Shown here: positions 1 to 64,000 of the stretch, in pieces
How the letters are laid out: the number at the start of each line of letters is the position of its first letter
Numbering within the stretch: the stretch's first letter is position 1
From: Rhodoplanes serenus
GTDB lineage: Bacteria > Pseudomonadota > Alphaproteobacteria > Rhizobiales > Xanthobacteraceae
Reading direction: 5' to 3'
Length of the DNA: 64,000 bases
Assembly: GCA_945893145.1 (NCBI GenBank)
Contig: CAMDDZ010000017.1
Location: 1-64,000, forward strand
Made by a program: the position numbers and the translations under genes
Notes under the pieces: generated by a model
The model's database searches: none
The model's input: the letters and a program-made list of their open reading frames with translations, nothing else
What the model was told of the DNA's origin: nothing

Positions 1-117
1 GGCCACCGAGCCGGGTTTTGCGTTTTTTGGCCCTGACACGTCCTCCGTTCAGTCGCGCGTCAACGGTTCTGGGCCTCCGTGTTCGCGGCAGCGAACAAGC
101 GGAAGGTTAGCTACCGA

Positions 118-723
118 TCATTGCGGGCCGTCCAAGTTTGCGCTGAAGCCCGGCCCCTTGATGCCAAGTACGATCGGCTTGTCGGTCTTGCAGTTGAAGC
201 CCCGCGCATGCTTGTCGGCGATCTGTTGCGATAACTCGTTGGCGTTGCGGTTGGCCCGGCCGTCGACATAGCCGACGTGGCAGACACCGCCGGGGCCGAG
301 CCGGGTCACCACCAGCACCTGGCCCTTGTAATCGGCCCCGCTGTCCTGCGTTACCGACGTGTTCCAGCGCAGGATGGTCGCAAAGGCGCGCCGCACACCG
401 CCCTCGCCCCGTTCGATCCGCCATTCGATGGTCTTGCCCTCACTGTTGAACGCCGGCAGCGATTGCGACGCAGCCGGTTCATTGGCGGCGTTGGGGCCGA
501 AGCTCACGGTGACGCGCTGATCGGCGCCGCTCACCAGCACCGCGATCCCGCCGTAGCCTGCGCATTGCCAGGCGCCGTAATCCTCCGGACCTTGGCCCTT
601 TTGATGCCGGCAACGGTTGAGATCGAGCGGCGTATAGGCCTGCTCGACCGGAGCGGGCGACTGCGCGGTGGCGGCGCTCGCAACGAGTGCGGCCGCCGCG
701 ATGACGAAAATCACGTTCCGCAT
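118..723 (-). CDS. secreted hypothetical protein
   Basis: The 201-residue product starts with a clear Sec signal peptide: positive start, hydrophobic residues about 5-18, likely cleavage after an AATA-Q type site near residue 20. The rest is soluble and has cysteines spread through it (a CRHQK region, an AWQCAGYGG stretch and a late FNCKT), which suggests a disulfide-bearing periplasmic protein. I do not recognise the family. The gene ends one base before folD's stop region and points the same way, so it probably lies downstream of folD in the same minus-strand transcript. The ATG at 723 places the signal peptide correctly. Confidence 0.7.
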   Translation of the reverse strand: MRNVIFVIAAAALVASAATAQSPAPVEQAYTPLDLNRCRHQKGQGPEDYGAWQCAGYGGIAVLVSGADQRVTVSFGPNAANEPAASQSLPAFNSEGKTIEWRIERGEGGVRRAFATILRWNTSVTQDSGADYKGQVLVVTRLGPGGVCHVGYVDGRANRNANELSQQIADKHARGFNCKTDKPIVLGIKGPGFSANLDGPQ

Positions 724-724
724 G

Positions 725-1609
725 TCAAACCTCGGGGGCCGGCAGGCCAGCGCTCGCGCAAGCCGCCCGCACGGTGTTGACCATCAGGCATGCGATCGTC
801 ATGGGGCCGACACCACCCGGCACTGGCGTGATCGCGCCTGCCACGGTCAAGGCTTCGGCAAATGCCACGTCGCCGACGAGGCGCGACTTACCGTCCACGC
901 CCGGCACCCGGTTGATGCCGACGTCGATCACGGTAGCGCCAGGCTTGATCCAGTCGCCGCGCACCATTTCGGTGCGGCCGATCGCGGCCACCAGCAGGTC
1001 GGCACGGCGACAAACCGCTGGAAGGTCGCGCGTCTTGGAATGGGTCACCGTCACGGTCGCGTTCTCGGCCAGCAGAAGCTGCGCCACCGGCTTGCCGACG
1101 ATGTTGGAGCGGCCGACCACCACCGCATCCATGCCGGCGAGCGACGGATGCACCGTCTTGGCCAGAATGATGCAGCCCAACGGCGTACAGGGCACCAGCG
1201 CGGGCAGGCCTGAAGCAAGGCGGCCGGCGTTCACCGGATGAAAGCCGTCCACGTCCTTGCCCGGATCGATTGCGTTCAGCACCTTCTGGGCGTCGACCTG
1301 GGGCGGCAGCGGCAGTTGCACCAGGATGCCGTGCACGGCCGGGTCGGCGTTGAGCTTCCGCACCAGCGCCAGCAGGTCGGCCTCGCTCACCGTTTCGGGC
1401 AGGCGATGGTCGAACGACCGCATGCCGGTTTCCTTGGTCACCTTGGCCTTGCTGCCGACGTAGGACTCGCTTGCCGGATTGTTGCCGGCCAGTACGACCG
1501 CGAGCCCGGGCGTCACGCCGTGCTGGTCGGTGAGGCGCTCCACCTCGCGCGCGACCTTGCCGCGCAATTCTGCCGCGATGGCTTTGCCGTCAATGATACG
1601 CGCCGTCAT
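725..1609 (-). CDS. folD: FolD, methylene-THF dehydrogenase / methenyl-THF cyclohydrolase
   Basis: This cytoplasmic bifunctional enzyme of one-carbon metabolism oxidises 5,10-methylene-THF to methenyl-THF with NADP and hydrolyses it to 10-formyl-THF. The 294-residue product has the family length. Tyr50 and Lys54 (in SYVGSKAKV) match the catalytic pair; the GILVQLPLP and PGGVGPMT signatures and a [11 protein letters not shown] nucleotide-binding loop are all present. The ATG at 1609 was preferred over the ORF's first Met at 1678, because the extra 23 residues are low-complexity arginine-rich and overlap the DUF167 gene. It is followed closely by the secreted unknown and preceded by the DUF167 and YggT genes. 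Confidence 0.96.
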
Positions 1610-1619
1610 GGCCAATCTG

Positions 1620-1949
1620 TTACCGCACGGCGGCGATCTTCTCCAGCGCGGCCGCGAGCGTTGGGCCGTCGCCCGCAATCATCACGCGCTTGATGCGGGC
1701 GGTGGCCCCCGCAATCAGCGCGACGTTGCGCGGCGCTACGCCAAGAGTCCGCGCCAGTAAGGTCAGCAAAGCGGCATTGGCTTCGCCGTCGCTCGCTGGT
1801 GAGCGCACCCGCGCCTTCAGCACGCTGCGGCCGTCCGAAAGCTGCTCGACGCCGTCGATGGCATCGCGACCTCCCTTGGGCGTCAGCCGGACCGCAATCG
1901 CGACGCCGCCGGCCACGGCCGTCCAAGGCCGCGCGGGAGTGGGCGCCAT
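1620..1949 (-). CDS. DUF167 (YggU-type) family protein
   Basis: The 109-residue cytoplasmic protein has the typical DUF167 layout: an [11 protein letters not shown] beta strand, the [18 protein letters not shown] core and a [13 protein letters not shown] segment. Its molecular role is not established. The start at 1949 overlaps the stop of the YggT gene in an ATGA arrangement, so the two are probably translationally coupled. A YggT-DUF167 pairing is common in proteobacteria. A longer reading frame continues upstream but runs through YggT out of frame and is not used. Confidence 0.9.
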
Positions 1950-2245
1950 CAAGTTATGGCTTTGAAGTACACCCAGTAGATCAGCCGCTCGAGGAATTCG
2001 AGTCCAAGCAGCAGGATGAGCGGCGAGAGGTCGAAGCTGCCCATGGAAGGCAGCACGCGGCGGATCGGAGCTAGCACGGGCTCTGTCGCCCGATACAAGA
2101 AATAACCAATATTGCGGACGATATCGTTTCGGGCGTTCACCACGTTGAAGGCAATCAGCCACGTCATTACGACTGCCGCGACCACAATCCAGAAATACAG
2201 CTGGATCAGCTTCACAATTAGCCAAACGAACGGATTGATCGCCAT
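1949..2245 (-). CDS. YggT family integral membrane protein
   Basis: The 98-residue inner-membrane protein has one hydrophobic block at about residues 5-30 and another at about 70-95. Between them sits a conserved YRATEPVLAPIRRVLPSMG segment, the hallmark of the YggT family. Family members have been linked to osmotic tolerance and envelope functions, but the mechanism is unclear. It is the first gene of the YggT-DUF167-folD-secreted protein run, and the upstream 174 bases also serve the divergent tRNA gene. Confidence 0.92.
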   Translation of the reverse strand: MAINPFVWLIVKLIQLYFWIVVAAVVMTWLIAFNVVNARNDIVRNIGYFLYRATEPVLAPIRRVLPSMGSFDLSPLILLLGLEFLERLIYWVYFKAIT

Positions 2246-2347
2246 GGCGCAAACCCCAGGATTCGGCCGCAGACGAATAGCGACTTACCCGCCTCAGGGA
2301 AAGAGCCAGTCCCGGCCGGTGGTGCCGTGCCGAGGGGGCGTAAATCA

Positions 2348-2376
2348 TTGACAGCCTGGAAAGCCGAGACGTAAAT
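2348..2376 (+). promoter_or_regulatory. possible promoter of tRNA-Ala
   Basis: A perfect TTGACA at 2348-2353 is followed, 17 bases later, by GTAAAT at 2371-2376. It points at the tRNA gene 44 bases downstream. The -35 is strong and the -10 only partly matches, so this is a sequence-based guess. Confidence 0.45.
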
Positions 2377-2419
2377 GGCGCCCACTCGCTGCCGGGCGTG
2401 CGCTTTCGCACCCGCGGTA

Positions 2420-2495
2420 GGGGCCGTAGCTCAGCTGGGAGAGCGCCTCGTTCGCAATGAGGAGGTCAGCGGTTCGATCCCGCTCGGCTCCACCA
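2420..2495 (+). tRNA. tRNA-Ala (anticodon CGC)
   Basis: A 76-nt cloverleaf with encoded CCA end. The acceptor arms GGGGCCG and CGGCTCC pair throughout and include G3:U70, the alanine identity determinant. The anticodon loop TTCGCAA gives anticodon CGC, reading GCG codons. The T arm carries GGTTCGATCC. The 3' part is the insertion site of the mobile element, whose left end restores the gene, so the tRNA is intact. Confidence 0.97.
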
Positions 2496-2496
2496 A
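2435..2496 (+). repeat. attL, 62-bp direct repeat (tRNA 3' part)
   Basis: These 62 bases, from within the D arm to one base past CCA, recur without mismatch at 9597-9658. The flanking bases differ on both sides. The integrase gene begins 128 bases to the right, so this is the integrase-proximal attachment site. Confidence 0.95.
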
Positions 2497-2592
2497 ACCC
2501 AAACGTCGCTTAAGCCTTTGTCCTTGCGCCGGAACGGCGTGTGAGACAGGGGTCCGATGTTCCCTCTCTTGGATCACAGAAATCTCAGCTGG

Positions 2593-2610
2593 TCACACCT
2601 GTGTCACAGC
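2593..2610 (+). promoter_or_regulatory. candidate integrase arm-type sites (left)
   Basis: TCACACCT at 2593 and TCACAGC at 2604 form a same-strand pair with an 11-base period, about 97 bases right of the core repeat. The same arrangement occurs at the other end of the element (9470 and 9481), as expected of arm sites bound by a tyrosine integrase. Inferred, not demonstrated. Confidence 0.4.
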
Positions 2611-2623
2611 GAGGGGTTTCGGC

Positions 2624-3610
2624 ATGGCTACGATCCGCAAGCGGCGAGACAAGTGGCAAGTCCAGATTAGACGCCTGGGACTGCGCCCTATCTCCCAATC
2701 ATTCCACCAGCTGAAGGACGCCGAAGCTTGGGCAAGACATATGGAGGTCCAAGCGGACCGGCGAGACTTGCCGCCCGACCGGAAGGAACTCGAACGAGTG
2801 ACGCTCGGTGAACTCGTGGAACGTTACCGGATCACAGTGAGCATCAACAAACGATCCTACGACAAGGAACGGTATTTCCTGAAGGTGTTCGGCGATCATC
2901 CCTTGTGCCGCAAATTCATTTCCGAGATCACACCTGCGGATTTCGCCACCTATCGGGATGAAAGAATTCGAGACGTAAAACCGATCTCGTTGAAGCGTGA
3001 ATTGGCTCCGATCCAAAATTTATTTGAGGTAGCAAGACACGAATGGGGTCTGCCGCTTCGGGAAAACCCTCTCGGCAAATTGCAACTCAAGGCTCCTGAC
3101 AATAGACGTGAGAGACGATTGAGGCCGGGGGAAGCAGACAAGCTCATCAACGCTGCTCGCTGCTGTCGAAATCCATTGATCGGGACAATCATCCAATTTG
3201 CAGTTGAGACTGGAATGAGGCGTGGAGAAATCCTGGCAATTGAATGGAGGCACATAAGTGGGGATGAACGGTCATTGCTCATTCCAGACACGAAGAATGG
3301 GCACTCCCGAACCATCCCTCTGACAAAGCCAGCTTTGGCACTTTTGCAGCCTGTACGAAGGGAGGGGGAAGAGCGGCTATTTCCTATCACACCTAATGCG
3401 TTGCGTTTGGCGTGGGAGCGGGTGAAGGCGAGAGCGGCGATTGACGACCTGCATTTCCACGACCTGCGGCATGAAGCGATCAGCCGGTTTTTTGAAAGAG
3501 GGTTGACCACCCCTGAGGTGGCGCTCATCAGCGGACACAGAGACATGCGAATGCTCTTTCGTTACGCGCATGCGTCGAGAGAGCGCGTTTTGGAGAAGTT
3601 GGACACTTAA
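2624..3610 (+). CDS. tyrosine recombinase / island integrase
   Basis: The 328-residue site-specific recombinase should insert and excise the island at tRNA-Ala. An N-terminal SAM-like core-binding region (about 60-150) precedes the catalytic domain (about 165-325). The catalytic set is visible: R199 in TGMRRGE, K224, H279 and R282 in HDLRHE, H305 in SGHRD, and the nucleophile Y314 in FRYAHA. The reading frame is open back through the tRNA, but ATG 2624 starts the natural MATIRKR integrase N-terminus; the upstream part is tRNA and attachment DNA. It sits directly beside attL, as in most tRNA-targeting islands. Confidence 0.95.
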   Translation: MATIRKRRDKWQVQIRRLGLRPISQSFHQLKDAEAWARHMEVQADRRDLPPDRKELERVTLGELVERYRITVSINKRSYDKERYFLKVFGDHPLCRKFISEITPADFATYRDERIRDVKPISLKRELAPIQNLFEVARHEWGLPLRENPLGKLQLKAPDNRRERRLRPGEADKLINAARCCRNPLIGTIIQFAVETGMRRGEILAIEWRHISGDERSLLIPDTKNGHSRTIPLTKPALALLQPVRREGEERLFPITPNALRLAWERVKARAAIDDLHFHDLRHEAISRFFERGLTTPEVALISGHRDMRMLFRYAHASRERVLEKLDT

Positions 3611-3635
3611 AAACTAGCAGAATCAATGATTTCTC

Positions 3636-3665
3636 TTGACAAATCACAGGAAATCTGCGCATAAT
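3636..3665 (+). promoter_or_regulatory. predicted sigma70-type promoter upstream of primase-helicase
   Basis: TTGACA at 3636-3641 and CATAAT at 3660-3665 are separated by 18 bases in AT-rich DNA just after the integrase stop. Transcription would run rightward into the primase-helicase at 3918 with an untranslated leader of about 245 bases. That leader ends in a small hairpin (ACGAGC near 3870 pairing with GCTCGT near 3896) followed by an AGGA ribosome-binding site at about 3907. No other gene is visible in 3611-3917. Confidence 0.6.
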
Positions 3666-3917
3666 ATCTCTAAGGTGAATATTGCCCACCTCCGTCTGAA
3701 GCACATAATTTCTATCGCGTTAGATTTTTAGAGGAATTTAATTGTGACCTACACATTGAGCTAGTCGCGCTACCTTTCACTTTGACCGCTTCCAATCTCT
3801 CGTGTCGCTTCGTTTTGAAGCCACGCACCGCTTCATTTTCTAACCGCTACGCGACACCAAAAAAACTGAACGAACGAGCAGCGCTTTTGCGTTCGCTCGT
3901 CTACTAGGATTTTTTAA

Positions 3918-6716
3918 ATGAATAATTTCAAATCGCCATCGCATAAGTCTAGTAACAAGCAAGCGACGGCTCCCACTGTTTTCGATGAAGCCAAAACATT
4001 CCTGCAACTTCTCGATCCAGACGCCACGGACTTCACCTTCAGCGTCCTGCCCGAAACCGAGGGCTGCACAGAGCCAGCAACGACTAGGCACGGAAAGCTA
4101 GGCGAACTCGTGGGCTGGCTTTCAGAACGCAACAGTGTTGGCTTCGGCGTTTTCGTCACCGTGAATGAGACAAATCTCAAAGGCCGTAAGGCTGAGGACA
4201 TTACCCAGATCAGAGCGGTCTGGCACGAAGACGACATCGGTTACGAAGGCAGCTTCCCTTTGCAACCTTCGATGACCATTCAAACATCCGAAGGGAAGTT
4301 TCATCGTTATTGGCTTGTTGAAGGCGGTTGGCCAGCCGACGATCTAGGCAAAGCTGATTTTGCTGATGTGATGCAAGCAATGAAAATTTATGGGACTGAT
4401 CCGAGTGCGACAGACCTGCCGCGTCTTCTTCGTCTACCTGGGACCTATCACGTCAAGGGAAAGCCGCAACTAGTCAAGATCGCTGAGGCTAATGGCCAGC
4501 GTTACAGCCGAGAGGTCGTCCTGAACGCGTTCGCACCGGTACGGAACTCGGTAGAGAACATTTCAGAACCCCGAAGCGAGCCCAGAGTATTTTCTAATCA
4601 GGACCTCAAGCGAGCAAAGGGAGCGATCAATTTCATTCCCGCCGATAGCCGCGAGAGTTGGCTGCCGGTTGCTATGGCCTTACACGCCACTGTCGGGGAC
4701 GAGGATGCATACGCAATTTTGGATGATTGGTCGCGAACATGTCCCTCGAAATACGACAGCAAGGAAAACCGCCGACAATGGGACAGCTTTAAAGACTACG
4801 ACGATGGCAAGATCAAAACCATTGCGTCCATTTTCGAACTGGGCAAGCAGCACGGCTGGCAGGAAACATGCGAGCTTGCTCCGAAGCCGCCTCGCTCAGA
4901 GGAACCGTTGTCACTGACGCCGGGCGAACTAACCCAACGAGCGATGAAAAACATCGTTGATAAATTCAAACAGCGAAACACCAATCCGTCGCAGTCCGAG
5001 TGGAATGGCCTGCAGCAAATCGCACTGACTATTCAGGGAATGGCAGATCAGAACCTGCCGCCAATGTTTTACCTATCATCGCTTTCTCCTGGCGTGGGTA
5101 AAACGTCGGTGACCTGTGAGGCAATCCGAACCCTTTTGGCCATGGAGTCGTACCGCGATGTTGGCGTTATTCTCTTTCTATCCCGCTGTGAGGAAATCAA
5201 GCACCTGATTGAAAATGCGAGCTTGCGGGAAGACGACTACGCCGTACTCGTTAGCGAGAAGGGCGAATACGCAGAGCTAAACAAATGCGGCAACCTGAAT
5301 GCCGGAAAGGCCCGGGTCCTGATCACGACGCAACAGCGGTTGGAACTCTACTGCCGTGACGAGAGAACATTTGCCGACATCTCTGAATTTCATTTCAACG
5401 GCAAACCGAGGCGGGTTCGGGTGTGGGATGAAGCAATCCTGCCCTCGACCATCCTGACAGTTGGCAAATACGATATCTCTGATCTGCTCAAGATTTGTGT
5501 ACAAAACGATGCGGTTGTGGGTAGTGCGACTGAAGAGTTGTTCAATGAATTAAGCAAGGCAGCGGATAGGGCGATTGTAGATGTGCCCGACCTGCAGAGC
5601 ATAATTGAGCTCCATACGTTCCGGGATTGGTTTTCTGATGGAGCAGACAAAGACGTTGCCGAGGCGCTGTGGAAGCTCTCGGGGCGGTCCGTCAGGGTCA
5701 GAAAGGATATGGAAGGCAATACAGCACTGGACTACGAAGATACATTTCCCGATGACCTTGCACCGCTATTAATTCTTGATGCTTCCGGACAGCAGAGGAA
5801 CACGTATGAGCTCTGGTACGCCAATCGCAAGGGACTACAGTTCCTTCCAAGTCCACAAAAGGACTACTCCCCATTGAAGGTCCATCATTGGAATCGCGGG
5901 GCAGGAAAATCGAAACGGACAGACTGGGATGAAATTTTTGACGGCGTTGCAAAAACAATAAACGGTCTTCCGAAGGAGCACAAAATTCTTGTTGTCCATT
6001 TTAAGCATGGTCGTTACGTCCCCGATATTCCAGAAATGATCCGGGACCGGATTGGTAGCGATAGCAGGGTGTCATTCTGCACTTGGGGTAAACATACCGC
6101 GACGAATGAATTTGCCGAATGCAGACACGTCATCCTTGCGGGTGTTTTACAATACAGCACCAGTCAGAATGAGGCTCACGGCAGAGGAGCGAAGGGCATT
6201 AAGACGGAGGATGAATTTACCGATGAAGAACATCGAGACACACGCCTAGGCGAGATCGCTCATAACATTCTGCAAGCAGCCTGCCGAGGATCAGTCCGAC
6301 GCTCCGAGGGAAATACCTGTCCAGCTGGATGCACACTTTGGCTGATTTTTTCAAGTCATCGAAGCACCGGGATTCCAAGGGAGTTGTTGGACCGGATTTT
6401 TCCTGGAGCAATGATCCAGGATTGGGCTCCGCTTCCTAAAAAGCTAACAGGTCAAGCTAAAACGCTAATCAACATTCTTGATACCGTGACCGACGGCATA
6501 GGGGTTGGAAAAACATATGTGCAGGAGGTGCTTGGTATTAGTGACCGCCGAAATTTCAATCGGCTAATCAGACGGAGAGACGTACAGGAATGGATGACAG
6601 CCATCGGCGTTCAGCTTGAAGGTGATCTATTCAAAAGGATTGATGACAGGCCCAGCAGCAAAAGCGCCCACCTAAAGATGTACGACAAGGTTTATAGAGC
6701 AGAGCTACCTTATTAA
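3918..6716 (+). CDS. RepB-like primase-polymerase / helicase fusion
   Basis: The 932-residue protein probably replicates the island. Residues about 20-205 look like an archaeo-eukaryotic primase domain: an acidic cluster at E104-D105-D106, the H129 of a FHRYW motif, and D166 before RLLRLPGT. Residues about 240-315 resemble a PriCT_2 primase C-terminal domain. An ATPase follows, with Walker A SPGVGKTS (K395) and a Walker B-like VWDEA (D504, E505). The last 300 residues are of unclear type. Codon use is more AT-rich than the chromosome's. It could also act only as a helicase loader; the primase active site is inferred from motif order, not tested. Confidence 0.8.
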   Translation: MNNFKSPSHKSSNKQATAPTVFDEAKTFLQLLDPDATDFTFSVLPETEGCTEPATTRHGKLGELVGWLSERNSVGFGVFVTVNETNLKGRKAEDITQIRAVWHEDDIGYEGSFPLQPSMTIQTSEGKFHRYWLVEGGWPADDLGKADFADVMQAMKIYGTDPSATDLPRLLRLPGTYHVKGKPQLVKIAEANGQRYSREVVLNAFAPVRNSVENISEPRSEPRVFSNQDLKRAKGAINFIPADSRESWLPVAMALHATVGDEDAYAILDDWSRTCPSKYDSKENRRQWDSFKDYDDGKIKTIASIFELGKQHGWQETCELAPKPPRSEEPLSLTPGELTQRAMKNIVDKFKQRNTNPSQSEWNGLQQIALTIQGMADQNLPPMFYLSSLSPGVGKTSVTCEAIRTLLAMESYRDVGVILFLSRCEEIKHLIENASLREDDYAVLVSEKGEYAELNKCGNLNAGKARVLITTQQRLELYCRDERTFADISEFHFNGKPRRVRVWDEAILPSTILTVGKYDISDLLKICVQNDAVVGSATEELFNELSKAADRAIVDVPDLQSIIELHTFRDWFSDGADKDVAEALWKLSGRSVRVRKDMEGNTALDYEDTFPDDLAPLLILDASGQQRNTYELWYANRKGLQFLPSPQKDYSPLKVHHWNRGAGKSKRTDWDEIFDGVAKTINGLPKEHKILVVHFKHGRYVPDIPEMIRDRIGSDSRVSFCTWGKHTATNEFAECRHVILAGVLQYSTSQNEAHGRGAKGIKTEDEFTDEEHRDTRLGEIAHNILQAACRGSVRRSEGNTCPAGCTLWLIFSSHRSTGIPRELLDRIFPGAMIQDWAPLPKKLTGQAKTLINILDTVTDGIGVGKTYVQEVLGISDRRNFNRLIRRRDVQEWMTAIGVQLEGDLFKRIDDRPSSKSAHLKMYDKVYRAELPY

Positions 6717-6729
6717 AGCCGTAGGGGTC

Positions 6730-6788
6730 GATGGGTAAGGGTCAATTGTTGTTATAGAGATACTATAAGGACTTTTGACCCCCATCCC
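6730..6788 (+). repeat. nested inverted repeat after the primase gene
   Basis: An outer imperfect pair (GATGGGTAAGGGTCAA at 6730-6745; TTGACCCCCATCCC at 6775-6788) encloses a perfect inner pair (TTATAG 6752-6757, CTATAA 6763-6768) around a 5-base loop. It begins 14 bases after the primase stop. It could act as a terminator-like fold or as an origin element. No long T run follows it. Confidence 0.6.
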
Positions 6789-6893
6789 TTTGTCGTACAC
6801 CCTGTCGTGGCGATTTGGAGGATACTCGTTGCCCTATGGAGACCCTATTCTTTGGGTAAGTTACTATGTTTATTGAACAATATATCATTTTGA

Positions 6894-7076
6894 CCGAAAT
6901 CCAGTACGTCCAAACATCACCCCCAGAACCCTCTCGAAGTATACCCTGAGGTTAGGAACGACCTCGCCGCCTTCAAGGAAGACAGCCGCGCGATCTTTAC
7001 GGCATCGTCGAAAGCGCAAGAGGCCGCTGACTACCTGCGATCCTTTAGTGAGCGTGAGGAAGCAGTGGCAGCCTAG
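6894..7076 (+). pseudogene. C-terminal remnant of an ArdC-like antirestriction protein
   Basis: An open frame without any start codon, from a stop at 6891-6893 to TAG at 7074-7076, encodes about 60 residues. Its end reads NDLAAFKEDSRAIFTASSKAQEAADYL in part, closely resembling the final helical segment of ArdC/zincin-type antirestriction proteins of mobile elements. The catalytic domain is missing. This suggests that the island once carried a full antirestriction gene and lost it by deletion. The family call is from memory of the motif; the coding remnant itself is read directly. Confidence 0.5.
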
Positions 7077-7077
7077 C

Positions 7078-7105
7078 CCCCGTCTACAAGCGGGGTTTTC
7101 TTTTT
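7078..7105 (+). terminator. rho-independent terminator
   Basis: CCCCG (7078-7082) pairs with CGGGG (7091-7095) around an 8-base loop and is followed by TTTTCTTTTT. It lies 2 bases after the ArdC-like remnant's stop and before the next gene. Confidence 0.7.
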
Positions 7106-7138
7106 GCTATGCTCGCCGGCATTGGTTCGGGGGAACGT

Positions 7139-7807
7139 ATGTCTCTTGGTACCGGCATTTTTCTATCCTCACTGTTGTTGGCGATTGTCGCTCTCTATGG
7201 CCTCACAAAAGACCGCTGGGGTTGGCGCCGCTTCATGAAGCGCTTTGCCTTTGTGGTGCTCGGTCTTGTTGCCCTGACCGCTGTTAGCATCGGAGGCTAT
7301 TACGTGTGGGAGAACATCCCCACACCGGTCACCCGACAAACCGAGTACGCCGGGGTACGGCTTGGCATGAGCCCCGATGAAGTGATGTACGTAAAGGGCT
7401 ACCCGCCAACCGTACTAACATCAAAACCCGGAGACGAATGGAAAGACTTTTTCCTGGTCGTTGAAACATCAAAACTTGAGAAAGGAAAGAAGGTCACTGA
7501 CTATCGCAACTGGGGGTTCAAGACATATGAAAGCGAGCTCACAGTGGCATTCGACGAGGCCCGCACCAAGGTTGCTGTAATACGGTGCTTTTCGAATGAC
7601 AAGCGAAGCCGCTGCCCAGCAATTGCCGGCGTACAGGACGGAGACAGTGAGCAGACTGTCATCCGCAAGCTAGGCCCCAAACACGAGCAGCGGATCGAAG
7701 GCGTCACCAAGTCAATCGTATGGCCCGACCTTGGCATCCGGCTACACCTAACCACTGAAGAAGTGTTTATGTTGGACGTAGTTGCCGCGGACCAGCTTCG
7801 TCGTTGA
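7139..7807 (+). CDS. island membrane-anchored hypothetical protein
   Basis: The 222-residue protein has two transmembrane segments (about residues 5-22 and 37-58) and a soluble domain of about 160 residues, likely periplasmic. The domain contains two similar stretches, LGMSPDEVMYVKGYPP and GDSEQTVIRKLGPK. This repeat-of-a-turn pattern recalls SmpA/BamE-like folds, but I cannot assign the family. ATG 7139 has a GGGGGAA ribosome-binding site; the upstream ATG at 7109 lies in the terminator's tail and is less likely. Island cargo of unknown role. Confidence 0.7.
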   Translation: MSLGTGIFLSSLLLAIVALYGLTKDRWGWRRFMKRFAFVVLGLVALTAVSIGGYYVWENIPTPVTRQTEYAGVRLGMSPDEVMYVKGYPPTVLTSKPGDEWKDFFLVVETSKLEKGKKVTDYRNWGFKTYESELTVAFDEARTKVAVIRCFSNDKRSRCPAIAGVQDGDSEQTVIRKLGPKHEQRIEGVTKSIVWPDLGIRLHLTTEEVFMLDVVAADQLRR

Positions 7808-7946
7808 ATTCGCGTGCTACAATTTCTTATGCGTGCACAGCCTAACTTTATTGGGCGAGCCTAAATCTACGCAGACAATTTACAGGTCCGCTTGCCGTGG
7901 TCGGGGTCAGTCAGCTTGAGACAAACAGCCGTCATGACGGTGCGGA

Positions 7947-8231
7947 TCAGTTCTTCGAGGGCTCCGGCGATTTCCGCATGGTACAGCGTACATTCTCTTG
8001 CTGACAGATTATAGAAACATTCGAACACGCAATCCCGAACGGCCCATGGCTCTGGCAAATTCGGCAACCGTCAGTCCAAGAGACGCAAGTCGCGTCTGGT
8101 TGGACAAAAACATTTTGTTCAGTCGCGCTCGGCTTGGTAGCCTTTATCGGCAGGTCCGCAGCCAGGCTCGATACGCATCCGAGTGTCGATGCAATAGCAA
8201 ACGCTCCTAGATGCAGACTGACTGTGCGCAT
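7947..8231 (-). CDS. small cysteine-rich secreted protein
   Basis: The 94-residue product has a signal peptide ending near residue 24 (VSSLA-AD). It continues with a mature region containing CVSWTDGCRIC and a later ACSNVSIICQ and VRC. Six closely spaced cysteines suggest a disulfide-bonded periplasmic or extracellular protein. I recall similar small secreted proteins in Bradyrhizobium-like genomes, function unknown. It lies on the island, opposite in direction to the integrase, just downstream of the XRE regulator gene. An overlapping minus-strand frame at 7867-8067 has no such features and is treated as spurious. Confidence 0.6.
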   Translation of the reverse strand: MRTVSLHLGAFAIASTLGCVSSLAADLPIKATKPSATEQNVFVQPDATCVSWTDGCRICQSHGPFGIACSNVSIICQQENVRCTMRKSPEPSKN

Positions 8232-8312
8232 GATGGCCCTGGACGCTACCCAGCGCAGGTTGCTAACTCATTAACCACTCGACCACCCGCGCGCCGGGGC
8301 CAACGACAAATT

Positions 8313-8522
8313 TCACTCGTTCAGTAATTTTATCAATGGCACCGATAACGCATCTGCGATCCGGACCATCACCAGCAAACTCGGATTGCGCTTACCGCGC
8401 TCAATGCCGCCAACGTATGTGAGATCAATCTCCGCCTCAAAAGCTAGCTCTTCCTGCGTAAGCCCTTTTTGCTTCCGCAGGCGCCGAACGTTCTTGCCCA
8501 AGATGACAGGCCAATCCCTCAT
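8313..8522 (-). CDS. XRE-family transcriptional regulator
   Basis: The 69-residue protein is essentially one Cro/CI-type helix-turn-helix domain. The LGKNVRRLRKQKGLTQEEL start and the YVGGIERGKRNPSLLV recognition region are unmistakable. It has no dimerisation or effector domain, like the single-domain repressors of small mobile elements. It is transcribed divergently from the secreted-protein gene at 8595. An inverted repeat in the 72-base gap (AGGGA-6-TCCCT) is a plausible operator, which would make it an autoregulator and cargo repressor. Confidence 0.93.
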   Translation of the reverse strand: MRDWPVILGKNVRRLRKQKGLTQEELAFEAEIDLTYVGGIERGKRNPSLLVMVRIADALSVPLIKLLNE

Positions 8523-8550
8523 TGAAGGATCGAGCTACATCGGGCATAAA

Positions 8551-8583
8551 GTCTCCAGGGAATATAGTCCCTTTAAGCTCTAG
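8551..8583. promoter_or_regulatory. candidate XRE operator
   Basis: AGGGA (8557-8561) and TCCCT (8568-8572) form a perfect inverted repeat with a 6-base AT-only-but-one spacer, inside outer GTCT (8551) and AGAC (8580) tetramers. It lies between the divergent XRE and secreted-protein genes, overlapping where a rightward promoter should be. Confidence 0.45.
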
Positions 8584-8594
8584 ACGGAGGGGGT

Positions 8595-9338
8595 ATGCGC
8601 GTTGTGCCAGCACTTCTTCTAATTTACATTTGGTCCACTCAAGGGGTTTTGGCTGATGAGCCTTATCTCGACGTGCAAAAGTCGCTCGGGACCTGTTTGG
8701 GAACGCATATGCGGCTTGCGATCAACAACTCTAACTCTCGCGCGCTGTCGCCGGAAACTTTGGATGCTTATTTGTCAGATAAGTGCGGACATTTGGAGCA
8801 AAAAGCCAACGACGAATTCAGCATTTTCCTAGGGCGTCAGGTCGGGAAGCCACTCACCGCAGAAATAGCTTTTCAAATCGAACTCCAATTGACGCTACCA
8901 CCTCGCGAACTCCGGCGGCTGGCCGTAGACGCTTATAAAAAGTCAGCCGCAAAGAAATATGAGCCCGACCGGCGTGTCGCCCAGGAGTTTACCCGATGCC
9001 TATCGAGACATGCACCGTTGCTCCTAGATACAAAGGTGGCCCCACGTGGATTTGAAGAAGTTGCAATGCAACGTTGCGAATATGCAGCCGGCATGCTCAG
9101 AGCGGCCCTGCATTTGGACATTGCAAAATTAACGGGAGATAACATCCTAACCCAACAGGAACGCCAGAGCTTCGAGAGCGAAGTGGAAACATTGATTACG
9201 AAGTTACGCAGGCTGGTCGTGATTGATTACGGCAAACAGTACGATGGACGCTTTAAACATAGGAAACGCTGTAACCCACCTCGCTTCACTCTGGATGTGT
9301 CAAGTGATCCAGAGTACGACTGCGCGATTAGGGAATGA
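8595..9338 (+). CDS. island secreted hypothetical protein
   Basis: The 247-residue product has a signal peptide (hydrophobic residues 5-17, cleavage likely near VLA-DEP). The mature part is helical and charged. It seems to contain two related units: one around CLGTHMRLAI...LSDKCGHLE, and a second around CLSRHAPLLL...MQRCEYAA, each with two cysteines about 40 residues apart. No known family is recognised. A strong GGAGGGGG ribosome-binding site precedes ATG 8595. Control by the divergent XRE repressor is likely. It is the last island gene before attR. Confidence 0.75.
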   Translation: MRVVPALLLIYIWSTQGVLADEPYLDVQKSLGTCLGTHMRLAINNSNSRALSPETLDAYLSDKCGHLEQKANDEFSIFLGRQVGKPLTAEIAFQIELQLTLPPRELRRLAVDAYKKSAAKKYEPDRRVAQEFTRCLSRHAPLLLDTKVAPRGFEEVAMQRCEYAAGMLRAALHLDIAKLTGDNILTQQERQSFESEVETLITKLRRLVVIDYGKQYDGRFKHRKRCNPPRFTLDVSSDPEYDCAIRE

Positions 9339-9596
9339 GTTGTACGGCTGAAGAACTGGAATTTCTGCGCGATATTTTTGGCAACCATTCTGCCGCTTGA
9401 AGGGGTACCCCGTCCCCCCTGGTACCCACCCTTCATGCTGTCGTGGGGGACCTTTCGCGGAATTTCCTGTCACAACTGGGTCACAACTACCCTCAGTCGC
9501 GCCGTTGAACTCTTTGATTTCCGTAGCTCAGAAAAGACTGTAGAATTCGAAACTGCTGAGAATTCTATGGTCTGACCGAGGGAGCGAAGCGACCGT
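9339..9596. other. right-end island DNA without a gene
   Basis: No convincing gene is seen here. The stretch contains a hairpin (GAAGGGGTACC from 9399 against GGTACCCACCCTTC at 9421-9434) and a pair of TCACAACT octamers at 9470-9477 and 9481-9488. The octamers mirror the pair at the left end and are candidate integrase arm sites. Confidence 0.55.
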
Positions 9597-9658
9597 CTGG
9601 GAGAGCGCCTCGTTCGCAATGAGGAGGTCAGCGGTTCGATCCCGCTCGGCTCCACCAA
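9597..9658 (+). repeat. attR, 62-bp direct repeat (displaced tRNA 3' end)
   Basis: An exact copy of 2435-2496 that lacks the 5' tRNA part, so it cannot fold into a tRNA. It marks the right boundary of the island and is the original chromosomal 3' end of the tRNA gene. Confidence 0.95.
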
Positions 9659-9745
9659 CCTTCGCCGCTTCGCGGCTACGGTTGGCAAGCCAACTACCAC
9701 GAAATTTAAGCGTCAAAAGCTCGGAATCGCGAGGCGGCGAAGCTT

Positions 9746-9786
9746 GCCCGCCATAGCCCGCAGGGCGACGGCGGGCTTTTTATTTT
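9746..9786 (+). terminator. rho-independent terminator, probably the original tRNA terminator
   Basis: GCCCGCC (9746-9752) pairs with GGCGGGC (9770-9776), followed by TTTTTATTTTT. It lies about 90 bases beyond the displaced tRNA end. Before the island inserted, it would have ended the tRNA-Ala transcript. Confidence 0.7.
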
Positions 9787-9794
9787 TCGTGCGC

Positions 9795-9998
9795 TTAGGC
9801 GGGGCGAGCGCTTTTGCTCAACCAGCGCTCGGTGATGTAGACCGAAATGAACCAGCTGGCCGCAATGGCGCCAAAAAACAGACTGAGGGCGACCGGCAAG
9901 GCAAGCGCTGGCAACCACTTATCCAGTTGCAAGCCAATCAAAACCGCAATCGCTTCGAGGATAACGACAACGACGGCATAGACGATCATGACCACCAT
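9795..9998 (-). CDS. small two-helix membrane protein
   Basis: The 67-residue protein consists almost wholly of two hydrophobic helices (about 4-24 and 30-54) with a short charged tail, so it is an inner-membrane microprotein of unknown role. ATG 9998 is preceded by AGGGAG on the minus strand. A second Met three residues later is also possible. A longer frame from 10052 adds 18 unlikely hydrophilic residues. Confidence 0.6.
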   Translation of the reverse strand: MVVMIVYAVVVVILEAIAVLIGLQLDKWLPALALPVALSLFFGAIAASWFISVYITERWLSKSARPA

Positions 9999-10166
9999 AG
10001 GCGGCTCCCTTGATGTTGCATCAGGGAGCGCGGTCGCGTCTCTCAGCCACACGGCGGTGCCGGTGATGGAATGACCCTACAGCAAACGAGGCCCCGTGGG
10101 GTTTATTATTGCCCCGTCTTCGCGAGTCGGCGTGGTTTGTGACTTTCGGCGAGCCTTTAGGTCTGC

Positions 10167-11744
10167 CTAGTCCCACTCTCCGGCCGGAACTTGCGCCGGC
10201 ACCGCCGCCTCGAGCGGAATTTCCATCGTGCAGCGCAGGCCGGAAAAATCGAAATGCAGTTGCGCCTTGCCCTGCAACTCGGCCGCTACGCTGCCCACAA
10301 TGAAGCGCGAGCCGAAGCCCTGCCGCGACGGCACAACCACCGACGGGCCGCCGCTCTCGCGCCACTCGATCCAAAGCCGCGGCGGCAGATTGACGCCGCG
10401 CACGATGCGCCAATGTACCTCGATCCGGCCAGCCGGACCGGACGATAGCGCGCCGTACTTCGCGGCGTTGGTGGTGAGCTCGTGGAACGCCAGCGCCAAG
10501 GTGAGCGCCGCACGTGGCGTCACCGTCACGTCCTCGCCCACGGTGGTGATCTGCTCGTGGGCCCGGCCAAGATAAGGCGCGGTTGCACCGGTGACGATGC
10601 CGCGCAGATCGGCGCTCTTCCAATGCCGCCGGGTGAGCTGATCATGCGCCTGGCTGAGCGCAATCAGGCGGCCCTCGAAGGCATCACGGAATGCCTCCGG
10701 CGATGCGGCACCGCGCGCGGTCTGATTCGCCAGCGACTGCACGGTCGCGAGTGTATTCTTGACGCGATGGTTCAGTTCATCGATCAAGAGCTTTTGCCGC
10801 TCCTCCGATTCCTTGCGCTCCGTCACGTCCTGGACGACGCGCACGCCGTAGATGAAATTCCCGCGGGCATCGCGCACCGTCGATGAACGGATGGCGCACC
10901 AGATCACACGGCCGTCCTTGCGCACAAACCGCTTCTCGATCGAATAAAAGCCGATCTCGTCCTTCACCTGGCGGCGATAAAGCTCCTCATCCATCCCGCG
11001 GTCGTCGGGATGGGTGCGATTGAACAGCCGCCAGCCGAGCAGTTCATCGCGGCTCAAGCCGGTGATGGCGCAGATCGCCTCGTTGACGCGCAGGAAGCGG
11101 CCCTCGGCGTCGATCTCCACGATGCCGATGGTGGCGTGCTCGTAGGTTGCGCCCCAGCGCTGCTCTTGCTGGCGCAAGTCGTGCCGGCTCTGCTCGAGCG
11201 CCTCGACCATGCGGCGGCGGTCGGTAACATCCTGGAAGCAGCTGACCGCGCCCATCAGCTTGCTGTGGGCATCGAACAGCGGATCGATGTTGAGCAGGAT
11301 TTCCACGCTCAGGCCGTTCGGCCGCTCGACCCGCACCTCCTCGTCGCGAACCGGCTGTCCGGTCTGCAGCACCTCGGCAAGCTTGGAGTGCGGCAGCCGC
11401 TGCCCGTCCGCGCCATAGAACTTACAGGCGGCGGTGAACACGTCGTGGGTCTCGCCCGGCTGCGGAGCGCGTCCCCAGATTTCGGCGGCGCGGCGATTGT
11501 ATTGAACGATGCGGCCGTCGAGGTCACAGACGCAGGTGGCAACCGGCAGCAATTCGAGAATATCGTCGGAGGCGCGCAGCGCCTGCTCCAACGACAGCGA
11601 GACCAGCGGAGCCCGACGCCGCCCACGCCTATTGTCGGCGACCCCGAGTTCCTGCGCACTGCTTGGCCGTTCCAACCGCTTCTCCTTGGTCCCTTCGGTT
11701 TTGTTTTTGCGCCCGCCCGCCTGGCAACCGGTCAACGATAGCAT
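10167..11744 (-). CDS. PAS-PAS HWE-family sensor histidine kinase
   Basis: The 525-residue cytoplasmic two-component sensor has two PAS domains (about 55-170 and 190-310), the second ending with a PAC-type VQDVTERK. An HWE dimerisation domain follows, with phosphorylated H326 in LNHRVKN. The ATPase has the N-box FHELTTNAAKYGALS and the WRESGG motif that names the family. It has no transmembrane helix and no receiver domain, and no response regulator gene lies next to it, so its partner is encoded elsewhere. HWE kinases are abundant in Hyphomicrobiales and often sense light, redox or general stress. The first 35 residues are low-complexity, so the true start may lie slightly downstream. Confidence 0.92.
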   Translation of the reverse strand: MLSLTGCQAGGRKNKTEGTKEKRLERPSSAQELGVADNRRGRRRAPLVSLSLEQALRASDDILELLPVATCVCDLDGRIVQYNRRAAEIWGRAPQPGETHDVFTAACKFYGADGQRLPHSKLAEVLQTGQPVRDEEVRVERPNGLSVEILLNIDPLFDAHSKLMGAVSCFQDVTDRRRMVEALEQSRHDLRQQEQRWGATYEHATIGIVEIDAEGRFLRVNEAICAITGLSRDELLGWRLFNRTHPDDRGMDEELYRRQVKDEIGFYSIEKRFVRKDGRVIWCAIRSSTVRDARGNFIYGVRVVQDVTERKESEERQKLLIDELNHRVKNTLATVQSLANQTARGAASPEAFRDAFEGRLIALSQAHDQLTRRHWKSADLRGIVTGATAPYLGRAHEQITTVGEDVTVTPRAALTLALAFHELTTNAAKYGALSSGPAGRIEVHWRIVRGVNLPPRLWIEWRESGGPSVVVPSRQGFGSRFIVGSVAAELQGKAQLHFDFSGLRCTMEIPLEAAVPAQVPAGEWD

Positions 11745-11811
11745 TCCGAAAATGCAGACTGGTCAACTAATGCGGCGGATTTTCTACGAATTTGACCATA
11801 AATCGGAACCG

Positions 11812-11887
11812 CTAGTGGTCCGATTCTAACATTCGCATCCCTTCTCGGCGGGATCTCTTGCGACTGTTAGAATCAAAGGACCACTAG
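11812..11887. repeat. intergenic palindrome 1 (CTAGTGG-ended)
   Basis: The left arm CTAGTGGTCCGATTCTAACA pairs with the reverse complement of the right end (TGTTAGAATC...GGACCACTAG, with a 3-base insertion). The centre is short. It belongs with the next entry as the same kind of element. Confidence 0.8.
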
Positions 11888-11899
11888 CAATATAGATTT

Positions 11900-11978
11900 C
11901 TAGTGGAGCTTTGGATTTGACATTCGCTTCGCGAGCCTGCGGCTGGGTGGGTAGCGAATGTCAAATCCGCTCCACTAG
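11900..11978. repeat. intergenic palindrome 2 (CTAGTGG-ended)
   Basis: Arms CTAGTGGAGC + GATTTGACATTCGC on the left and their reverse complement on the right, again with a 4-base insertion in one arm. It shares the CTAGTGG ends and the ATTCGC inner end with palindrome 1 but not the middle sequence. Confidence 0.8.
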
Positions 11979-12050
11979 CGCGCGAGGTGGCATACAATAC
12001 CTCCACCGCCCCTACCGGTTCCCCCTCGCCGCGACCGTGAAACCCAGCCG

Positions 12051-13283
12051 ATGACCTCAGACGATGCGCTGCACACGCCGCTGAGCCGCCACCGGCCATT
12101 CGCGTTTTACTGGGTGTCACGCGTATCCAGCACCGTCGCCTTGCAGATGCAGGCGGTGGCAGTGGGCTGGCAGATGTACGACCTCACCCGCAATCCGCTC
12201 GATCTTGGGCTGGTGGGTTTGACCCAGTTCATCCCGGCCGCGCTGCTGGTGCTTGTCGCAGGCCACGTCGCCGACCGCTACGACCGGCGAATGATCGCCC
12301 GCACCTGCCAGATCGTGGCGGCTTGCGCAACCGCAACGCTCGCCATTGGAACCTTCGCCGGATGGATGACGCGCGAGTCGCTGCTCGCCGTGGTGTTCGT
12401 CACCGGCGCGTGCCGCGCGTTCGAACAAACCACCCTGACCACGCTCCTGCCGGGCATCGTGCCGCTACCGATGCTGGCGCGGGCGACAGCCGCCGCGGCT
12501 TCGGCCGGGCAGGTCGCGGTGATCGCGGGGCCGGCGATGGGTGGCTTGCTCTATGCGGTCAGTCCCATCGTGGTCTATTCGCTCTGCTGCACGCTCTACA
12601 TCACCGCGAGCATTCTGGTGAGCATGGTGCAGGTGCAGCGCACCGTGCCGATTCGCGAGCCGGTCAGCGCCACGATGCTGTTCGCAGGCTTCCGTTATAT
12701 CCGCCACAACCCGCTGGTGCTCGGCGCCATCACGCTCGATCTGTTCGCCGTCATCCTCGGCGGCGTGTTTGCGCTGCTGCCGGTGTTCGCGCGCGATGTG
12801 TTCGGGACAGACTCCTGGGGTCTCGGGCTGCTTCGCGCATCGCCCGGCCTTGGCGCGCTGGCCGCCGCCATCGTGATGACGCACTGGCCGCCACGCCGGC
12901 ATATCGGCCGTATCGTATTTGGAGCGGTCGGACTTTATGGCGTCGCCATCCTGGTGTTTGCGCTGTCGCACTGGTTTGCGCTCTCGATGGCGACGCTCGC
13001 GATCCTCGGCGCCGCCGACATGGTGAGCGTGGTGATCCGCATGACGCTCATTCAGCTCGAGACGCCCGATGATATGCGCGGCCGTGTCAGCGCGGTGAAC
13101 TCGCTGTTCGTCAGCGCATCGAATCAACTGGGCGAATTCCGTGCCGGACTGATGGCGTCCTGGCTCGGCACGATTCCAGCCGTCGTGATTGGCGGCGTGG
13201 GCGCGCTGCTCGTGGTCGCGGCCGGCCGGAAGGTGTTTTCGGAACTCTATCGCTTCGACACGCTGGAAGCGCCGCGGCGCTGA
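12051..13283 (+). CDS. MFS transporter (EntS/MFS_3 type)
   Basis: The 410-residue inner-membrane protein has about 12 predicted helices. The loop 2-3 motif GHVADRYDRRMIAR is the MFS signature (G-x3-D-R-x-G/D-R-R). The opening RPFAFYWVSRVSSTVALQMQAVAVGWQ and the AASAGQVAVIAGPAMGG region in the middle are typical of MFS_3 exporters of the enterobactin-exporter type. The substrate cannot be told from the sequence. It converges on the amidotransferase gene, overlapping its 3' end by 37 bases. Confidence 0.88.
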   Translation: MTSDDALHTPLSRHRPFAFYWVSRVSSTVALQMQAVAVGWQMYDLTRNPLDLGLVGLTQFIPAALLVLVAGHVADRYDRRMIARTCQIVAACATATLAIGTFAGWMTRESLLAVVFVTGACRAFEQTTLTTLLPGIVPLPMLARATAAAASAGQVAVIAGPAMGGLLYAVSPIVVYSLCCTLYITASILVSMVQVQRTVPIREPVSATMLFAGFRYIRHNPLVLGAITLDLFAVILGGVFALLPVFARDVFGTDSWGLGLLRASPGLGALAAAIVMTHWPPRRHIGRIVFGAVGLYGVAILVFALSHWFALSMATLAILGAADMVSVVIRMTLIQLETPDDMRGRVSAVNSLFVSASNQLGEFRAGLMASWLGTIPAVVIGGVGALLVVAAGRKVFSELYRFDTLEAPRR

Positions 13284-14002
13284 GCGCCGGCACCAAGGTC
13301 TGCCAGCTTCGGCGATGGCCTGAGCCAATGCTCGATGAAGGTGGTAAGCCAGGCGCGGCAGGCGCCGTCGTGCAGCAGGCGGCCCTCGAAATGGGAGTCG
13401 CGCGGTTTGGCGTTCGGCATTTGCATGCGATCGTGCCCGCGCGTGGTCCAGCGGCACATCATCGCGTGCGTCACGTCCATGTGGAACTGCAACGCATAGG
13501 CCGCGCCGCCTGCGCAGAAGGCCTGCACCGGAAACGAGTCGCCCTTCGCTAAAAGCGTCGTGCCGTTCGGCAGGTCGAACCCTTCGCGGTGCCACTGATA
13601 GACGTGGCCGGGCCACTGCGTGCACATCTTGCGGCCGGCCGCGGTCGGATGGATCGGGTAGTAACCGATCTCGGCGTGGCCCTCGGGATGCTGATAGACG
13701 TGGGCGCCAAGATGGCGAGCCAGCATCTGCGCACCAAGGCAGATGCCGAGAAACGGCTTGTTCTCCTTGAGCGGCACCTTGAGCCAGTCGATCTCGCGGC
13801 GGATGAATTCATCCCCATCGTTGGCGCTCTGCGGGCCGCCGAAGATAACCGCACCGGCATGGCCCTTCAGCGTCTTCGGCAGCGGCTCGTCGAAGCGCGG
13901 GCGGCGGATGTCGAGCTTGTGGCCGCGATTGGTCAACGCTTGACCGATGCGGCCTGGAGTCGAGTGCTCCTGATGCAGGACGATCAGGACCGGGAGATTC
14001 AT
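13247..14002 (-). CDS. class I glutamine amidotransferase-like protein
   Basis: The 251-residue cytoplasmic protein has a GATase-1 fold. The nucleophile elbow GICLGAQ contains C88. The usual His-x-Glu pair is read as H174-M-D176 (LQFHMDVT), so the acidic residue is aspartate. Stand-alone homologues are often called 'GMP synthase - glutamine amidotransferase domain' and are thought to hydrolyse gamma-glutamyl compounds; no synthetase partner lies nearby. The C-terminus (about residues 235-251) is poorly structured and overlaps the MFS gene on the opposite strand. Confidence 0.85.
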   Translation of the reverse strand: MNLPVLIVLHQEHSTPGRIGQALTNRGHKLDIRRPRFDEPLPKTLKGHAGAVIFGGPQSANDGDEFIRREIDWLKVPLKENKPFLGICLGAQMLARHLGAHVYQHPEGHAEIGYYPIHPTAAGRKMCTQWPGHVYQWHREGFDLPNGTTLLAKGDSFPVQAFCAGGAAYALQFHMDVTHAMMCRWTTRGHDRMQMPNAKPRDSHFEGRLLHDGACRAWLTTFIEHWLRPSPKLADLGAGAQRRGASSVSKR

Positions 14003-14191
14003 GGGATCGCGGCGAACCAGTGCAATCGCGGGATATCAAAGAACTATCCGGTTGCCACGCGATTGCAAGACCGTCGCGACACGCAAGGCCTAATCCGGAC
14101 GGATGCCGATTGTGGCTGAAACGAGCCGCCGAGGCATTGGCACCGGACTTGCTAAGCTTTCCAGCACCGGCACAACCGAACGAGTGGCCCC

Positions 14192-14866
14192 GTGACGCAG
14201 ACCACAATCGAAGCCGAACCGACGCCGCTCGCGATCGATCTCGCGCGTACCGCGCTCATCATCATCGACATGCAGCGCGACTTTCTGGAGCCGGGCGGTT
14301 TTGGCGCGGCGCTGGGCAACGACGTGTCGCGTTTGAAGGCGGCGGTCGGACCGATCCGGTCCGTGCTGACGGCGGCGCGCAAGGCCGCCATGCTGGTGAT
14401 CCATACGCGCGAAGGACACCGCCCGGATCTCTCCGACGCGCCGCCGCTGAAGGTCGAGCGCGGCGATCCGAAGTTACGCATCGGTGCGCCCGGCCCGATG
14501 GGCCGCATCCTGGTGCGCGGCGAGCCCGGGCACGACATCATTCCTGAGCTCTATCCGCTCCGCGATGAAGTCATCATCGACAAGCCGGGCAAAGGCGCGT
14601 TCTACAACACCGATCTCGAACCGCTTTTGCGCAGCCGCCGGATCGAAACGCTCCTGGTGTGCGGCGTGACCACCGAGGTCTGCGTCAACACCACGGTGCG
14701 CGAGGCGAACGATCGCGGCTTCCGCTGTATCGTGCTGGCGGACTGCTGCGCGTCCTATTTTCCCGAATTTCACGCCGCCGGATTGGCCATGATCAAAGCC
14801 CAGGGTGCCATCTTCGGCTGGGTGTCGGGCTCGGCAAGCGCGCTCACCGCATTGGATTCAGATTAA
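14192..14866 (+). CDS. isochorismatase-like cysteine hydrolase (biuret hydrolase-like)
   Basis: The 224-residue cytoplasmic hydrolase has catalytic D26 (IIIDMQRD), K131 (DKPGKGAF) and C164 in [12 protein letters not shown], after the cis-peptide VTT. The tail with [23 protein letters not shown] is typical of the subgroup that includes biuret amidohydrolase and related amidases. The start is GTG 14192. It is followed, in the same direction, by a porin and an NCS2-like permease, so it probably acts on a small nitrogen-rich compound brought in by these. The exact substrate is not determinable from sequence. Confidence 0.87.
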
Positions 14867-15221
14867 GCAACCCGCTCTAACAATTGAGCAATCCTGTCGC
14901 CGTGCCGTCATCCGCGGCTTTCCCAGGCGCTATCTGGGTTTTGCCAAGCCCGCGATAACACTTGGGTATTCCTGATAAATCGCACGCTTGTCAGATTTTT
15001 CCCGGCGACTGCGCCAGCCTGTCGCAGTTGGCACAACGCTTGCGAGATCAAGCGCGCTGGGGGCATCCGCCTTCAACCATCACCGCCGCGCCGGTGCTGC
15101 GTAACGACGATTGTTCCCGCGGCTGGGACAGGCCACGGGGGTCTAACGGTTCGCAGTGTCGGAGGGGCTTGGATCCGGTCTTGGATCCGGTGGTGTCAAA
15201 AGGGGATACGGGGGAGTCGTT
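14867..15221. other. intergenic region with 12-bp tandem repeat
   Basis: No gene is visible. CTTGGATCCGGT occurs twice in perfect tandem (15168-15179 and 15180-15191), 30 bases before the porin start. A GGGGAG ribosome-binding site follows at about 15211. Confidence 0.6.
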
Positions 15222-16205
15222 ATGTCACTCAATCGGACTGCGTCGGCGGTAATTGGCGCCACGCTTACACTTGCTGCCGCTGCGTATGCGCCTACCGCGT
15301 CGGCGGCCGATCTGCCGGTCAAGGCGCTGCCGAAGGCCACACCGTGGGTGCTCGATGTCCACGGCTACGCCGATTTCACGGTCGCCAGCACGCGCGTCAC
15401 CGGCGGCGGTCTCTACCTCTACAACACCGGCTACGTGAAGCAGGGCGAGGTCGGGCTCTCGCTCGACATCTACAAGAACTCGACCGGCTTCATTAACAGC
15501 TTCTCGGTGTTCGGCGGCGTGTGGAACGAATTCTGGTCGTCGCCGCCCGCAGGCAGCCGCCAGTGGCAGGAGATGGATTGGTGGCTCGGCTTCACGGTCG
15601 GCTTCGCCAAGTACTGGAGCTTCACGGCACAGACCGTACAGTTCAACTTCCCGGGGGCAGCGCCGCCGCCGACGGCTTATAACTACGACTTCAAGCTGGC
15701 GTTCAACGACGCCTTCCTGGGCGGGCCGATCGTCTGGAACCCCTACGTCGACGTGTTCTACAACGCGGCCGGCGGCTCAACCGTGGTGAACGGCGTGCGC
15801 TCGGGCGGCTATCGCGTGTCGCTCGGTGTCGTGCCGACCATCAGCCTGGCGAAGACCACCAGCATCCCGCTGACGATCTCGGCACCGACCTGGGTCACGG
15901 TTGGCCCGTCCAACTTCTGGAACCGCAACGACGGCACCACCAACCTGTGCGGAACGGCAGGCACCGCGCCCTGCGCCCTGAGCAGCCTCGGTTACTACAG
16001 CACCGGTGTTAAAGGCGTGCTGTCGCTCGACTCGTGGATTCCGAAGCGGCTCGGCAGCTGGTACGTCAAGGGCGGCGTGCAGTACTACCACATCAACAAC
16101 GACGCTTTGCTCGCCGCCCAGGTCGCGGTCGGCTCGGCGCCGACGTTCGCGACGGCCAAGCGCGATATCGCCGTCACTTACGCAGGCTTCGGCTTCAGCT
16201 TCTAA
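15222..16205 (+). CDS. outer-membrane porin-like protein
   Basis: The 327-residue precursor has a 28-residue signal peptide (cleavage in TASA-ADLPVKA) and a mature protein rich in alternating aromatic strands, ending in GFGFSF with the terminal phenylalanine needed for BAM insertion. It looks like a beta-barrel of the kind found beside nutrient permeases in rhizobia. ATG 15222 is chosen because it begins the signal peptide and follows GGGGAG. It should provide outer-membrane entry for the substrate of the hydrolase upstream and permease downstream. Confidence 0.8.
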   Translation: MSLNRTASAVIGATLTLAAAAYAPTASAADLPVKALPKATPWVLDVHGYADFTVASTRVTGGGLYLYNTGYVKQGEVGLSLDIYKNSTGFINSFSVFGGVWNEFWSSPPAGSRQWQEMDWWLGFTVGFAKYWSFTAQTVQFNFPGAAPPPTAYNYDFKLAFNDAFLGGPIVWNPYVDVFYNAAGGSTVVNGVRSGGYRVSLGVVPTISLAKTTSIPLTISAPTWVTVGPSNFWNRNDGTTNLCGTAGTAPCALSSLGYYSTGVKGVLSLDSWIPKRLGSWYVKGGVQYYHINNDALLAAQVAVGSAPTFATAKRDIAVTYAGFGFSF

Positions 16206-16212
16206 CCCCAGT

Positions 16213-16282
16213 CGCGGAGGCGGATGCACCCGCGCGGCTAACCCAGTCCTCCTGGGCCGCGCGGAATCCATCCGCCTCCGCG
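16213..16282 (+). promoter_or_regulatory. long intercistronic stem-loop
   Basis: An outer 14-bp perfect stem (CGCGGAGGCGGATG 16213-16226; CATCCGCCTCCGCG 16269-16282) encloses a 9-bp perfect stem (CCGCGCGGC 16230-16238; GCCGCGCGG 16256-16264) and a small CCCAG/CTGGG tip. It lies 8 bases after the porin stop with no long T run (CTTTCC follows). It may stabilise the porin message or lower read-through into the permease. Confidence 0.85.
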
Positions 16283-16320
16283 GAGTCTTTCCGGCCACGA
16301 ATTAAGTTTTGGAGGCAGCG

Positions 16321-17904
16321 ATGACGACGGCAGCCGCATCTCGTAAACCGGCGCTCTGGGTATCCAGCGACTGGAACGCCTTCTTCGGCTTCGGCACCAA
16401 CATCCTGGTCAACATGCTGGTGCTAACCGGGCTGCTTCGCTACGTGCTGAAGATGCCGGACTCGCTGGTGTTCGGCCGCATCCTGCCGGCGCTCGGCCTG
16501 ATGATGTGCCTGTCAACCTTCTATTACGCGTGGCTCGCCTATCGCCTCGCGCTCAAAACCGGCCGCGACGATGTCTGCGCGCTGCCCTCGGGCGTCAGCG
16601 TGCCGCACATGTTTGTGGTGACCTTCGTCATCATGCTGCCGATCACCATCAAGACCGGCGACCCCTTGAAGGGCTGGTCTGCCGGCCTGGTCTGGGTGTT
16701 CTTCCAGAGCTTCATTCTGATGATCGGCGGGTTCATCGCGCCCTATATCCGCCGCATCACGCCGCGCGCCGCACTGCTCGGCACGCTGGCCGGCGTCTCC
16801 ATCACTTTCATCTCGATGCGGCCCGCGCTCGAGATGTACATGACACCTGAGATCGGCGTGATCTGCTTTGCCGTGATCCTGGTGAGCTGGTTCGGCGGCT
16901 TCAAATACCCCAAGGGCATCCCGGCCGGCCTGGTCGCCATCGGGCTCGGCATGGCAATCGCCTGGGGCTCGACGCTGGTCGGGCTCAACTACGGCGGCAT
17001 GACGATCAAGAACGTCGGCAATGCCTTCGCCAACTTCGGCTTCTCGGTGCCGCTGCCAGCCTTCAATACGGTGTTCTCCGGCTTCGAATTCCTCGGCGTG
17101 ATCCTCGTCACCGCCATCCCGTTCGGCATCTACGATCTGGTCGAGGCGATGGACAACGTCGAAAGCGCGGAAGCCGCCGGCGATGTCTTTCCCACCACCA
17201 GCGTTCTCACCGCTGACGGCGTCGTCAGCCTGATCGGCTGCCTGATGGGCAATCCGTTCATCAACGCGGTCTACATCGGCCATCCGGGCTGGAAGGCGAT
17301 GGGCGGCCGCATTGGCTACTCGGCCGCGACCGGCCTTATGGTGATCGTGCTGTCCTGGTTTGGCATCATCGCGCTGATGTCGTCGCTGATCCCGCTGGTC
17401 GCGATCTCGCCGATCCTGCTCTACATCGGCATGCTGATCGGCGCCCAGGCGTTCCAGACCACACCGCAACGGCACGCGCCCGCCATCGTGCTGGCGCTGG
17501 TGCCTCACCTCGCCGCGTGGTGCAAGGTGCAGCTCGACGGCGCGCTCTCGGCCGCCGGAACCAGCGCAGCCCAGGTCGGCCTCGACAAACTCGGCCAGGT
17601 CGGCGTGCTCTATCACGGTCTCGAAGTGCTGGCCGGCGGCGCAATCCTGTCCGGCCTGGTGCTGGGCGCAATTGCCGTCTTCATCATCGAGAAGAAATTC
17701 ATCTCCGCCTCGGCCTTCGCCGCCACCGGCGCGCTATTGACCTTCTTCGGCTTCATGCATGGCGAGTCGGTCGGCATCGCGGTGACGCCCAGCGTCGCCG
17801 CCGCCTATGCGGCGGTCGCGGTGTTCCTGTTTGGGCTCAGCCGCTTTCCGGTAACGATGGAGATACCGCTCGCGCCGGAGGCCACGACGGCGCCGGCCGA
17901 GTAA
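16321..17904 (+). CDS. NCS2-like (xanthine/uracil-type) permease
   Basis: The 527-residue inner-membrane protein has about 12-13 helices and the NCS2/AzgA-like layout. A CALPSGVSVPHMF stretch lies in the first third, and a conserved acidic EAMDNVESAEAAGDVFPTT segment sits between helices 7 and 8. NCS2 carriers import purines, pyrimidines or similar heterocycles by proton symport, but this subgroup has no known substrate. ATG 16321 follows GGAGG with 7-base spacing; an in-frame TTG at 16309 is less likely. It groups with the cysteine hydrolase and porin. Confidence 0.85.
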   Translation: MTTAAASRKPALWVSSDWNAFFGFGTNILVNMLVLTGLLRYVLKMPDSLVFGRILPALGLMMCLSTFYYAWLAYRLALKTGRDDVCALPSGVSVPHMFVVTFVIMLPITIKTGDPLKGWSAGLVWVFFQSFILMIGGFIAPYIRRITPRAALLGTLAGVSITFISMRPALEMYMTPEIGVICFAVILVSWFGGFKYPKGIPAGLVAIGLGMAIAWGSTLVGLNYGGMTIKNVGNAFANFGFSVPLPAFNTVFSGFEFLGVILVTAIPFGIYDLVEAMDNVESAEAAGDVFPTTSVLTADGVVSLIGCLMGNPFINAVYIGHPGWKAMGGRIGYSAATGLMVIVLSWFGIIALMSSLIPLVAISPILLYIGMLIGAQAFQTTPQRHAPAIVLALVPHLAAWCKVQLDGALSAAGTSAAQVGLDKLGQVGVLYHGLEVLAGGAILSGLVLGAIAVFIIEKKFISASAFAATGALLTFFGFMHGESVGIAVTPSVAAAYAAVAVFLFGLSRFPVTMEIPLAPEATTAPAE

Positions 17905-17920
17905 CGACACGCATCGACGG

Positions 17921-18196
17921 ATGCCGGACGACCATAAGGTCCCGAAATCTCCGCCGCCTAAATTATCCGAGATCGGACGGCTCGACAGCGCGTGTCCCTA
18001 TTGCGGGGAATCGTTAGCCAAGCGTCCCGAACGCAAGACGGTCTGTCCGAGCTGCCGCAACGCCATCTACGTGCGCATGCGGCCATTCGACCGCGAGCGT
18101 GTGCTGCTGACCGAGCAGCAGGCCAGCAAGATCGAAGCGGAATGGACCGCGCTGCAAATCTGGTCGAAGCGAACGGGCCGCACCAGATCCGAATAA
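17921..18196 (+). CDS. zinc-ribbon small protein
   Basis: The 91-residue cytoplasmic protein has two CxxC pairs (CPYC near residue 25 and CPSC near 43) spaced like a four-cysteine zinc ribbon, then a charged helix. Function unknown. It starts 16 bases after the permease stop in the same direction, so it is likely the last gene of that transcript. Confidence 0.75.
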   Translation: MPDDHKVPKSPPPKLSEIGRLDSACPYCGESLAKRPERKTVCPSCRNAIYVRMRPFDRERVLLTEQQASKIEAEWTALQIWSKRTGRTRSE

Positions 18197-18214
18197 CAGC
18201 GCGTCGATTCGAGA

Positions 18215-18991
18215 CTATCGCCGTCGCTTCTGACGCTCGTCGAGCACCGAGAGCAAGATCCGTCGCGGCACAATGCGCGTGAGAAACGCCATGATCTTGT
18301 TGCCGGCGCCGGGGATCACCAAGCGCTTGCCGCGCATCAGCCCGCGATAGCCTTCTTCGGCGACGCGCGCGGCAGGCACGTCGAGCGGCGTTGGCTTGCT
18401 GGTCGAGGCAATCCCAGCGCGCGTGGCAAACTCGGTTTCGACCGGCCCCGGACACAGGCACGTCACGCGCACGCCGCGCGGTGCCAGCTCCTGATGCAGC
18501 GCCTCACTGAAAGACAACACGTAAGCCTTGCTCGCGTAATAGACCGCCGACCCCGGCCCCGGCAGAAAGCCTGCCACCGAGGCGACGTTGAGAATGCCGC
18601 CGCGGTGACGCACGAGGCTTTCGACGAAGGCAAGCGAGAGGTCGGTCAATGTACGCGCGTTGACGTCGATGATTTCGAGCTGTTCGGCGAGGTCAAGCTC
18701 AGCGGCGCGGCCGACAAGACCGAAACCTGCGTTATTGACGACATAGTCCGGTTCGAGATTCTGCGCCGCCAGCGCAGCGCCGATGCGCGCGGCAGCGCCG
18801 GGTTGCGACAGGTCGATCGGCAAGACCGTCGGCGCCGGTCGCCCCGTTGCCGCAATCTCTTGCGCGAGCGCGTTGAGCCGTTCCGCGCGCCGCGCCACCA
18901 GCACGAGCGTGTGACCGTTGCGCGCGAACACGCGCGTCAGTTCGCTGCCGATTCCGGCGGAGGCGCCGGTGATGACGGTGACCGGCGTCAC
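18215..18991 (-). CDS. SDR-family oxidoreductase
   Basis: The 258-residue short-chain dehydrogenase has TGASAGIG near residue 8 for NAD(P), NNAGFG, catalytic serine in NVASVAG, and the YYASK (YxxxK) active site. The C-terminal part (EEGYRGLMRGKRLVIPGAGNK, then MAFLTRIVPRR) matches the DltE/'SDR family NAD(P)-dependent' group that contains fatty-acyl or ketoacyl reductases. GTG 18991 is chosen because it overlaps the TerB gene stop as GTGA, giving coupling. The longer frame starting at 19156 runs through TerB. Confidence 0.9.
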   Translation of the reverse strand: MTPVTVITGASAGIGSELTRVFARNGHTLVLVARRAERLNALAQEIAATGRPAPTVLPIDLSQPGAAARIGAALAAQNLEPDYVVNNAGFGLVGRAAELDLAEQLEIIDVNARTLTDLSLAFVESLVRHRGGILNVASVAGFLPGPGSAVYYASKAYVLSFSEALHQELAPRGVRVTCLCPGPVETEFATRAGIASTSKPTPLDVPAARVAEEGYRGLMRGKRLVIPGAGNKIMAFLTRIVPRRILLSVLDERQKRRR

Positions 18992-19458
18992 GCGCCACCC
19001 GCCTGACGCGCGGCGGCGACGCGCTCGCGCAATGCAATACGCTCCGCCGACGAAATGCCGAGCAGATCGGCGACACGCCAGATCAGATTGTCCTCGAAAT
19101 CCGATACCTTCCCGTCCGCGTAGGCGATCTCCCACAGCATTTCGACGATGCGACACCGGCCGCCCTCGTCGAGCGCGGGCAACAGCACACGAGTGAAATG
19201 ATAGAGGTCGATCGACTCGCGTTCAGCCTTGCTCGCCTGCGCGATCAGTTCATCGGCGGCGGTATCCTCGAGATCGAAATGCGCCTTCAGCATGGCGTGC
19301 AGCCGGGCACGCTCATCCTCGGAAAACTTTCCGTCGATGGTAGCGGCATGCACCAGCAACGCGGCCGCGGCCACGCGATAGTTATCGTCCGCAAAGCGGC
19401 CTACGGGTTTTCCGCCGGACGACAGGTCGGTAAAAAAGCTGCGGAGCGAATGGAGCAT
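18988..19458 (-). CDS. TerB-like (tellurite resistance) family protein
   Basis: The 156-residue helical cytoplasmic protein has the duplicated acidic TerB pattern: ATIDGKFSEDERARL in the first half and AYADGKVSDFEDNLIWRVADLLGIS in the second. The family is linked to tellurite resistance and membrane stress by context, but its activity is undefined. The ATG at 19458 is used; upstream in-frame residues are arginine- and cysteine-rich and unlikely. It is translationally coupled to the SDR gene by a GTGA overlap. Confidence 0.88.
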   Translation of the reverse strand: MLHSLRSFFTDLSSGGKPVGRFADDNYRVAAAALLVHAATIDGKFSEDERARLHAMLKAHFDLEDTAADELIAQASKAERESIDLYHFTRVLLPALDEGGRCRIVEMLWEIAYADGKVSDFEDNLIWRVADLLGISSAERIALRERVAAARQAGGA

Positions 19459-19604
19459 TAAGTCACTCGGCGCCAGATTACGGTGTCGCACGGTGGAAAC
19501 CGGCCGTCCAGCGCAGCACATGACGGTATGGCGCGTTGCGGAGCAATGCGGTGGTGAAGCTGCGCGCACCAAAGCGACGGGGCGATGCACGCCGAAACTG
19601 ACCG

Positions 19605-20180
19605 TTAATTGACCGCTTTGGCCTTGCGTATGGCCTGATGCAGCAGATGCAGGTTGTTCTTGATGTAGGGGCTTGCCGGATCCTTGGCCTCGGCCGCGCG
19701 CAGGATTGCGGTGGCACGGCGATAATCGCCACGCAGCATGTAGGAGAAGCCCTGATTGTTGAGGATTTCCGGCGTCGGGCCAACGATACGGATCGCCTGC
19801 GTGTAGGCACGATCGGCCAGATCGAAACGGCGCAAGCGGTCATAGGACGCCGCAAGCCCAACCCAAGCCTCGGCATCGCGCGGATGCAATTCGACGGCTC
19901 TGCGGAAGTGGCGCTCCGCCAATCCGTAGCTGCCCTGGCGGAAGTATTTTTTGGCGACGCCCAGATCGTCGTTCGGGTCGACACCGAGCAGTTCCGGCGT
20001 CGCCGGTCCCGAAGGTGACAGCGGCTTCTCGAGCGCCGTCACCGAGCCGGTCACGTCCCCATCCGGGTTGGGGTTCGCCTGCGGCCCCCGCAGGTCGCCG
20101 AGTTTCGACGATGTCTCGCAGCCCGCCAGCCAGACGAGGCCCGCGACCGCGATCAAGACTCGACGAACGCTCACTCGCAT
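19605..20180 (-). CDS. tadD: TPR lipoprotein, TadD-like
   Basis: The 191-residue lipoprotein has lipobox LAGC near residue 21, a disordered stretch to about 65, and then about three tetratricopeptide repeats (around RQGSYGLAERHFRRAVELHP, RFDLADRAYTQAIRI and RGDYRRATAILRAAE). TadD lipoproteins help assemble the secretin or pilus of the Tad system, which lies directly upstream in the same direction after a 242-base gap. That gap shows no gene. Confidence 0.75.
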   Translation of the reverse strand: MRVSVRRVLIAVAGLVWLAGCETSSKLGDLRGPQANPNPDGDVTGSVTALEKPLSPSGPATPELLGVDPNDDLGVAKKYFRQGSYGLAERHFRRAVELHPRDAEAWVGLAASYDRLRRFDLADRAYTQAIRIVGPTPEILNNQGFSYMLRGDYRRATAILRAAEAKDPASPYIKNNLHLLHQAIRKAKAVN

Positions 20181-20422
20181 CTACGCGCTCCGGAGACCCC
20201 TCCGAAGCTAGGGGACGATCGTTAAGATTTTGCTCGAAGGCGACGCATATCCTTCATAATTCATTGATCCTGCTGGCGATTACGCTCCCGCGTTTGCCTT
20301 ATTTGCCGCGTCACAAATGCCGCAGCGCCCGGCACTCGAAATGAGGCAAGTGCTTGCATCAAAAGACAATGCCGGCCGGAGACCGCGCTGGGAACAATGG
20401 TTAATGGATGCGCCGGGGGCGC

Positions 20423-21370
20423 TTAGCCCCAGTTGCCGACATAAAGCCGGACGATGACCGGCAGCAAAATCACCACGAACAGCACCGGGAAGATGCACAG
20501 CATCATTGGCACCGACAGCCGGGCCGGCAGGCTGTAGGCCTTCTCTTCGGCGCGCGACAGCCGCTTGTGGCGCATGTCGTCGGAATAAACGCGCAACGCG
20601 TCGGTGATGCTGGAGCCGAGTTCCTCAGATTGCTGGATGAGTGTCGCAAACGACCGCGCCTCTTCGAGGCCGAGCCGATCGCCTAGGCCCTCAAGCGCGT
20701 CGCTCATGGTGCGGCCGGCGCGGATTTCCAGGTTCGTCATGTGGATGTTGGCGGAGAGCGATGGATAGGACGTCGCAAGCTCGCGCCCGACACGATCGAG
20801 CGCCGCCTCCATGCTTAGTCCCGCGTCGGCACACACGACCAGAAGGTCCATGAAATCCGGGAAGCCCACCTGGTGCTCGTTGCGCCGCGCCTTGATGCGT
20901 TTGTCGATGTAGAGGCTCGGTCCGATGTAGCCGACGATGCCGCCAACCATCATCAGCAGCCAGATCACCGGGCTGCCGGGCGTCGTCGGCGCGAACAGGA
21001 ACACACCGCCCGCCAACACGACTGCCAGAACAGTGCGCACGAGAAAGAAGAATGCCACCGCGCGATGATCGTAGATGCCGGCCTGCACCATGCGCCGGCG
21101 CATCACCTTCATCTGCTCGTCGTTGCCCGTGGCGTAATGCTTCTGGGTGTATTCCATGACGCGGTCGGCGGCCTTCAAACTTGAAGACCGCAAAGAACGC
21201 GAGCCAGCCTTGCTGCCCACCGCGCTGATGCCAGCGGCGCGGCGGCGAATCGACCCTTGGGCGCGCACCAGCACCATGACGCAGAACGTCAGCGTGGTGG
21301 CCGCCAAAAACACCAACAGCCCCACCATCGTGGTGTTGCCATCGCCCAATGCATTCAGCAGAAAATCCAT
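20423..21370 (-). CDS. tadC: TadC, type II secretion F-domain platform protein
   Basis: The 315-residue inner-membrane protein has a T2SF domain (about 145-270) between hydrophobic segments at the N-terminus (10-35), two around 125-165, and one at the C-terminus. With TadB it forms the platform through which the CpaF ATPase drives pilus extension. It starts 3 bases after the tadB stop. Confidence 0.9.
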   Translation of the reverse strand: MDFLLNALGDGNTTMVGLLVFLAATTLTFCVMVLVRAQGSIRRRAAGISAVGSKAGSRSLRSSSLKAADRVMEYTQKHYATGNDEQMKVMRRRMVQAGIYDHRAVAFFFLVRTVLAVVLAGGVFLFAPTTPGSPVIWLLMMVGGIVGYIGPSLYIDKRIKARRNEHQVGFPDFMDLLVVCADAGLSMEAALDRVGRELATSYPSLSANIHMTNLEIRAGRTMSDALEGLGDRLGLEEARSFATLIQQSEELGSSITDALRVYSDDMRHKRLSRAEEKAYSLPARLSVPMMLCIFPVLFVVILLPVIVRLYVGNWG

Positions 21371-21373
21371 CGG

Positions 21374-22342
21374 TCAGATCCTGAAATTCACCATGCGGTA
21401 CATGATGAAATTACCGATGCTCATCCACCCCGCAGCGGCGGACAGCGCAATCTTGGTCAATTGTTCGTGCCAGACGCTGGCATAGAAGTCCGGCGCCACG
21501 ACCTGCACGATGATGAACATCATGATCGGCAGCGACGACAGAATCAGCGCAGACGCGCGGCCTTCGGCCGCCAGCGCCCTGATCTTACGCCGCATCTTGA
21601 AGCGCTGACGAATGACGGCAGAAAGGTTCTCGAGGATTTCACCAAGGTTGCCGCCGGTCGAGCTCTGAATCGCCACCGCGGTGACGAACAGAGGCAGGTC
21701 TTCCTGCCCAAGGCGGAAATAGAGATTGCGCATGCCGCCTTCGAGGTCAGCGCCATAAGTGATTTCGTCGGAGACGATGCCGAATTCGCTACCGATCGGA
21801 TCGCGCATCTCGCGCGCCACCATGGTGATCGCGATCGGCACCGGATGACCGGCGCGCAGGCTGCGGACGATGATGTCAAGCGCATCAGGGAATTGTGCGC
21901 CGAACGCCTTCTGCCGCCGGCTGCGCAAAAACTTCAGCACCAGCAGTGGCACCAGCGTGGCGCAGACCACCGCGGCAATGAGCGATTCCAGCCAGTCGCC
22001 GCGCAGCAGCATCACGATGGCAAAGGCAAAACCAGCGCCGGCCGTGATGTACATCACGAGCTTGCCGATCCCGAGCGTCACGCCCGATTGCAGGATCAAC
22101 CGGTTGAGCGCGATCAGCGACATGCGGTAGTCGCCCAGCCCGCTCAGGCCGCGCTCGCGCCGCAGCTGACTCAGCACGCCCTCGCGGTCCGGCTGGCCCT
22201 CCATGATCTGGAGACGGCGATTGATGTTCTTGCGGTAGGAGCGCGACGTGAAGAAAACGAGATAGATCGCCTCGACCGTGAGCCCCGCCGCCAGCGCTAC
22301 GAACAGGTAAACCGCATAGATGGGATCGAAACCGAACAGCAT
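21374..22342 (-). CDS. tadB: TadB, type II secretion F-domain platform protein
   Basis: The 322-residue inner-membrane protein has paired N-terminal helices, a T2SF domain at about 150-280 (FPDALDIIVRSLRAGHPV) and C-terminal helices. ATG 22342 gives the normal N-terminus MLFGFDPIYAV; the long frame starting at 22783 overlaps cpaF and is spurious. It sits 5 bases from cpaF and 3 from tadC. Confidence 0.92.
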   Translation of the reverse strand: MLFGFDPIYAVYLFVALAAGLTVEAIYLVFFTSRSYRKNINRRLQIMEGQPDREGVLSQLRRERGLSGLGDYRMSLIALNRLILQSGVTLGIGKLVMYITAGAGFAFAIVMLLRGDWLESLIAAVVCATLVPLLVLKFLRSRRQKAFGAQFPDALDIIVRSLRAGHPVPIAITMVAREMRDPIGSEFGIVSDEITYGADLEGGMRNLYFRLGQEDLPLFVTAVAIQSSTGGNLGEILENLSAVIRQRFKMRRKIRALAAEGRASALILSSLPIMMFIIVQVVAPDFYASVWHEQLTKIALSAAAGWMSIGNFIMYRMVNFRI

Positions 22343-22347
22343 GATAC

Positions 22348-23775
22348 CTACAACGGTTTGCCCGGATCGAAGTAGTTCGGTGGAATTTTGATGCCGCGTG
22401 CCGCGAGGTCGCTCAAAAAGCGCGGGCGCACACCGGTGGCTTGGAAGTGGCCCTCGACGGTGCCGTCCTCGAGCGTGCCGGTGCGGACGTATTTGTAGAT
22501 TTCCTGCATCTGCACAATGTCGCCTTCCATGCCGGTGATCTCGGCAATGGAGGTCACGCGGCGCTTGCCGTCCGACATGCGCTGAAGCTGCACGATCATA
22601 CGGACCGCGGCGGCAATCTGCCCGCGGACCGAGGCAATGGTCATCGGCAAGCCGGCCATGCCGATCAGCTGTTCGAGGCGCGAGATCGCCTCGCGCGGGT
22701 TGTTGGCGTGGATAGTGGCCATCGAGCCTTCGTGACCGGTGTTCATGGCTTGCAGCATGTCGAAGGCTTCCTCGCCACGACACTCGCCGAGGATGATGCG
22801 TTCGGGCCGCATACGGAGCGCGTTCTTGACCAACTCGCGCTGGCGGATTTCGCCCTTGCCTTCGATGTTGGGTGGCCGCGTCTCCATGCGCGCCACGTGC
22901 GGCTGCTGGAGCTGAAGCTCGGCCGCATCCTCGATGGTGATCAGGCGCTCCTTGTCGGAGATGAACGCCGACAGCGCGTTGAGCATGGTGGTTTTACCGG
23001 AACCGGTGCCGCCCGAGATGATCGTGGTGATGCGCGACTTGACCGCGGCGGCGAGCAACTCGGCCATCTGCGGCTTTATCGCATCGATATCGACCAGCTT
23101 GTTCAGGTTGAACGGCTTCTTGGAAAACTTACGGATCGAGACCAACGGGCCATCGACGCCGATCGGTCGCACCGCGACGTTGACGCGGGAGCCGTCCAGC
23201 AGGCGCGCGTCGCAGAGCGGATGCGCTTCATCCACCCGGCGGCCGACCGCCGACACGATCTTGTTGATGATGCGGAGAAGATGCGCCTCGTCCTTGAAGC
23301 GGCAAGCCACTGGCTCCAGCAAGCCGCCTTTTTCAACGTAGGTGCATTCGTGGCCGTTGATCAGAATATCGCTGATCGCCGGGTCCTTGAGCAGCGGCTC
23401 GAGCGGACCGAGGCCGGTCATCTCGTCGAGAATTTCGGAGACGAATTCGTTCAGCTCGTTGGTGTTGAGCGCGAGCCGCTCGACCACGATGTATTGCGTG
23501 ACGAGCTGCTGGATGTGCTGCCGCATCTCGTCTTCCGGCAGCTTTTCCAGCGCCGAAAGGTTGATTTCCTCGATCAACCGGCGATGCAGACGGACCTTGG
23601 CGTCGAGCAGCTTGTCGCTGAGCAGCGGGTTCGAGGGCTCCGCCGCCAAAGGCTTGTCCTTGACGGGCTCGGGCTCCGGGAAAACCGTCCACGACACGCC
23701 TTCCATCGTCGATTGCGCTTCGTCGCCCGGGGCGGGCGGGTCGGAAGCGTTACGACGTGCGGTAAAACGGGCCAT
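22348..23775 (-). CDS. cpaF: CpaF/TadA secretion ATPase
   Basis: The 475-residue cytoplasmic ATPase of the type II/IV secretion superfamily powers Tad pilus assembly and retraction. Walker A is GGTGSGKTT with K261. The Asp box ([12 protein letters not shown]), Walker B ([14 protein letters not shown]) and His box (STGHEGS-type, read as [13 protein letters not shown]) are all present. The N-terminal 100 residues form the usual helical extension. It is 18 bases downstream of cpaE. Confidence 0.96.
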
Positions 23776-23793
23776 GGGTGTGCGGCGCCTAGA

Positions 23794-25011
23794 TTATTTC
23801 GCGAACGCGAGACTAAGTTTCTTGACCAAGCTCGACTCCTGCGCGCCTGGCTTGGCCATTTGCGGGATCACGAGCTTGCGAAGTTGCGCGGTGATTTTGT
23901 TGCCGGGCTTGATCTCATCGAGCGGCACGCCGCGGTCGATCGCCTCGCGCACCAGACGATAGTAGTTGGGGATGACTGCCGCGAAATCGCTGCCCAGTGC
24001 TGCCTCGATGTCGGACTTCTTCAAGCCGGGCGAGAACATGCCTTGCTCGAAGCGATTGACGATGACCTGTGGATGCGGGCCGTCGCCCAGCCGCTCGCGG
24101 ATGGCGGCAACCAGCCCCTTGGCGTGACGCAGGCTGGGCACGGTCATCTCGCTGACGATGAACAGCTTGTTGGAGCCGAGTAGCACGCTGTCGGTCCAGG
24201 AGAACCACGTGCGCGGCATGTCGATCACGACGTAGTCGAAGTTCGACGAAACCAGGTCGAGGAGCCGCGTCACCATGTCGGGATCGAACGAGCGCATCTC
24301 GGCCGGCCGGTTGGGCGCCGCGATCACCGCGAGCCCAGAGGCATGATGCGACAGCATGATTTCCAGGAGCTGCTTGTCGAGGCGCTCTGGCCGAGGCTCG
24401 ATTTCTTTCAGATCGAGGCGCGGCTCTAGATCGAGATAGTCGGCGCAAGCGCCGTGCTGGAAGTCGAGATCCACCAGGCAGGTGCTCGGGCGGCCACGCT
24501 GCCCGCTGTTGAGCAACAGCAACGCGGTCTGGATCGCGAGCGTGGTGACACCCGCGCCACCGACAGCCGGCAGGAACGTGTAGATCTGCGCCTCGGTGGT
24601 GTCGGTTCCGGCAGGCCTGGCGACGCGGGCGCAGGTGCGCACCAGTTCGACCGGCTGCACCGGCTTCACAAGGAAGTCGGCGACGCGGGTCTGGAGCAGC
24701 CGCCGCGCCACGTCCGCGTCGAAGCTCTGCGTCACCGCGATCACCGGGGGCCAATGACCGATCCGTCCCATCAGGCGCTCCAGCGCCTGCATGTCCTCTT
24801 CGCGGCTGGCGTCGATGTCGATGATGACGACGGTGACACCTTCGATGTTAAACTTGTCGGCGACGCCCGAAACCGTGCCCGAGATCACCCGCAGGTCGAT
24901 CTGGGCGCTGGCGGTGAAAGTCGTGCGCGCAAGCTGTTCGAACGCGGAATCCGCGGTGAGCACCACCACGCCGGTCTTATTTGCCGTGCTCGTTGACCGA
25001 GTCATTCGCAT
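23794..25011 (-). CDS. cpaE: CpaE/TadZ pilus localisation protein
   Basis: The 405-residue protein has an N-terminal receiver-like domain (about 10-130) and a C-terminal MinD/ParA-like ATPase domain (about 145-390). The deviant P-loop reads VGGAGVTT: both lysines of a normal KGGxGKT motif are missing, as in several TadZ/CpaE proteins. It is therefore expected to bind or position rather than hydrolyse ATP. It directs where the pilus machine assembles, often at the cell pole. Confidence 0.9.
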   Translation of the reverse strand: MRMTRSTSTANKTGVVVLTADSAFEQLARTTFTASAQIDLRVISGTVSGVADKFNIEGVTVVIIDIDASREEDMQALERLMGRIGHWPPVIAVTQSFDADVARRLLQTRVADFLVKPVQPVELVRTCARVARPAGTDTTEAQIYTFLPAVGGAGVTTLAIQTALLLLNSGQRGRPSTCLVDLDFQHGACADYLDLEPRLDLKEIEPRPERLDKQLLEIMLSHHASGLAVIAAPNRPAEMRSFDPDMVTRLLDLVSSNFDYVVIDMPRTWFSWTDSVLLGSNKLFIVSEMTVPSLRHAKGLVAAIRERLGDGPHPQVIVNRFEQGMFSPGLKKSDIEAALGSDFAAVIPNYYRLVREAIDRGVPLDEIKPGNKITAQLRKLVIPQMAKPGAQESSLVKKLSLAFAK

Positions 25012-25047
25012 CGACTTGTACTCACGTTCCTGTCCGTTACCCGCGGC

Positions 25048-25398
25048 TTACGGCTTTGGCGCTGACGACGCCTGGCTGTTGGACGTCGACTGCGCCTGTT
25101 GCTGCGCAGCGGTGTAGGCGACCGAGCTCGTGGTCGCGTTCACCGGCGGGATGATGCGGCCGGTGCGGTAGCGCTCCGCAGCGGTCTGCATCTTCTCGCC
25201 GCTGTAGGCGATGTTGCGGTTGGCGCTGGCGGGCGGCCACGGATCGATCATGTGGGTCACCCGATTGGCCGCCATCGCTTCGCCGGACGCGAGCGAGACG
25301 CTGTCGCGCCGGTCGAAGTAGAACTCCGAGCAGCCGGCGAGCGCAGCACTGAGCAAGGTCAGTGCTGCGAGCGTGCTAGTTCTTGACCGCAACGACAT
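25048..25398 (-). CDS. cpaD: CpaD-like pilus lipoprotein (short)
   Basis: The 116-residue lipoprotein has lipobox LAGC around residue 22, then a SEFYFDRRDSVSLASGEAMAANRVTHMIDPWP region typical of CpaD. It ends in a Gln/Ser-rich tail. It is shorter than most CpaD proteins, and the C-terminal half of the family domain appears to be absent. Its start overlaps the end of cpaC by 23 bases. Probably helps the CpaC secretin into the outer membrane. Confidence 0.82.
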   Translation of the reverse strand: MSLRSRTSTLAALTLLSAALAGCSEFYFDRRDSVSLASGEAMAANRVTHMIDPWPPASANRNIAYSGEKMQTAAERYRTGRIIPPVNATTSSVAYTAAQQQAQSTSNSQASSAPKP

Positions 25399-26935
25399 TG
25401 ACGCCTCCCTTTGGCAGATCGAGGACGTGGCCGGAGAACTCCCGCGACACCACGCCGCTGAGAGCGCGGGCGGTGGCCGGAGGCAGTTCGGTCTTGCCCA
25501 TGAGGAACAGATCGACGTCGTTCGGCGCCACGTTGACGTCGAGCGGCGTCTTGATGACGTCGCCGGGCCGCGCGGGCCGCACCAGACGCGGCGTCACGAT
25601 GATCGCAAGGTCGGTTTCGTCTTTCTGGTACCGCGTGCTGCGGAACAGTGCGCCGAGCACCGGAACGTCACCGAGCCAGGGCAGCTGCTGGATCGCGTTT
25701 CGCCCATTGCTCTGCAGCAGCCCACCGATCACGAAGCTCTGGCCATCGCGCAGTTCGACCGTGGTCGAGGCACGGCGCACGATCAGCGGCGGGACCGAGA
25801 TGCCCGCAACCTGCACCTGATGGCTGAAGTCGAGCTGGCTGACCTCCGGCTCGATCTTCATGTTGATCAGGCCGTCGGCGAGCACGGTCGGCGTAAAGGC
25901 AAGGCCGACGCCGTAGCGCTTGAACTCGATGGTGACCTGGCCGAGCGCGCCCGGCACCGGGACCGGATACTCACCACCGGCGAGAAAGCTCGCGGTGTCG
26001 CCCGAGAGCGCCACGAGGTTGGGCTCAGCGAGCGAACGCGCCACGCCGCGCTGTTCAAGCGCGTTGATCATCGCCTGCGTCTCGACGCCGCCCGCGATCA
26101 TTTTTGCGATCATGAAGCCGAACGGCGCTGTGCCGGACAGCACGCCCGCCGCGACCACCGGAGAAACGGTCAACGCGGTGGGGCTGACGTTGGGACCGGC
26201 GGGCGACAAACTGGGGCTAACCGCAGGCTGTTTGAAGTTATCGGTGCCCGTGTTGGTGACCGGCAGCTGGTTCTGACCCTGTCGCGAGCCGACGTTGATC
26301 AGCGAGTTGCCGCCGAACCGGTTCCACTGCACGCCGAGTTCGCGGCTCGCCTGGCGCGAGGCCTCGACGAAACGCACCTCCAGCATGACCTGCTGCGGCT
26401 GCAGCACCTGGACCGTGTTGATGACATCCGGGCCGAACTGCTTGGCGATGGTCACGACGCGATCGAGCGTCACCGCGTCGGGCGACGTGCCCGACAGCAT
26501 GATGCGGCCGTTCACCGCGGAGACCCGCAGTTTGGCGTACGGGAAACGCTTACGGATTTCATTTTGTAGCAACGAGGTGTCGTAGATCACCTCGACATCG
26601 AACACGCCGATCAGCTTCTTGCCCTCGGCATAGATCGACACGCGCGTGGTGCCGTTCTTTTTGCCAAGGATCGACAGCGCGCGGTCGGTGAGCGGATTGA
26701 CGTCCGCCACCTCCGGATCACCGACGGTGATCTCGACGAAGCTTGTGTCGGTCCGCACGTCCTCGGACTTGCCGATATAGACAGTGATCGTTGAGGTGCG
26801 TTTGATCGCGCCGATTTGGAGCAGGCGCTGCGCCTCGGCCTCGCGAGCCGGCAGCAAACCCAACATCAGAGCCGTGATTGCTACCGCAATCATCGGCAGC
26901 CTTGCCTTGAACGATTTCCACCTGTTCACGTCCAT
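25376..26935 (-). CDS. cpaC: CpaC/RcpA outer-membrane secretin
   Basis: The 519-residue precursor has a signal peptide (to about residue 36), a pilus-assembly N-domain with the IYIGKSEDVRTD type start, a BON-like region and the secretin domain at about 230-480 (VEVRFVEASRQASRELGVQW; VPLLGALFRSTRYQ-like WLGDVPVLGALFRS). It forms the outer-membrane channel for the Tad pilus. ATG 26935 has AAGGG 7 bases upstream; an earlier in-frame start at 26965 adds ten hydrophilic residues before the signal peptide. Confidence 0.94.
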   Translation of the reverse strand: MDVNRWKSFKARLPMIAVAITALMLGLLPAREAEAQRLLQIGAIKRTSTITVYIGKSEDVRTDTSFVEITVGDPEVADVNPLTDRALSILGKKNGTTRVSIYAEGKKLIGVFDVEVIYDTSLLQNEIRKRFPYAKLRVSAVNGRIMLSGTSPDAVTLDRVVTIAKQFGPDVINTVQVLQPQQVMLEVRFVEASRQASRELGVQWNRFGGNSLINVGSRQGQNQLPVTNTGTDNFKQPAVSPSLSPAGPNVSPTALTVSPVVAAGVLSGTAPFGFMIAKMIAGGVETQAMINALEQRGVARSLAEPNLVALSGDTASFLAGGEYPVPVPGALGQVTIEFKRYGVGLAFTPTVLADGLINMKIEPEVSQLDFSHQVQVAGISVPPLIVRRASTTVELRDGQSFVIGGLLQSNGRNAIQQLPWLGDVPVLGALFRSTRYQKDETDLAIIVTPRLVRPARPGDVIKTPLDVNVAPNDVDLFLMGKTELPPATARALSGVVSREFSGHVLDLPKGGVNVVAVKN

Positions 26936-26978
26936 CTCCCCACCCTTACTGTTCAGCTTCCCCAAGCTTTAGCTGCGG

Positions 26979-27845
26979 CTATTGTCCTGTCCCTGTAGTG
27001 ACCGCCTGCTGTGGCGCACCTTCGATCGGTACGCTGTATTCCTGTCGTGTCGACGCCCTGTTGACTGAGACCGTGGTGACGCCGACGTTCTTACGTTCGG
27101 TCGGCACCGGCGCCGTGGCTCCGCTGAGATCGCTGAGCGTGATGCGGCGCGTGTATTCCGAATTCGCCTCGCCGGCCTTGCGCAAAATCAGTGTGAGCGT
27201 GCCGACCGAAGCCGCGAGTGAAATCTTCTGCGCACCAGTCGCATCGACTTCGAGCGTGACCGCTTTGGCCAGCGCCGGCTTGTCGGTCCGCTCGTCCGCG
27301 ATCTGGTCGATCGCCAGCACGCGCACGTTCTGCAACACGATGTCGGAGGTGGCGTTGCCCTTGTCAGCCTGCCGCGTGAGCGCCACGTCGACGCGATCGC
27401 CCGGCAGGATGAAGCCCGCCACACCATCGACGTCGTTGACGCGCACAGTGGCCGCCTTCAACCCGTCGCGCAGCATCGCGGACAACGTGGCGCGTTGGCC
27501 GGCGCCAGTGATCTTGCTGGCAAGGATCGCCTCGTTCGGCTCGATCGCGGTGAGCGCGACGCGCCGGCCGGTCGAGAGCAGAGCCTGGATGGTGGTGAAG
27601 GCGCCGGCCGGCATTGCATCCTGCGGCCAGGCTACTTCGCGCAACTCCGCCGCCGTCAGCTCGATGCCGAAGCGCAGCGGCTTCGACGCGACCACGACAG
27701 TTTGCGTGCTGAGTGGCTTCTTCTGCGCTTCGAGACTCTTCATGCGCAGCTCGGCCTGGTTGTTGAGCCAGGACTGCGCGACAAAGACCGCGAGCAGGCC
27801 GAACACGACGGCGAACGCGATCATCACGATGGTACTGGCACGCAC
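26979..27845 (-). CDS. cpaB: CpaB/RcpC pilus assembly protein
   Basis: The 288-residue protein has one N-terminal transmembrane segment (8-26) and an SAF domain at about 48-115 (VVASKPLRFGIELTAAEL and ILASKITG). An RcpC-type domain follows. It is the first gene of the visible Tad operon and starts 43 bases before cpaC. No pilin, CpaA peptidase or TadE/F pseudopilin is present upstream in this window, so these must be elsewhere. Confidence 0.92.
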   Translation of the reverse strand: MRASTIVMIAFAVVFGLLAVFVAQSWLNNQAELRMKSLEAQKKPLSTQTVVVASKPLRFGIELTAAELREVAWPQDAMPAGAFTTIQALLSTGRRVALTAIEPNEAILASKITGAGQRATLSAMLRDGLKAATVRVNDVDGVAGFILPGDRVDVALTRQADKGNATSDIVLQNVRVLAIDQIADERTDKPALAKAVTLEVDATGAQKISLAASVGTLTLILRKAGEANSEYTRRITLSDLSGATAPVPTERKNVGVTTVSVNRASTRQEYSVPIEGAPQQAVTTGTGQ

Positions 27846-28268
27846 GGTTTTTTCCCCGGTTCGACGCCTGTTGAATTTCTTGACGCCACTATCGAAGCCG
27901 GGTGGTATTGATTCAGTGAAATGCAGGCGGCTTCTTCCGCCATGCTGAAGATTGACTGAAGCGGTATTGTTTATGATTGGTGAGGCGATCCGCTCAACTT
28001 TGCGCTAACTCTGATCGCCGCGAAGGAATGATAAACCTTACCCAGACGTGACGGCGCGAGCGTGGTGAATCAGATGGAAACGCCACATCGTTTGTGCGGT
28101 AAACAACGGCAAGTGGGCGAGCGCCCCGCCTCTTGCGGCAATTCAGCTTGCAGCCCAACGTTGATCGGAATAATCGGATACGGCAACATGGCTAACCGCC
28201 GTTAAGCGTGCCCTGCCGGGCAAGAAGCAATAAGCCAATAAGCAAAGTGAGCAAGAAGGACGAACGCA
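27846..28268. other. divergent intergenic region
   Basis: No gene is supported here. The region must hold the leftward Tad operon promoter and the rightward promoter of the CMD gene. Near the right end are short direct repeats (AAGCAATAAGCC / AATAAGCAAAG at about 28226-28250) and an AAGGA site before ATG 28269. I see no clear -35/-10 pair. Confidence 0.5.
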
Positions 28269-28925
28269 ATGAGCAAGCCGTATATCAGCTATGTCGAGCC
28301 GGCCAACATGAAGGACCCCGCGATGTTGGCGGAGCTTGAGCGCTGCAAGACTTACGGCACGCCGCGGCCCGAGAGCCAGGCGATCCGCGCTCATGTGCCG
28401 GCCGTGTTCTGGTCGTTCGCCAACTCCTGGCGCGATGTATTCCACACCGGCGTCGCCGATCACGGTATCAAGGAGCTGTGCCGGCTCTATGTCTCGCGCT
28501 CGGTGCTCTGTGAGTTTTGCGGCAACCAGCGCTCGATCAAGGCAGCGACCGCAGGCGCCGTGGTCGAGGAGCAGACCAAGGACCTGATAAACTTCGAGGC
28601 TTCCACCCGCTACAGCGAGAAGCAGAAGGCCGCCCTCTCCTACGCCGAAGCGATCACTTGGGACCTGCCGGTCGACGAGAAGTTCTGGGCGCGGCTGCAC
28701 GAGCACTTCAGCGAGAAGGAGCTGGTCGAGATCGGCTATTTCATCGCGTTGACCATGGGTCAGCAGCGCTGGCTGCGCACGCTCAACATCGAGCATCACC
28801 AGATCCTGCCGGGCGAAGACGGTTCGATGGCGCCGGGCTTCGAGACCGAAGATGCGCTGAAGCGCTCCAAGGCCGCGCCGGACTATTGGGCGAAGAAGAA
28901 GCCTCAGGTCCAGGCGGCGGAGTAG
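28269..28925 (+). CDS. carboxymuconolactone decarboxylase-family protein
   Basis: The 218-residue cytoplasmic helical protein carries the AhpD/CMD signature around RSVLCEFCGNQRSIKA, with the CxxC pair needed for peroxidase or alkylhydroperoxidase-like chemistry. The later WDLPVDEKFWARLHEHFSEKELVEIGYFIALTMG stretch is also typical of the family. It may be a peroxidase or an enzyme of aromatic catabolism. It stands alone: the long palindrome downstream ends its transcript. Confidence 0.87.
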   Translation: MSKPYISYVEPANMKDPAMLAELERCKTYGTPRPESQAIRAHVPAVFWSFANSWRDVFHTGVADHGIKELCRLYVSRSVLCEFCGNQRSIKAATAGAVVEEQTKDLINFEASTRYSEKQKAALSYAEAITWDLPVDEKFWARLHEHFSEKELVEIGYFIALTMGQQRWLRTLNIEHHQILPGEDGSMAPGFETEDALKRSKAAPDYWAKKKPQVQAAE

Positions 28926-28965
28926 CGCTACCTACTTCCGGCATCCGCGCACGTCGCGCCAATTG

Positions 28966-29117
28966 TTGCGCCCTCTCCCCTTGTGGGAGAGGGCCAACTA
29001 AAATGAACCACGAACGCAGATGGGTGAGGGGTCAGCGTCTGCCGTGACGCTGACCCCTCACCCATTTTTGCTGTTGAGCTGCAGAACTGCCCTCTCCCAC
29101 AAGGGGAGAGGGCGCAA
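28966..29117. repeat. mosaic palindromic element with terminator
   Basis: A perfect 29-bp inverted repeat (28966-28994 and 29089-29117) flanks a perfect 19-bp hairpin (29021-29039 and 29046-29064) with loop TGCCGT, followed directly by TTTTT. The inner hairpin should stop transcription of the CMD gene. Each outer arm also folds on itself (CCCTCTCC...GGAGAGGG). Confidence 0.9.
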
Positions 29118-29137
29118 TAATCAGCCTCGCGGACGAA

Positions 29138-29599
29138 CTATTTCCCTGCCGACTTCGGCAATGCCACAATCATGTCGAGCTCGATGCGCGCTCCCGGCGA
29201 CGACAGCTGATTGATGCACACCGTCGTGCTCGCCGGCAGCCAGTCGCCGAAATAGGTGTGCATGGTCTTGTGCATGGCATCGGCTTCGCGGAAGTCGGTG
29301 AGATACTTTGTCACCTTGATGACATCCTTCCAGCTGGCGCCGACGCTTTCGAGGATCGACTGGATCGCGTTCATCGCGTTCTTGGTCTGCTCCTCGATCG
29401 AGTGCGGATGGATGTGCTCGTGATCCTGATGCGGATGGTTGTGATAGAGCGGCGACGACGTCGCGCCTGACAAGAACATCAGATCGCAGGCGCCGACGAT
29501 CTTGATCGCCGGCGCATAGGGCATCTTGTGCGCCTGCGATGGGTCCGGGTGAACCATTTCCAAACTGAAGGTCGATTGCGGCTTGGTGTTCACGTTCAT
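29138..29599 (-). CDS. RidA-family protein with His-rich loop
   Basis: The 153-residue cytoplasmic protein has the RidA/YjgF fold: VGACDLMFLSGATS, then TKNAMNAIQSILESVGASWKDVIKVTKYLTD and a final ARIELDMIVALP. It differs from classical RidA in two ways. The arginine needed for imine deamination (Arg105 of E. coli RidA) aligns with S124 in LPASTTV, and an insertion at residues 52-66 has seven histidines. It is therefore probably not a 2-aminoacrylate deaminase. A GGAGG-like site (GGAGGCTCGCC) precedes the ATG. Confidence 0.85.
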   Translation of the reverse strand: MNVNTKPQSTFSLEMVHPDPSQAHKMPYAPAIKIVGACDLMFLSGATSSPLYHNHPHQDHEHIHPHSIEEQTKNAMNAIQSILESVGASWKDVIKVTKYLTDFREADAMHKTMHTYFGDWLPASTTVCINQLSSPGARIELDMIVALPKSAGK

Positions 29600-29750
29600 G
29601 GCGAGCCTCCGTGCGTTTCCGGAAGCGTAGCAACTGGGCTGCCAGACATGAAGGCGTCTTTCCGCCCCTCATCCTGAGGGGCGGCCGAAGACCGCGCTCC
29701 CGGCGTGCCGTGGTCCGCAAGCGCAGAAGCGAGAAGGAAACCGCGTAAGG

Positions 29751-32700
29751 CTACGACGCCGCCACCGCGGGCTGCGCTGCAGCGGCCGCCGCGGCACGCT
29801 CGCGCACCAGCTTAGCGACCGCCATGTTGTCCACCTTGCCGGAGCCGAGCAGCGGGACCTTCTCCATCACCACGATCTCGGCAGGCGTCATCAGCTCGGA
29901 CGCGCCGCGACTGCGGGCGAAGGCCTGAAATTCGCTGCGGGTGGCGTCCTTTTTCTGCGTCACCAGCACCAGCCGCTCACCTTTGCGTGCATCCGGCACC
30001 GAGGCGACGGCGGAAAGCGCATCCGGCCAAAGGTCGGACGCGATCATCTCGACCGCCGCAAACGAGATCATCTCGCCGCCGATCTTGGCGAAGCGCTTGG
30101 CGCGACCCTTGATGGCAATGAAGCCCTGGGCGTCGATGTTCACGATGTCGCCGGTGTCGTGCCAACCCTCCGGCGGCGGCTCGATGACGCCGGGGTTCTC
30201 GACCCGCAAATAGCCCGCCATCACGTTCGGACCCTTGACGAACAACCGCCCGCCGTCGGTCACACCCTCGACCGGATCGAGCCGCGCTTCCATGCCGGGC
30301 AGCATGCGGCCGACCGTTCCGAACTTGTTGAACATCGGCGTGTTGAGCGCGAGCGCTGGCGCGGTTTCGGTGACGCCGTAACCCTCCAGAATGCGCAGGC
30401 CGAATTTTTCGAGATAGAGGCGCCGCGTCGATTCCTTCACCGGCTCGGCGCCGGCGAGAATGTAGCGTAGCGACCGGAAATCGTAAGCATGCGCCGAGCG
30501 CGCATAGCCGTTGAGGAACGTGTCAGTGCCGAACAGGATCGTTGCGTTCACGCCGTAGATCAGCTCGGGCACGATGCGATAGTGCAATGGCGACGGATAG
30601 AGATAGATGCGCACGCCAGACACCAGCGGCAACACCAGTCCGACCGTCAGGCCGAACGAGTGGAACACCGGCAGCACATTGAACACCTTGTCCTGCCGGC
30701 CGAAATCGATGCGCGCCGCCGCCTGCGCGGCATTCGCCAGCATGTTGCGGTGGGTCAGCACCACGCCCTTGGGCGTGCCTTCAGAGCCTGACGTGAACAG
30801 GATCACCGCCCAGTCATCGGGCTTGCGCTTTACCAGCGACTCCTTGGCGTGGAGAAATCCGCGCAGCTTGTCGCCGAGTGTGATGGTGGGCCGGATGTCG
30901 TCGAGATAGACGATCTTCACTTCTTTTGCGATCGCCGCGACCAGCGCGTCGAGCTTGCCGCGCTCGACGAAAGCGCGCGACGTCAAAATGGTGTCGAGTT
31001 GCGCCGCCTTGCAGGCGGCCAGCACATTGGCGGCGCCGGCCGAGAAGTTGATCATGGCGGGTACGCGGCCCGCCGACATCAGCGCCAACAGCGTCACCGC
31101 GGCGCCATTGGCGTTCGGCAACATCATGCCGATCGGCTTGCCCTCGGGCGCCAGCGGCATCAGCTTCTTGCCGAGGATCGCAGCGCCCATCAGCAGCCTG
31201 CGGTAGCTCAGCGTGCCGGCAACCGGGTCCTCGACCGCGACGCGGCCAATACCGTGAACCACGGCCGCTTCGATCACCGCCTCGACCACGGTGCGTTCGA
31301 TCGAGGTGGTGCGATACACCAGGTTCGACATGATCTCGTAGAGCGCAGCGCCCGCAGCCTGGCGCCGGTGCTTGCCTTTGAGTGCGGGATCGATCACCAG
31401 CTTCACCGGCTCGAGCACCGTCACCGTCACCTTGGGGAACCAGCGCCGCCGCACCTGCGCGCGCGACAGCCGCGTGAACGGCGTGTATTCCAGGCCTTCG
31501 AGCCGCACCGGCACCACCATGGCGCCGGACTTGTCGGCGATGAGCCCCGCGCCGTCATAGACCTTCATCAGGCTGCCCGTGATGGTGAGGCGGCCTTCCG
31601 GGAAAATGATCAGCGGCTCGCCGCCCTTCACGGCGTTGATCAGCGTGCGCGTCGCCATCGGCTTGGTCGGATCGAGCGGCATCGCGCGCGTGAAGCGCAG
31701 GAACGGCTTCACCCACCAGTTCTGCGCCATGGCGCTGTCGATGGCGAAGATCGGATCCTTGCCGAGCAACGACATCGCGAGCGCAGCGTCGAGAAAGCTC
31801 ACGTGGTTGAGTGCGATGATCGGGTTCGGCCCGGCGTTGAGCAGATTCTCCACGCCCTTCACCTCGACGCGATAGAACGCGCGGAACAGGATGGAGAGGA
31901 AGTCGGTACCGGCGTTTGCCGGCATGGTACGGCCGATCGTAATGGCAACGCCGAGGGTGACAATACCGATCAAGATGAAGACGCCGGGTGTCGACAGACC
32001 AACCGCTTGCAGGATCGCAATCGCGACGGTACCGCCAACCATGAACGCGGCGTTGATAACATTGACGCCGGCGATAACGCGCGCACGCCGGTCGGCGCCG
32101 GCCCAAGCCTGCACCGCCGCAAAGGTCGGCACGATATAGAGCCCGCCCGCGATCGCCATGCCAGCCAGATCGATCATGACCCGCAAGCCTAGAGTGGTGC
32201 TGAGCACCTCTTTCACACCGGCCGGGACGATGGCGAGCGGTGCCCCGGAGATAGCCCAACCAAGATCAAACGCAAATATTGCGAGCAGTACGGCACCGAA
32301 CAGCGTCGGCAGGATCACAATGCGGCCGCTCGCAAGCCAAGCCGCGAGCCCCGAGCCAAGCGCCACCGCGACCGCGAACACGGCCAAGAACGCCACCGCG
32401 ACTTCTTCGCTGCCGCCCAGCACCGTCTTGACCATCGGTGGCAGGAGCGAGAGCACCACGGCGCCGATCAGCCAAAACCAGCTCGTCACCAGCGCGCCCC
32501 ACCAAAGACGCGAGTCGGCATGCAGATGCTTGAGGAGATCCACCGTCGAGGCGGCGATATTGGATGAAATCTTGAGATTGGGCGCGCCCGAGCCGACACG
32601 CGGGATGAACAAGCTCGACGTCCAGCACAGCAATGCGAACACCAGCATCAAGCCTGCCGAGGAGGCAGGATCGCCGCCGCCCCTGGTGGCGAGACCAGCG

Positions 32701-33191
32701 ACCATCGTGCCGAGTAGGATCGCCAGAAAAGTCGCACCCTCGACCAGCGCGTTGGCGGCTGGCAATTCCGAACGCTGAAGCAAATCAGGCAGGATGCCGT
32801 ATTTGATCGGTCCGAACAGCGAACCGATGATACCGAAGCCAAGCAACGCTACGAACAGGATCGGTACCGTATAGGTGTCCGAGTGCAGAACGAATCCGAA
32901 GATCGCGATCAGAGAGACCGCGATCTCGCAAAACTTCAGGCGCTGCGCGATCACCGCCTTGTCGTAACGATCGGCAATCTGGCCCCCGAGCGCGGAAAGG
33001 AAAAAATACGGCGCGATAAAAACCGCAGCCGCAAGCTGGGTGAGCGGCGCAGCGAAACTTCCGCCGATCTTGTAGACGATCAGGAAGACCAACGCGTTCT
33101 TCAGGAAGTTGTCGCTGAACGCCGAGAAGAACTGGCACCAGAACAGTGGGGCGAAGCGGCGGGACAGCAGGAGCGGTTTCGATTCGGCCAT
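29751..33191 (-). CDS. aas: LplT-PlsC-Aas triple fusion, acyl-[ACP]-phospholipid O-acyltransferase
   Basis: The 1146-residue inner-membrane protein joins three units. An MFS domain like the lysophospholipid flippase LplT covers residues 1-410 (GGQIADRYDKAVIAQRLK). A PlsC acyltransferase covers about 430-620, with HX4D in LNHVSFLD and a FPEGRLT motif. An acyl-activating AMP-binding domain covers about 640-1135 (LFTSGSEGTPKGVVLTH and the ITGDI-type DTGDIVNI). Together these would flip lysophospholipids inward and re-acylate them. In E. coli these are two genes, lplT and aas; fused versions exist in Hyphomicrobiales. ATG 33191 gives MAESKPLLLSRRF. Confidence 0.93.
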   Translation of the reverse strand: MAESKPLLLSRRFAPLFWCQFFSAFSDNFLKNALVFLIVYKIGGSFAAPLTQLAAAVFIAPYFFLSALGGQIADRYDKAVIAQRLKFCEIAVSLIAIFGFVLHSDTYTVPILFVALLGFGIIGSLFGPIKYGILPDLLQRSELPAANALVEGATFLAILLGTMVAGLATRGGGDPASSAGLMLVFALLCWTSSLFIPRVGSGAPNLKISSNIAASTVDLLKHLHADSRLWWGALVTSWFWLIGAVVLSLLPPMVKTVLGGSEEVAVAFLAVFAVAVALGSGLAAWLASGRIVILPTLFGAVLLAIFAFDLGWAISGAPLAIVPAGVKEVLSTTLGLRVMIDLAGMAIAGGLYIVPTFAAVQAWAGADRRARVIAGVNVINAAFMVGGTVAIAILQAVGLSTPGVFILIGIVTLGVAITIGRTMPANAGTDFLSILFRAFYRVEVKGVENLLNAGPNPIIALNHVSFLDAALAMSLLGKDPIFAIDSAMAQNWWVKPFLRFTRAMPLDPTKPMATRTLINAVKGGEPLIIFPEGRLTITGSLMKVYDGAGLIADKSGAMVVPVRLEGLEYTPFTRLSRAQVRRRWFPKVTVTVLEPVKLVIDPALKGKHRRQAAGAALYEIMSNLVYRTTSIERTVVEAVIEAAVVHGIGRVAVEDPVAGTLSYRRLLMGAAILGKKLMPLAPEGKPIGMMLPNANGAAVTLLALMSAGRVPAMINFSAGAANVLAACKAAQLDTILTSRAFVERGKLDALVAAIAKEVKIVYLDDIRPTITLGDKLRGFLHAKESLVKRKPDDWAVILFTSGSEGTPKGVVLTHRNMLANAAQAAARIDFGRQDKVFNVLPVFHSFGLTVGLVLPLVSGVRIYLYPSPLHYRIVPELIYGVNATILFGTDTFLNGYARSAHAYDFRSLRYILAGAEPVKESTRRLYLEKFGLRILEGYGVTETAPALALNTPMFNKFGTVGRMLPGMEARLDPVEGVTDGGRLFVKGPNVMAGYLRVENPGVIEPPPEGWHDTGDIVNIDAQGFIAIKGRAKRFAKIGGEMISFAAVEMIASDLWPDALSAVASVPDARKGERLVLVTQKKDATRSEFQAFARSRGASELMTPAEIVVMEKVPLLGSGKVDNMAVAKLVRERAAAAAAAQPAVAAS

Positions 33192-33329
33192 GACGCCAAT
33201 CTTATGACAATGGGATGTGACACACACCAGTCTCGCGCCGAGACCGGGCCGAAATAGCCTTGTTTTTCACTTAATTCCGGCAGAACGCCGAAAGCATGGC
33301 AGCGGCAAAGCCACCCATCAGCCTGCTCT

Positions 33330-34838
33330 TCAGCCTTCTTGGAACACTTCCTCGCGCTTACCGCGGATCGCCGGCAGGGCGACGACCAGGAGCAGCAGCA
33401 CGGTCGCGATCAGCAGGCCTAAGCTGATCGGGCGCTCGACGAAAATCATCGGATCGCCGCCCGCGATCTTCATGGCGCGGCGCAGGTTCTCCTCCATCAG
33501 CGGCCCCAGCACGAAGCCGAGCAACAGCGGCGCCGGCTCGCATTCCAGCCGGATGAAGACGTAGCCGAGCACGCCGAACAACGCCGTCAGCATGACCTCG
33601 AACACGTTGTTGTTCACTGTGTAAACGCCAATCGCGCAGAACAGCAGGATCGCGAGATTGAGCAGCCGGTACGGCACCTTGAGAAGTTGCACCCACATGC
33701 CGATCAGCGGCAGGTTGATGACGACCAGCATGAGGTTGCCGATCCACATCGACGCGACCATGCCCCAGAACAAGCTCGGCCGCTCGGTCATCACCTGCGG
33801 GCCAGGCTGGATGCCGTGGATGGTGAGCGCCCCGATCATCAGCGCCATCACGGCGTTGCCGGGGATGCCGAGCGTCAGCATCGGGATGAACGAGGTCTGC
33901 GCGCCGGCGTTGTTGGCGGATTCGGGCCCCGCGACGCCTTCGATCGCGCCATTGCCAAACCGCGAAGGGTCTTTCGCGATCTTCTTCTCCAGCACATAGG
34001 CGGCGAACGAACTCAGCGTGGCGCCGCCGCCAGGCAACACGCCGAGCAGCGAGCCGAGGCCGGTGCCGCGCAGCACCGCAGGCCAGGCCAGGCGGAAATC
34101 CTCCGCCGTCGGCCACAGCCGCGAGATCTTTTCCTGCACCAGCGAGCGCTGCTTACCAGGCGACGTCAGATTGGCAATGATCTCACCCAGCCCGAATATC
34201 CCGACCGCAAGCGGCACGAAGCCGATGCCGTCGGAGAGCACGATGGTGCCGAAAGTGAAGCGAGCGCCACCGGTGTTGCCGTCGATCCCCACCAGGCCGA
34301 GCAACAGGCCAAGCACCACCATCGCAATCGCCTTAACGACCGAGCCGTGCGCCAGGACCACGGCGGCGACGAGACCCAAAAGCATCAACGAGAAATACTC
34401 CGGCGCACCAAACGACATGCCAACCTTGGCGAGCGGCGGCGAGAACAGCGCGATCAGCAACGTCGAAAAGCAGCCGGCGAAGAACGAACCGAGCGCCGCG
34501 ATGGCGAGCGCTGCGCCAGCGCGGCCCTGCCGCGCCATCTGGTGACCGTCGATACAAGTGACCACCGACGAGGTTTCGCCCGGCAGGTTCACCAGAATGG
34601 CGGTGGTCGAGCCGCCGTATTGCGCGCCATAGAAAATGCCGGCGAGCATAATCAGACCCGACACCGGCTCGAGCTTGAAGGTCAGCGGCAGCAGCATCGC
34701 GACCGTCGCCACCGGTCCGATGCCGGGCAATACGCCAATCAGCGTGCCGACCAGGCAGCCCAGCAGCGCAAAGCCGAGGTTGGTCGGCGTCAGCGCAACC
34801 TGAAAACCAAGCACAAGGTTGGCGAAAAAATCTTCCAC
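33330..34838 (-). CDS. tctA: TctA, large permease of tripartite tricarboxylate transporter
   Basis: The 502-residue inner-membrane protein has about 11-12 helices and the family signature GVAGPESANNAGAQTSF...LTLGIPG. It pairs with TctB and a periplasmic Bug protein to import carboxylates by cation symport. The GTG start at 34838 immediately follows the tctB stop (TAA then GTG), so expression depends on tctB translation. Bug-protein genes lie 2.1 kb upstream on the same strand. Confidence 0.95.
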   Translation of the reverse strand: MEDFFANLVLGFQVALTPTNLGFALLGCLVGTLIGVLPGIGPVATVAMLLPLTFKLEPVSGLIMLAGIFYGAQYGGSTTAILVNLPGETSSVVTCIDGHQMARQGRAGAALAIAALGSFFAGCFSTLLIALFSPPLAKVGMSFGAPEYFSLMLLGLVAAVVLAHGSVVKAIAMVVLGLLLGLVGIDGNTGGARFTFGTIVLSDGIGFVPLAVGIFGLGEIIANLTSPGKQRSLVQEKISRLWPTAEDFRLAWPAVLRGTGLGSLLGVLPGGGATLSSFAAYVLEKKIAKDPSRFGNGAIEGVAGPESANNAGAQTSFIPMLTLGIPGNAVMALMIGALTIHGIQPGPQVMTERPSLFWGMVASMWIGNLMLVVINLPLIGMWVQLLKVPYRLLNLAILLFCAIGVYTVNNNVFEVMLTALFGVLGYVFIRLECEPAPLLLGFVLGPLMEENLRRAMKIAGGDPMIFVERPISLGLLIATVLLLLVVALPAIRGKREEVFQEG

Positions 34839-35330
34839 TTACGACTCCGGCCAGACCGGAATAGGCAATCCTAGACCCCAGATGAAGATCGTGACGACCA
34901 GCACCACCAGCACGGCGGCCGTGAGCGCAGTTTCGGAAAGTTTCACGTCGCGGCCCGCGAGACTACCGATGCCGATCAGCAGTAGCGCCGCGACCACCAC
35001 GCCGAAACGATCCATCGTCAGCGCAAAGGCAAGCAGCGAGACCGGCACGAGCACAATGGCGCGCCAATAGCGCGCTTCGGCAAAGGGTGAGCCTGCGTCG
35101 GCGGACCGCAGCCCTTGCACCATGACGAGTGCGCCAAGTCCGAGGAGCAGCCAGCACAACAGTCGCGGCACATAGCCGGTGCCCATCCGAAACGCGGTGC
35201 CGACCGCATAATTGCGCGACGCCCACAATCCGAACACGGCGACCGCGATGAACATGAGGCCCGCGATGGCGTCGCGCCGCGCCAGGATGTGCCAAGACCA
35301 GCGGCTCACTGCGGGTTGGCTGTCGCTCAT
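34839..35330 (-). CDS. tctB: TctB, small permease of tripartite tricarboxylate transporter
   Basis: The 163-residue membrane protein has four hydrophobic segments (about 20-38, 55-75, 93-125 and 133-158) in TctB order, beginning ARRDAIAGLMFIAVAVFGLWASRNY. It forms the membrane unit with TctA, which it abuts without a gap. A palindromic element lies upstream, between it and the CocE-like gene. Confidence 0.9.
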   Translation of the reverse strand: MSDSQPAVSRWSWHILARRDAIAGLMFIAVAVFGLWASRNYAVGTAFRMGTGYVPRLLCWLLLGLGALVMVQGLRSADAGSPFAEARYWRAIVLVPVSLLAFALTMDRFGVVVAALLLIGIGSLAGRDVKLSETALTAAVLVVLVVTIFIWGLGLPIPVWPES

Positions 35331-35352
35331 CGAACGATCCGCACGCCCTTCT

Positions 35353-35490
35353 CCCTCTCCCCGCGTGCGGGGAGAGGGTCGGGGTGAGGGGGCGTCTCCA
35401 AGAGCTCAGACTCGCGGACAGCCCCCCTCACCCGCCCGCCTTCGCCCGTTGGGCTTCGGCGGGCGACCTCTCCCCGCGCGCGGGGAGAGG
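35353..35490. repeat. mosaic palindromic element
   Basis: Two self-complementary hairpins (CCCTCTCCCCGC to GCGGGGAGAGGG at 35353-35378, and CCTCTCCCCGCG to its complement at 35467-35490) flank GGGTGAGGGG-like and CCCCTCACCC segments. It is the same element class as 28966-29117 but diverged. Confidence 0.85.
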
Positions 35491-35518
35491 TGATGGAGGA
35501 TGCGGCGAGCGCGTTCAT

Positions 35519-37207
35519 TCAACCCGTGCCTTTGGGGATAATCGGCAGCAGCAAGTATGATTCATATTCCCCGCCGGCGTAGATCGTGTTGCTGCCGACA
35601 TTGTAGTCGGCGTGATAGTGCAAATAGGACTGGCTGCCGACGCCGTCGCGCGGCTGCACGTCGAGCCGAATGCGGTGGCCCTTCTTGAACACCATCGAGG
35701 TCGGCCAGATCTCGACATCGACCTTCACGATCTCGCCGGGCTTCAGCCAAAGCCGCCGCGTGTGCTTGTGATAAGGCCGGTACGGCAGCGACAAATCCAG
35801 ATCGAGTTCGCGATGCGACGCGCGCAGCCAGCCCTTGGCGACCGGCACCGGCGCGCCCTGCTGCCCGGTTTCCATGATCTCGTTGCCGCCGGCGTCGAAG
35901 TTGCGCAGCGTCAGGAACAGGTCCATGTCCTCGCTCTCGCTCGACACGTAGAAGGTCGCAGCGAGCGGGCCCGTCACTTCGACGTCCTCGGCGAGCGGCG
36001 GCGTTTCGAGCGCAATGCCCATACCGGGCTTGATCCCGCCGCCCATCACTTGCGACGAGGCGGCCGAAGTCGAGCCCATCGACCCGAGATTGAACGACGG
36101 ATAGGTGCAGGAGCTTGCTTTCGCGGGCTTCTCTGTCACCAACGAACCGGCGCGCGGCTCCTTGCCGTTGGCCGCCTTCGCAATATCGAAATAATACTTG
36201 GTCCACTGTGTGCGCTTGAGCGGCCACTCGTGCTCATCGCGCCACTCGATCTCGTCCTTGCCTTTGCGGATCGCAAGCTTCACCGGAGGTTCGCCCATCA
36301 CGCCGTTGTCGATGCCGCGCAGCCAGTAATCGAAGAAGCGGAGCTGATCGCGCTTGCCCTCCTCGGTGTAGAACGGATGCACGTGCGATCCGTTGTGAAT
36401 GCGAAGCTTCTTGTGCTTCGAGGCCGCGCGCAGATAGGCCTCGGTGTTGCCACGCAAATGCAACGCGAAGCCGGTCCAATTGCCGACCGTGAGCATCGGC
36501 ACGGTGATCTTGTCCCACTGCGCCTGCGCGCCGCTTAAGCGACCGCTGTCGAGATTGCTGTGCAGCCAGTTCCACAACGTGTTGGTCTGCCAGCCATCCG
36601 GCTGATGTCGAGCGGCGCGGCCCATGACGTGATGCATCAGGTGCGCGGTGAACCAATTGGTCATGAACACGCTCAAGATGCCGCCGTGGAACAGCGCGTC
36701 ACGATAGATGTCGGCGAAGCCTTCCCAGGGAATGATGGCCTTCAGCGACGGCGGCTGGAGATTGGCGACGAACCATTGGTTGATCGCGAAATAGGAAATG
36801 CCCGACAGCCCGACCTTGCCGTTGCACCAGGGCTGCGCCGCCGCCCACTCGATCGCGTCGTAGAAATCAATCGCTTCCCCGAGCGACCACGGCTCGCACT
36901 GGCCGGGCGACTTGCCGCTGCCGCGGCCATCGACGCGCACGGCCGCATAGCCGCGCGGCACCCACCATTCCGGGGTGACGGTCTCCCAATTCATGTTGGG
37001 CGTGGCTTTTTCCTCGAGCGCCGCCGGCGGCACCCAGAGCTTGTCCTTCTGATAGGGCCCGAGGTTGAGGACCGCCGGAAATTTGCCGCCGTCGTCGGGC
37101 CGGAACACATCGGCCTTCAGCTGTGCGCCGTCGCGCATCTGCACATCGACGTCGCGCTCGATCAGGAGCTTGTAAGCGGTCGCGGACGGTATGACTTCAA
37201 CGTTCAT
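35519..37207 (-). CDS. CocE/NonD-family serine hydrolase
   Basis: The 562-residue protein has an alpha/beta hydrolase of X-Pro dipeptidyl-peptidase type: nucleophile S135 in VGLSGIS, the upstream DGRGSGKSPG segment, and a C-terminal jelly-roll domain (about 330-560, WLRASHRELDL..., IRLDVQPRDG). No signal peptide is visible, so it is cytoplasmic. Relatives hydrolyse esters or amides such as cocaine esters. Its position between tctBA and three Bug genes suggests it acts on an imported ester or amide. Confidence 0.88.
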   Translation of the reverse strand: MNVEVIPSATAYKLLIERDVDVQMRDGAQLKADVFRPDDGGKFPAVLNLGPYQKDKLWVPPAALEEKATPNMNWETVTPEWWVPRGYAAVRVDGRGSGKSPGQCEPWSLGEAIDFYDAIEWAAAQPWCNGKVGLSGISYFAINQWFVANLQPPSLKAIIPWEGFADIYRDALFHGGILSVFMTNWFTAHLMHHVMGRAARHQPDGWQTNTLWNWLHSNLDSGRLSGAQAQWDKITVPMLTVGNWTGFALHLRGNTEAYLRAASKHKKLRIHNGSHVHPFYTEEGKRDQLRFFDYWLRGIDNGVMGEPPVKLAIRKGKDEIEWRDEHEWPLKRTQWTKYYFDIAKAANGKEPRAGSLVTEKPAKASSCTYPSFNLGSMGSTSAASSQVMGGGIKPGMGIALETPPLAEDVEVTGPLAATFYVSSESEDMDLFLTLRNFDAGGNEIMETGQQGAPVPVAKGWLRASHRELDLDLSLPYRPYHKHTRRLWLKPGEIVKVDVEIWPTSMVFKKGHRIRLDVQPRDGVGSQSYLHYHADYNVGSNTIYAGGEYESYLLLPIIPKGTG

Positions 37208-37244
37208 AGTAAGCCTTCGACTTCACTCGCCGCGTTTTCCCGGC

Positions 37245-37412
37245 CTTATGCTGAGGAGCCGCCGAAAGCGGCGTCTCGAAGGTCGCAAGTCGGGTCTACC
37301 CGACTTGCGCAAATTAAGTTGCCGATCTCGGATAAACTCGAGATCGGCGGGCCGCCCCATCCTTCGAGACGCGGTCCTCCGGACCGCTCCTCAGGATGAG
37401 AGCGGAGCACCC
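37245..37412. repeat. intergenic palindromic element with internal hairpins
   Basis: The ends (CTGAGGAGC / GCGTCTCGAAGG on the left, CCTTCGAGACGC / GCTCCTCAG on the right) are inverted. Inside are two perfect hairpins: GCAAGTCGGGT (37285) with ACCCGACTTGC (37298), and GCCGATCTCG (37321) with CGAGATCGGC (37339). This is a third palindromic element type in the window. Confidence 0.85.
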
Positions 37413-37417
37413 GCTGC

Positions 37418-38404
37418 TTAATCGGTCAGATCAATCTTCACCTCGGAGGTGATCTTGCGCCAGGTGTCGAGTTCGCCGTTCAGCCAGGTTTGCGCTTCAT
37501 CCAGCGACGTGCTTGGCTTCACGCTGACGAGTTGCTTGGCGAACGCCTCTTGCAAGGCGGGCGCCTTCGAAGCCTCGACAATGGCCTTGAACAGGGTATC
37601 GAGGACCGGCTTCGGCGTCTGCGCCGGCGCGAACATGCTCTGCCAGTGCAGCGTGCCGACACCGGGGAAACCCGCCTCGGCGAGCGTCGGGACGTCGGGA
37701 TAGTCCGTCAGACGCCGCTCGGCCAGCACTGCGATCGGCCTGAGCTTTCCGGCCTTGATCATCGCTGCAGCGCTCGCTGCATTGAGGAACGCGGTATGCG
37801 CGTCGCCGACCACAAGGTCGTTGATCATGCCGGCGGCACCGGTCTTGTTCGGGATGTGGACCATGTCGACGGTCGCGCGGCGGCCGAAGATTTCCATGTC
37901 GAAGTGCGGGAAGCTACCGACGCCAGCGCTGGTGTAACGCACCTTGCCGGGATTTTTCTTGGCATAGGCCACGAGTTCGCTGACCGATTTCACGTCGAAA
38001 TTCGTCGTCGTCGTGATGAGGAATGACGGATAGATCGCGAGCCGCGACACCGACACCACGCTCTTGTCGAAGTCGATCGAGAATTTTTTCTTGAACAGCA
38101 CCGGCGTGATCGCGTTGGTCGAGACGTTGCCGACGAACAGGGTGTAGCCGTCCGGCTTGGATCGGGCCATTTCCTCGATCGCCAAGATGCCGAAGGCGCC
38201 CGGCTTGCTCTCGACGACGAACTGCTGGCCAAGGATGTTCTTGAGCTGCTCGCCGAACAGGCGCGACGTGATGTCGGTCGCACCGCCCGGCGCGTAGGGC
38301 ACCAGAAGCTTGACCGGCTTCGACGGATATTTATCCTGCGCGACGGCAGCTCCACTGATGGCAAGCGCGAGTGTCGAGAGCAACGCGAGAGTAAGCCGTT
38401 TCAT
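37418..38404 (-). CDS. Bug-family (TctC) substrate-binding protein 1
   Basis: The 328-residue precursor has a signal peptide (cleavage at AVAQ-DKYP) and a Bug binding fold. The AGGATD stretch after LVPYAP and the ESKPGAFG segment are the usual substrate-loop positions. GGGGAGAATGAC precedes the ATG. It is the first of three adjacent paralogues beside a CocE hydrolase and tctBA; it could deliver a carboxylate to TctAB. Bug proteins bind carboxylates and amino acids, and the ligand here is unknown. Confidence 0.93.
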   Translation of the reverse strand: MKRLTLALLSTLALAISGAAVAQDKYPSKPVKLLVPYAPGGATDITSRLFGEQLKNILGQQFVVESKPGAFGILAIEEMARSKPDGYTLFVGNVSTNAITPVLFKKKFSIDFDKSVVSVSRLAIYPSFLITTTTNFDVKSVSELVAYAKKNPGKVRYTSAGVGSFPHFDMEIFGRRATVDMVHIPNKTGAAGMINDLVVGDAHTAFLNAASAAAMIKAGKLRPIAVLAERRLTDYPDVPTLAEAGFPGVGTLHWQSMFAPAQTPKPVLDTLFKAIVEASKAPALQEAFAKQLVSVKPSTSLDEAQTWLNGELDTWRKITSEVKIDLTD

Positions 38405-38449
38405 GTCATTCTCCCCTTCGGGTTTATCGGATTGCGTTCCGGCCGCGGA

Positions 38450-39412
38450 TCATTCCGGTTTCAGCTTGGCCGCCTTCGCCAGCGCCCCTTGCACCACGAT
38501 GTCGTCCCTGACGTAAGCGCCGAACTCGGCCGGGGTCATCGGCATGGGCTCAACATCGAGCGTGGCAAGCCGATCGCGCAGGGCCGGCGTCTGGAGCGCC
38601 TTCATGGTCGCCTGATGCAACCGCTCGACAATCGCCTGCGGCGTCTTCGCGGGCAGAAAAATGCCGAGCCACAGCGCATAATCGGAATTCGGATAGCCGG
38701 CCTCCAGCGTCGTCGGCATGTCCGGCAGCGCGGATGCGCGCTCCTTGCCGCTAACCGCAAGCGCAATCAGCCGTCCGTCGCGGATTTCAGGCAACGCCAC
38801 CGCGATCGGCGAGAACGCAAAGTCGATGCGGCCCGAGGCCAGTTCGGGGCGGAATCCACCGCCTCGGAACGGCACGTGGATAGCGTCGAAGCCCGCGCTC
38901 AGGCGGAAGCGTTCGGCGGTCATGTGCGTGGTCGAGCCCACCCCGGCCGAGGCATAGGTCAGCGGCTTCGACTTGGCGAGCGCGACAAACTCCTGAAGCG
39001 TCTTGATGCCCTTGGACGGAGCGACGAGCAGCACCGTCGGCATCCGTCCGAACGCGGCAACGGCCGCGAAGTCGCGCGTCACGTCATATGAAATGTTGGG
39101 ATAGAGCGCAGGCGTAATGGCGAGCGACGTCGAATGGGCGAGGATCGTGTAGCCGTCGGGATCGGCGGTCGCGACCGCCGCAGTGCCGAGGGTCCCGCCG
39201 GCGCCGCCGCGGTTCTCGACCACGATCTGCTGACCGAGTTCAATCGAGAGCTGGTTGAACACCAACCGCGATACCACGTCGGTGCCGGAGCCTGGCGCAA
39301 ACGGCAGGATCGCGCGGATCGGCCGCGACGGCCACACCTCAGCGGATGCGCCGTTGTGCCAGCCGACCACGAGGCACGACGCCCACAGCAATGCCGCGAT
39401 CAGTCGCTGCAT
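38450..39412 (-). CDS. Bug-family (TctC) substrate-binding protein 2
   Basis: The 320-residue precursor has a signal peptide ending near GASA-EVWP, and the PFAPGSGTDVVSRL and ENRGGAGGTLG loops that place the ligand carboxylate. A related but clearly different sequence from its neighbours on both sides, so it may bind a different ligand. The gap to Bug 1 is 45 bases, consistent with a joint transcript. Confidence 0.93.
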   Translation of the reverse strand: MQRLIAALLWASCLVVGWHNGASAEVWPSRPIRAILPFAPGSGTDVVSRLVFNQLSIELGQQIVVENRGGAGGTLGTAAVATADPDGYTILAHSTSLAITPALYPNISYDVTRDFAAVAAFGRMPTVLLVAPSKGIKTLQEFVALAKSKPLTYASAGVGSTTHMTAERFRLSAGFDAIHVPFRGGGFRPELASGRIDFAFSPIAVALPEIRDGRLIALAVSGKERASALPDMPTTLEAGYPNSDYALWLGIFLPAKTPQAIVERLHQATMKALQTPALRDRLATLDVEPMPMTPAEFGAYVRDDIVVQGALAKAAKLKPE

Positions 39413-39479
39413 GATTGGCTTCCAGCAGGCTCGCTCGACATCTGATGCCTCTCACCACGACGACGCGGTGGCCGCAGCG

Positions 39480-40451
39480 CTACTGCTTCTCGATACCCGC
39501 TTGCTGGGCGAGTTTCTCGGTGTCCAGCACGTCGGCCTTGAAGTATTTCTCAAACTCAGGCTGCGTCATGATCAGCGGCTCAATGCCGAGCTTCGCCAAG
39601 CGCTCTCTAACGGTCGGGTCTTGCAGGGCCTTCTGTGTCTCCTGATAGAGCCGGTCCACGATGTCGCGCGGTGTCTTCAACGGCACGAAGATGCCGTTCC
39701 AGAAGGCGTAGTTCGCGGCCGGCAATCCGATCTCGGCAACGGTGGGCACATCGGGCAATTGCGGCGCGCGCTTGTTGGAGCTCACCGCGAGCGCAACAAC
39801 CGTGCCTTGCTTGATTTGCGGAAGCGCCGGCGCGATCGGCAGGAAATAGAAGTCGATGCGGCCGGCCATCACTTCGGTCAGCGCTTCGACCGGCCCCTTG
39901 AACGGCACGTGCTGCGCCTTGATGCCGGCGGCGATGCGGAATTTTTCCGCGGCCAGATGCGAAGCCGCGCCGATGCCAGCCGAAGCGAAGTTCAATTCAC
40001 CAGGCCTGGCCTTAGCGGCGGCGATCAGGTCGGCAGCGGTCTTGTAGCCTTTGGACGGCGCGGCAACCAACACGCTTGGCGAAATCCCGGCCGCGCTCAC
40101 CGGGATAAAATCGTTCAGCGTATCGTAAGGCAGCGTCTTGTGCGTGACGTAAGACGCGCTGAACGTCGCCGAGTGAAACAGGATGGTGTAGCCGTCGGGC
40201 GTCGCCCGCGCGGCCTGGCCGACGCCGATGGTGCCGCCGGCGCCGGGACGGCTCTCGATCACGATCGGCTGGCCGAGCTGCTTGGAAAGCTGCTCGAACA
40301 AAATGCGGCCGGTGATGTCGTTGGCGTTGCCGGGCGCGAACGGGATGATCGCGATGATGTTGCGCGTCGGCCAGCTTTGCGCTGCCGCAAACCCGCTGGC
40401 GATCAGGATTGCGCCCGCGAGCCCCGCACTGGCGAGTTTCGCCACTCTCAT
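39480..40451 (-). CDS. Bug-family (TctC) substrate-binding protein 3
   Basis: The 323-residue precursor begins at ATG 40451 (signal peptide cleaved at FAAAQ-SWP). The longer frame from 40721 was rejected because it puts 90 unrelated residues before the signal peptide. It has PFAPGNANDITGRIL and ESRPGAGGTIG loops. It resembles the Bug protein at 55537-56514 more than its direct neighbours (shared PGNANDITGRI / SAGNAGDLVARV style and KGWKT or KGYKTAADLIA segments). Confidence 0.93.
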   Translation of the reverse strand: MRVAKLASAGLAGAILIASGFAAAQSWPTRNIIAIIPFAPGNANDITGRILFEQLSKQLGQPIVIESRPGAGGTIGVGQAARATPDGYTILFHSATFSASYVTHKTLPYDTLNDFIPVSAAGISPSVLVAAPSKGYKTAADLIAAAKARPGELNFASAGIGAASHLAAEKFRIAAGIKAQHVPFKGPVEALTEVMAGRIDFYFLPIAPALPQIKQGTVVALAVSSNKRAPQLPDVPTVAEIGLPAANYAFWNGIFVPLKTPRDIVDRLYQETQKALQDPTVRERLAKLGIEPLIMTQPEFEKYFKADVLDTEKLAQQAGIEKQ

Positions 40452-40747
40452 AGATCCTCCCGGCCGTGTTGTTCTGGTTCTGGGATCGTTGTCCCACCGG
40501 CGAGTTTGGCACGGTGGGCAACGAATTGTCACCCTGGAGAGACCTGCGACATCTCGCTGCCGTGCCGGTATTTTGCGGCATACAGCGGCGCTCAGCCTCT
40601 GTATGGTCTTGCTGTGAACAGCACCACGGCTCCTGACGTGTAATGCATGACAAATAGGCAGCGCTGGAGGACAATCACCGCTGGCCGACAAGTCTTCAGC
40701 CAGCGAGTCTCCAGCCAACAAGTCTGCCGCAATTCGGTTTTGGCCCC

Positions 40748-41215
40748 ATGATGCGTTCCGTCCCCGTCTTGATGTTGCTCACGGCGCTCGGCCTGTCCGC
40801 CATGCCGTCGCAGGCCCATGCCCAAAACGCCACCCAAGCCACTCCGCCGAACAATCAAAAGATGTTCGATACGAAGGGCCTGAAGCTCGATTATGACGCG
40901 TCCGCGTTCCGGCCTCAGGCGGCGACGGGAATTCCTGCCACGCCGCGTGCGCGGCTGCGGCAGACCCCAACCGTGACGCCGGAACCGCTTGGGCGAGTTC
41001 GGCTCGAAAATGGCAGCTTCGGATTCGACTCCGAGACGCGGATGAAGGCCAACGAATTTCCCGATGGCCAGCGGACGCTCAACATCGAGCCAACCAAGCG
41101 ACAAGCGCCATCTTATCTCGGCCTGTCACTGACGGTGCCGAACGAGACCAAGCAGTTTCCGCTTCCGGTCCCGCAGGCGGGGCCACCCTCGCTATTTAAC
41201 CGCACCCCGGATTGA
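40748..41215 (+). CDS. secreted hypothetical protein
   Basis: The 155-residue precursor has a signal peptide (hydrophobic 6-17; cleavage near AHAQ-N) and a basic, proline-rich mature part with no cysteine and no recognised domain. Its stop lies 62 bases before the following ABC binding protein, in the same direction, but the link between them is uncertain. The preceding 296-base gap (40452-40747), divergent from Bug 3, shows no other gene. Confidence 0.65.
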   Translation: MMRSVPVLMLLTALGLSAMPSQAHAQNATQATPPNNQKMFDTKGLKLDYDASAFRPQAATGIPATPRARLRQTPTVTPEPLGRVRLENGSFGFDSETRMKANEFPDGQRTLNIEPTKRQAPSYLGLSLTVPNETKQFPLPVPQAGPPSLFNRTPD

Positions 41216-41277
41216 TTGCATCGCTGCTTGCTCGCCGTAAGATGCGCCCCGACGAGAACGCGCATTCGGAGAGAGCT

Positions 41278-42336
41278 ATGTCGCGGCGCGACGTCTGGAA
41301 ATTCGGTTGGAGCCGGCGCTGCGCAATCGCCGCGCTGCTGCTCGGTTTGGCGAGCGCGCAGGCCGCGGCCCAAGCCGACGCATCGTCGATCTATATGTAC
41401 CAAGGCGCCGCCCGCGACGCGCAGCTCGTCGCCAAGGCGCGGCAGGAAGGCACGCTCCTGTTTTACACTTCGATGGCGCCGTCGGAGTCCAGCCGCCTCG
41501 GCCAGGCGTTTGAAAAGAAATACGGCATCAAGGTTCAGATCTGGCGCAATTTGAGCGAGGCAGTGCTGCAGCGGACTCTTACCGAGGCTCGCGCGCAGCG
41601 CCACAGCGTCGATGTGATCGAAACCAACAGCCCCGAAGTCGAGGTGATGGCGCAGGAGGGCCTCGTCGCCGAGTTCTTCAGCCCGCACATCGCCAACCTA
41701 CACAGCTTTGCACTCGCACCGCATCGCAAGTGGGTGAGCGATCGCGTCAACCTGTTCGTGGTCGGCTTCAATACCGCCAAAGTGAAGCGCGCTGACATAC
41801 CCGCGACCTATGAGGGTTTTCTCGACCCGAAATGGAAGGACAAGCTCGGCATCGAGGCGACCGATCAGGAGTGGCTCGGCGCGATCATCAAATATTGGGG
41901 CGAAGAGCGCGGCATGGCGTTCTTCCGCAAGCTCGCCGCGCAGAAACCCGATATGCGCAAGGGCCATGTCCTGCTGGCGCAGCTTATCGGCGCCGGAGAG
42001 ATTCCAGTTGGGCTCACCGCCTATTCGGCCAATATCGACTCGATCAAACAGAAGGGCGGTCCGGTGGACTGGGTCGCGGTCGAGCCGCTGGTCGGCCGGC
42101 CGCAAGGCATGGCGCTCGCGAAGAGCGCGCCGCATCCTCACGCCGCGCTGTTGTTCGCCGATTTCGTGCTGTCGCCCGAGGGCATGACCTTGCTCAACGA
42201 CATGGGCCGGGTGCCGACCGGCAAGAGCGTCAAGACCGTGATGGACACGACCAAATTCATCATGATCGACCCGACCACGGTGAACGCCGAGCAGGACAAA
42301 TGGCTGAAGGTCTGGAACGAGGTGTTCCTGAAGTAG
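41278..42336 (+). CDS. FbpA-type ABC substrate-binding protein
   Basis: The 352-residue periplasmic precursor (signal peptide to about residue 33) matches the iron(III)/AfuA-type binding proteins: GTLLFYTSMAPSESSRLGQAFEKKYGIKV near the start and the NSPEVEVMAQEG and FVVGFNT segments. It should feed the permease and ATPase at 43367-46218. The same family also binds polyols, phosphonates and other organic anions, so iron is not certain. ATG 41278 is preceded by GGAGAG. A PstS-like gene on the other strand separates it from its permease. Confidence 0.87.
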   Translation: MSRRDVWKFGWSRRCAIAALLLGLASAQAAAQADASSIYMYQGAARDAQLVAKARQEGTLLFYTSMAPSESSRLGQAFEKKYGIKVQIWRNLSEAVLQRTLTEARAQRHSVDVIETNSPEVEVMAQEGLVAEFFSPHIANLHSFALAPHRKWVSDRVNLFVVGFNTAKVKRADIPATYEGFLDPKWKDKLGIEATDQEWLGAIIKYWGEERGMAFFRKLAAQKPDMRKGHVLLAQLIGAGEIPVGLTAYSANIDSIKQKGGPVDWVAVEPLVGRPQGMALAKSAPHPHAALLFADFVLSPEGMTLLNDMGRVPTGKSVKTVMDTTKFIMIDPTTVNAEQDKWLKVWNEVFLK

Positions 42337-42348
42337 CGGACGATTCCG

Positions 42349-43134
42349 CTACATCATCTTCTCGGCAACCGCGCGGGTCGCCTTGATAACGTCCATCATC
42401 GCGGGCGTCGGATCACCCAATGTCACCAGGCTGAGGACCTGCTCAACCGGCTGATCGGTCGTGATCTCGGTAATTCCGCGTTGCTTCAGCAACGCGAGCT
42501 GCGCGGTCCCGATCGCACCGGGCTCCTGCTCGACGATTTGAACCAGTTGTACCGGGGTCTTGGTGTAGATTTTGTTTGGAGCGCTCGTCTGTTTGCCGTC
42601 GAGCAGCGCTGCTTCGACCGCCACCGTAAGGCCGCCGCCGCCGCCGACCAGCACGACACGGATCGGCAGATCGGGGCCGCCAAGCGCTTTCCAATTGACG
42701 ATCTTGCCTTGCAGGATCTGCCTGATCTGATCGAGCGTCGCCTTGCGAACTGGGTTGCTCTTGTGGATCGCGAACGCAACGCGGACACGATTGACATCGA
42801 ATTCCTTCAATCGATCAAAAGACATGCCCGGCATGGATTTCTGCAACAGCGCGATCTCGGCTGAGAGTGGGGATGAAATCATCGTCAGGTGGGTTCGGCC
42901 TTCCAGCAGCGCGATCAATCCGGGCGTCGATTTGTTGGGAATAACCGTGAGCTGCTGCCCCGAGATTGTTTCGATCTCGGACTTGAACGGATCCATCAAG
43001 CGGCGCGCGAAAGTGGTCGAGCCCTGAATCGTGATGGGGTCAGCGAACGCAGACGACAACGAGCCAACGAACAGCGCCGCCGCCAGGACAGGCTTCAGCA
43101 TGCTGACGGCGAACGATACGCGGTGGGTTGGCAT
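42349..43134 (-). CDS. PstS-like phosphate/anion-binding protein
   Basis: The 261-residue precursor has a signal peptide (residues 10-31, cleaved before DPITIQGS). The opening ITIQGSTTFARRL and the AFAIHKSNPVRKATLDQIRQILQGKIVNWKALGG stretch match the PBP_like_2/PstS group of anion-binding proteins. No Pst permease lies near. It is inserted between the FbpA-type gene and its permease but in the opposite direction. This might be a regulator-like or alternative binding protein. Confidence 0.83.
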   Translation of the reverse strand: MPTHRVSFAVSMLKPVLAAALFVGSLSSAFADPITIQGSTTFARRLMDPFKSEIETISGQQLTVIPNKSTPGLIALLEGRTHLTMISSPLSAEIALLQKSMPGMSFDRLKEFDVNRVRVAFAIHKSNPVRKATLDQIRQILQGKIVNWKALGGPDLPIRVVLVGGGGGLTVAVEAALLDGKQTSAPNKIYTKTPVQLVQIVEQEPGAIGTAQLALLKQRGITEITTDQPVEQVLSLVTLGDPTPAMMDVIKATRAVAEKMM

Positions 43135-43366
43135 GGATGACCTCTACGATGCCGGTCAATGACCGAAGGTTTCGGCGGAGAATTCGTTTCAAAGCGTCGC
43201 GCGTTATGATGAATCATTTGCTAACAACGGCTGCGGTGCGGCGGCTGCCGAACCCAAACTCTGAGACCTCACGCCGTGGCGCTTCGTTGCGCCCGCTCGA
43301 CGGCGGGTGATACCCTGGCCACAAACTGGAACAACGTTCCCTATAGAGGAACGCCCAGAGGGACCG

Positions 43367-45103
43367 ATGAATTCAGCCGTGCTGGACGCGCCGGCCGCCC
43401 CGCGGCCGGGCCTGCAAATCGACACGAAATGGGTCGTGATCGGCGCATGCGTCGTGCTGGTCGCATGGCTGGCGCTGGTGCCGCTGGGCTTTCTGCTCTG
43501 GCAGAGTTTCCTGACGCCGCAGACCGCGGCGAAGTCTGCCGAGTTCACGCTCGGCAATTACGTCGAGGCCTATTCCAGCCTTGAGACGCTGCGGCTGTTC
43601 TTCAACTCGCTGCAATTCGCACTCGGCGCCGCGCTGCTCGCCTTCGTGATCGGCGGCTTCTTCGCCTGGGTGAATGAGCGCACCAACACGCCGTTCAAGG
43701 CGCTGTTCTTCGCGCTGTCGGTGATCCCGCTGATCATTCCGGGGATTCTCTTCACCGTGTCCTGGATCCTGCTGGCGAGCCCCAAGATCGGCATCATCAA
43801 CACGATACTGCAAGAGGCGTTCGGCACCAGCATTGTGTTCGTCAACATCTACTCGATGACGGGGATGATCTGGGTCGACGGCCTGCACTATTCGCCGATG
43901 GCATTCCTCCTGATGACGGCGGCATTCCGCTCCATGGACCCGTCGCTTGAGGAGTCCGCGCTGATGAGCGGCGCGACCGTGCCGCAGATCGCGTTCCGCG
44001 TGACACTCAGGCTCGCCTGGCCCGCCGTGCTGGCGTCATTGCTAATTCTGTTCGTGCGCTCGATCGAGTCCTTCGAGGTGCCGGCACTGCTCGGCCTTCC
44101 GGTCGGCATCGAGGTCTATACGTCTGCGATCTATCAGGCCGTGCATCGCTATCCGAGCCAAGTAGGCCTTGCCTCCGCCTATGCGGTGACGTTGCTGCTG
44201 ATCGCTTCGCTCGGGATCTATTTCCAGTCGCAGCTTTCATCGCAGAGCCATCGGTTCTCGACCGTGACCGGCAAGGGCTATCGCCCGCGCACCATGGACC
44301 TCGGCCGTTGGCGCTACCTGACGGCCGGATTGTTCATTCTCTATTTCTTCGTCGTGGTGGCGCTGCCGTTCCTGGTGCTGCTGTGGTCGTCGTTGCAGAA
44401 GTATTACACCGCGCCCTCGTTCGAGGCGCTGCAGCACCTCACGCTCAACTCCTACCGCACCGTGCTCGACAATCCGTCGTTCGGCACCGCGGTCTGGAAC
44501 AGCCTGCTGCTCTCGCTCGGCTGCGCCACCATCGTGATGCTGGTCACGTCGGTGATCTCCTGGATCGTCATCCGCACACGGATGCCAGGCCGCTGGCTGT
44601 TGGACAATCTCACATCGCTGCCGCTGGTGTTTCCCGGCCTGGTGCTCGGGCTGGCCATCATGGTCTGCTACCTCACCATACCAATCGGAGTGTACGGCAC
44701 GATCTGGATCATGCTGATCGCCTACATCACGCGCTTCCTGCCCTATGGCATGCGCTATTCGTCGACCTCGATGCTGCAAATCCACAAGGAGCTGGAAGAG
44801 TCCGCTGCGATGAGCGGCGCGTCCTGGGGCATGACGTTCCGCCGCGTCGTCCTGCCGTTGCTCAAGCCGGGCCTGATCGCAGGCTGGATTTACGTGGTGA
44901 TCGTTTCGATCCGCGAACTGTCGAGCTCGATCCTGCTCTACAGCCCGGGCTCCGAGGTGGTGTCGATTATGATCTGGGAGCTGTGGCAGAACGGACAGTA
45001 TGTGGAGCTGTCTGCGCTCGGCGTCATGTTGATCGCGGCGCTATTCTGCTTCGTCCTTCTGGCGCAATTCATCGGCAAGAAGTTCGGGGTCGCGGAAGCC
45101 TAA
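43367..45103 (+). CDS. FbpB-type ABC permease (two fused permease domains)
   Basis: The 578-residue inner-membrane protein has about 12 helices in two homologous halves. Each half holds an EAA loop that contacts the ATPase: EESALMSGA near residue 195 and EESAAMSGA near 475. This is the FbpB/AfuB layout for iron(III) or similar substrates. ATG 43367 is used because GAGGGACC precedes it; an in-frame ATG at 43307 is not well placed. It is followed by its ATPase after 2 bases. Confidence 0.92.
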   Translation: MNSAVLDAPAAPRPGLQIDTKWVVIGACVVLVAWLALVPLGFLLWQSFLTPQTAAKSAEFTLGNYVEAYSSLETLRLFFNSLQFALGAALLAFVIGGFFAWVNERTNTPFKALFFALSVIPLIIPGILFTVSWILLASPKIGIINTILQEAFGTSIVFVNIYSMTGMIWVDGLHYSPMAFLLMTAAFRSMDPSLEESALMSGATVPQIAFRVTLRLAWPAVLASLLILFVRSIESFEVPALLGLPVGIEVYTSAIYQAVHRYPSQVGLASAYAVTLLLIASLGIYFQSQLSSQSHRFSTVTGKGYRPRTMDLGRWRYLTAGLFILYFFVVVALPFLVLLWSSLQKYYTAPSFEALQHLTLNSYRTVLDNPSFGTAVWNSLLLSLGCATIVMLVTSVISWIVIRTRMPGRWLLDNLTSLPLVFPGLVLGLAIMVCYLTIPIGVYGTIWIMLIAYITRFLPYGMRYSSTSMLQIHKELEESAAMSGASWGMTFRRVVLPLLKPGLIAGWIYVVIVSIRELSSSILLYSPGSEVVSIMIWELWQNGQYVELSALGVMLIAALFCFVLLAQFIGKKFGVAEA

Positions 45104-45105
45104 CC

Positions 45106-46218
45106 ATGCTCAACGTCACCGCACTCTGCACCGAATACGCGAGCGCCGGCGGCCAGCCGGTGAAGGCCGCGCAGGACGTAACGTTCGAAGTGCCGGCCGG
45201 CAAGCTGTTCACGCTGCTCGGCCCGAGCGGCTGCGGCAAGACCACGACGCTGCGCTCGATCGCGGGCCTGGAACGGCCGAAGACCGGCGAGGTCCGTGTC
45301 GCCGAGCGCGTTGTGTTCTCGTCGGAACAGGGCATCTTCGTGCCGCCAAACCAGCGCAACTTCGGCATGGTGTTTCAGTCCTACGCGATCTGGCCGCACA
45401 TGAACGTGTTCCAGAACGTTGCCTTCCCGCTCGAGGTGCGCAAACAACGCCCAAGCCGCAAGGAAATCGCCGACAAGGTCATGCGCGTGCTCGGCGCGGT
45501 GCAGCTCGAGGAACTGGCGGAGCGCGACGCCACCAAACTCTCGGGCGGTCAGCAGCAGCGCCTTGCGCTGGCGCGCGCACTGGTGATGGAACCGCAGCTC
45601 CTGTTACTCGATGAGCCGTTGTCGAACCTCGACGCCAAGCTGCGCCACCGCATGCGCTTCGAGCTCAAACGCATGCAGCGCGACCTCAACCTGACCACGA
45701 TCTATGTCACCCACGATCAGAGCGAGGCGCTTGCGCTGTCTCACGAGATCGCGGTGATGAACGAGGGCCGCATCGTGCAAATCGGCTCGCCGCGGGATAT
45801 CTACGAGCGCCCGCGCGACCGCTTTGTCGCCGATTTCGTCGGCACCACGAACTTCCTCGACGCCACCGTAATTTCGGCCAACAGCGGCAACGGGCGCTGC
45901 CAGGTCTCGACACGCTTCGGTGCGCTCGACGTGCAATGCGATGAGCCGTTTCGCCAGAATGACACACTCGTCGTCTCGATCCGGCCCGAGGACATCGAGC
46001 TATCCGAGCAGCGCCCAGACCGCATCGATGGCGAGAACATCGTGGCCGGCACCGTCCACGCCAAGGCGTTCCTCGGCGAATATCTCGATTTCCAGGTTAA
46101 GGTCGGGGAGAACATCCTGCTGGCGCGCGCTCATCCGTCGTTGCGCACGCCGGTGGGCGAGCCGATCCATATGCGGATGAAAGCTGAGAAGTGCGTCGCC
46201 ATTCCGGGCGCGCATTGA
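45106..46218 (+). CDS. FbpC-type ABC ATPase
   Basis: The 370-residue cytoplasmic ATPase has Walker A GPSGCGKTT with K45, signature LSGGQQQR, Walker B LLLLDEP, and H-loop THD. The C-terminal third (about 270-370) is a TOBE-type regulatory domain (VSIRPEDIEL). It energises the permease directly upstream (2-base gap). The two bicupin genes follow 20 bases downstream in the same direction, so they are probably in one transcript. Confidence 0.95.
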   Translation: MLNVTALCTEYASAGGQPVKAAQDVTFEVPAGKLFTLLGPSGCGKTTTLRSIAGLERPKTGEVRVAERVVFSSEQGIFVPPNQRNFGMVFQSYAIWPHMNVFQNVAFPLEVRKQRPSRKEIADKVMRVLGAVQLEELAERDATKLSGGQQQRLALARALVMEPQLLLLDEPLSNLDAKLRHRMRFELKRMQRDLNLTTIYVTHDQSEALALSHEIAVMNEGRIVQIGSPRDIYERPRDRFVADFVGTTNFLDATVISANSGNGRCQVSTRFGALDVQCDEPFRQNDTLVVSIRPEDIELSEQRPDRIDGENIVAGTVHAKAFLGEYLDFQVKVGENILLARAHPSLRTPVGEPIHMRMKAEKCVAIPGAH

Positions 46219-46238
46219 ATCCATCGCAGGAGAGAAGC

Positions 46239-47381
46239 ATGGCCAAGACCGCCATCGTTTCAGACGAGTTTGCGAAAAAATTCGCAAGCGAAAAGGAAAC
46301 GCCCTACACTCGCTGGGTGAAGAGTGAAGGGCTCGACCTCATCAGCTCGACCTATGTGCCGAACCTGCACACCGTCGAACTGAAGCCCTGGGCGCGGCGC
46401 GGCGGCAATGGCGTGTTCATGAACCACGAGGCGTCGCGCACCTCGAACGATTGCTACGTGTGCGAGATACCGCCGGGCAAAACGCTCAATCCGCAACGGC
46501 AGCTGTTCGAGGAAACCATCATGATCCTCAGCGGTCGCGGTTCGACGACGGTGTGGAACGACGCCGGCCAGCGCATGACCTTCGAATGGAAGGCGGGCGC
46601 CCTGTTCGCCATCCCGCTGAATTGCTGGCACCAGCATTTCAACGGCTCGGGTCGCGAGACGGCGCGCTTCGTTTCCGTCACCAACGCGCCAATCGTGATC
46701 AACCTCTATGAGGACTTGGATTTCATCTTCGGCACCAAGTACGACTTCAAGGGCCGCTTCAACGGCGAGCCCGACTACTTCAGCGCCAAGAATGAAACCA
46801 AGGGCTTCCTGCTCGCAACCAACTTCGTGCCGGACGCGGTCAATCTGCCGCTGATCACCGCGAAAGAGCGTGGCGCCGGCGGCGGGCATATCCGCTTCAA
46901 CTTCGCCAAGAGCTCACTCAACAGCCACATCTCGCAGTTCCCGATCGGCACCTACAAAAAGGCGCACGCTCACGGACCGGGCGCCCACGTCATCATCCTG
47001 TCCGGCGAGGGCTATTCGCTGATGTGGCCGGAGGGCGATGAGCCGCGCTATTACAAATGGGAGGTCGGCACCATGATCGTGCCACCCAACATGTGGCTGC
47101 ATCAGCACTTCAACACCGGCACCACACCGGCACGTTATTTGGCCTTCAAACATGAGGGCGTCGCAATCCGCAACGCGCAGGGCGTGCCGAAGGCCTGGAT
47201 CAGCAAGCGGCAGGGCGGCGATCAGATCGACTACCGCGATGAGAACCCCGAAACGCGCAACCAATTCGCGGCCGAGCTCGCCAAGCACGGCCTGACGTCG
47301 AAAATGGACACCGCCTACGCCACCGAGCTTGAAGGCTCGGGCGGCAAAGGCACCGCCGCCGAGGAGAAAGAACATGCATGA
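46239..47381 (+). CDS. bicupin protein A
   Basis: The 380-residue protein has no signal peptide and two cupin domains. The first (about 85-170) has ETIMILSGRGSTTVWND and WHQHF. The second (about 245-340) has KAHAHGPGAHVIILSGEGYSLMWPEGDE and MWLHQHFN, whose histidines and glutamate could hold a metal. Both halves share the fold of gentisate- and homogentisate-type dioxygenases, but I cannot name the reaction. It shares TNFVPD between its domains with bicupin B, so the two are paralogues. ATG 46239 follows GGAGAG. Confidence 0.85.
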   Translation: MAKTAIVSDEFAKKFASEKETPYTRWVKSEGLDLISSTYVPNLHTVELKPWARRGGNGVFMNHEASRTSNDCYVCEIPPGKTLNPQRQLFEETIMILSGRGSTTVWNDAGQRMTFEWKAGALFAIPLNCWHQHFNGSGRETARFVSVTNAPIVINLYEDLDFIFGTKYDFKGRFNGEPDYFSAKNETKGFLLATNFVPDAVNLPLITAKERGAGGGHIRFNFAKSSLNSHISQFPIGTYKKAHAHGPGAHVIILSGEGYSLMWPEGDEPRYYKWEVGTMIVPPNMWLHQHFNTGTTPARYLAFKHEGVAIRNAQGVPKAWISKRQGGDQIDYRDENPETRNQFAAELAKHGLTSKMDTAYATELEGSGGKGTAAEEKEHA

Positions 47382-48591
47382 CGTTCCGGGACAGACGCAC
47401 TGGCACGAGCCGACCGGCGGCAAGCGCGCCGGCTTCGGCAAGTTCGGCCGTCCGAAGACGCCCTATGACGTCTTTATGGAGTCGGAGGGCATTCCGGTGT
47501 TCCGCGACATCGGCGTCAGCAAGGTGCAGAACCTGCCGCTGGCACCCTGGAAGCGCACCGGCGGGCGCGGCAGCTATATCCAGCTGCACGGCACCGAGGG
47601 CAAATGGGGCTCTTACGTCATAGAGGTGCCGGGCGCCGGCGCGCTCAACCCGGAAAAGCATCTCTACGAGGAAATCTATTTCGTCGTAGAGGGCCGCGGC
47701 ACCACCGAGGTCTGGCTCGATGGCGACACCAAGCGCCACGTGTTCGAGTGGCAGAAGAACTCGCTGTTCTCCATTCCGGTGAACGCGATGCACCGCATCG
47801 TCAACGCCAGCTCGGCGCCGGCGTTGCTGCTGGCCGGCACCACCGCGCCGAACGTGATGAACCTGGTAAACAACGTCGGCGCGGTGTTCGACAATCCGTA
47901 CCAGTTCCACGACCGCTTCTCCGGCGCCGACGACTTCTACAAGTACAAGGACGATATTGAGCCCGATCCGGTGCGCGGCCTTGCCATGCGCCGCACCAAC
48001 TTCGTGCCCGATATCGTCAACTGCGACCTGCCGCTCGACAACCGTCGCTCGCCCGGCTTCCGCCGCGTCGAGCCGTTCATGACCGGCAACACGTTCTATC
48101 TCTGGGTCGGTCAGCACGAGAACGGCCGCTACTCCAAGGCACACGCGCACACCAGCGCGGCCGTGCTGATCTGCATCAAGGGCAAGGGCTACACCTACAC
48201 CTGGCCGGAGCGGAACGGCGTCAACCCGTGGGCAGCCGGCAAGGCCAGCGAGATCAAGCGCGTCGATTACGAACCGGTCGGCATGGTGTCGGCGGCACCT
48301 GGCGGCGCGCGCTGGTACCATCAGCACTTCGGCGCTTCCAAGGAGCCGTTGCGGCTCACCGCCTGGTTCGGCCCGCACAACCCCGGCCGCGAGCCCGGCC
48401 CGCCCGGCGAGCAGCACATCGACTACACCGCCATGGACATTCCAGAGGGCGGCAGCGCCATCCCGTATTGGATGGAAGACCCGTACATCAAGGCTGAGTA
48501 CGATGAGCGCTTGCGCCGCGAGGGCGTCGAGAACCGGATGAAGCCGGAGTACTACGACAAGAACTACAAGGGTGAGCTGCCGAAAGAATAG
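47374..48591 (+). CDS. bicupin protein B
   Basis: The 405-residue protein is a paralogue of bicupin A, overlapping it by 8 bases (its ATG at 47374 precedes bicupin A's stop). The first cupin has EEIYFVVEGRGTTEVWLDGD but with MHRIV, where bicupin A has WHQHF. The second has KAHAHTSAAVLICIKGKGYTYTW and WYHQHFGAS. So only its second domain keeps a clear metal site. Tandem translation-coupled paralogues suggest a heteromeric ring-cleaving or isomerising enzyme; the reaction is unknown. Confidence 0.85.
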   Translation: MHDVPGQTHWHEPTGGKRAGFGKFGRPKTPYDVFMESEGIPVFRDIGVSKVQNLPLAPWKRTGGRGSYIQLHGTEGKWGSYVIEVPGAGALNPEKHLYEEIYFVVEGRGTTEVWLDGDTKRHVFEWQKNSLFSIPVNAMHRIVNASSAPALLLAGTTAPNVMNLVNNVGAVFDNPYQFHDRFSGADDFYKYKDDIEPDPVRGLAMRRTNFVPDIVNCDLPLDNRRSPGFRRVEPFMTGNTFYLWVGQHENGRYSKAHAHTSAAVLICIKGKGYTYTWPERNGVNPWAAGKASEIKRVDYEPVGMVSAAPGGARWYHQHFGASKEPLRLTAWFGPHNPGREPGPPGEQHIDYTAMDIPEGGSAIPYWMEDPYIKAEYDERLRREGVENRMKPEYYDKNYKGELPKE

Positions 48592-48669
48592 CCGCTCAAG
48601 ATCACGCGCGCTTGCCAAGACGCGCCATATGTTCCAGCAATCTGCCGATCAATCGGGAGGATACTATCC

Positions 48670-49668
48670 ATGCGTGTCGTCGCGCTCGAAGAGCATTTCA
48701 CCTTGCCGGCTGCGATTTCGAAGTATGTGAAACCCGAGGCCATCGCCAAGCGCGGCCACTACAAAGGGCGCCGGGTCGCCCCCGGCAAGACGAGCCCGAT
48801 GGAGCTCTTGCCGGAGTTTGGCGAGAAGCGCTTCAAGTCCTTGGATGACGCCGGCATCACCGTGCAGGTGCTGTCCAACAGCGGCCCTGGCCCCGATCTG
48901 GTGCCCGGCGCCGACGGCATCGCGATGGCACGCGAGATCAACGATTATCTCGCCGGCGTGGTCACGAAGCATCCCAAGCGCTTCGCAGGCTTCGCCGCTC
49001 TGCCCATGGCAAGCCCCGAAGCCTGCGCTGATGAGCTGCGCCGGTCGGTGAAGGATCTCAAGTTCGTCGGCGCCATGATCCACGGCACCTGCGAGGACCG
49101 CTTTCTCGATCACCCGAGCTACGACAGCCTGCTCGCAGCGGCCGTCGAGCTCGACGTGCCGATCTACATTCATCCGAACGTACCAGCCTCAGCGATCCAG
49201 CAGATCTATTACTCGGGGCTTCCCGAAGGCGCCGATCGCGTGATCGGCACCGCCGGCTGGGGCTGGCACTCCGAAGTGGCAATTCACATCCTCCGCATGG
49301 TGCTGCAAGGCACCTTCGACAAGCATCCGAAGCTGAAGATGGTCATCGGCCACATGGGCGAGATGCTGCCGATGATGATCGCCCGTCTCGACGACGTGGG
49401 CGCCGCCGACATCGGCCACTTGAAGCGGCTGCCGAGCCAGACCATCACCGATCAGGTCTGGATCACCACCAGCGGCATCTTCACCCAGCCTCCGTTCATC
49501 GTCGCGCTACAGACCTTCGGCATCGATCGCATCATGTTCTCGGTCGATTATCCATTCGCGCGTGACGCCCAGGGCCGCAAGTTCCTCAACGAGGTCGCAC
49601 TGGCGCCAGCCGACATGGCGAAGCTGACGCATGGCAACGCCGATGCGTTGCTGAAGCTGAAAGCCTGA
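48670..49668 (+). CDS. amidohydrolase-2 family, decarboxylase-like
   Basis: The 332-residue cytoplasmic protein belongs to the ACMSD/gamma-resorcylate decarboxylase branch. The opening ALEEHF has E7 and H9 (an ExH in place of HxH). H168 (YIHPN), H228 (GHMGE) and D293 (SVDYPF) complete the metal site in the same order as gamma-resorcylate decarboxylase. It could remove a carboxyl group from a hydroxybenzoate-type acid or hydrolyse a related lactone. GGGAGG lies upstream of the ATG. It follows the bicupins in the same direction, supporting a shared aromatic pathway. Confidence 0.87.
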   Translation: MRVVALEEHFTLPAAISKYVKPEAIAKRGHYKGRRVAPGKTSPMELLPEFGEKRFKSLDDAGITVQVLSNSGPGPDLVPGADGIAMAREINDYLAGVVTKHPKRFAGFAALPMASPEACADELRRSVKDLKFVGAMIHGTCEDRFLDHPSYDSLLAAAVELDVPIYIHPNVPASAIQQIYYSGLPEGADRVIGTAGWGWHSEVAIHILRMVLQGTFDKHPKLKMVIGHMGEMLPMMIARLDDVGAADIGHLKRLPSQTITDQVWITTSGIFTQPPFIVALQTFGIDRIMFSVDYPFARDAQGRKFLNEVALAPADMAKLTHGNADALLKLKA

Positions 49669-49679
49669 GCAGCGCCCGA

Positions 49680-51221
49680 ATGCCTGTCGAGCAGGACGCC
49701 AGCGGCGGCCGGGTTTTCTTTTCGTCCACCGGCCGCTCGCTGGAGACGGACGACGAGGTCTGTCTGCTCAGCGTTGGCGTCGATATCGGCTCTTCGACGT
49801 CGCATCTCGTTTTCTCGCGCATCGTGCTGGAGCGGCTCGACAGCCGCTACATCGTGACCCAGCGCGAGACCTTCTACGGCTCGGACATCCTGCTGACGCC
49901 CTACTCTGCAGAAGAAACCATCGATGCCGAAGCGCTCGGCGCGTTCATCCGGAAGGAATACGCCGATGCCAAGGTCGAGCCGGACGAGATCGACACCGGC
50001 GCGCTGATCCTCACCGGCGTCGCGGTGCGCCGGAAGAACGCCCGCGCCATCGGCGAGTTGTTCGCCCGCGAGGCCGGCAAGCTCGTCGCGGTCAGCGCCG
50101 GCGACAGCATGGAAACCGTGATGGCGGCCTACGGCTCTGGCGCGGTGGCGCGCTCGATCCGCGATGAGACCGTGGTGATGAACGTCGATGTCGGCGGCGG
50201 CACGTCGAAGATCTCGATCTGCGGCGAAGGCCGCGTGCTCGACCTGACTGCGCTCGACGTCGGCGCTCGGCTGATCTGCCTCGCGCCGGACGGGAAAATC
50301 CTGCGGGTCGAAGAGGCTGGACGGCGCTTCGGCGCCGAGCTGGGCCTCGATCTGAACGTCGGCTCGATGCTGACGCTCGAGCAGGCCCAGGTGATTGCAA
50401 GCCTGATGGCGGACAAGCTGTTCTACGCCATGCAGGGCGGCATGCCGACCGCGCGGGGCGAGAACCTGCTGCGGCTCGATCCGCTCACCCACCGCGGCAA
50501 GATCGACCAGGTTCAGTTCTCCGGCGGCGTCTCCGAATTCATCTACGGCAACGAGAGCAAGAAATTCGGCGATCTCGGCCCGCTGCTGGCGGCGGAAATC
50601 CGTGCCCGCGCCGAAACATTCGGCCCGCGGCTCGAACCATCGCTTGAAGGCATCCGCGCCACGGTCATCGGCGCCTCGCAGTACACCATTCAGCTCAGCG
50701 GCAGCACGATCTATGTCTCGCCGCTCGACGCGGTGCCGTTGCGCAACGTGCCGGTGATCGCGCCGGTGCTGCCGCTCGACCAGGAGACCATCGATCCGGC
50801 TGCGGTCGCGCGTTCCATTCAGACCATGCTCAAGCGCCTCGATCTCGCCGAGGGCGAGCAGCCGGTGGCGGTGTTCGTGTCGTGGCAAGGTTCCGCGACC
50901 TTTCAGCGGCTCGACGCGTTCTGTCGCGGCGTCACTGAAGGCTTAAGCGCGGTGCTCGCCAAGGGCCACCCGCTCGTGCTGGCCGGCGACGGCGACGTCG
51001 GCGGCCTGCTCGGCATTCACCTGCGCGAAGAAACCAAAATCGCAAGCCCGATCGTTTCGATCGACGGACTCGAATTGAAGGAATTCGACTACATCGACAT
51101 CGGTGCGATGCTGGAAAGCTCGGGGGCGGTGCCGGTGGTGATCAAATCGCTGATCTTCCCAGGCAACACCGCGCCGCCATCAGAAAAGCGCTCGGTCGCG
51201 CGCGCGTCCGTTACGACATAA
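49680..51221 (+). CDS. eutA: EutA-like ASKHA reactivating protein
   Basis: The 513-residue protein is of the EutA family, which reactivates ethanolamine ammonia-lyase by exchanging damaged cobalamin in an ATP-dependent way. The Hsp70/actin-type ATPase motifs are intact: VGVDIGSSTSH (33-43), and NVDVGGGTSK later. Its 30-residue N-terminal extension is acidic and looks natural. The normal partners eutB and eutC are absent from this window, and the gene starts 11 bases after the amidohydrolase. It may serve a cobalamin enzyme elsewhere, or a new partner in this cluster. Its last 11 bases overlap the HupE-like gene. Confidence 0.88.
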   Translation: MPVEQDASGGRVFFSSTGRSLETDDEVCLLSVGVDIGSSTSHLVFSRIVLERLDSRYIVTQRETFYGSDILLTPYSAEETIDAEALGAFIRKEYADAKVEPDEIDTGALILTGVAVRRKNARAIGELFAREAGKLVAVSAGDSMETVMAAYGSGAVARSIRDETVVMNVDVGGGTSKISICGEGRVLDLTALDVGARLICLAPDGKILRVEEAGRRFGAELGLDLNVGSMLTLEQAQVIASLMADKLFYAMQGGMPTARGENLLRLDPLTHRGKIDQVQFSGGVSEFIYGNESKKFGDLGPLLAAEIRARAETFGPRLEPSLEGIRATVIGASQYTIQLSGSTIYVSPLDAVPLRNVPVIAPVLPLDQETIDPAAVARSIQTMLKRLDLAEGEQPVAVFVSWQGSATFQRLDAFCRGVTEGLSAVLAKGHPLVLAGDGDVGGLLGIHLREETKIASPIVSIDGLELKEFDYIDIGAMLESSGAVPVVIKSLIFPGNTAPPSEKRSVARASVTT

Positions 51222-51822
51222 CCAGCAGCAGAACGCCGGCCGCCGCGATCGCGCCGCCCGCCGCCTGCGCCATATGGCGCACCGGCACGCGGTTCGCCGC
51301 GAGCCCGATCGCAATGCCGATCGTGTGCAGCACCAAGGTCGCCGCGACGAAGCCGATGCCGAAGGTCAGGCCGGACACACTCGCCGGCAATTCGACGCCG
51401 TGGCTGTAGCCATGCAGCAGCGCGAACACCGCGATCAGCGCCGCGCTGACGGCGAGCGACGGGCGCACCGCGAAGGCCACCGCGGCGCCAAGCACCAGCA
51501 CCGATGCCGCAATGCCGATCTCGACCCAGGGCATGTCCGGACCGCTGACGCCGATCACCGCGCCGATTGCCATGACGGCGGGAAACAGCAGCGGCAGCAG
51601 GATCATGGCGCGGCGGCCGAGCTGCGAGGCCCAGAGCCCCACCGCCACCATTGCCAGCATATGATCGACGCCGGTGAACGGATGCGACAACCCCTCGGCG
51701 AAGGTCATGTGCGAATGATCGCCGACATGCGCGAGTGCTGCGGTGCTGAACGCCGCGACCGGCACGGCAAGCAATGCAGCAAGCGACAGGTGACGGAAGC
51801 GGCGGTTCATGGTGTTCCTCAT
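51211..51822 (-). CDS. HupE/UreJ-family membrane protein
   Basis: The 203-residue protein has a signal-like N-terminus (about 10-31) and about six helices. The family signature HPFTGVDHMLAMVAVG (H47, D53, H54) is present and is thought to bind nickel or cobalt during transport or insertion into hydrogenase or urease. No urease or hydrogenase genes are in this window. Cobalt import for cobalamin would fit the neighbouring EutA-like gene, but this is only a guess. It converges on that gene. Confidence 0.88.
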   Translation of the reverse strand: MRNTMNRRFRHLSLAALLAVPVAAFSTAALAHVGDHSHMTFAEGLSHPFTGVDHMLAMVAVGLWASQLGRRAMILLPLLFPAVMAIGAVIGVSGPDMPWVEIGIAASVLVLGAAVAFAVRPSLAVSAALIAVFALLHGYSHGVELPASVSGLTFGIGFVAATLVLHTIGIAIGLAANRVPVRHMAQAAGGAIAAAGVLLLVMS

Positions 51823-51878
51823 GGCAGAACGGAAATCGGTATGCGATTTGCCAATCTATTGCTTACCGGCCGCGGCTT

Positions 51879-52190
51879 TCAATCCACTTCGATCACCACC
51901 ACGCCGCCCTCGACCTTGGCCGGATAGGTCTTCACCGGAATCATGCAGGGCGGCGACACCACCTCGCCGGTTTTGATGTCGAACTGGCCGTTGTGGAAGT
52001 TGCACTCGATCACGTCGCCGTCGATGAAACCTTCAGACAGCGATCCAGGGCCGTGCGTGCAGGCGTCATCGGTTACGTAGAATGTGCCGTCGAGGTTGAA
52101 GACGGCGACCGTCAACCCGGACGTCTCAACCCGTAGCGCGGTTCCGACCGCAACCTGTTCAGCCTTGCAGAGTTCGACTCGGGTGGCCAC
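51879..52190 (-). CDS. Rieske-type ferredoxin
   Basis: The 103-residue cytoplasmic [2Fe-2S] protein has C44-x-H46 (CTHG) and C63-x2-H66 (CNFH), the Rieske ligands of small dioxygenase ferredoxins such as BphF or CarAc. It should carry electrons from a flavin reductase to the oxygenase. It is transcribed divergently from the Rieske oxygenase gene at 52373, and a likely reductase lies at 58588. The 182-base gap between the two presumably holds both promoters. Confidence 0.92.
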   Translation of the reverse strand: MATRVELCKAEQVAVGTALRVETSGLTVAVFNLDGTFYVTDDACTHGPGSLSEGFIDGDVIECNFHNGQFDIKTGEVVSPPCMIPVKTYPAKVEGGVVVIEVD

Positions 52191-52372
52191 GGATCGTCCC
52201 TTGCTAGCGGTGGAGCGCGGGTCACATCAGGAGAACGATGTTCCGCATAGAAGAACTGCACGAACCATCATATTCCATGCGTTTTGAGCAAGGTCAATGT
52301 CACTAGCCCGATAAGGCTTGAGCAATCTGGATCGGCGAAGCTACATAGACGTAGAGAGCTCTGGAGCCTGCG

Positions 52373-53656
52373 ATGCTCAGAAAAGAACAAAACGATCTTC
52401 TCACCCAGACCGGTCCCGGCACCCCGATGGGGCGCATGTTCCGCCTGAACTGGGTCCCCGCGCTGCTGGCGGAAGAACTGCCCGAAAACGAATGCCCGCC
52501 GGTGCGCGTGAAGCTGTTATCAGAGCGCCTGTTGGCTTGGCGCGACACCCAGGGCCGCTATGCGCTGACCGACGAATTCTGCGCGCACCGCGGCATCTCG
52601 CTCTGGTTTGGCCGCAACGAAGACAACGGATTGCGCTGCCCCTATCACGGCTGGAAGTACGACCACACCGGCCAGTGCATCGACGTTCCTTCAGAGCCAG
52701 AGGAATCCGGCTTCTGCAAGAAGATCAAGCTCAAGTCCTACCCGCTGATCGAGCGCGGCGGCATCCTCTGGGCCTACATGGGTCCGCCCGAGTTGCAACC
52801 GCCGCCGCCCGCATGGGAATTCGTCAACGTTCCGCGCGAGCAGACCATCACCACCAAGCGCTCGCAGGAGTGCAACTGGCTGCAAGCGCTGGAAGGCGGT
52901 ATCGATTCCAGCCACGTCTCGTTCCTGCACCGCGGCGACCTCAACACCGATCCGATGTTCAAGGGCGCCAAGGGCAACCAGTACAACTTGAGCGACTCGC
53001 GGCCGTTCTTCGAAGTGGTCGAGAGCCCCGGCGGGCTCTACATCGGCGCGCGGCGCAACGCGGAGAACGGCAACTACTATTGGCGCATCACGCAATGGGT
53101 GATGCCGACATTCACGATGATCCCGCCGCGCGGCGATCATTGCGTGCACGGCCACTTCTGGATTCCGATGGACGACGAGAACTGCTGGACCTGGAGCTAC
53201 GACTACCACCCGACCCGTTCGCTCAAGGAGAGCGAAGTCAACGCGGTGCGCGGCGGCAAGGGTATTCACGTCACCACCATTCCAGGCACGTTCCGTCCGG
53301 TCCAGAACAAGGACAACGACTACCTGGTCGATCGCGCGGCTCAAAAGGCGGGCAAGACCTACAGCGGCGTGCTGGGTTTCGGCATGCAGGACGCCTCGGT
53401 GCAGGAGAGCATGGGGCCGGTCGTGGACCGGTCGAAGGAGAACCTCGTCTCCACCGACAACGGCATCATCATGATGCGGCATCGGCTGCTGCGCACGCTC
53501 AAGGCGATGGAGAACGGCGAGACACCGCCCGGCATTGACCTCGCGCACCAGCGCGTGCGCTCGGCCGCCGTGGTGCTGCCGCCGGATCAGCCGTTCAAGG
53601 ACGCCGCCAAAGAAGCGATGATCGCCAAACCCGGCGTCGCGCCGGCGACGGTCTGA
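52373..53656 (+). CDS. Rieske oxygenase large subunit
   Basis: The 427-residue aromatic ring-hydroxylating oxygenase has an N-terminal Rieske domain (C70, H72, C89, H92) and a catalytic domain with D178, H181 and H186 of the mononuclear iron site (IDSSHVSFLH). Its length and sequence style recall phthalate 4,5-dioxygenase and related single-component-alpha oxygenases. It has no beta subunit next to it, so the holoenzyme is likely an alpha-only trimer. Aromatic or heteroaromatic acids are plausible substrates. Confidence 0.93.
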   Translation: MLRKEQNDLLTQTGPGTPMGRMFRLNWVPALLAEELPENECPPVRVKLLSERLLAWRDTQGRYALTDEFCAHRGISLWFGRNEDNGLRCPYHGWKYDHTGQCIDVPSEPEESGFCKKIKLKSYPLIERGGILWAYMGPPELQPPPPAWEFVNVPREQTITTKRSQECNWLQALEGGIDSSHVSFLHRGDLNTDPMFKGAKGNQYNLSDSRPFFEVVESPGGLYIGARRNAENGNYYWRITQWVMPTFTMIPPRGDHCVHGHFWIPMDDENCWTWSYDYHPTRSLKESEVNAVRGGKGIHVTTIPGTFRPVQNKDNDYLVDRAAQKAGKTYSGVLGFGMQDASVQESMGPVVDRSKENLVSTDNGIIMMRHRLLRTLKAMENGETPPGIDLAHQRVRSAAVVLPPDQPFKDAAKEAMIAKPGVAPATV

Positions 53657-53661
53657 TCGTC

Positions 53662-54168
53662 ATGCTGTCCGAATCCGCCCGCATGTCGAGTGCCGCGGAG
53701 GCGCGCTTTCGCATCGATGCGCCGAACTCGCGGCCACGCACCATCAAGGTGATCGCGCTCGACCAGCCGAGTGAGCGCGTGATCAAAGATTTGGCGCAGC
53801 GGCAGTGGAACAGCGCGACCTTCTTCACCGCGACAGCGTTCGGTGACGCGCCGCGCAAGGGCGAAAGCTTTGCCGGCTGGCTCAGCGATCTGGCGGGCCG
53901 CACCAAGAACCTGGTCGAAGAGATCAACGGTGCCGATCTCGTCGTCATGGTGGCGAAGGCCGGCGAGAACGCACAGGCCGCGTCAATCATTGGCGAGGCG
54001 TGCAGCCTCAAGCGTGTGATGACCACCGCGCTGGTGCTGGGCGGCAATTCGATCTCGGACGAGGTGTTGTCCAAGACGCTGGCGCAACTGCGGCCCTGGT
54101 CGCTGATGCTCGTCATCGCCAGCGCCGAGGAATACATTGCCGACATGCTGACTGCGCTTCGCGCGTGA
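53662..54168 (+). CDS. hypothetical protein linked to Rieske oxygenase
   Basis: The 168-residue cytoplasmic protein is not recognised. It begins with a variable 25 residues, then a strand-like TIKVIALDQPS. A later DLVVMVAKAGENAQAASIIGEAC-type segment and a VMTTALVLGG strand form an alternating alpha/beta order. That order distantly recalls the central part of FtsZ/tubulin-like or Rossmann-like domains, but the FtsZ nucleotide loop is missing. It starts 5 bases after the oxygenase stop and so is probably co-expressed with it. Confidence 0.6.
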   Translation: MLSESARMSSAAEARFRIDAPNSRPRTIKVIALDQPSERVIKDLAQRQWNSATFFTATAFGDAPRKGESFAGWLSDLAGRTKNLVEEINGADLVVMVAKAGENAQAASIIGEACSLKRVMTTALVLGGNSISDEVLSKTLAQLRPWSLMLVIASAEEYIADMLTALRA

Positions 54169-54179
54169 CCAGGGGACCG

Positions 54180-54401
54180 ATGATGCGGCTAACCATCTGC
54201 GCGTTAGGCTTGATCGCACTGCTGCCGCTCCATTCCCCGGCCTTGGCCGTGACGGCAAAGGAAAAGCAGGCAACCTGCAAATTCGGCGCCGATCATCAGA
54301 AGCTGACCGGCGCCAAGCGCAAGCAGTTCCTAGCCAAGTGCATGACGCCGGAAAAGGGCACCAAGCCGGTCAAGCGCGCGAACAAGCCGCAGCCCACCTG
54401 A
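54180..54401 (+). CDS. PsiF-repeat small secreted protein
   Basis: The 73-residue precursor has a signal peptide (residues 4-23) and a single PsiF-like repeat with C33 and C54 (ATCKFGADHQKLTGAKRKQFLAKCM in outline). It ends in a lysine-rich tail. PsiF of E. coli is phosphate-starvation inducible, function unknown. GGGGACCG precedes two adjacent ATG codons at 54180 and 54183; either may serve. Confidence 0.7.
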   Translation: MMRLTICALGLIALLPLHSPALAVTAKEKQATCKFGADHQKLTGAKRKQFLAKCMTPEKGTKPVKRANKPQPT

Positions 54402-54437
54402 ATTGCAGTTGGCTGAAAGCCATTGCAATCTCCCGGC

Positions 54438-55472
54438 ATGGCAAACTCACGATCCATCTGTTTCGCCGCCGCTCTCGCGATCGCGCTGACCGGCACCCAC
54501 AACAATCAAGCATCGGCGCAATCGGTCGAGCAGTTCTACAAAGGCAAGTCGATCGAATTGCTGATCGGCTACCCGCCAGCCGGCAGCAATGACGTGTATG
54601 CGCGACTGCTGGCGCGCCATCTCGGCAAGCACATTCCCGGCAATCCGAACATCATTGCGCAAAACCGGCCTGGCGCCGGCAGTTTCCTGGCGCTGGCGCA
54701 GGTCTATAACGTCGCGCCGAAGGACGGCAGCGTGATCGCAATCGGCGCGCCGACCGCGCCGCTCGACGAGATGGTCGGCACCCAAGGCGTTCGCTTCAAG
54801 ACTGCCGAGTTCAACTGGATCGGCCGCATCGACTCGCTCATCAACATGGTGTTCCTGTGGCACACGTCGCCGGTGAAGTCGGTCGCCGATGCGCAACGGA
54901 TCGAATCCAAGTTGTCCGGCACCGGCGTCGGCTCGACGGTGTCGGTCTATCCAACCGTGATGAACCACGTGCTTGGCACCAAGTTCAAATTGATCATGGG
55001 CTACAAGGGCTCGAACGACGCACAGCTAGCCGTCGAGCGCGGCGAGGTCGAGGGCCATTCGACCTCGTGGACCGCCGTGAAGGTGGCGCACCCCGAATGG
55101 CGGCCCGAGAAGAAGATCAACATCATCGTGCAGTTCGCGCTCAACAAACACCCCGAACTGCCCGACGTGCCGACCGTGATCGAGTTGGCACGCAACGACG
55201 AGGAGCGCGCCATCCTGCGCGCCGTGATGAACGCAACCGAAGTCGGCACCGCGTTCTTCACCACGCCGGGCGCGCCGCCGGAGCGCGTCGCGGCGCTGCG
55301 CCGCGCCTTCGACGCCACCATGAAGGACCCGGAATTCCTGGCCGATGCTCGGAGGACCAATCTGACGGTCGGCCCCATGCCCGGCGAGGAATTGCAGAAG
55401 CTCGTCACCGAAGTGAGCAGCCTTTCGCCAGCGCTGCTCGAAAAGGTGAAGGCCGCCTACAGCTTCCAGTAA
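54438..55472 (+). CDS. Bug-family (TctC) substrate-binding protein 4
   Basis: The 344-residue precursor has a signal peptide (to ASAQ-SVE). It begins with the variant VEQFYKGKSIELLIGYPPAGSNDVYARLL, which marks a subgroup different from the other Bug proteins here. The NRPGAGS loop is present. ATG 54438 is chosen over an in-frame TTG at 54423. No TctAB permease lies within 19 kb, so it relies on a distant one. Confidence 0.9.
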   Translation: MANSRSICFAAALAIALTGTHNNQASAQSVEQFYKGKSIELLIGYPPAGSNDVYARLLARHLGKHIPGNPNIIAQNRPGAGSFLALAQVYNVAPKDGSVIAIGAPTAPLDEMVGTQGVRFKTAEFNWIGRIDSLINMVFLWHTSPVKSVADAQRIESKLSGTGVGSTVSVYPTVMNHVLGTKFKLIMGYKGSNDAQLAVERGEVEGHSTSWTAVKVAHPEWRPEKKINIIVQFALNKHPELPDVPTVIELARNDEERAILRAVMNATEVGTAFFTTPGAPPERVAALRRAFDATMKDPEFLADARRTNLTVGPMPGEELQKLVTEVSSLSPALLEKVKAAYSFQ

Positions 55473-55536
55473 GTCGGCAGATTTTCGACCCACTGCGAGA
55501 CGGCGCTTCCCGATCGAAGCGCCGCCGGTTCGCTGA

Positions 55537-56514
55537 TCAGTTCGTCGGCACCAGATTGATGTCCTTGGCAAGCTTGACGATGCCTGCGATGTCATTGCGG
55601 ACGAACGTGCCGAACTCGTCCACGCTCATCGGCATCGGCTCGACGCCCAGCGTCGCCAGCCGCTCCCGCACGGCCGGTACGTTCAGCGCCTTCTGCGATT
55701 CGTCGTGCAGACGATCGATGATGGCGCGCGGCGTTTTTGCCGGCACCGCCAAGCCGCCCCAGAATATGTATTGCGCGTTGGGATAGCCGGCCTCAGTGAC
55801 GGTCGGCACATCCGGCAAGCTCGGCGCCCGCTTCGGTGTGCTCACCGCGAGTGGCAGCACACGGCCGCCCTGGATGTGGGCAATCGCTGGCGCGAGCGGC
55901 ACGAAGTAGAAGTCGATCCGGCCGGCGATCAATTCGTTGAGCCCTTCCGCACCACGGAACGGGATGTGTTGGGCGCTGATGCCGGCCGCGGTCTTGAACC
56001 GCTCGGCGGCCCAATGTGACGCTGAGCCGACGCCCGCCGACGCGAAGTTCAGCTTGCCCGGATTGGCCTTCGCTACTGCGATCAGATCGGCGACGGTTTT
56101 CCAGCCCTTCGACGGCGACACCACCAGCACGCTTGGCTGAATGCCGAACATCACCACCGGAACGAAGTCGTTCACCGGGTCGTATGGCAGGTTCTTGTGC
56201 AACACGATGGCTGAGCCCTGCGACGACGTCTGCAGCAGGATTGTGTAGCCGTCGGGATCGGCTTTGGCGGCCGAGTTCGAGCCGGTGACACCGCCGGCGC
56301 CGGTCCGATTTTCGATCACAAAAGACTGGCCGATCTGCTTCGAGACCTGATCGAGCACGACGCGGGCGACGAGATCGCCGGCATTGCCCGCACTCACCGT
56401 GCTGACCGCGATGATCGGCCGATTCGGCCAATCGTCAGCGGCGAGCGCCGCCACGGTTCCGGCTAGCAGTGCAGTTGCTGCGACAACGCCACGCAAAACG
56501 TGAAGTGACACCAT
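55537..56514 (-). CDS. Bug-family (TctC) substrate-binding protein 5
   Basis: The 325-residue precursor has a signal peptide (cleaved near ALAA-DDWP). The ligand loops are SAGNAGDLVARV and ENRTGAGGV. It is most like Bug 3, with which it shares the fold's C-terminal MPMSVDEFGTFVR type end. It converges on Bug 4 with a 64-base gap. It belongs to the DMT transporter and IclR side of the region. Confidence 0.92.
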   Translation of the reverse strand: MVSLHVLRGVVAATALLAGTVAALAADDWPNRPIIAVSTVSAGNAGDLVARVVLDQVSKQIGQSFVIENRTGAGGVTGSNSAAKADPDGYTILLQTSSQGSAIVLHKNLPYDPVNDFVPVVMFGIQPSVLVVSPSKGWKTVADLIAVAKANPGKLNFASAGVGSASHWAAERFKTAAGISAQHIPFRGAEGLNELIAGRIDFYFVPLAPAIAHIQGGRVLPLAVSTPKRAPSLPDVPTVTEAGYPNAQYIFWGGLAVPAKTPRAIIDRLHDESQKALNVPAVRERLATLGVEPMPMSVDEFGTFVRNDIAGIVKLAKDINLVPTN

Positions 56515-56702
56515 GTAAACCTCCCTGGATCGGCGCCGAAGCTCTTGATCGGCTTCTGGCTGCTAAATATTCGAACCGGCGGGCCGCATCCCCCGAAGCG
56601 TCAACCGGGACGACATCCTTCAAGGATGATCCCAAGCGGGCGCAGGGGCAAGCCTGTGATGACGATGACGCTGCGATCCCACGCCGCAGGTGCGGGCCCA
56701 GA

Positions 56703-57605
56703 TCAGCGGCTGCCGCGTTTGCGCTCGGTCAGCACAAGATAGAGTGAGGCCGCGACGATCAGCGCCATGCCGGCGAAGCTCCACGCGCCCGGCAATTCGC
56801 CGAACACCAGATAGCCGAGGAACGCCGAATACACGATCCGCGAATAATCGAGCGGCACGAGCGCGGTTGCATCGCCCAGCGTCCAGCCGTGCGTGATCAT
56901 GCCCTGCCCGGCAATGCCGAGAAAGCCAACCAGGATCAGCATGCCAAGCTCATGCAAATCCGGCGTGACCCAAAGCCAGATCGTCGGCAGCAACGAATAC
57001 AGCGCGTTGCTGATGGCGTAGTAAAACATGATGACGCGCGTCGGCTCGGTCTTGGCGAGCTGCTTGATGTAGATCACGACCAGCGCGCCCAACAGCGCAC
57101 CAAGCGCGCCAACAAACGCGCCGGGATCGAAGCCCGCGGTGAACGGCCGCGCGTACAACGCAATCCCGGCGAAGCCCACCAGCGTCACCACAATGCGCCG
57201 CCAGCCCACGATCTCGCCGAGAAAAATAAACGCCAGCGGCAGCATGAAAAGCGGCCGCGAAAATTGCAGCGTCATCGCGTCCGCTAGCAGCATATGCGTC
57301 AGCGTCCAGAAGAACGTGATGTTGCCCAGTGTGCCGATCACGCCGCGCGCGAAGTGGCCCACCAGCCGCTTGGTGCGCAGCGGCTCCATCGGATTGCGGA
57401 TGAACATCGGCAGCACGAAGAAGAAGCCGATGAACGCGCGGAAGAACAGAATTTCGATGGTCGGGATGCGGGCGCCGAGGTGCTTCACCAGCATCGCCAT
57501 GACGACCAGCGTCAACGAGCCGATCGAGACCAGCGTCGCACCGCGCGCGGTGCCATCCATGGCGTCCCAGCGCGCTCGCAACCTGCTGTGAATTCCGGAA
57601 ATCAC
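56703..57605 (-). CDS. DMT-superfamily (EamA) transporter
   Basis: The inner-membrane protein of about 300 residues has ten predicted helices in two EamA repeats (about 20-150 and 165-295). The usual FFWTLTHMLLADAMTLQFSRPLFMLPLAFIFLGE pattern closes the first repeat. EamA carriers export metabolites and amino acids or import organic solutes; the substrate is unknown. The GTG at 57605 lies 2 bases after the iclR stop and would couple the genes; ATG 57560 is the alternative, giving MDGTARGA. The frame beyond 57605 to 57971 is out-of-frame iclR. Confidence 0.87.
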   Translation of the reverse strand: MISGIHSRLRARWDAMDGTARGATLVSIGSLTLVVMAMLVKHLGARIPTIEILFFRAFIGFFFVLPMFIRNPMEPLRTKRLVGHFARGVIGTLGNITFFWTLTHMLLADAMTLQFSRPLFMLPLAFIFLGEIVGWRRIVVTLVGFAGIALYARPFTAGFDPGAFVGALGALLGALVVIYIKQLAKTEPTRVIMFYYAISNALYSLLPTIWLWVTPDLHELGMLILVGFLGIAGQGMITHGWTLGDATALVPLDYSRIVYSAFLGYLVFGELPGAWSFAGMALIVAASLYLVLTERKRGSR

Positions 57606-57607
57606 GC

Positions 57608-58453
57608 TCAGCCCGCGACTCTTCCCCGATGCCCAAGCCGGGCCGAGATCGCGGCGGCAGTCTCCACAACGTGAGGAATGAACGAGGCCAGCGTTTTCTT
57701 CGACAGGCGGCTGACCGGCCCCGCGATTCCGATCGCCGCGACCACTTCGCCCGTATCGTTGCGCAGCGGTGCCGCGATGCAGCGCATGCCGAGCTCGCTT
57801 TCCTCGTCCTCGATGGCGCAGCCGCGTTGACGCACACCGTCGAGCACGCGCTTGAGCGCTTGCGCGTCGGTAACGGTCTGCGGCGTGCGTGCCAGGAGCC
57901 CGTGCTGGATCACGCGTTCGACCACGTCGTCGGGTTGAAATGCGAGGATCGCCTGCCCTTCGGCGGTGCAATAGGCAGGTTTGCGCACGCCGACATCGGA
58001 ACGCATGCGGATCGCTTGCGTGCTTTCGAAATTATAGACGTACATGATCTCGTTGCCGTCGAGCACGGCGAGATGGACGGTCTCGTTTATCTTTTCACGC
58101 AACTCTCGTAACAGCGGCCGCGCTTCATTCGAAACGCTCATACGCTGGCGCACCAGCGAGCCAAGCCGGAACAGCGCGAGGCCGAGCCGGTATTTTCCGG
58201 TGTCGGGGTTCTGCTCGAGCATGCCCTCGGCGACGAGCGTCACCGCAAGGCGGTGCACCGTGCTCTTGGCGACGCCGAGGCGCTTGGCGAGATCGCTGAT
58301 GCCGATCTCGACCTGTTCCTCGGAAAACGCCTTGAGCAGCCGCACCGACGTCGTCACGGAGGACAGTCGGCTCGGTCTGTTCTCTGCGCTGCGAGCTGGT
58401 GTGCGCGGCGGCGGCACGATATATGTTCCGCTCCGTGGGACGGCGTTCCGCAA
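57608..58453 (-). CDS. IclR-family transcriptional regulator
   Basis: The 281-residue DNA-binding protein has a winged helix (about 30-90; LAKRLGVAKSTVHRLAVTL) and the IclR effector-binding domain (about 110-275) with RKPAYCTAEGQAILAF. IclR proteins often control aromatic or carboxylate catabolism. It is divergent from the FAD-dependent reductase gene at 58588; a 134-base gap lies between. It probably controls this and the DMT gene. The N-terminal 25 residues before the wing are proline- and arginine-rich. Confidence 0.92.
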   Translation of the reverse strand: MRNAVPRSGTYIVPPPRTPARSAENRPSRLSSVTTSVRLLKAFSEEQVEIGISDLAKRLGVAKSTVHRLAVTLVAEGMLEQNPDTGKYRLGLALFRLGSLVRQRMSVSNEARPLLRELREKINETVHLAVLDGNEIMYVYNFESTQAIRMRSDVGVRKPAYCTAEGQAILAFQPDDVVERVIQHGLLARTPQTVTDAQALKRVLDGVRQRGCAIEDEESELGMRCIAAPLRNDTGEVVAAIGIAGPVSRLSKKTLASFIPHVVETAAAISARLGHRGRVAG

Positions 58454-58587
58454 ACTCTACATGTTTTCTTTCCCCCTGAAAGGGGGCGGGAGGGGCAGCC
58501 GCAAGCTGAGGCAGGCCCCTGTCCAGTTAGCCTCGCAAGCTGGCGTCCCCCTTCCAGAGCAAGATTTCCCGAGGCACCCTGCGCAGC

Positions 58588-59805
58588 ATGGCAAAGAACA
58601 TTCTCATCATCGGCGGCGGCCCCGCGGCAGTGTTCGCCGCCATCGAGGCGAAGAAGCGCGACCGCGAGGCCGAGGTCGTGCTCGCGACTGACGAGGCGGC
58701 GGAGCCGTACGAAAAGCCGCCGCTATCGAAGGCCGTGCTGCTCGGCAAGGCCAACCCCGAGGATGCGCTCATCGCCGGCAAAGGCGGCCTCGCCGCGCAC
58801 GGCGTCACTGTGCAGCTCGATGCCCGATGCAGCGCCATCGACCGCGAGGCGCGCCAGGTGATCACCACGAAGGGCCAGCTGCCTTACGACGCGCTGGTGA
58901 TCGCCACCGGCTCGCTGATGCGCGAATTGCCGATGCTACCGCCCGGAGCGCCGCGTGTGCATTACCTGCGCACCGACGCGCATGGCCGCGCGCTGAAGGC
59001 CGGCCTGGCCAGCTGCAAGCACGTTGCGGTGATCGGCGGCGGGTTGATCGGGCTGGAGGTCGCAGCCTCAGCGGCGCAGCTAGGCATGGAGGTGACGGTG
59101 ATCGAATTCGCGCCGCGCATCATGGCGCGCGTCTGCGACGACGAGACCAGCGCATTTCTCCTGGCGGAGCATCAGCATCACGGCGTCGAGATCGAACTCT
59201 CGACCTCGATCAAGCAAGTGACGCCGCAGCTCGACGACCGCCTCGCGCTCGAAACCAACGATGGCGACATCGTTGCCGCCGATCTGGTCGTGGTCGGCAC
59301 CGGTGTGAAACCGGATGAGGCGCTCGCCGCCACGGCAGGGCTGACAGTGCAGGACGGCATCGTGGTGGACGAATTCTGCCGGACCTCGGATCCCAACATT
59401 TTCGCCGCCGGTGACTGCACCCGCTTTCCCGGTCCGCAGGGCGCCGTGCGGCTGGAGAACTGGCGGCATGCGCAAGACCACGGCGCAGTCGCAGGCCGCA
59501 ACGCCGCGGGCGCCAACGACGCTTACCGTGCCGTGCCGTCATTCTGGTCGGAGCAATACGATCTCTACATTCAGGGCGTCGGCTGGCCCGATCCGAGCGT
59601 GCCGCGCATCCGCCGGCCGCTCTCCGGAAAAAGCTTGCTCATGCTCGAAATGGCCAGCGGTGTCATTACTTATGCGCTCGGCATCAACGCGCAGCGCGAC
59701 CTCGCCGCGATCCGCCGGCTGATCGAGCGCAAGGTGCCGGTTGACGCCGCCGCACTGGCCGATCCAAGCAAGCCGTTCGCCGATATGCTGAAGGCGAAGG
59801 CTTAG
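58588..59805 (+). CDS. FAD-dependent ferredoxin reductase-like oxidoreductase
   Basis: The 405-residue cytoplasmic flavoprotein has the FAD motif IIGGGPAAVFAA at the N-terminus and NAD motif VIGGGLIGLEVAA around residue 150. PYEKPPLSK and NIFAAGDCTRF signatures are typical of ferredoxin reductases such as BphG/HcaD. It can supply electrons to the Rieske ferredoxin at 51879 and oxygenase at 52373, completing a three-component system split over 7 kb. It could also be a rubredoxin or NADH oxidase type; the partner is not proven. Confidence 0.9.
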   Translation: MAKNILIIGGGPAAVFAAIEAKKRDREAEVVLATDEAAEPYEKPPLSKAVLLGKANPEDALIAGKGGLAAHGVTVQLDARCSAIDREARQVITTKGQLPYDALVIATGSLMRELPMLPPGAPRVHYLRTDAHGRALKAGLASCKHVAVIGGGLIGLEVAASAAQLGMEVTVIEFAPRIMARVCDDETSAFLLAEHQHHGVEIELSTSIKQVTPQLDDRLALETNDGDIVAADLVVVGTGVKPDEALAATAGLTVQDGIVVDEFCRTSDPNIFAAGDCTRFPGPQGAVRLENWRHAQDHGAVAGRNAAGANDAYRAVPSFWSEQYDLYIQGVGWPDPSVPRIRRPLSGKSLLMLEMASGVITYALGINAQRDLAAIRRLIERKVPVDAAALADPSKPFADMLKAKA

Positions 59806-59848
59806 GATGGCGCTTTGCGAGGCTGAAGAAATCCCGGCTGGTTTGTGC

Positions 59849-59854
59849 TAGAAT
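59849..59854 (+). promoter_or_regulatory. candidate -10 box of toxin-antitoxin genes
   Basis: TAGAAT lies 7 bases before the antitoxin ATG, so if used it would give a leaderless message. No good -35 is seen at 16-18 bases upstream. Confidence 0.3.
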
Positions 59855-59860
59855 AGTCAG

Positions 59861-60091
59861 ATGACCAAGTTGCTCGAACAAGCCTTCGATGCTGCCCGGC
59901 AGTTGCCGCCGAAAGAGCAGGACGACATCGCCCGCGCCATCATGCAGCTTGCGGGAACCGGCGGCGGCGATCCTGTTGCGCTCACGCCGGCAGAGCGTGA
60001 CGCCATCGCAAACTCGAAGGCGGCAGCCGCACGCGGCGAATTCGCGACCGAAGAGCAGGTGCGTGCAGTCTGGGCCAAGCATGGCCGATGA
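59861..60091 (+). CDS. ParD-like antitoxin
   Basis: The 76-residue cytoplasmic protein has a helical N-terminal half and a PVALTPAERDAIANSKAAAARGEFATEEQVRAVWAKHG tail, the pattern of small ParD/StbD-like antitoxins that neutralise ParE. DNA-binding and autoregulation are expected. Its end overlaps the toxin start by an ATGA. Confidence 0.85.
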   Translation: MTKLLEQAFDAARQLPPKEQDDIARAIMQLAGTGGGDPVALTPAERDAIANSKAAAARGEFATEEQVRAVWAKHGR

Positions 60092-60399
60092 GGCTTCGCT
60101 ATACACTTCCGGCTCTTGCCGACCTCAATGCGATCCTCGACTACGTTTCGGCCCGCTCGCCACAAGGCGCAGCCCGCATTCACGCGCGCATCCAGATGGT
60201 GATCGAGCTGTTGCTCGCATATCCGAGAATCGGATTGCCGACCGATGACGCCACCATTCGCCGCATCAATACATCGCCCTATTCGTATCTCGTGTTTTAT
60301 GAAATCTCGGGCGACGAAATCATCATCCACGCGGTTCGTCATGGCGCCCGCGATCCCTCCGGCATGCCCGGGGCATCGCACCCCAGCCAAGCGATGTGA
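60088..60399 (+). CDS. ParE/RelE-family toxin
   Basis: The 103-residue protein has the ParE fold: LRYTLPALADLNAILDYV, then INTSPYSYLVFYEI and IIIHAVRHGARD. ParE toxins poison gyrase; RelE toxins cut mRNA. The last 15 residues (SGMPGASHPSQAM) look like a non-conserved tail. Overlap with the antitoxin as ATGA is usual for this pair. Confidence 0.9.
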   Translation: MRLRYTLPALADLNAILDYVSARSPQGAARIHARIQMVIELLLAYPRIGLPTDDATIRRINTSPYSYLVFYEISGDEIIIHAVRHGARDPSGMPGASHPSQAM

Positions 60400-60432
60400 G
60401 ATTTGATTTCTTCCCTGTTGTCAGAAAGCCAG

Positions 60433-60705
60433 ATGCCTGAATTCCAAAAGAACAAGTTCGATCCGCTTCGCGACTATTTGCTAAAGGAGAAACGGATCGA
60501 TTTTGTCCTCACGTTCGAGGAGATCGAGGACATTCTTGGCTTCGGTCTGCCGAGAAGCGCACAGCGTGCCGAATGGTGGGACGATGACAGCCCGCACCAT
60601 CCCAAATTGCAGCGCCAGGCGGTTCGTGAGGGCGGTTACGACTCGCGGCGGCTTCCCGAGGGGATGAAAGTGCGTTTCCGCAAAACGTCTGTTTTTGGAT
60701 ATTGA
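60433..60705 (+). CDS. DUF7662-like protein
   Basis: The 90-residue protein shows KFDPLRDYLLKE, LTFEEIEDILGFGLPRSAQRAEWWDDD and a final GMKVRFRK. This resembles the DUF7662 domain, often found beside defence, toxin or HNH-type genes. Function unknown. ATG 60433 is preferred to an upstream TTG at 60403. It follows the toxin gene by 33 bases and might belong to the same mobile cassette. Confidence 0.7.
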   Translation: MPEFQKNKFDPLRDYLLKEKRIDFVLTFEEIEDILGFGLPRSAQRAEWWDDDSPHHPKLQRQAVREGGYDSRRLPEGMKVRFRKTSVFGY

Positions 60706-60731
60706 TCGTGCCTCGCACGGATTCGAACGAC

Positions 60732-61592
60732 ATGGCTGAGATTCAGAAAATCACGATAGAGCCAGGTCTCGTATTCGACGTCATGACCGGCGGCGCCGCG
60801 GACGCACCGCTCGTCCTCCTGCTGCACGGCTTCGCGGAATCATTCCACATGTGGGGCGAGCTCGTGCCCGCGCTGGCCGCGGCGGGATATCGCGCTGTGG
60901 CGCCGAGCCAGCGCGGCTATTCGCCTGGCGCGCGGCCGGACACAGCCACGTTCTCGAACTACGAATTCGACAAGCTGGTCGGCGACGCCATGACGATCGC
61001 CGACGCCTGCGGCGGCGCCGGCCGGCGCTTCCATCTTGTTGGCCACGATTGGGGCGGCAGCCTCGCCTGGGCCATCGCCGACCGCACGCCGGAGCGCCTT
61101 GCCTCGCTCTCTATTCTGTCGCGCCCGCATCCCATGGCGTTCAACCGCGCGCTCGAAATGCCGGACGGCGAGCAGAAGCGCCGCTCGGCCCATCATCGCT
61201 GGTTCCTCGAGCCCGACGCGGTCGCGCGCCTGCTCGCGGACGACGTGCGCTGGCTGCGTGACCGCCACAAGGCCAACAGCGTCCCGGCCGCGGCGACCGA
61301 GCGGCACATCGCAGTGATCGGCAACGAAGCCGCGATGTCGGGCGCGCTGGCGTGGTATCGCGCCCGCGGCACGCATCACAAGCCGGTCGGCAAGACCGTG
61401 GTGCCGACGCTTTACATCTGGGGCGACGCCGATGACACCGTCGGCCGCGCAGCAGCCGAAGGCACGGCAGAATTCGTGTCGGCACCGTACCGGTTCGCGG
61501 TGCTGCCGGGCGGCGGCCATTTTGTGGCGGATCAGTTTCCGGGCGAGGCCAACGCGCTGCTGCTGGCGCACCTCGCAAAGCATCCGGTGTGA
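60732..61592 (+). CDS. epoxide-hydrolase-like alpha/beta hydrolase
   Basis: The 286-residue cytoplasmic enzyme has nucleophile D106 in VGHDWGGS, the aspartate type of epoxide hydrolases and haloalkane dehalogenases, with an HGF oxyanion stretch (32-34). The acid lies in WGDADDTVG, and base H263 in GGGHFV. It could open epoxides formed by the Rieske or other oxygenases. ATG 60732 gives a typical start. The NMT1-like gene overlaps its stop (TGATG). Confidence 0.9.
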   Translation: MAEIQKITIEPGLVFDVMTGGAADAPLVLLLHGFAESFHMWGELVPALAAAGYRAVAPSQRGYSPGARPDTATFSNYEFDKLVGDAMTIADACGGAGRRFHLVGHDWGGSLAWAIADRTPERLASLSILSRPHPMAFNRALEMPDGEQKRRSAHHRWFLEPDAVARLLADDVRWLRDRHKANSVPAAATERHIAVIGNEAAMSGALAWYRARGTHHKPVGKTVVPTLYIWGDADDTVGRAAAEGTAEFVSAPYRFAVLPGGGHFVADQFPGEANALLLAHLAKHPV

Positions 61593-62500
61593 TGCCGGCT
61601 GCAACAATCCAGCTTGCCGTCATGGTGTTTCCGGGGACGCAAACGCTGCCCCTGTTTGCGGCGCAGTCGAAAGGATTTTTCGCCCGCCGCGGCCTCTCGG
61701 TCGATCTCAAGCCCGCACCGAACTCGGAGGAACAACGCCGAGGGTTGGCAGAGGGCCGTTACGCCGTCGTTCATGGTGCGGCCGATCAGGCGGTGGCGCT
61801 TGTGCAAGCAGGCACCGACGCCATCGTGGTTGCGGGCGGAGACAATGGCTTCAATCATCTATTCGTTCAGCCCGACATCGAACACCTGGCCGATCTGCGC
61901 GGACGCACATTGGTGGCGGACGTGGCCAACACCGGATGGTCTTTCGTCCTCTACGAAATTCTGCGGCGGCAGGGGCTCGGGCGCGGCGACTATTCCATTC
62001 GCGAAGTGGGCGCGCCGTTCCAGCGTTTTGAGGCGATGCGGCAGGACCGCACCATGGCGGCGGCGATTCTCAATCCACCGTTTGCCATCCGGGCGCGGCG
62101 CGCGGGCCTGAAGGACATGGGCGCCGTCGTGGAGGCGATCGGTCCCTACCAGGGGACAGTGCCCTATGTGCTTCGCGCCTGGGCCAAAGCGAATGCCGGC
62201 GCGCTCATTGCTTATCTCCAGGCGTGCATCGAAGGCCTGCGCTGGTCGCTCGATCCGGCCAACCGGGCCGAAGTCATCAGGCTGATCGAAACGCAGCTCA
62301 ATCTGCCGGGCGACATCGCCGCCGAAACCTACGCGGCCGCGACCGATCCGGTGAACGGCTTGGCGCGAGATGCGGCGCTCGACCTGGCAGGCTTCCAAAC
62401 CATGCTGAAGCTGCGCGCCGCGTTCGAAGGCAGCGCGCCATTGCCCGCCGAGCGATACTTCGATCTGTCGTACCGGCAGCGCGCGCTGGCTGCGCTCTGA
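61592..62500 (+). CDS. NMT1/THI5-like binding protein without signal peptide (A)
   Basis: The 302-residue protein has the fold of ABC binding proteins for thiamine precursors, taurine or nitrate: QLAVMVFPGTQTLPLFAAQSKGFFARRGLSVDLKP start, and LVADVANTGWSFVLYEILRRQGL. No secretion signal precedes the binding domain. It may therefore be cytoplasmic, like the THI5/NMT1-type enzymes or sensors, or it may lack a needed upstream start. It overlaps the hydrolase stop by TGATG, so it is co-translated. Confidence 0.83.
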   Translation: MPAATIQLAVMVFPGTQTLPLFAAQSKGFFARRGLSVDLKPAPNSEEQRRGLAEGRYAVVHGAADQAVALVQAGTDAIVVAGGDNGFNHLFVQPDIEHLADLRGRTLVADVANTGWSFVLYEILRRQGLGRGDYSIREVGAPFQRFEAMRQDRTMAAAILNPPFAIRARRAGLKDMGAVVEAIGPYQGTVPYVLRAWAKANAGALIAYLQACIEGLRWSLDPANRAEVIRLIETQLNLPGDIAAETYAAATDPVNGLARDAALDLAGFQTMLKLRAAFEGSAPLPAERYFDLSYRQRALAAL

Positions 62501-62531
62501 TCGTCGCGCGCGGCCGCAAGCTCGCGGTGCG

Positions 62532-63443
62532 TTACTTCCAGGCGCGGTTGTCGACGGTGTTTTCGTAGGTCGCGCCCGGCACCGTCATGTTCCATTTGAC
62601 GGTCCAGTTGTAGGTGTCGTCGAACCGCTCGCGCGTATAAGGCCGCGGCGCGTCGTGCAGCAGCCGCCAGGTTTGCAGCTCCTTCGGCTCCAACAGCCCT
62701 CCGGTTTCGGCGATGAGGTAGTGGACGTAGGGTGTCGGATCTTTCTCGATCAGCTTGACCGCCTCGGCCTGCGCGTCGAACATTTTGCGGAGCGTCTTGC
62801 CGTCGAGATCGTCGCCGGCCGCCTCGCTGCGGGTCGAATGCGACTCGATCAGAATTCGCAAACCCCACTTCTGCGCCACGCTGATCCAGGGCTCCATCAC
62901 GCTCGCCGCCGCGACCTTGCCGTCGCGCACCGCCTCGAGTCGCTTGAGCATCGAGCCGGCGTGCACCCGCTTGATGTGCTCGGGCGCCAGGAAGCCATCC
63001 ATCATCTTCAGCGTGGTGAAATCCGAGCCGTTGTTCGGCGTCGTCGCAATCGGCTGGTTCTTCAGCATCTCCGGCTCGTAGGCCTTCGAGTCCTTGTTCA
63101 CCACAATGGCGAACTTCGACATCGAGGCGCCCAGCGCGACGATCTTGCGGTCGCGGCGGCCTTCGTTACGCGCCTCGACCGCGCGCTTCATGATGCCCCA
63201 CTCGCACATGCGGTACTGATCGATGCCGCCGTCGTTGTAGACTGAGTCGAGCGGCCGATCGAAAATCGAGTCGAACTTGACGGTGTGCGAGGTGGTGACC
63301 TGCGCCATGCCCGGCGTGCTCACAAACTCGATGTCGAGACCTTGGTCCCTGAACAATCCCTTGTCGCGGGCGACCAGCACGGGCAGGTCATGGACCGCGT
63401 TCATGACGGCGACCTGGGTTTTCTTGTGGTTCTGAATGTTCAT
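62532..63443 (-). CDS. NMT1/THI5-like binding protein without signal peptide (B)
   Basis: The 303-residue protein starts at ATG 63443, preceded by GGGAGGAACCC. It has the same fold as A but is clearly diverged (MNAVHDLPVLVARDKGLFRDQGLDIEFVS start). It also lacks a signal peptide: the longer frame from 63500 adds only a basic stretch without hydrophobic core. It converges on protein A. No ABC permease is present near either. Confidence 0.83.
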   Translation of the reverse strand: MNIQNHKKTQVAVMNAVHDLPVLVARDKGLFRDQGLDIEFVSTPGMAQVTTSHTVKFDSIFDRPLDSVYNDGGIDQYRMCEWGIMKRAVEARNEGRRDRKIVALGASMSKFAIVVNKDSKAYEPEMLKNQPIATTPNNGSDFTTLKMMDGFLAPEHIKRVHAGSMLKRLEAVRDGKVAAASVMEPWISVAQKWGLRILIESHSTRSEAAGDDLDGKTLRKMFDAQAEAVKLIEKDPTPYVHYLIAETGGLLEPKELQTWRLLHDAPRPYTRERFDDTYNWTVKWNMTVPGATYENTVDNRAWK

Positions 63444-63516
63444 GGGTTCCTCCCGCATCGGGCAGCGCGGATGATCCGCCCTGGTCAGCAAACCTGTCAA
63501 CGGCAGGAACGGCCCG

Positions 63517-63858
63517 TCAGCAGCAGGTGCACTCGAAATCGTCGGGGACTGCGAGCGATGGCTTCAGCCAATACGGCGGCAGATCGTCCTCTGTCACCTC
63601 GGCCACCGGCTTGAACACCTTGAAATGGTAGCGGCGTTCCTCAGACCAGAACGCGATGACGGTCTCAAGCGGCGGACAGCCCGGCAGCGCGCAGGCGACC
63701 TCGGCCACCAGGATCGCGGCCTCGCCGAGACTGAACCGTGCGCGCACCCATTCGCGCACCTTATCCAGGGCCGCCAGACGCTCGGGCTTGTTGCGGCCCA
63801 CTCGCAGCATGGTCGTAGCGCTCATGGCCTCGAGCTTAGCAGAATCGGCCGCGGTCAT
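63517..63858 (-). CDS. conserved hypothetical protein
   Basis: The 113-residue cytoplasmic protein has VREWVRARFSLGEAAILVAEVACALPGCPPLETVIAFW, then RYHFKVFKPVAEVTEDDLPPYWLK. I have seen such proteins in rhizobial genomes without a known role. It ends with a CTCC cysteine cluster. The start may be ATG 63858 or ATG 63825. It lies upstream of protein B in the same direction. Confidence 0.7.
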   Translation of the reverse strand: MTAADSAKLEAMSATTMLRVGRNKPERLAALDKVREWVRARFSLGEAAILVAEVACALPGCPPLETVIAFWSEERRYHFKVFKPVAEVTEDDLPPYWLKPSLAVPDDFECTCC

Positions 63859-63915
63859 TGCACGGCCCCGACCAATTCGGCGACAATGACGGCTCGCATC
63901 CCGCCGGAGTAAGCA

Positions 63916-64000
63916 ATGTCACAAACAGGGAAACTGGACGCTGACACGTTGGCGAAGGCCCGTGCGGCCGGGCTCGACAAGGCGGTGGCCGAGTTTCCGG
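63916..64000 (+). CDS. partial CDS cut by window end
   Basis: An open frame starts at ATG 63916 with GGAG 8 bases upstream. It codes MSQTGKLDADTLAKARAAGL and onward to the edge without a stop. Only about 28 residues are present, and I cannot assign a family. It is divergent from the gene at 63517. Confidence 0.5.
   Translation, partial: MSQTGKLDADTLAKARAAGLDKAVAEFP

Follow-up and report, generated by a model that had tools for sequence, protein, structure and literature searches.

Tandem bicupins and a EutA-family ATPase in Rhodoplanes serenus: a possible ring-cleavage module with a dedicated metal-centre ATPase

EutA is a reactivating factor that renews the cofactor of ethanolamine ammonia-lyase, a B12 enzyme, and EutB is its known client. 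HypB, UreE and CooJ are histidine-rich nickel chaperones. Gentisate and salicylate 1,2-dioxygenases (GDO and SDO) are described, in excerpts of PMC4019311, as binding iron in the N-terminal domain; in GDO, His160 is a metal ligand and His162 the proposed proton donor. Excerpts of the open literature on EutA together with cupins concern EutQ, a single cupin without metal-binding histidines (PMC3483176), and otherwise ectoine, salinity or genome annotation. No paper in the open PubMed Central literature joined cupin, EutA and Rieske; or EutA, nickel and histidine-rich; or ethanolamine ammonia-lyase reactivating factor, Rieske and aromatic. In this report, we describe a locus of Rhodoplanes serenus that encodes two bicupins, CupA and CupB, close to a EutA-family ATPase. 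We propose tentatively, and at somewhat less than an even chance, that it is a module for ring cleavage in which a EutA-type ATPase is dedicated to the metal centre; the role, substrate and metal that we offer for it are predictions.

The stretch analysed (‘the window’) comprises the first 64,000 nucleotides of contig CAMDDZ010000017.1, and coordinates refer to it. Pfam identifies the components of an ABC importer on the forward strand: a solute-binding protein of the SBP_bac_8/6 type (41278..42336), similar to proteins that recur beside CupA; a permease with two BPD_transp_1 stretches (43373..45103); and an ATPase with ABC_tran and TOBE_2 domains (45106..46218). A gene on the opposite strand (42349-43134) separates the binding protein from the permease, so gene order makes a single transcript over 41278-51221 unlikely. 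CupA (46239..47381, 380 aa), CupB (47374..48591, 405 aa), an Amidohydrolase_2 enzyme of decarboxylase type (48670..49668) and the EutA-family ATPase (49680..51221) follow, also on the forward strand. Convergent with the EutA gene is a HupE/UreJ-type Ni/Co permease (51211..51822, reverse strand), and beyond it lie a Rieske-type ferredoxin (51879..52190, reverse), a Rieske oxygenase alpha subunit with a LigXa_C domain by Pfam (52373..53656, forward), and p168 (53662..54168, forward), a conserved small protein 3' of the oxygenase that matched no Pfam or NCBIfam model. The ferredoxin falls in one cluster with an NZ_CP104971 gene whose annotation reads oxygenase ferredoxin subunit. The Ni/Co permease scored 323 bits in a profile search and clusters with another permease gene (L047:10781-11314; Pfam HupE_UreJ, 181 bits); it had no match in NCBIfam.

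A preliminary description of the locus set the bicupins 20 bases behind an FbpABC transporter. The gap is correct, with the last base of the ATPase stop codon at 46218 and the CupA start codon ATG at 46239; the transporter's name has no support from curated models. Its ATPase scores under the threshold of all 25 NCBIfam models listed, with 276.2 against 496 for NF008513, and its best matches, of the potA type, are likewise sub-cut-off. An FbpABC iron importer was rejected, the scores being below the curated ferric cut-offs. The amidohydrolase does contain the residues E7, H9, H168 and D293 ascribed to it, and matches PF04909 at 145.6 bits. Among solved chains it scores highest with 3nur (217 bits), whose name is simply ‘Amidohydrolase’; 2dvt scores 170 bits. 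NCBIfam gave no match. As a pathway component it is optional: it is present in the window, and 4 of 9 same-genus relatives have an orthologue.

CupA and CupB are paralogous, with 31% identity across 373 aligned columns (E 6e-54). They were rightly taken for coupled tandem genes: both are intact, and the CupB ATG at 47374 precedes the CupA stop codon (47379-47381), an 8-base overlap. They do share TNFVPD (A194 and B208). WHQHF (A130) in CupA and MHRIV (B139) in CupB, which had been read as differing versions of the first metal site, are present and do differ, but belong to domain 1 as its second metal motif. Its first also differs, being Q86-x-Q88-x3-E92 in CupA versus E94-x-H96-x3-E100 in CupB; CupB domain 1 has the residues E94/H96/E100/H140, and the canonical HxH is absent from domain 1 of both proteins. 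Domain 2 contains a near-invariant histidine cluster: H243, H245, H288 and H290 in CupA; H257, H259, H316 and H318 in CupB. Of 72 alignment rows, all have H243 and H288, and 71 have H245 and H290; H250 occurs in 56 of the 61 CupA-type rows.

Neither bicupin closely matches an enzyme of known reaction, and we could assign the pathway to none already described. Pfam assigns general cupin families only (the best stretches in domain 1 are Cupin_2 for both, and Cupin_1 also for CupA), and no NCBIfam cut-off is reached. The sole curated model of the gentisate/salicylate 1,2-dioxygenase family to score, NF049978 for 5-aminosalicylate dioxygenase, gave the bicupins 31.3 and 18.6 bits against a cut-off of 650. 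The best PDB sequence matches of the bicupins include auxin-binding protein 1 and glucose-6-phosphate isomerase; for CupB, phmmer returned one weak PDB match only. AlphaFold models of both proteins, and the PDB matches of these models, predict two-domain cupins. By VIA-align, in which rows lie within 1 to 2 Z of each other and absence from the list excludes nothing, the best PDB rows for both are salicylate and gentisate 1,2-dioxygenases (against 2phd, CupA has Z 20.9, rmsd 4.4 and 268 aligned residues; CupB has Z 20.4, rmsd 3.5 and 258). The plain Foldseek list instead puts oxalate decarboxylase top, with a TM of about 0.5. In VIA-align, oxalate decarboxylase and MncA trail the top dioxygenase rows by just 1 to 2 Z units and seed globulins by about 2; ring cleavage is therefore not specifically indicated by the fold.

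The gene after the amidohydrolase, overlooked in the preliminary description, is the commonest partner of the module. PF06277 covers nearly all of its protein (379.3 bits; gathering cut-off 27). All four NCBIfam EutA equivalogs scored below cut-off (322.7 against 598, 234.3 against 769, 219.7 against 952 and 176.7 against 799). Canonical ethanolamine use was rejected, the window genome (95% complete) having no EutB. One annotated record labels ATPase genes of this type as ethanolamine ammonia-lyase reactivating factor. On a EutA tree made by a quick method, cupin-partner labels require 14 changes, against 41.9 when shuffled, and none of 200 shuffles was as low; EutA subclades thus largely track cupin subtypes, and the window copy belongs to the subclade that goes with CupB. 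The subclades also differ at their ends. In the CupA-type clade, 51 of 53 scored proteins have at least four histidines within the 60 residues preceding the core, and 31 of 54 have five or more in the C-tail. Of 18 Actinomycetota proteins, none has the His-rich C-tail. Of the CupB-type proteins scored, 0/20 are His-rich at the N-end and 0/20 at the C-tail; for the four EutB-adjacent EutA proteins, the figures are 0/4 and 0/3. The window's own copy has no His-rich end. The His-rich, CupA-type copy of this genome is encoded on another contig, C54.

Bicupins and EutA occur together. Among 387 alphaproteobacterial genomes, bicupins were found in 12 and EutA (E<=1e-30) in the same 12, which represent 8 genera and 5 families and hence fewer than 12 independent events. 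EutB was found in 31 others, with no overlap. Of 61 genomes (the window's own and 60 relatives), 15 have full-length EutA: 14 with bicupins, and G005, which is 79% complete; this count excludes partial matches of up to about 90 profile positions (19-53 bits), some above the Pfam cut-off. EutA does adjoin EutB in a genome of the same order from outside the 387 sample (G626). EutB was absent from 38 of the 45 genomes checked, which lie behind 45 of 80 named loci, and present in 7. Counts that are deduplicated omit the probable duplicate contigs L063, L064, L065 and L105. On the 41 non-duplicate named loci with at least 5 kb on either side (‘well-flanked’), a EutA-like gene is present on 35, within 500 bases on 25 and within 50 bases on 21; the other 6 have none. 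While the EutA gene persists, other neighbours vary by lineage.

The module is widespread, with at least 573 bicupin stretches. It occurs in Streptomyces, Limnohabitans and others, and recurs across phyla with a Rieske oxygenase and this importer. Among the 76 non-duplicate named loci chosen by CupA, many of them cut by contig ends, 28 have a Rieske oxygenase, 10 a ferredoxin and 14 a reductase; Rieske alpha orthologues 61-73% identical are on 26, orthologues of both window permease and ATPase (at least 45% identity) on 27, and a CupB relative of at least 50% identity on just 5. The nearest folds and these Rieske, permease and ATPase genes favour an aromatic-type pathway with its own importer, as first suggested. 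In 9 same-genus relatives, the ABC transporter did not turn up on the 20-kb stretch.

Nickel genes are a lineage-dependent feature. HupE, NikR or NicO lies within 6 kb of 20 of 74 module loci (16 of 70 without duplicate contigs), and on 0 of 40 control stretches, all of them drawn from just three genomes (20 from G004, 10 each from G314 and G381). Loci L083, L084, L085 and L087, counted among the 20 through NikR, also have NicO matches. One control stretch, L195, has a bicupin-like gene (149 bits) running off its end. A further 20 module stretches, of which 18 carry a EutA gene, yielded a nickel gene on L223 only; there NicO starts on the base with which the EutA ORF ends, and scores below the initial cut-off.

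We suggest the following scheme. The ABC importer would take up an aromatic (or similar cyclic) acid, which the Rieske system (51.9-54.2 kb) would hydroxylate or demethylate, and the amidohydrolase, where present, might decarboxylate an intermediate. CupA and CupB are probably ring-opening enzymes for the imported compound. Ring opening would be O2-dependent and take place at the His-rich metal centre of the C-terminal domain, with CupA and CupB each working independently on related intermediates instead of forming a single obligate complex. Each bicupin type would have its own EutA-family ATPase, which would use ATP to load or renew the bicupin metal centre, in much the way that true EutA restores the ethanolamine ammonia-lyase cofactor. 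The CupA-type ATPase would collect metal on its His-rich ends, most likely nickel, possibly cobalt or zinc, and a HupE/NicO permease may supply it in some lineages, including that of the window. The association with bicupins suggests a second, metal-related job for the EutA ATPase family. A stronger statement, that the branch (all EutA genes in the 387-genome sample, outside which G626 with its EutB-adjacent EutA lies) is an ATP-driven factor for insertion or repair of a metal, nickel, in a new class of ring-cleaving bicupins with a C-terminal site, we regard as doubtful. It would have an actin-like reactivase act on a cupin metal centre and not on a B12 enzyme.

The ATPase and the bicupins might share nothing but a catabolic cluster, the ATPase being a reactivase or kinase-like protein for another B12 or pathway enzyme. 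The clusters do contain PanB-like, thiamine-diphosphate, class II aldolase and further enzymes, and the Ni/Co permeases and CobW-type GTPases could supply cobalt for B12. We think this unlikely, in that EutA subclades largely follow cupin subtype, the EutA gene stays close while its neighbours change, and a Pfam scan, of representatives of the larger clusters only, found no B12-enzyme gene.

The bicupins could also be metal-dependent isomerases, decarboxylases or hydrolases of sugar- or organic-acid-like substrates instead of oxygenases. Profiles of archaeal-type glucose-6-phosphate isomerase match CupA domain 2 (best E 1.9e-5), the Z scores of oxalate decarboxylase and MncA are close to the top, and Phyllobacterium clusters contain class II aldolase, TPP enzyme and tricarboxylate transporter genes. 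This too seems to us improbable, given the Rieske oxygenase, ferredoxin and reductase genes on CupA loci, the ring-cleaving bicupins in the top structural rows and the H288-x-H290 spacing of CupA, which is that of His160 and His162 in GDO as excerpted from PMC4019311. Least probable is a heteromeric oxygenase composed of CupA and CupB in this genus. Their genes overlap or adjoin in the window and in 9/9 same-genus relatives where found, so they are not unlinked in relatives. In other genera they occur apart, and the two subtypes each pair with a separate EutA subclade; in the four other same-family genomes with matches (draft assemblies), they lie on separate contigs, each often beside a EutA gene. 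This separation weakens the obligate heteromer of the preliminary description, which is unlikely.

If the preferred reading, a ring-cleavage module with its own metal-centre ATPase, is true, one branch of the EutA family is misnamed, and the 573 or more bicupin stretches suggest that it likely numbers hundreds of genes. The module would then represent a new ATPase-served metalloenzyme and catabolic pathway common to Streptomyces, Limnohabitans and others.

The closest structural comparison is with the 3-His bicupins salicylate and gentisate 1,2-dioxygenase (2phd, 3bu7). CupA and CupB resemble them in the two-cupin fold (258-273 aligned residues) and in a three-His-type metal motif with a second histidine two residues past the last ligand. 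Identity is just 12-15%, and the histidine set is in the C-terminal domain, whereas excerpts of PMC4019311 place the iron of GDO and SDO in the N-terminal one. The Amidohydro_2 enzyme has its four metal residues in common with gamma-resorcylate decarboxylase and relatives, but 3nur outscores 2dvt and the module does not always include the enzyme. EutQ operons of ethanolamine microcompartments also combine a cupin with EutA; unlike them, the window genome is without EutB, and one annotated record stretch lists no compartment genes. The EutA of ethanolamine ammonia-lyase and the window ATPase both have PF06277 at nearly full length, yet the latter is sub-equivalog, belongs to a genome that lacks EutB and has bicupins for partners; the His-rich ends of CupA-type members are likewise missing from the EutB-adjacent EutA proteins. 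HypB, UreE and CooJ share with CupA-type EutA (the C54 copy included, the window copy not) the long His-rich stretch typical of nickel metallochaperones, on a protein whose gene neighbours include, in some lineages, a nickel permease or NikR. Here, however, the protein is a EutA-type ATPase, not a G3E GTPase or UreE, and its client would be a cupin.

The two bicupin genes of the window, CupA (46239-47381) and CupB (47374-48591), overlap by 8 bases and encode proteins 31% identical to each other, in agreement with the preliminary description of them as paralogues. The gene for an Amidohydro_2 enzyme (48670-49668) lies 3' of CupB, and is followed by one that was absent from that description, EutA (49680-51221; Pfam EutA, 379 bits). 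Its product belongs to the actin-like ATPases (PF06277) known for reactivating ethanolamine ammonia-lyase, of which the client enzyme is EutB. Upstream of CupA are the genes of an ABC importer (solute-binding protein, permease and ATPase), the ATPase gene ending 20 bases before CupA, as had been claimed. A gene for a PstS-like periplasmic binding protein (42349-43134, minus strand) lies between those for the ABC binding protein and the permease, on the opposite strand. Downstream, genes for a HupE-type permease and a Rieske ferredoxin are followed by those for a LigXa_C-domain Rieske oxygenase and for p168, a small conserved protein.

CupA and CupB are present in nine of the ten other genomes of the genus, the miss being 79% complete. 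Unlinking in relatives would have counted against the preliminary description; CupA adjoins CupB in all nine. Rieske ferredoxin and oxygenase genes come after the bicupins in all nine as well (the ninth being G001), the amidohydrolase gene occurs in four, and an ABC transporter is found on the 20-kb stretch in none, tripartite-tricarboxylate-type binding proteins being encoded upstream in its place. Several such binding proteins also flank the module in the window, at 37418-40388 and 55546-56502. HupE and EutA are no more than 2 kb apart in six of these relatives, as they are in the window.

A search with CupA, one genome per species, confirmed at least 573 stretches, of which the best 80 were retained. 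Among these 80, relatives at 70-93% identity occur in Alpha-, Beta- and Gammaproteobacteria, Actinomycetota, Acidobacteriota and others. Neighbors were counted on the 76 non-duplicate named loci of this set, many of them cut by contig ends. Of the 76, 27 have a permease and ATPase at least 45% identical to the window's, 28 a Rieske oxygenase, 15 an Amidohydro_2 gene, and 30 a protein of 330 residues (cluster 6; e.g. L132:6391-7452). The last has only weak phosphonate-binding/NMT1 similarity and is binding-protein-like; since it and the permease and ATPase recur, the importer belongs to the wider module. A ketopantoate hydroxymethyltransferase-like gene (PF02548) occurs on 12 of the 76 (e.g. 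L100, L114, L125, L129, L131, L140 and L142), and may encode an aldolase acting on the product of ring cleavage. Single-cupin proteins of ~200 residues (cluster 8; 58 ORFs on 29 loci, including L041, L073, L077, L083-L087, L090, L094, L099 and L101) are often encoded side by side in pairs, adjoining CupA, and are possibly split bicupins.

The commonest partner of the bicupin is an EutA-type ATPase. On the 41 named loci from the best 80 that extend 5 kb or more in both directions, an EutA-like gene is present on 35, within 500 bases on 25, and absent from six. Among 387 alphaproteobacterial genomes at least 90% complete, the bicupin profile matches 12 and EutA matches exactly those 12; EutB occurs in 31, all of them others. 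The chance of two random sets of 12 coinciding is 5e-23, although the 12 span 8 genera and 5 families and so represent fewer independent events. Full-length EutA occurs in 15 of 61 genomes (the window's own and 60 relatives): the 14 with bicupins, and G005, an incomplete genome. In a sample of 219 genomes from the phylum, EutB occurs in 43, the bicupin in the window's own genome only, and EutA in five: that genome and four in which EutB adjoins it, 54-157 bases apart. These four served as true-EutA controls. One, G626, belongs to the window's order, and true EutA therefore exists among Alphaproteobacteria. EutB was not found in 38 of the 45 genomes tested behind named bicupin loci of the best 80.

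The ATPases also divide according to their cupins. A tree of 86 EutA proteins, built by a quick method that gave long-branch warnings, was labeled by partner: CupA, CupB, CupC (a third type, which we distinguished by its profile scores), EutB-adjacent, no cupin within 3.5 kb, or one of two small groups. Partner type changes 14 times on this tree, against a shuffled mean of 41.9 and a possible minimum of 6; none of 200 shuffles was as low. The clade of the window's EutA has 21 members, 17 adjoining CupB and four without a near cupin. The CupA-type clade has 54: 39 adjoin CupA, nine have no near cupin, two adjoin CupB, and four are same-genus or own copies. The exceptions are L073 and L074, where a CupA-type ATPase gene has as its nearest cupin a CupB gene encoded on the other strand, and L109, where a second, divergent EutA gene adjoins CupA. 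A second EutA gene of the window's genome, on contig C54 (L145:1083-2864), is of the CupA-partner type, with a very His-rich C-terminal end; it is followed by a solute-binding protein gene, with ligD and ku nearby. This genome thus has two bicupins, not counting two short and weak matches, together with two EutA-type ATPases, one CupA-type and one CupB-type. In two genomes, a ceramidase-like membrane protein gene (PF05875; L224:9496-10296 and L237:11238-12050) starts at the last base of the CupB-partner EutA ORF. The association of bicupin with EutA, and the matching of subtypes, are the firm part of our interpretation.

Histidines distinguish the CupA-type ATPases. At least four occur in the 60 residues N-terminal to the ATPase core in 51 of 53 scored, and a loose DHxH pattern fits 50 of 53; a C-terminal tail with at least five (up to 33) is present in 31 of 54, and in none of the 18 from Actinomycetota. 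His-rich ends were found in none of 20 scored CupB-type and none of seven CupC-type ATPases (three of the seven nevertheless have the loose pattern), nor in the EutB-adjacent controls (N-end 0/4; tail 0/3 scored). Of 74 loci, 20 have NikR, NicO or HupE no more than 6 kb from an EutA or bicupin gene (16 of 70 once duplicates are removed), and these come from seven organism groups; the 40 control stretches, each 20 kb long and drawn from three genomes, have none. Among 20 further module stretches, 18 of which include an EutA gene, the same profiles gave no match above cut-off; one NicO nickel-transport gene under it, confirmed by Pfam (42 bits), starts at the last base of an EutA-type ORF (L223:9326-11589), as if translationally coupled. 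Two genomes of this second set have a CobW-type GTPase gene nearby. Nickel is the leading guess for the metal, and not a result, because nickel genes lie near 16 of 70 loci and no controls, but only one appeared in the second set.

AlphaFold models of CupA and CupB (mean pLDDT 90.1 and 84.0) resemble salicylate and gentisate 1,2-dioxygenases (SDO and GDO) most closely among solved structures. Against 2phd, CupA gives Z 20.9 (rmsd 4.4, 268 aligned) and CupB Z 20.4 (rmsd 3.5, 258 aligned); oxalate decarboxylase and MncA are close behind (Z 19.3-19.4). Among 72 aligned bicupins, H243 and H288 (CupA numbering) are conserved in all, and H245 and H290 in 71. CupB domain 1 retains E94-x-H96-x3-E100 and H140, where a second metal site is therefore possible; CupA has Q86-x-Q88 in place of E94-x-H96.

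The predicted fold and the Rieske neighbors suggest that the bicupins are oxygenases. The reading that we favor, though with somewhat less than even weight, is of a module in which the bicupins would open a ring, and a dedicated EutA-type ATPase would load or repair their metal centre. That role is proposed by analogy with EutA, and because the CupA-type partner has His-rich ends. Within open-access PubMed Central, we found no paper joining cupin, EutA and Rieske; EutA, nickel and histidine-rich; or ethanolamine ammonia-lyase reactivating factor, Rieske and aromatic. In the Phyllobacterium zundukense record, the ATPase is annotated as 'ethanolamine ammonia-lyase reactivating factor'; its CupB relative appears there as a cupin domain-containing protein, and its CupC-type one as a hypothetical protein. 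EutA itself, according to excerpts of PMC5821096, strips damaged cofactor from EutBC. According to excerpts of PMC4019311, GDO and SDO bind iron through their N-terminal domain, by His119, His121 and His160 in the GDO of S. pomeroyi, with His162 the proposed proton donor. CupA and CupB carry a comparable His set, including the H-x-H spacing of 288/290, in the C-terminal domain instead, and bicupin residues 243-298 align, in weak profile matches (E 0.3), to SDO 119-170.
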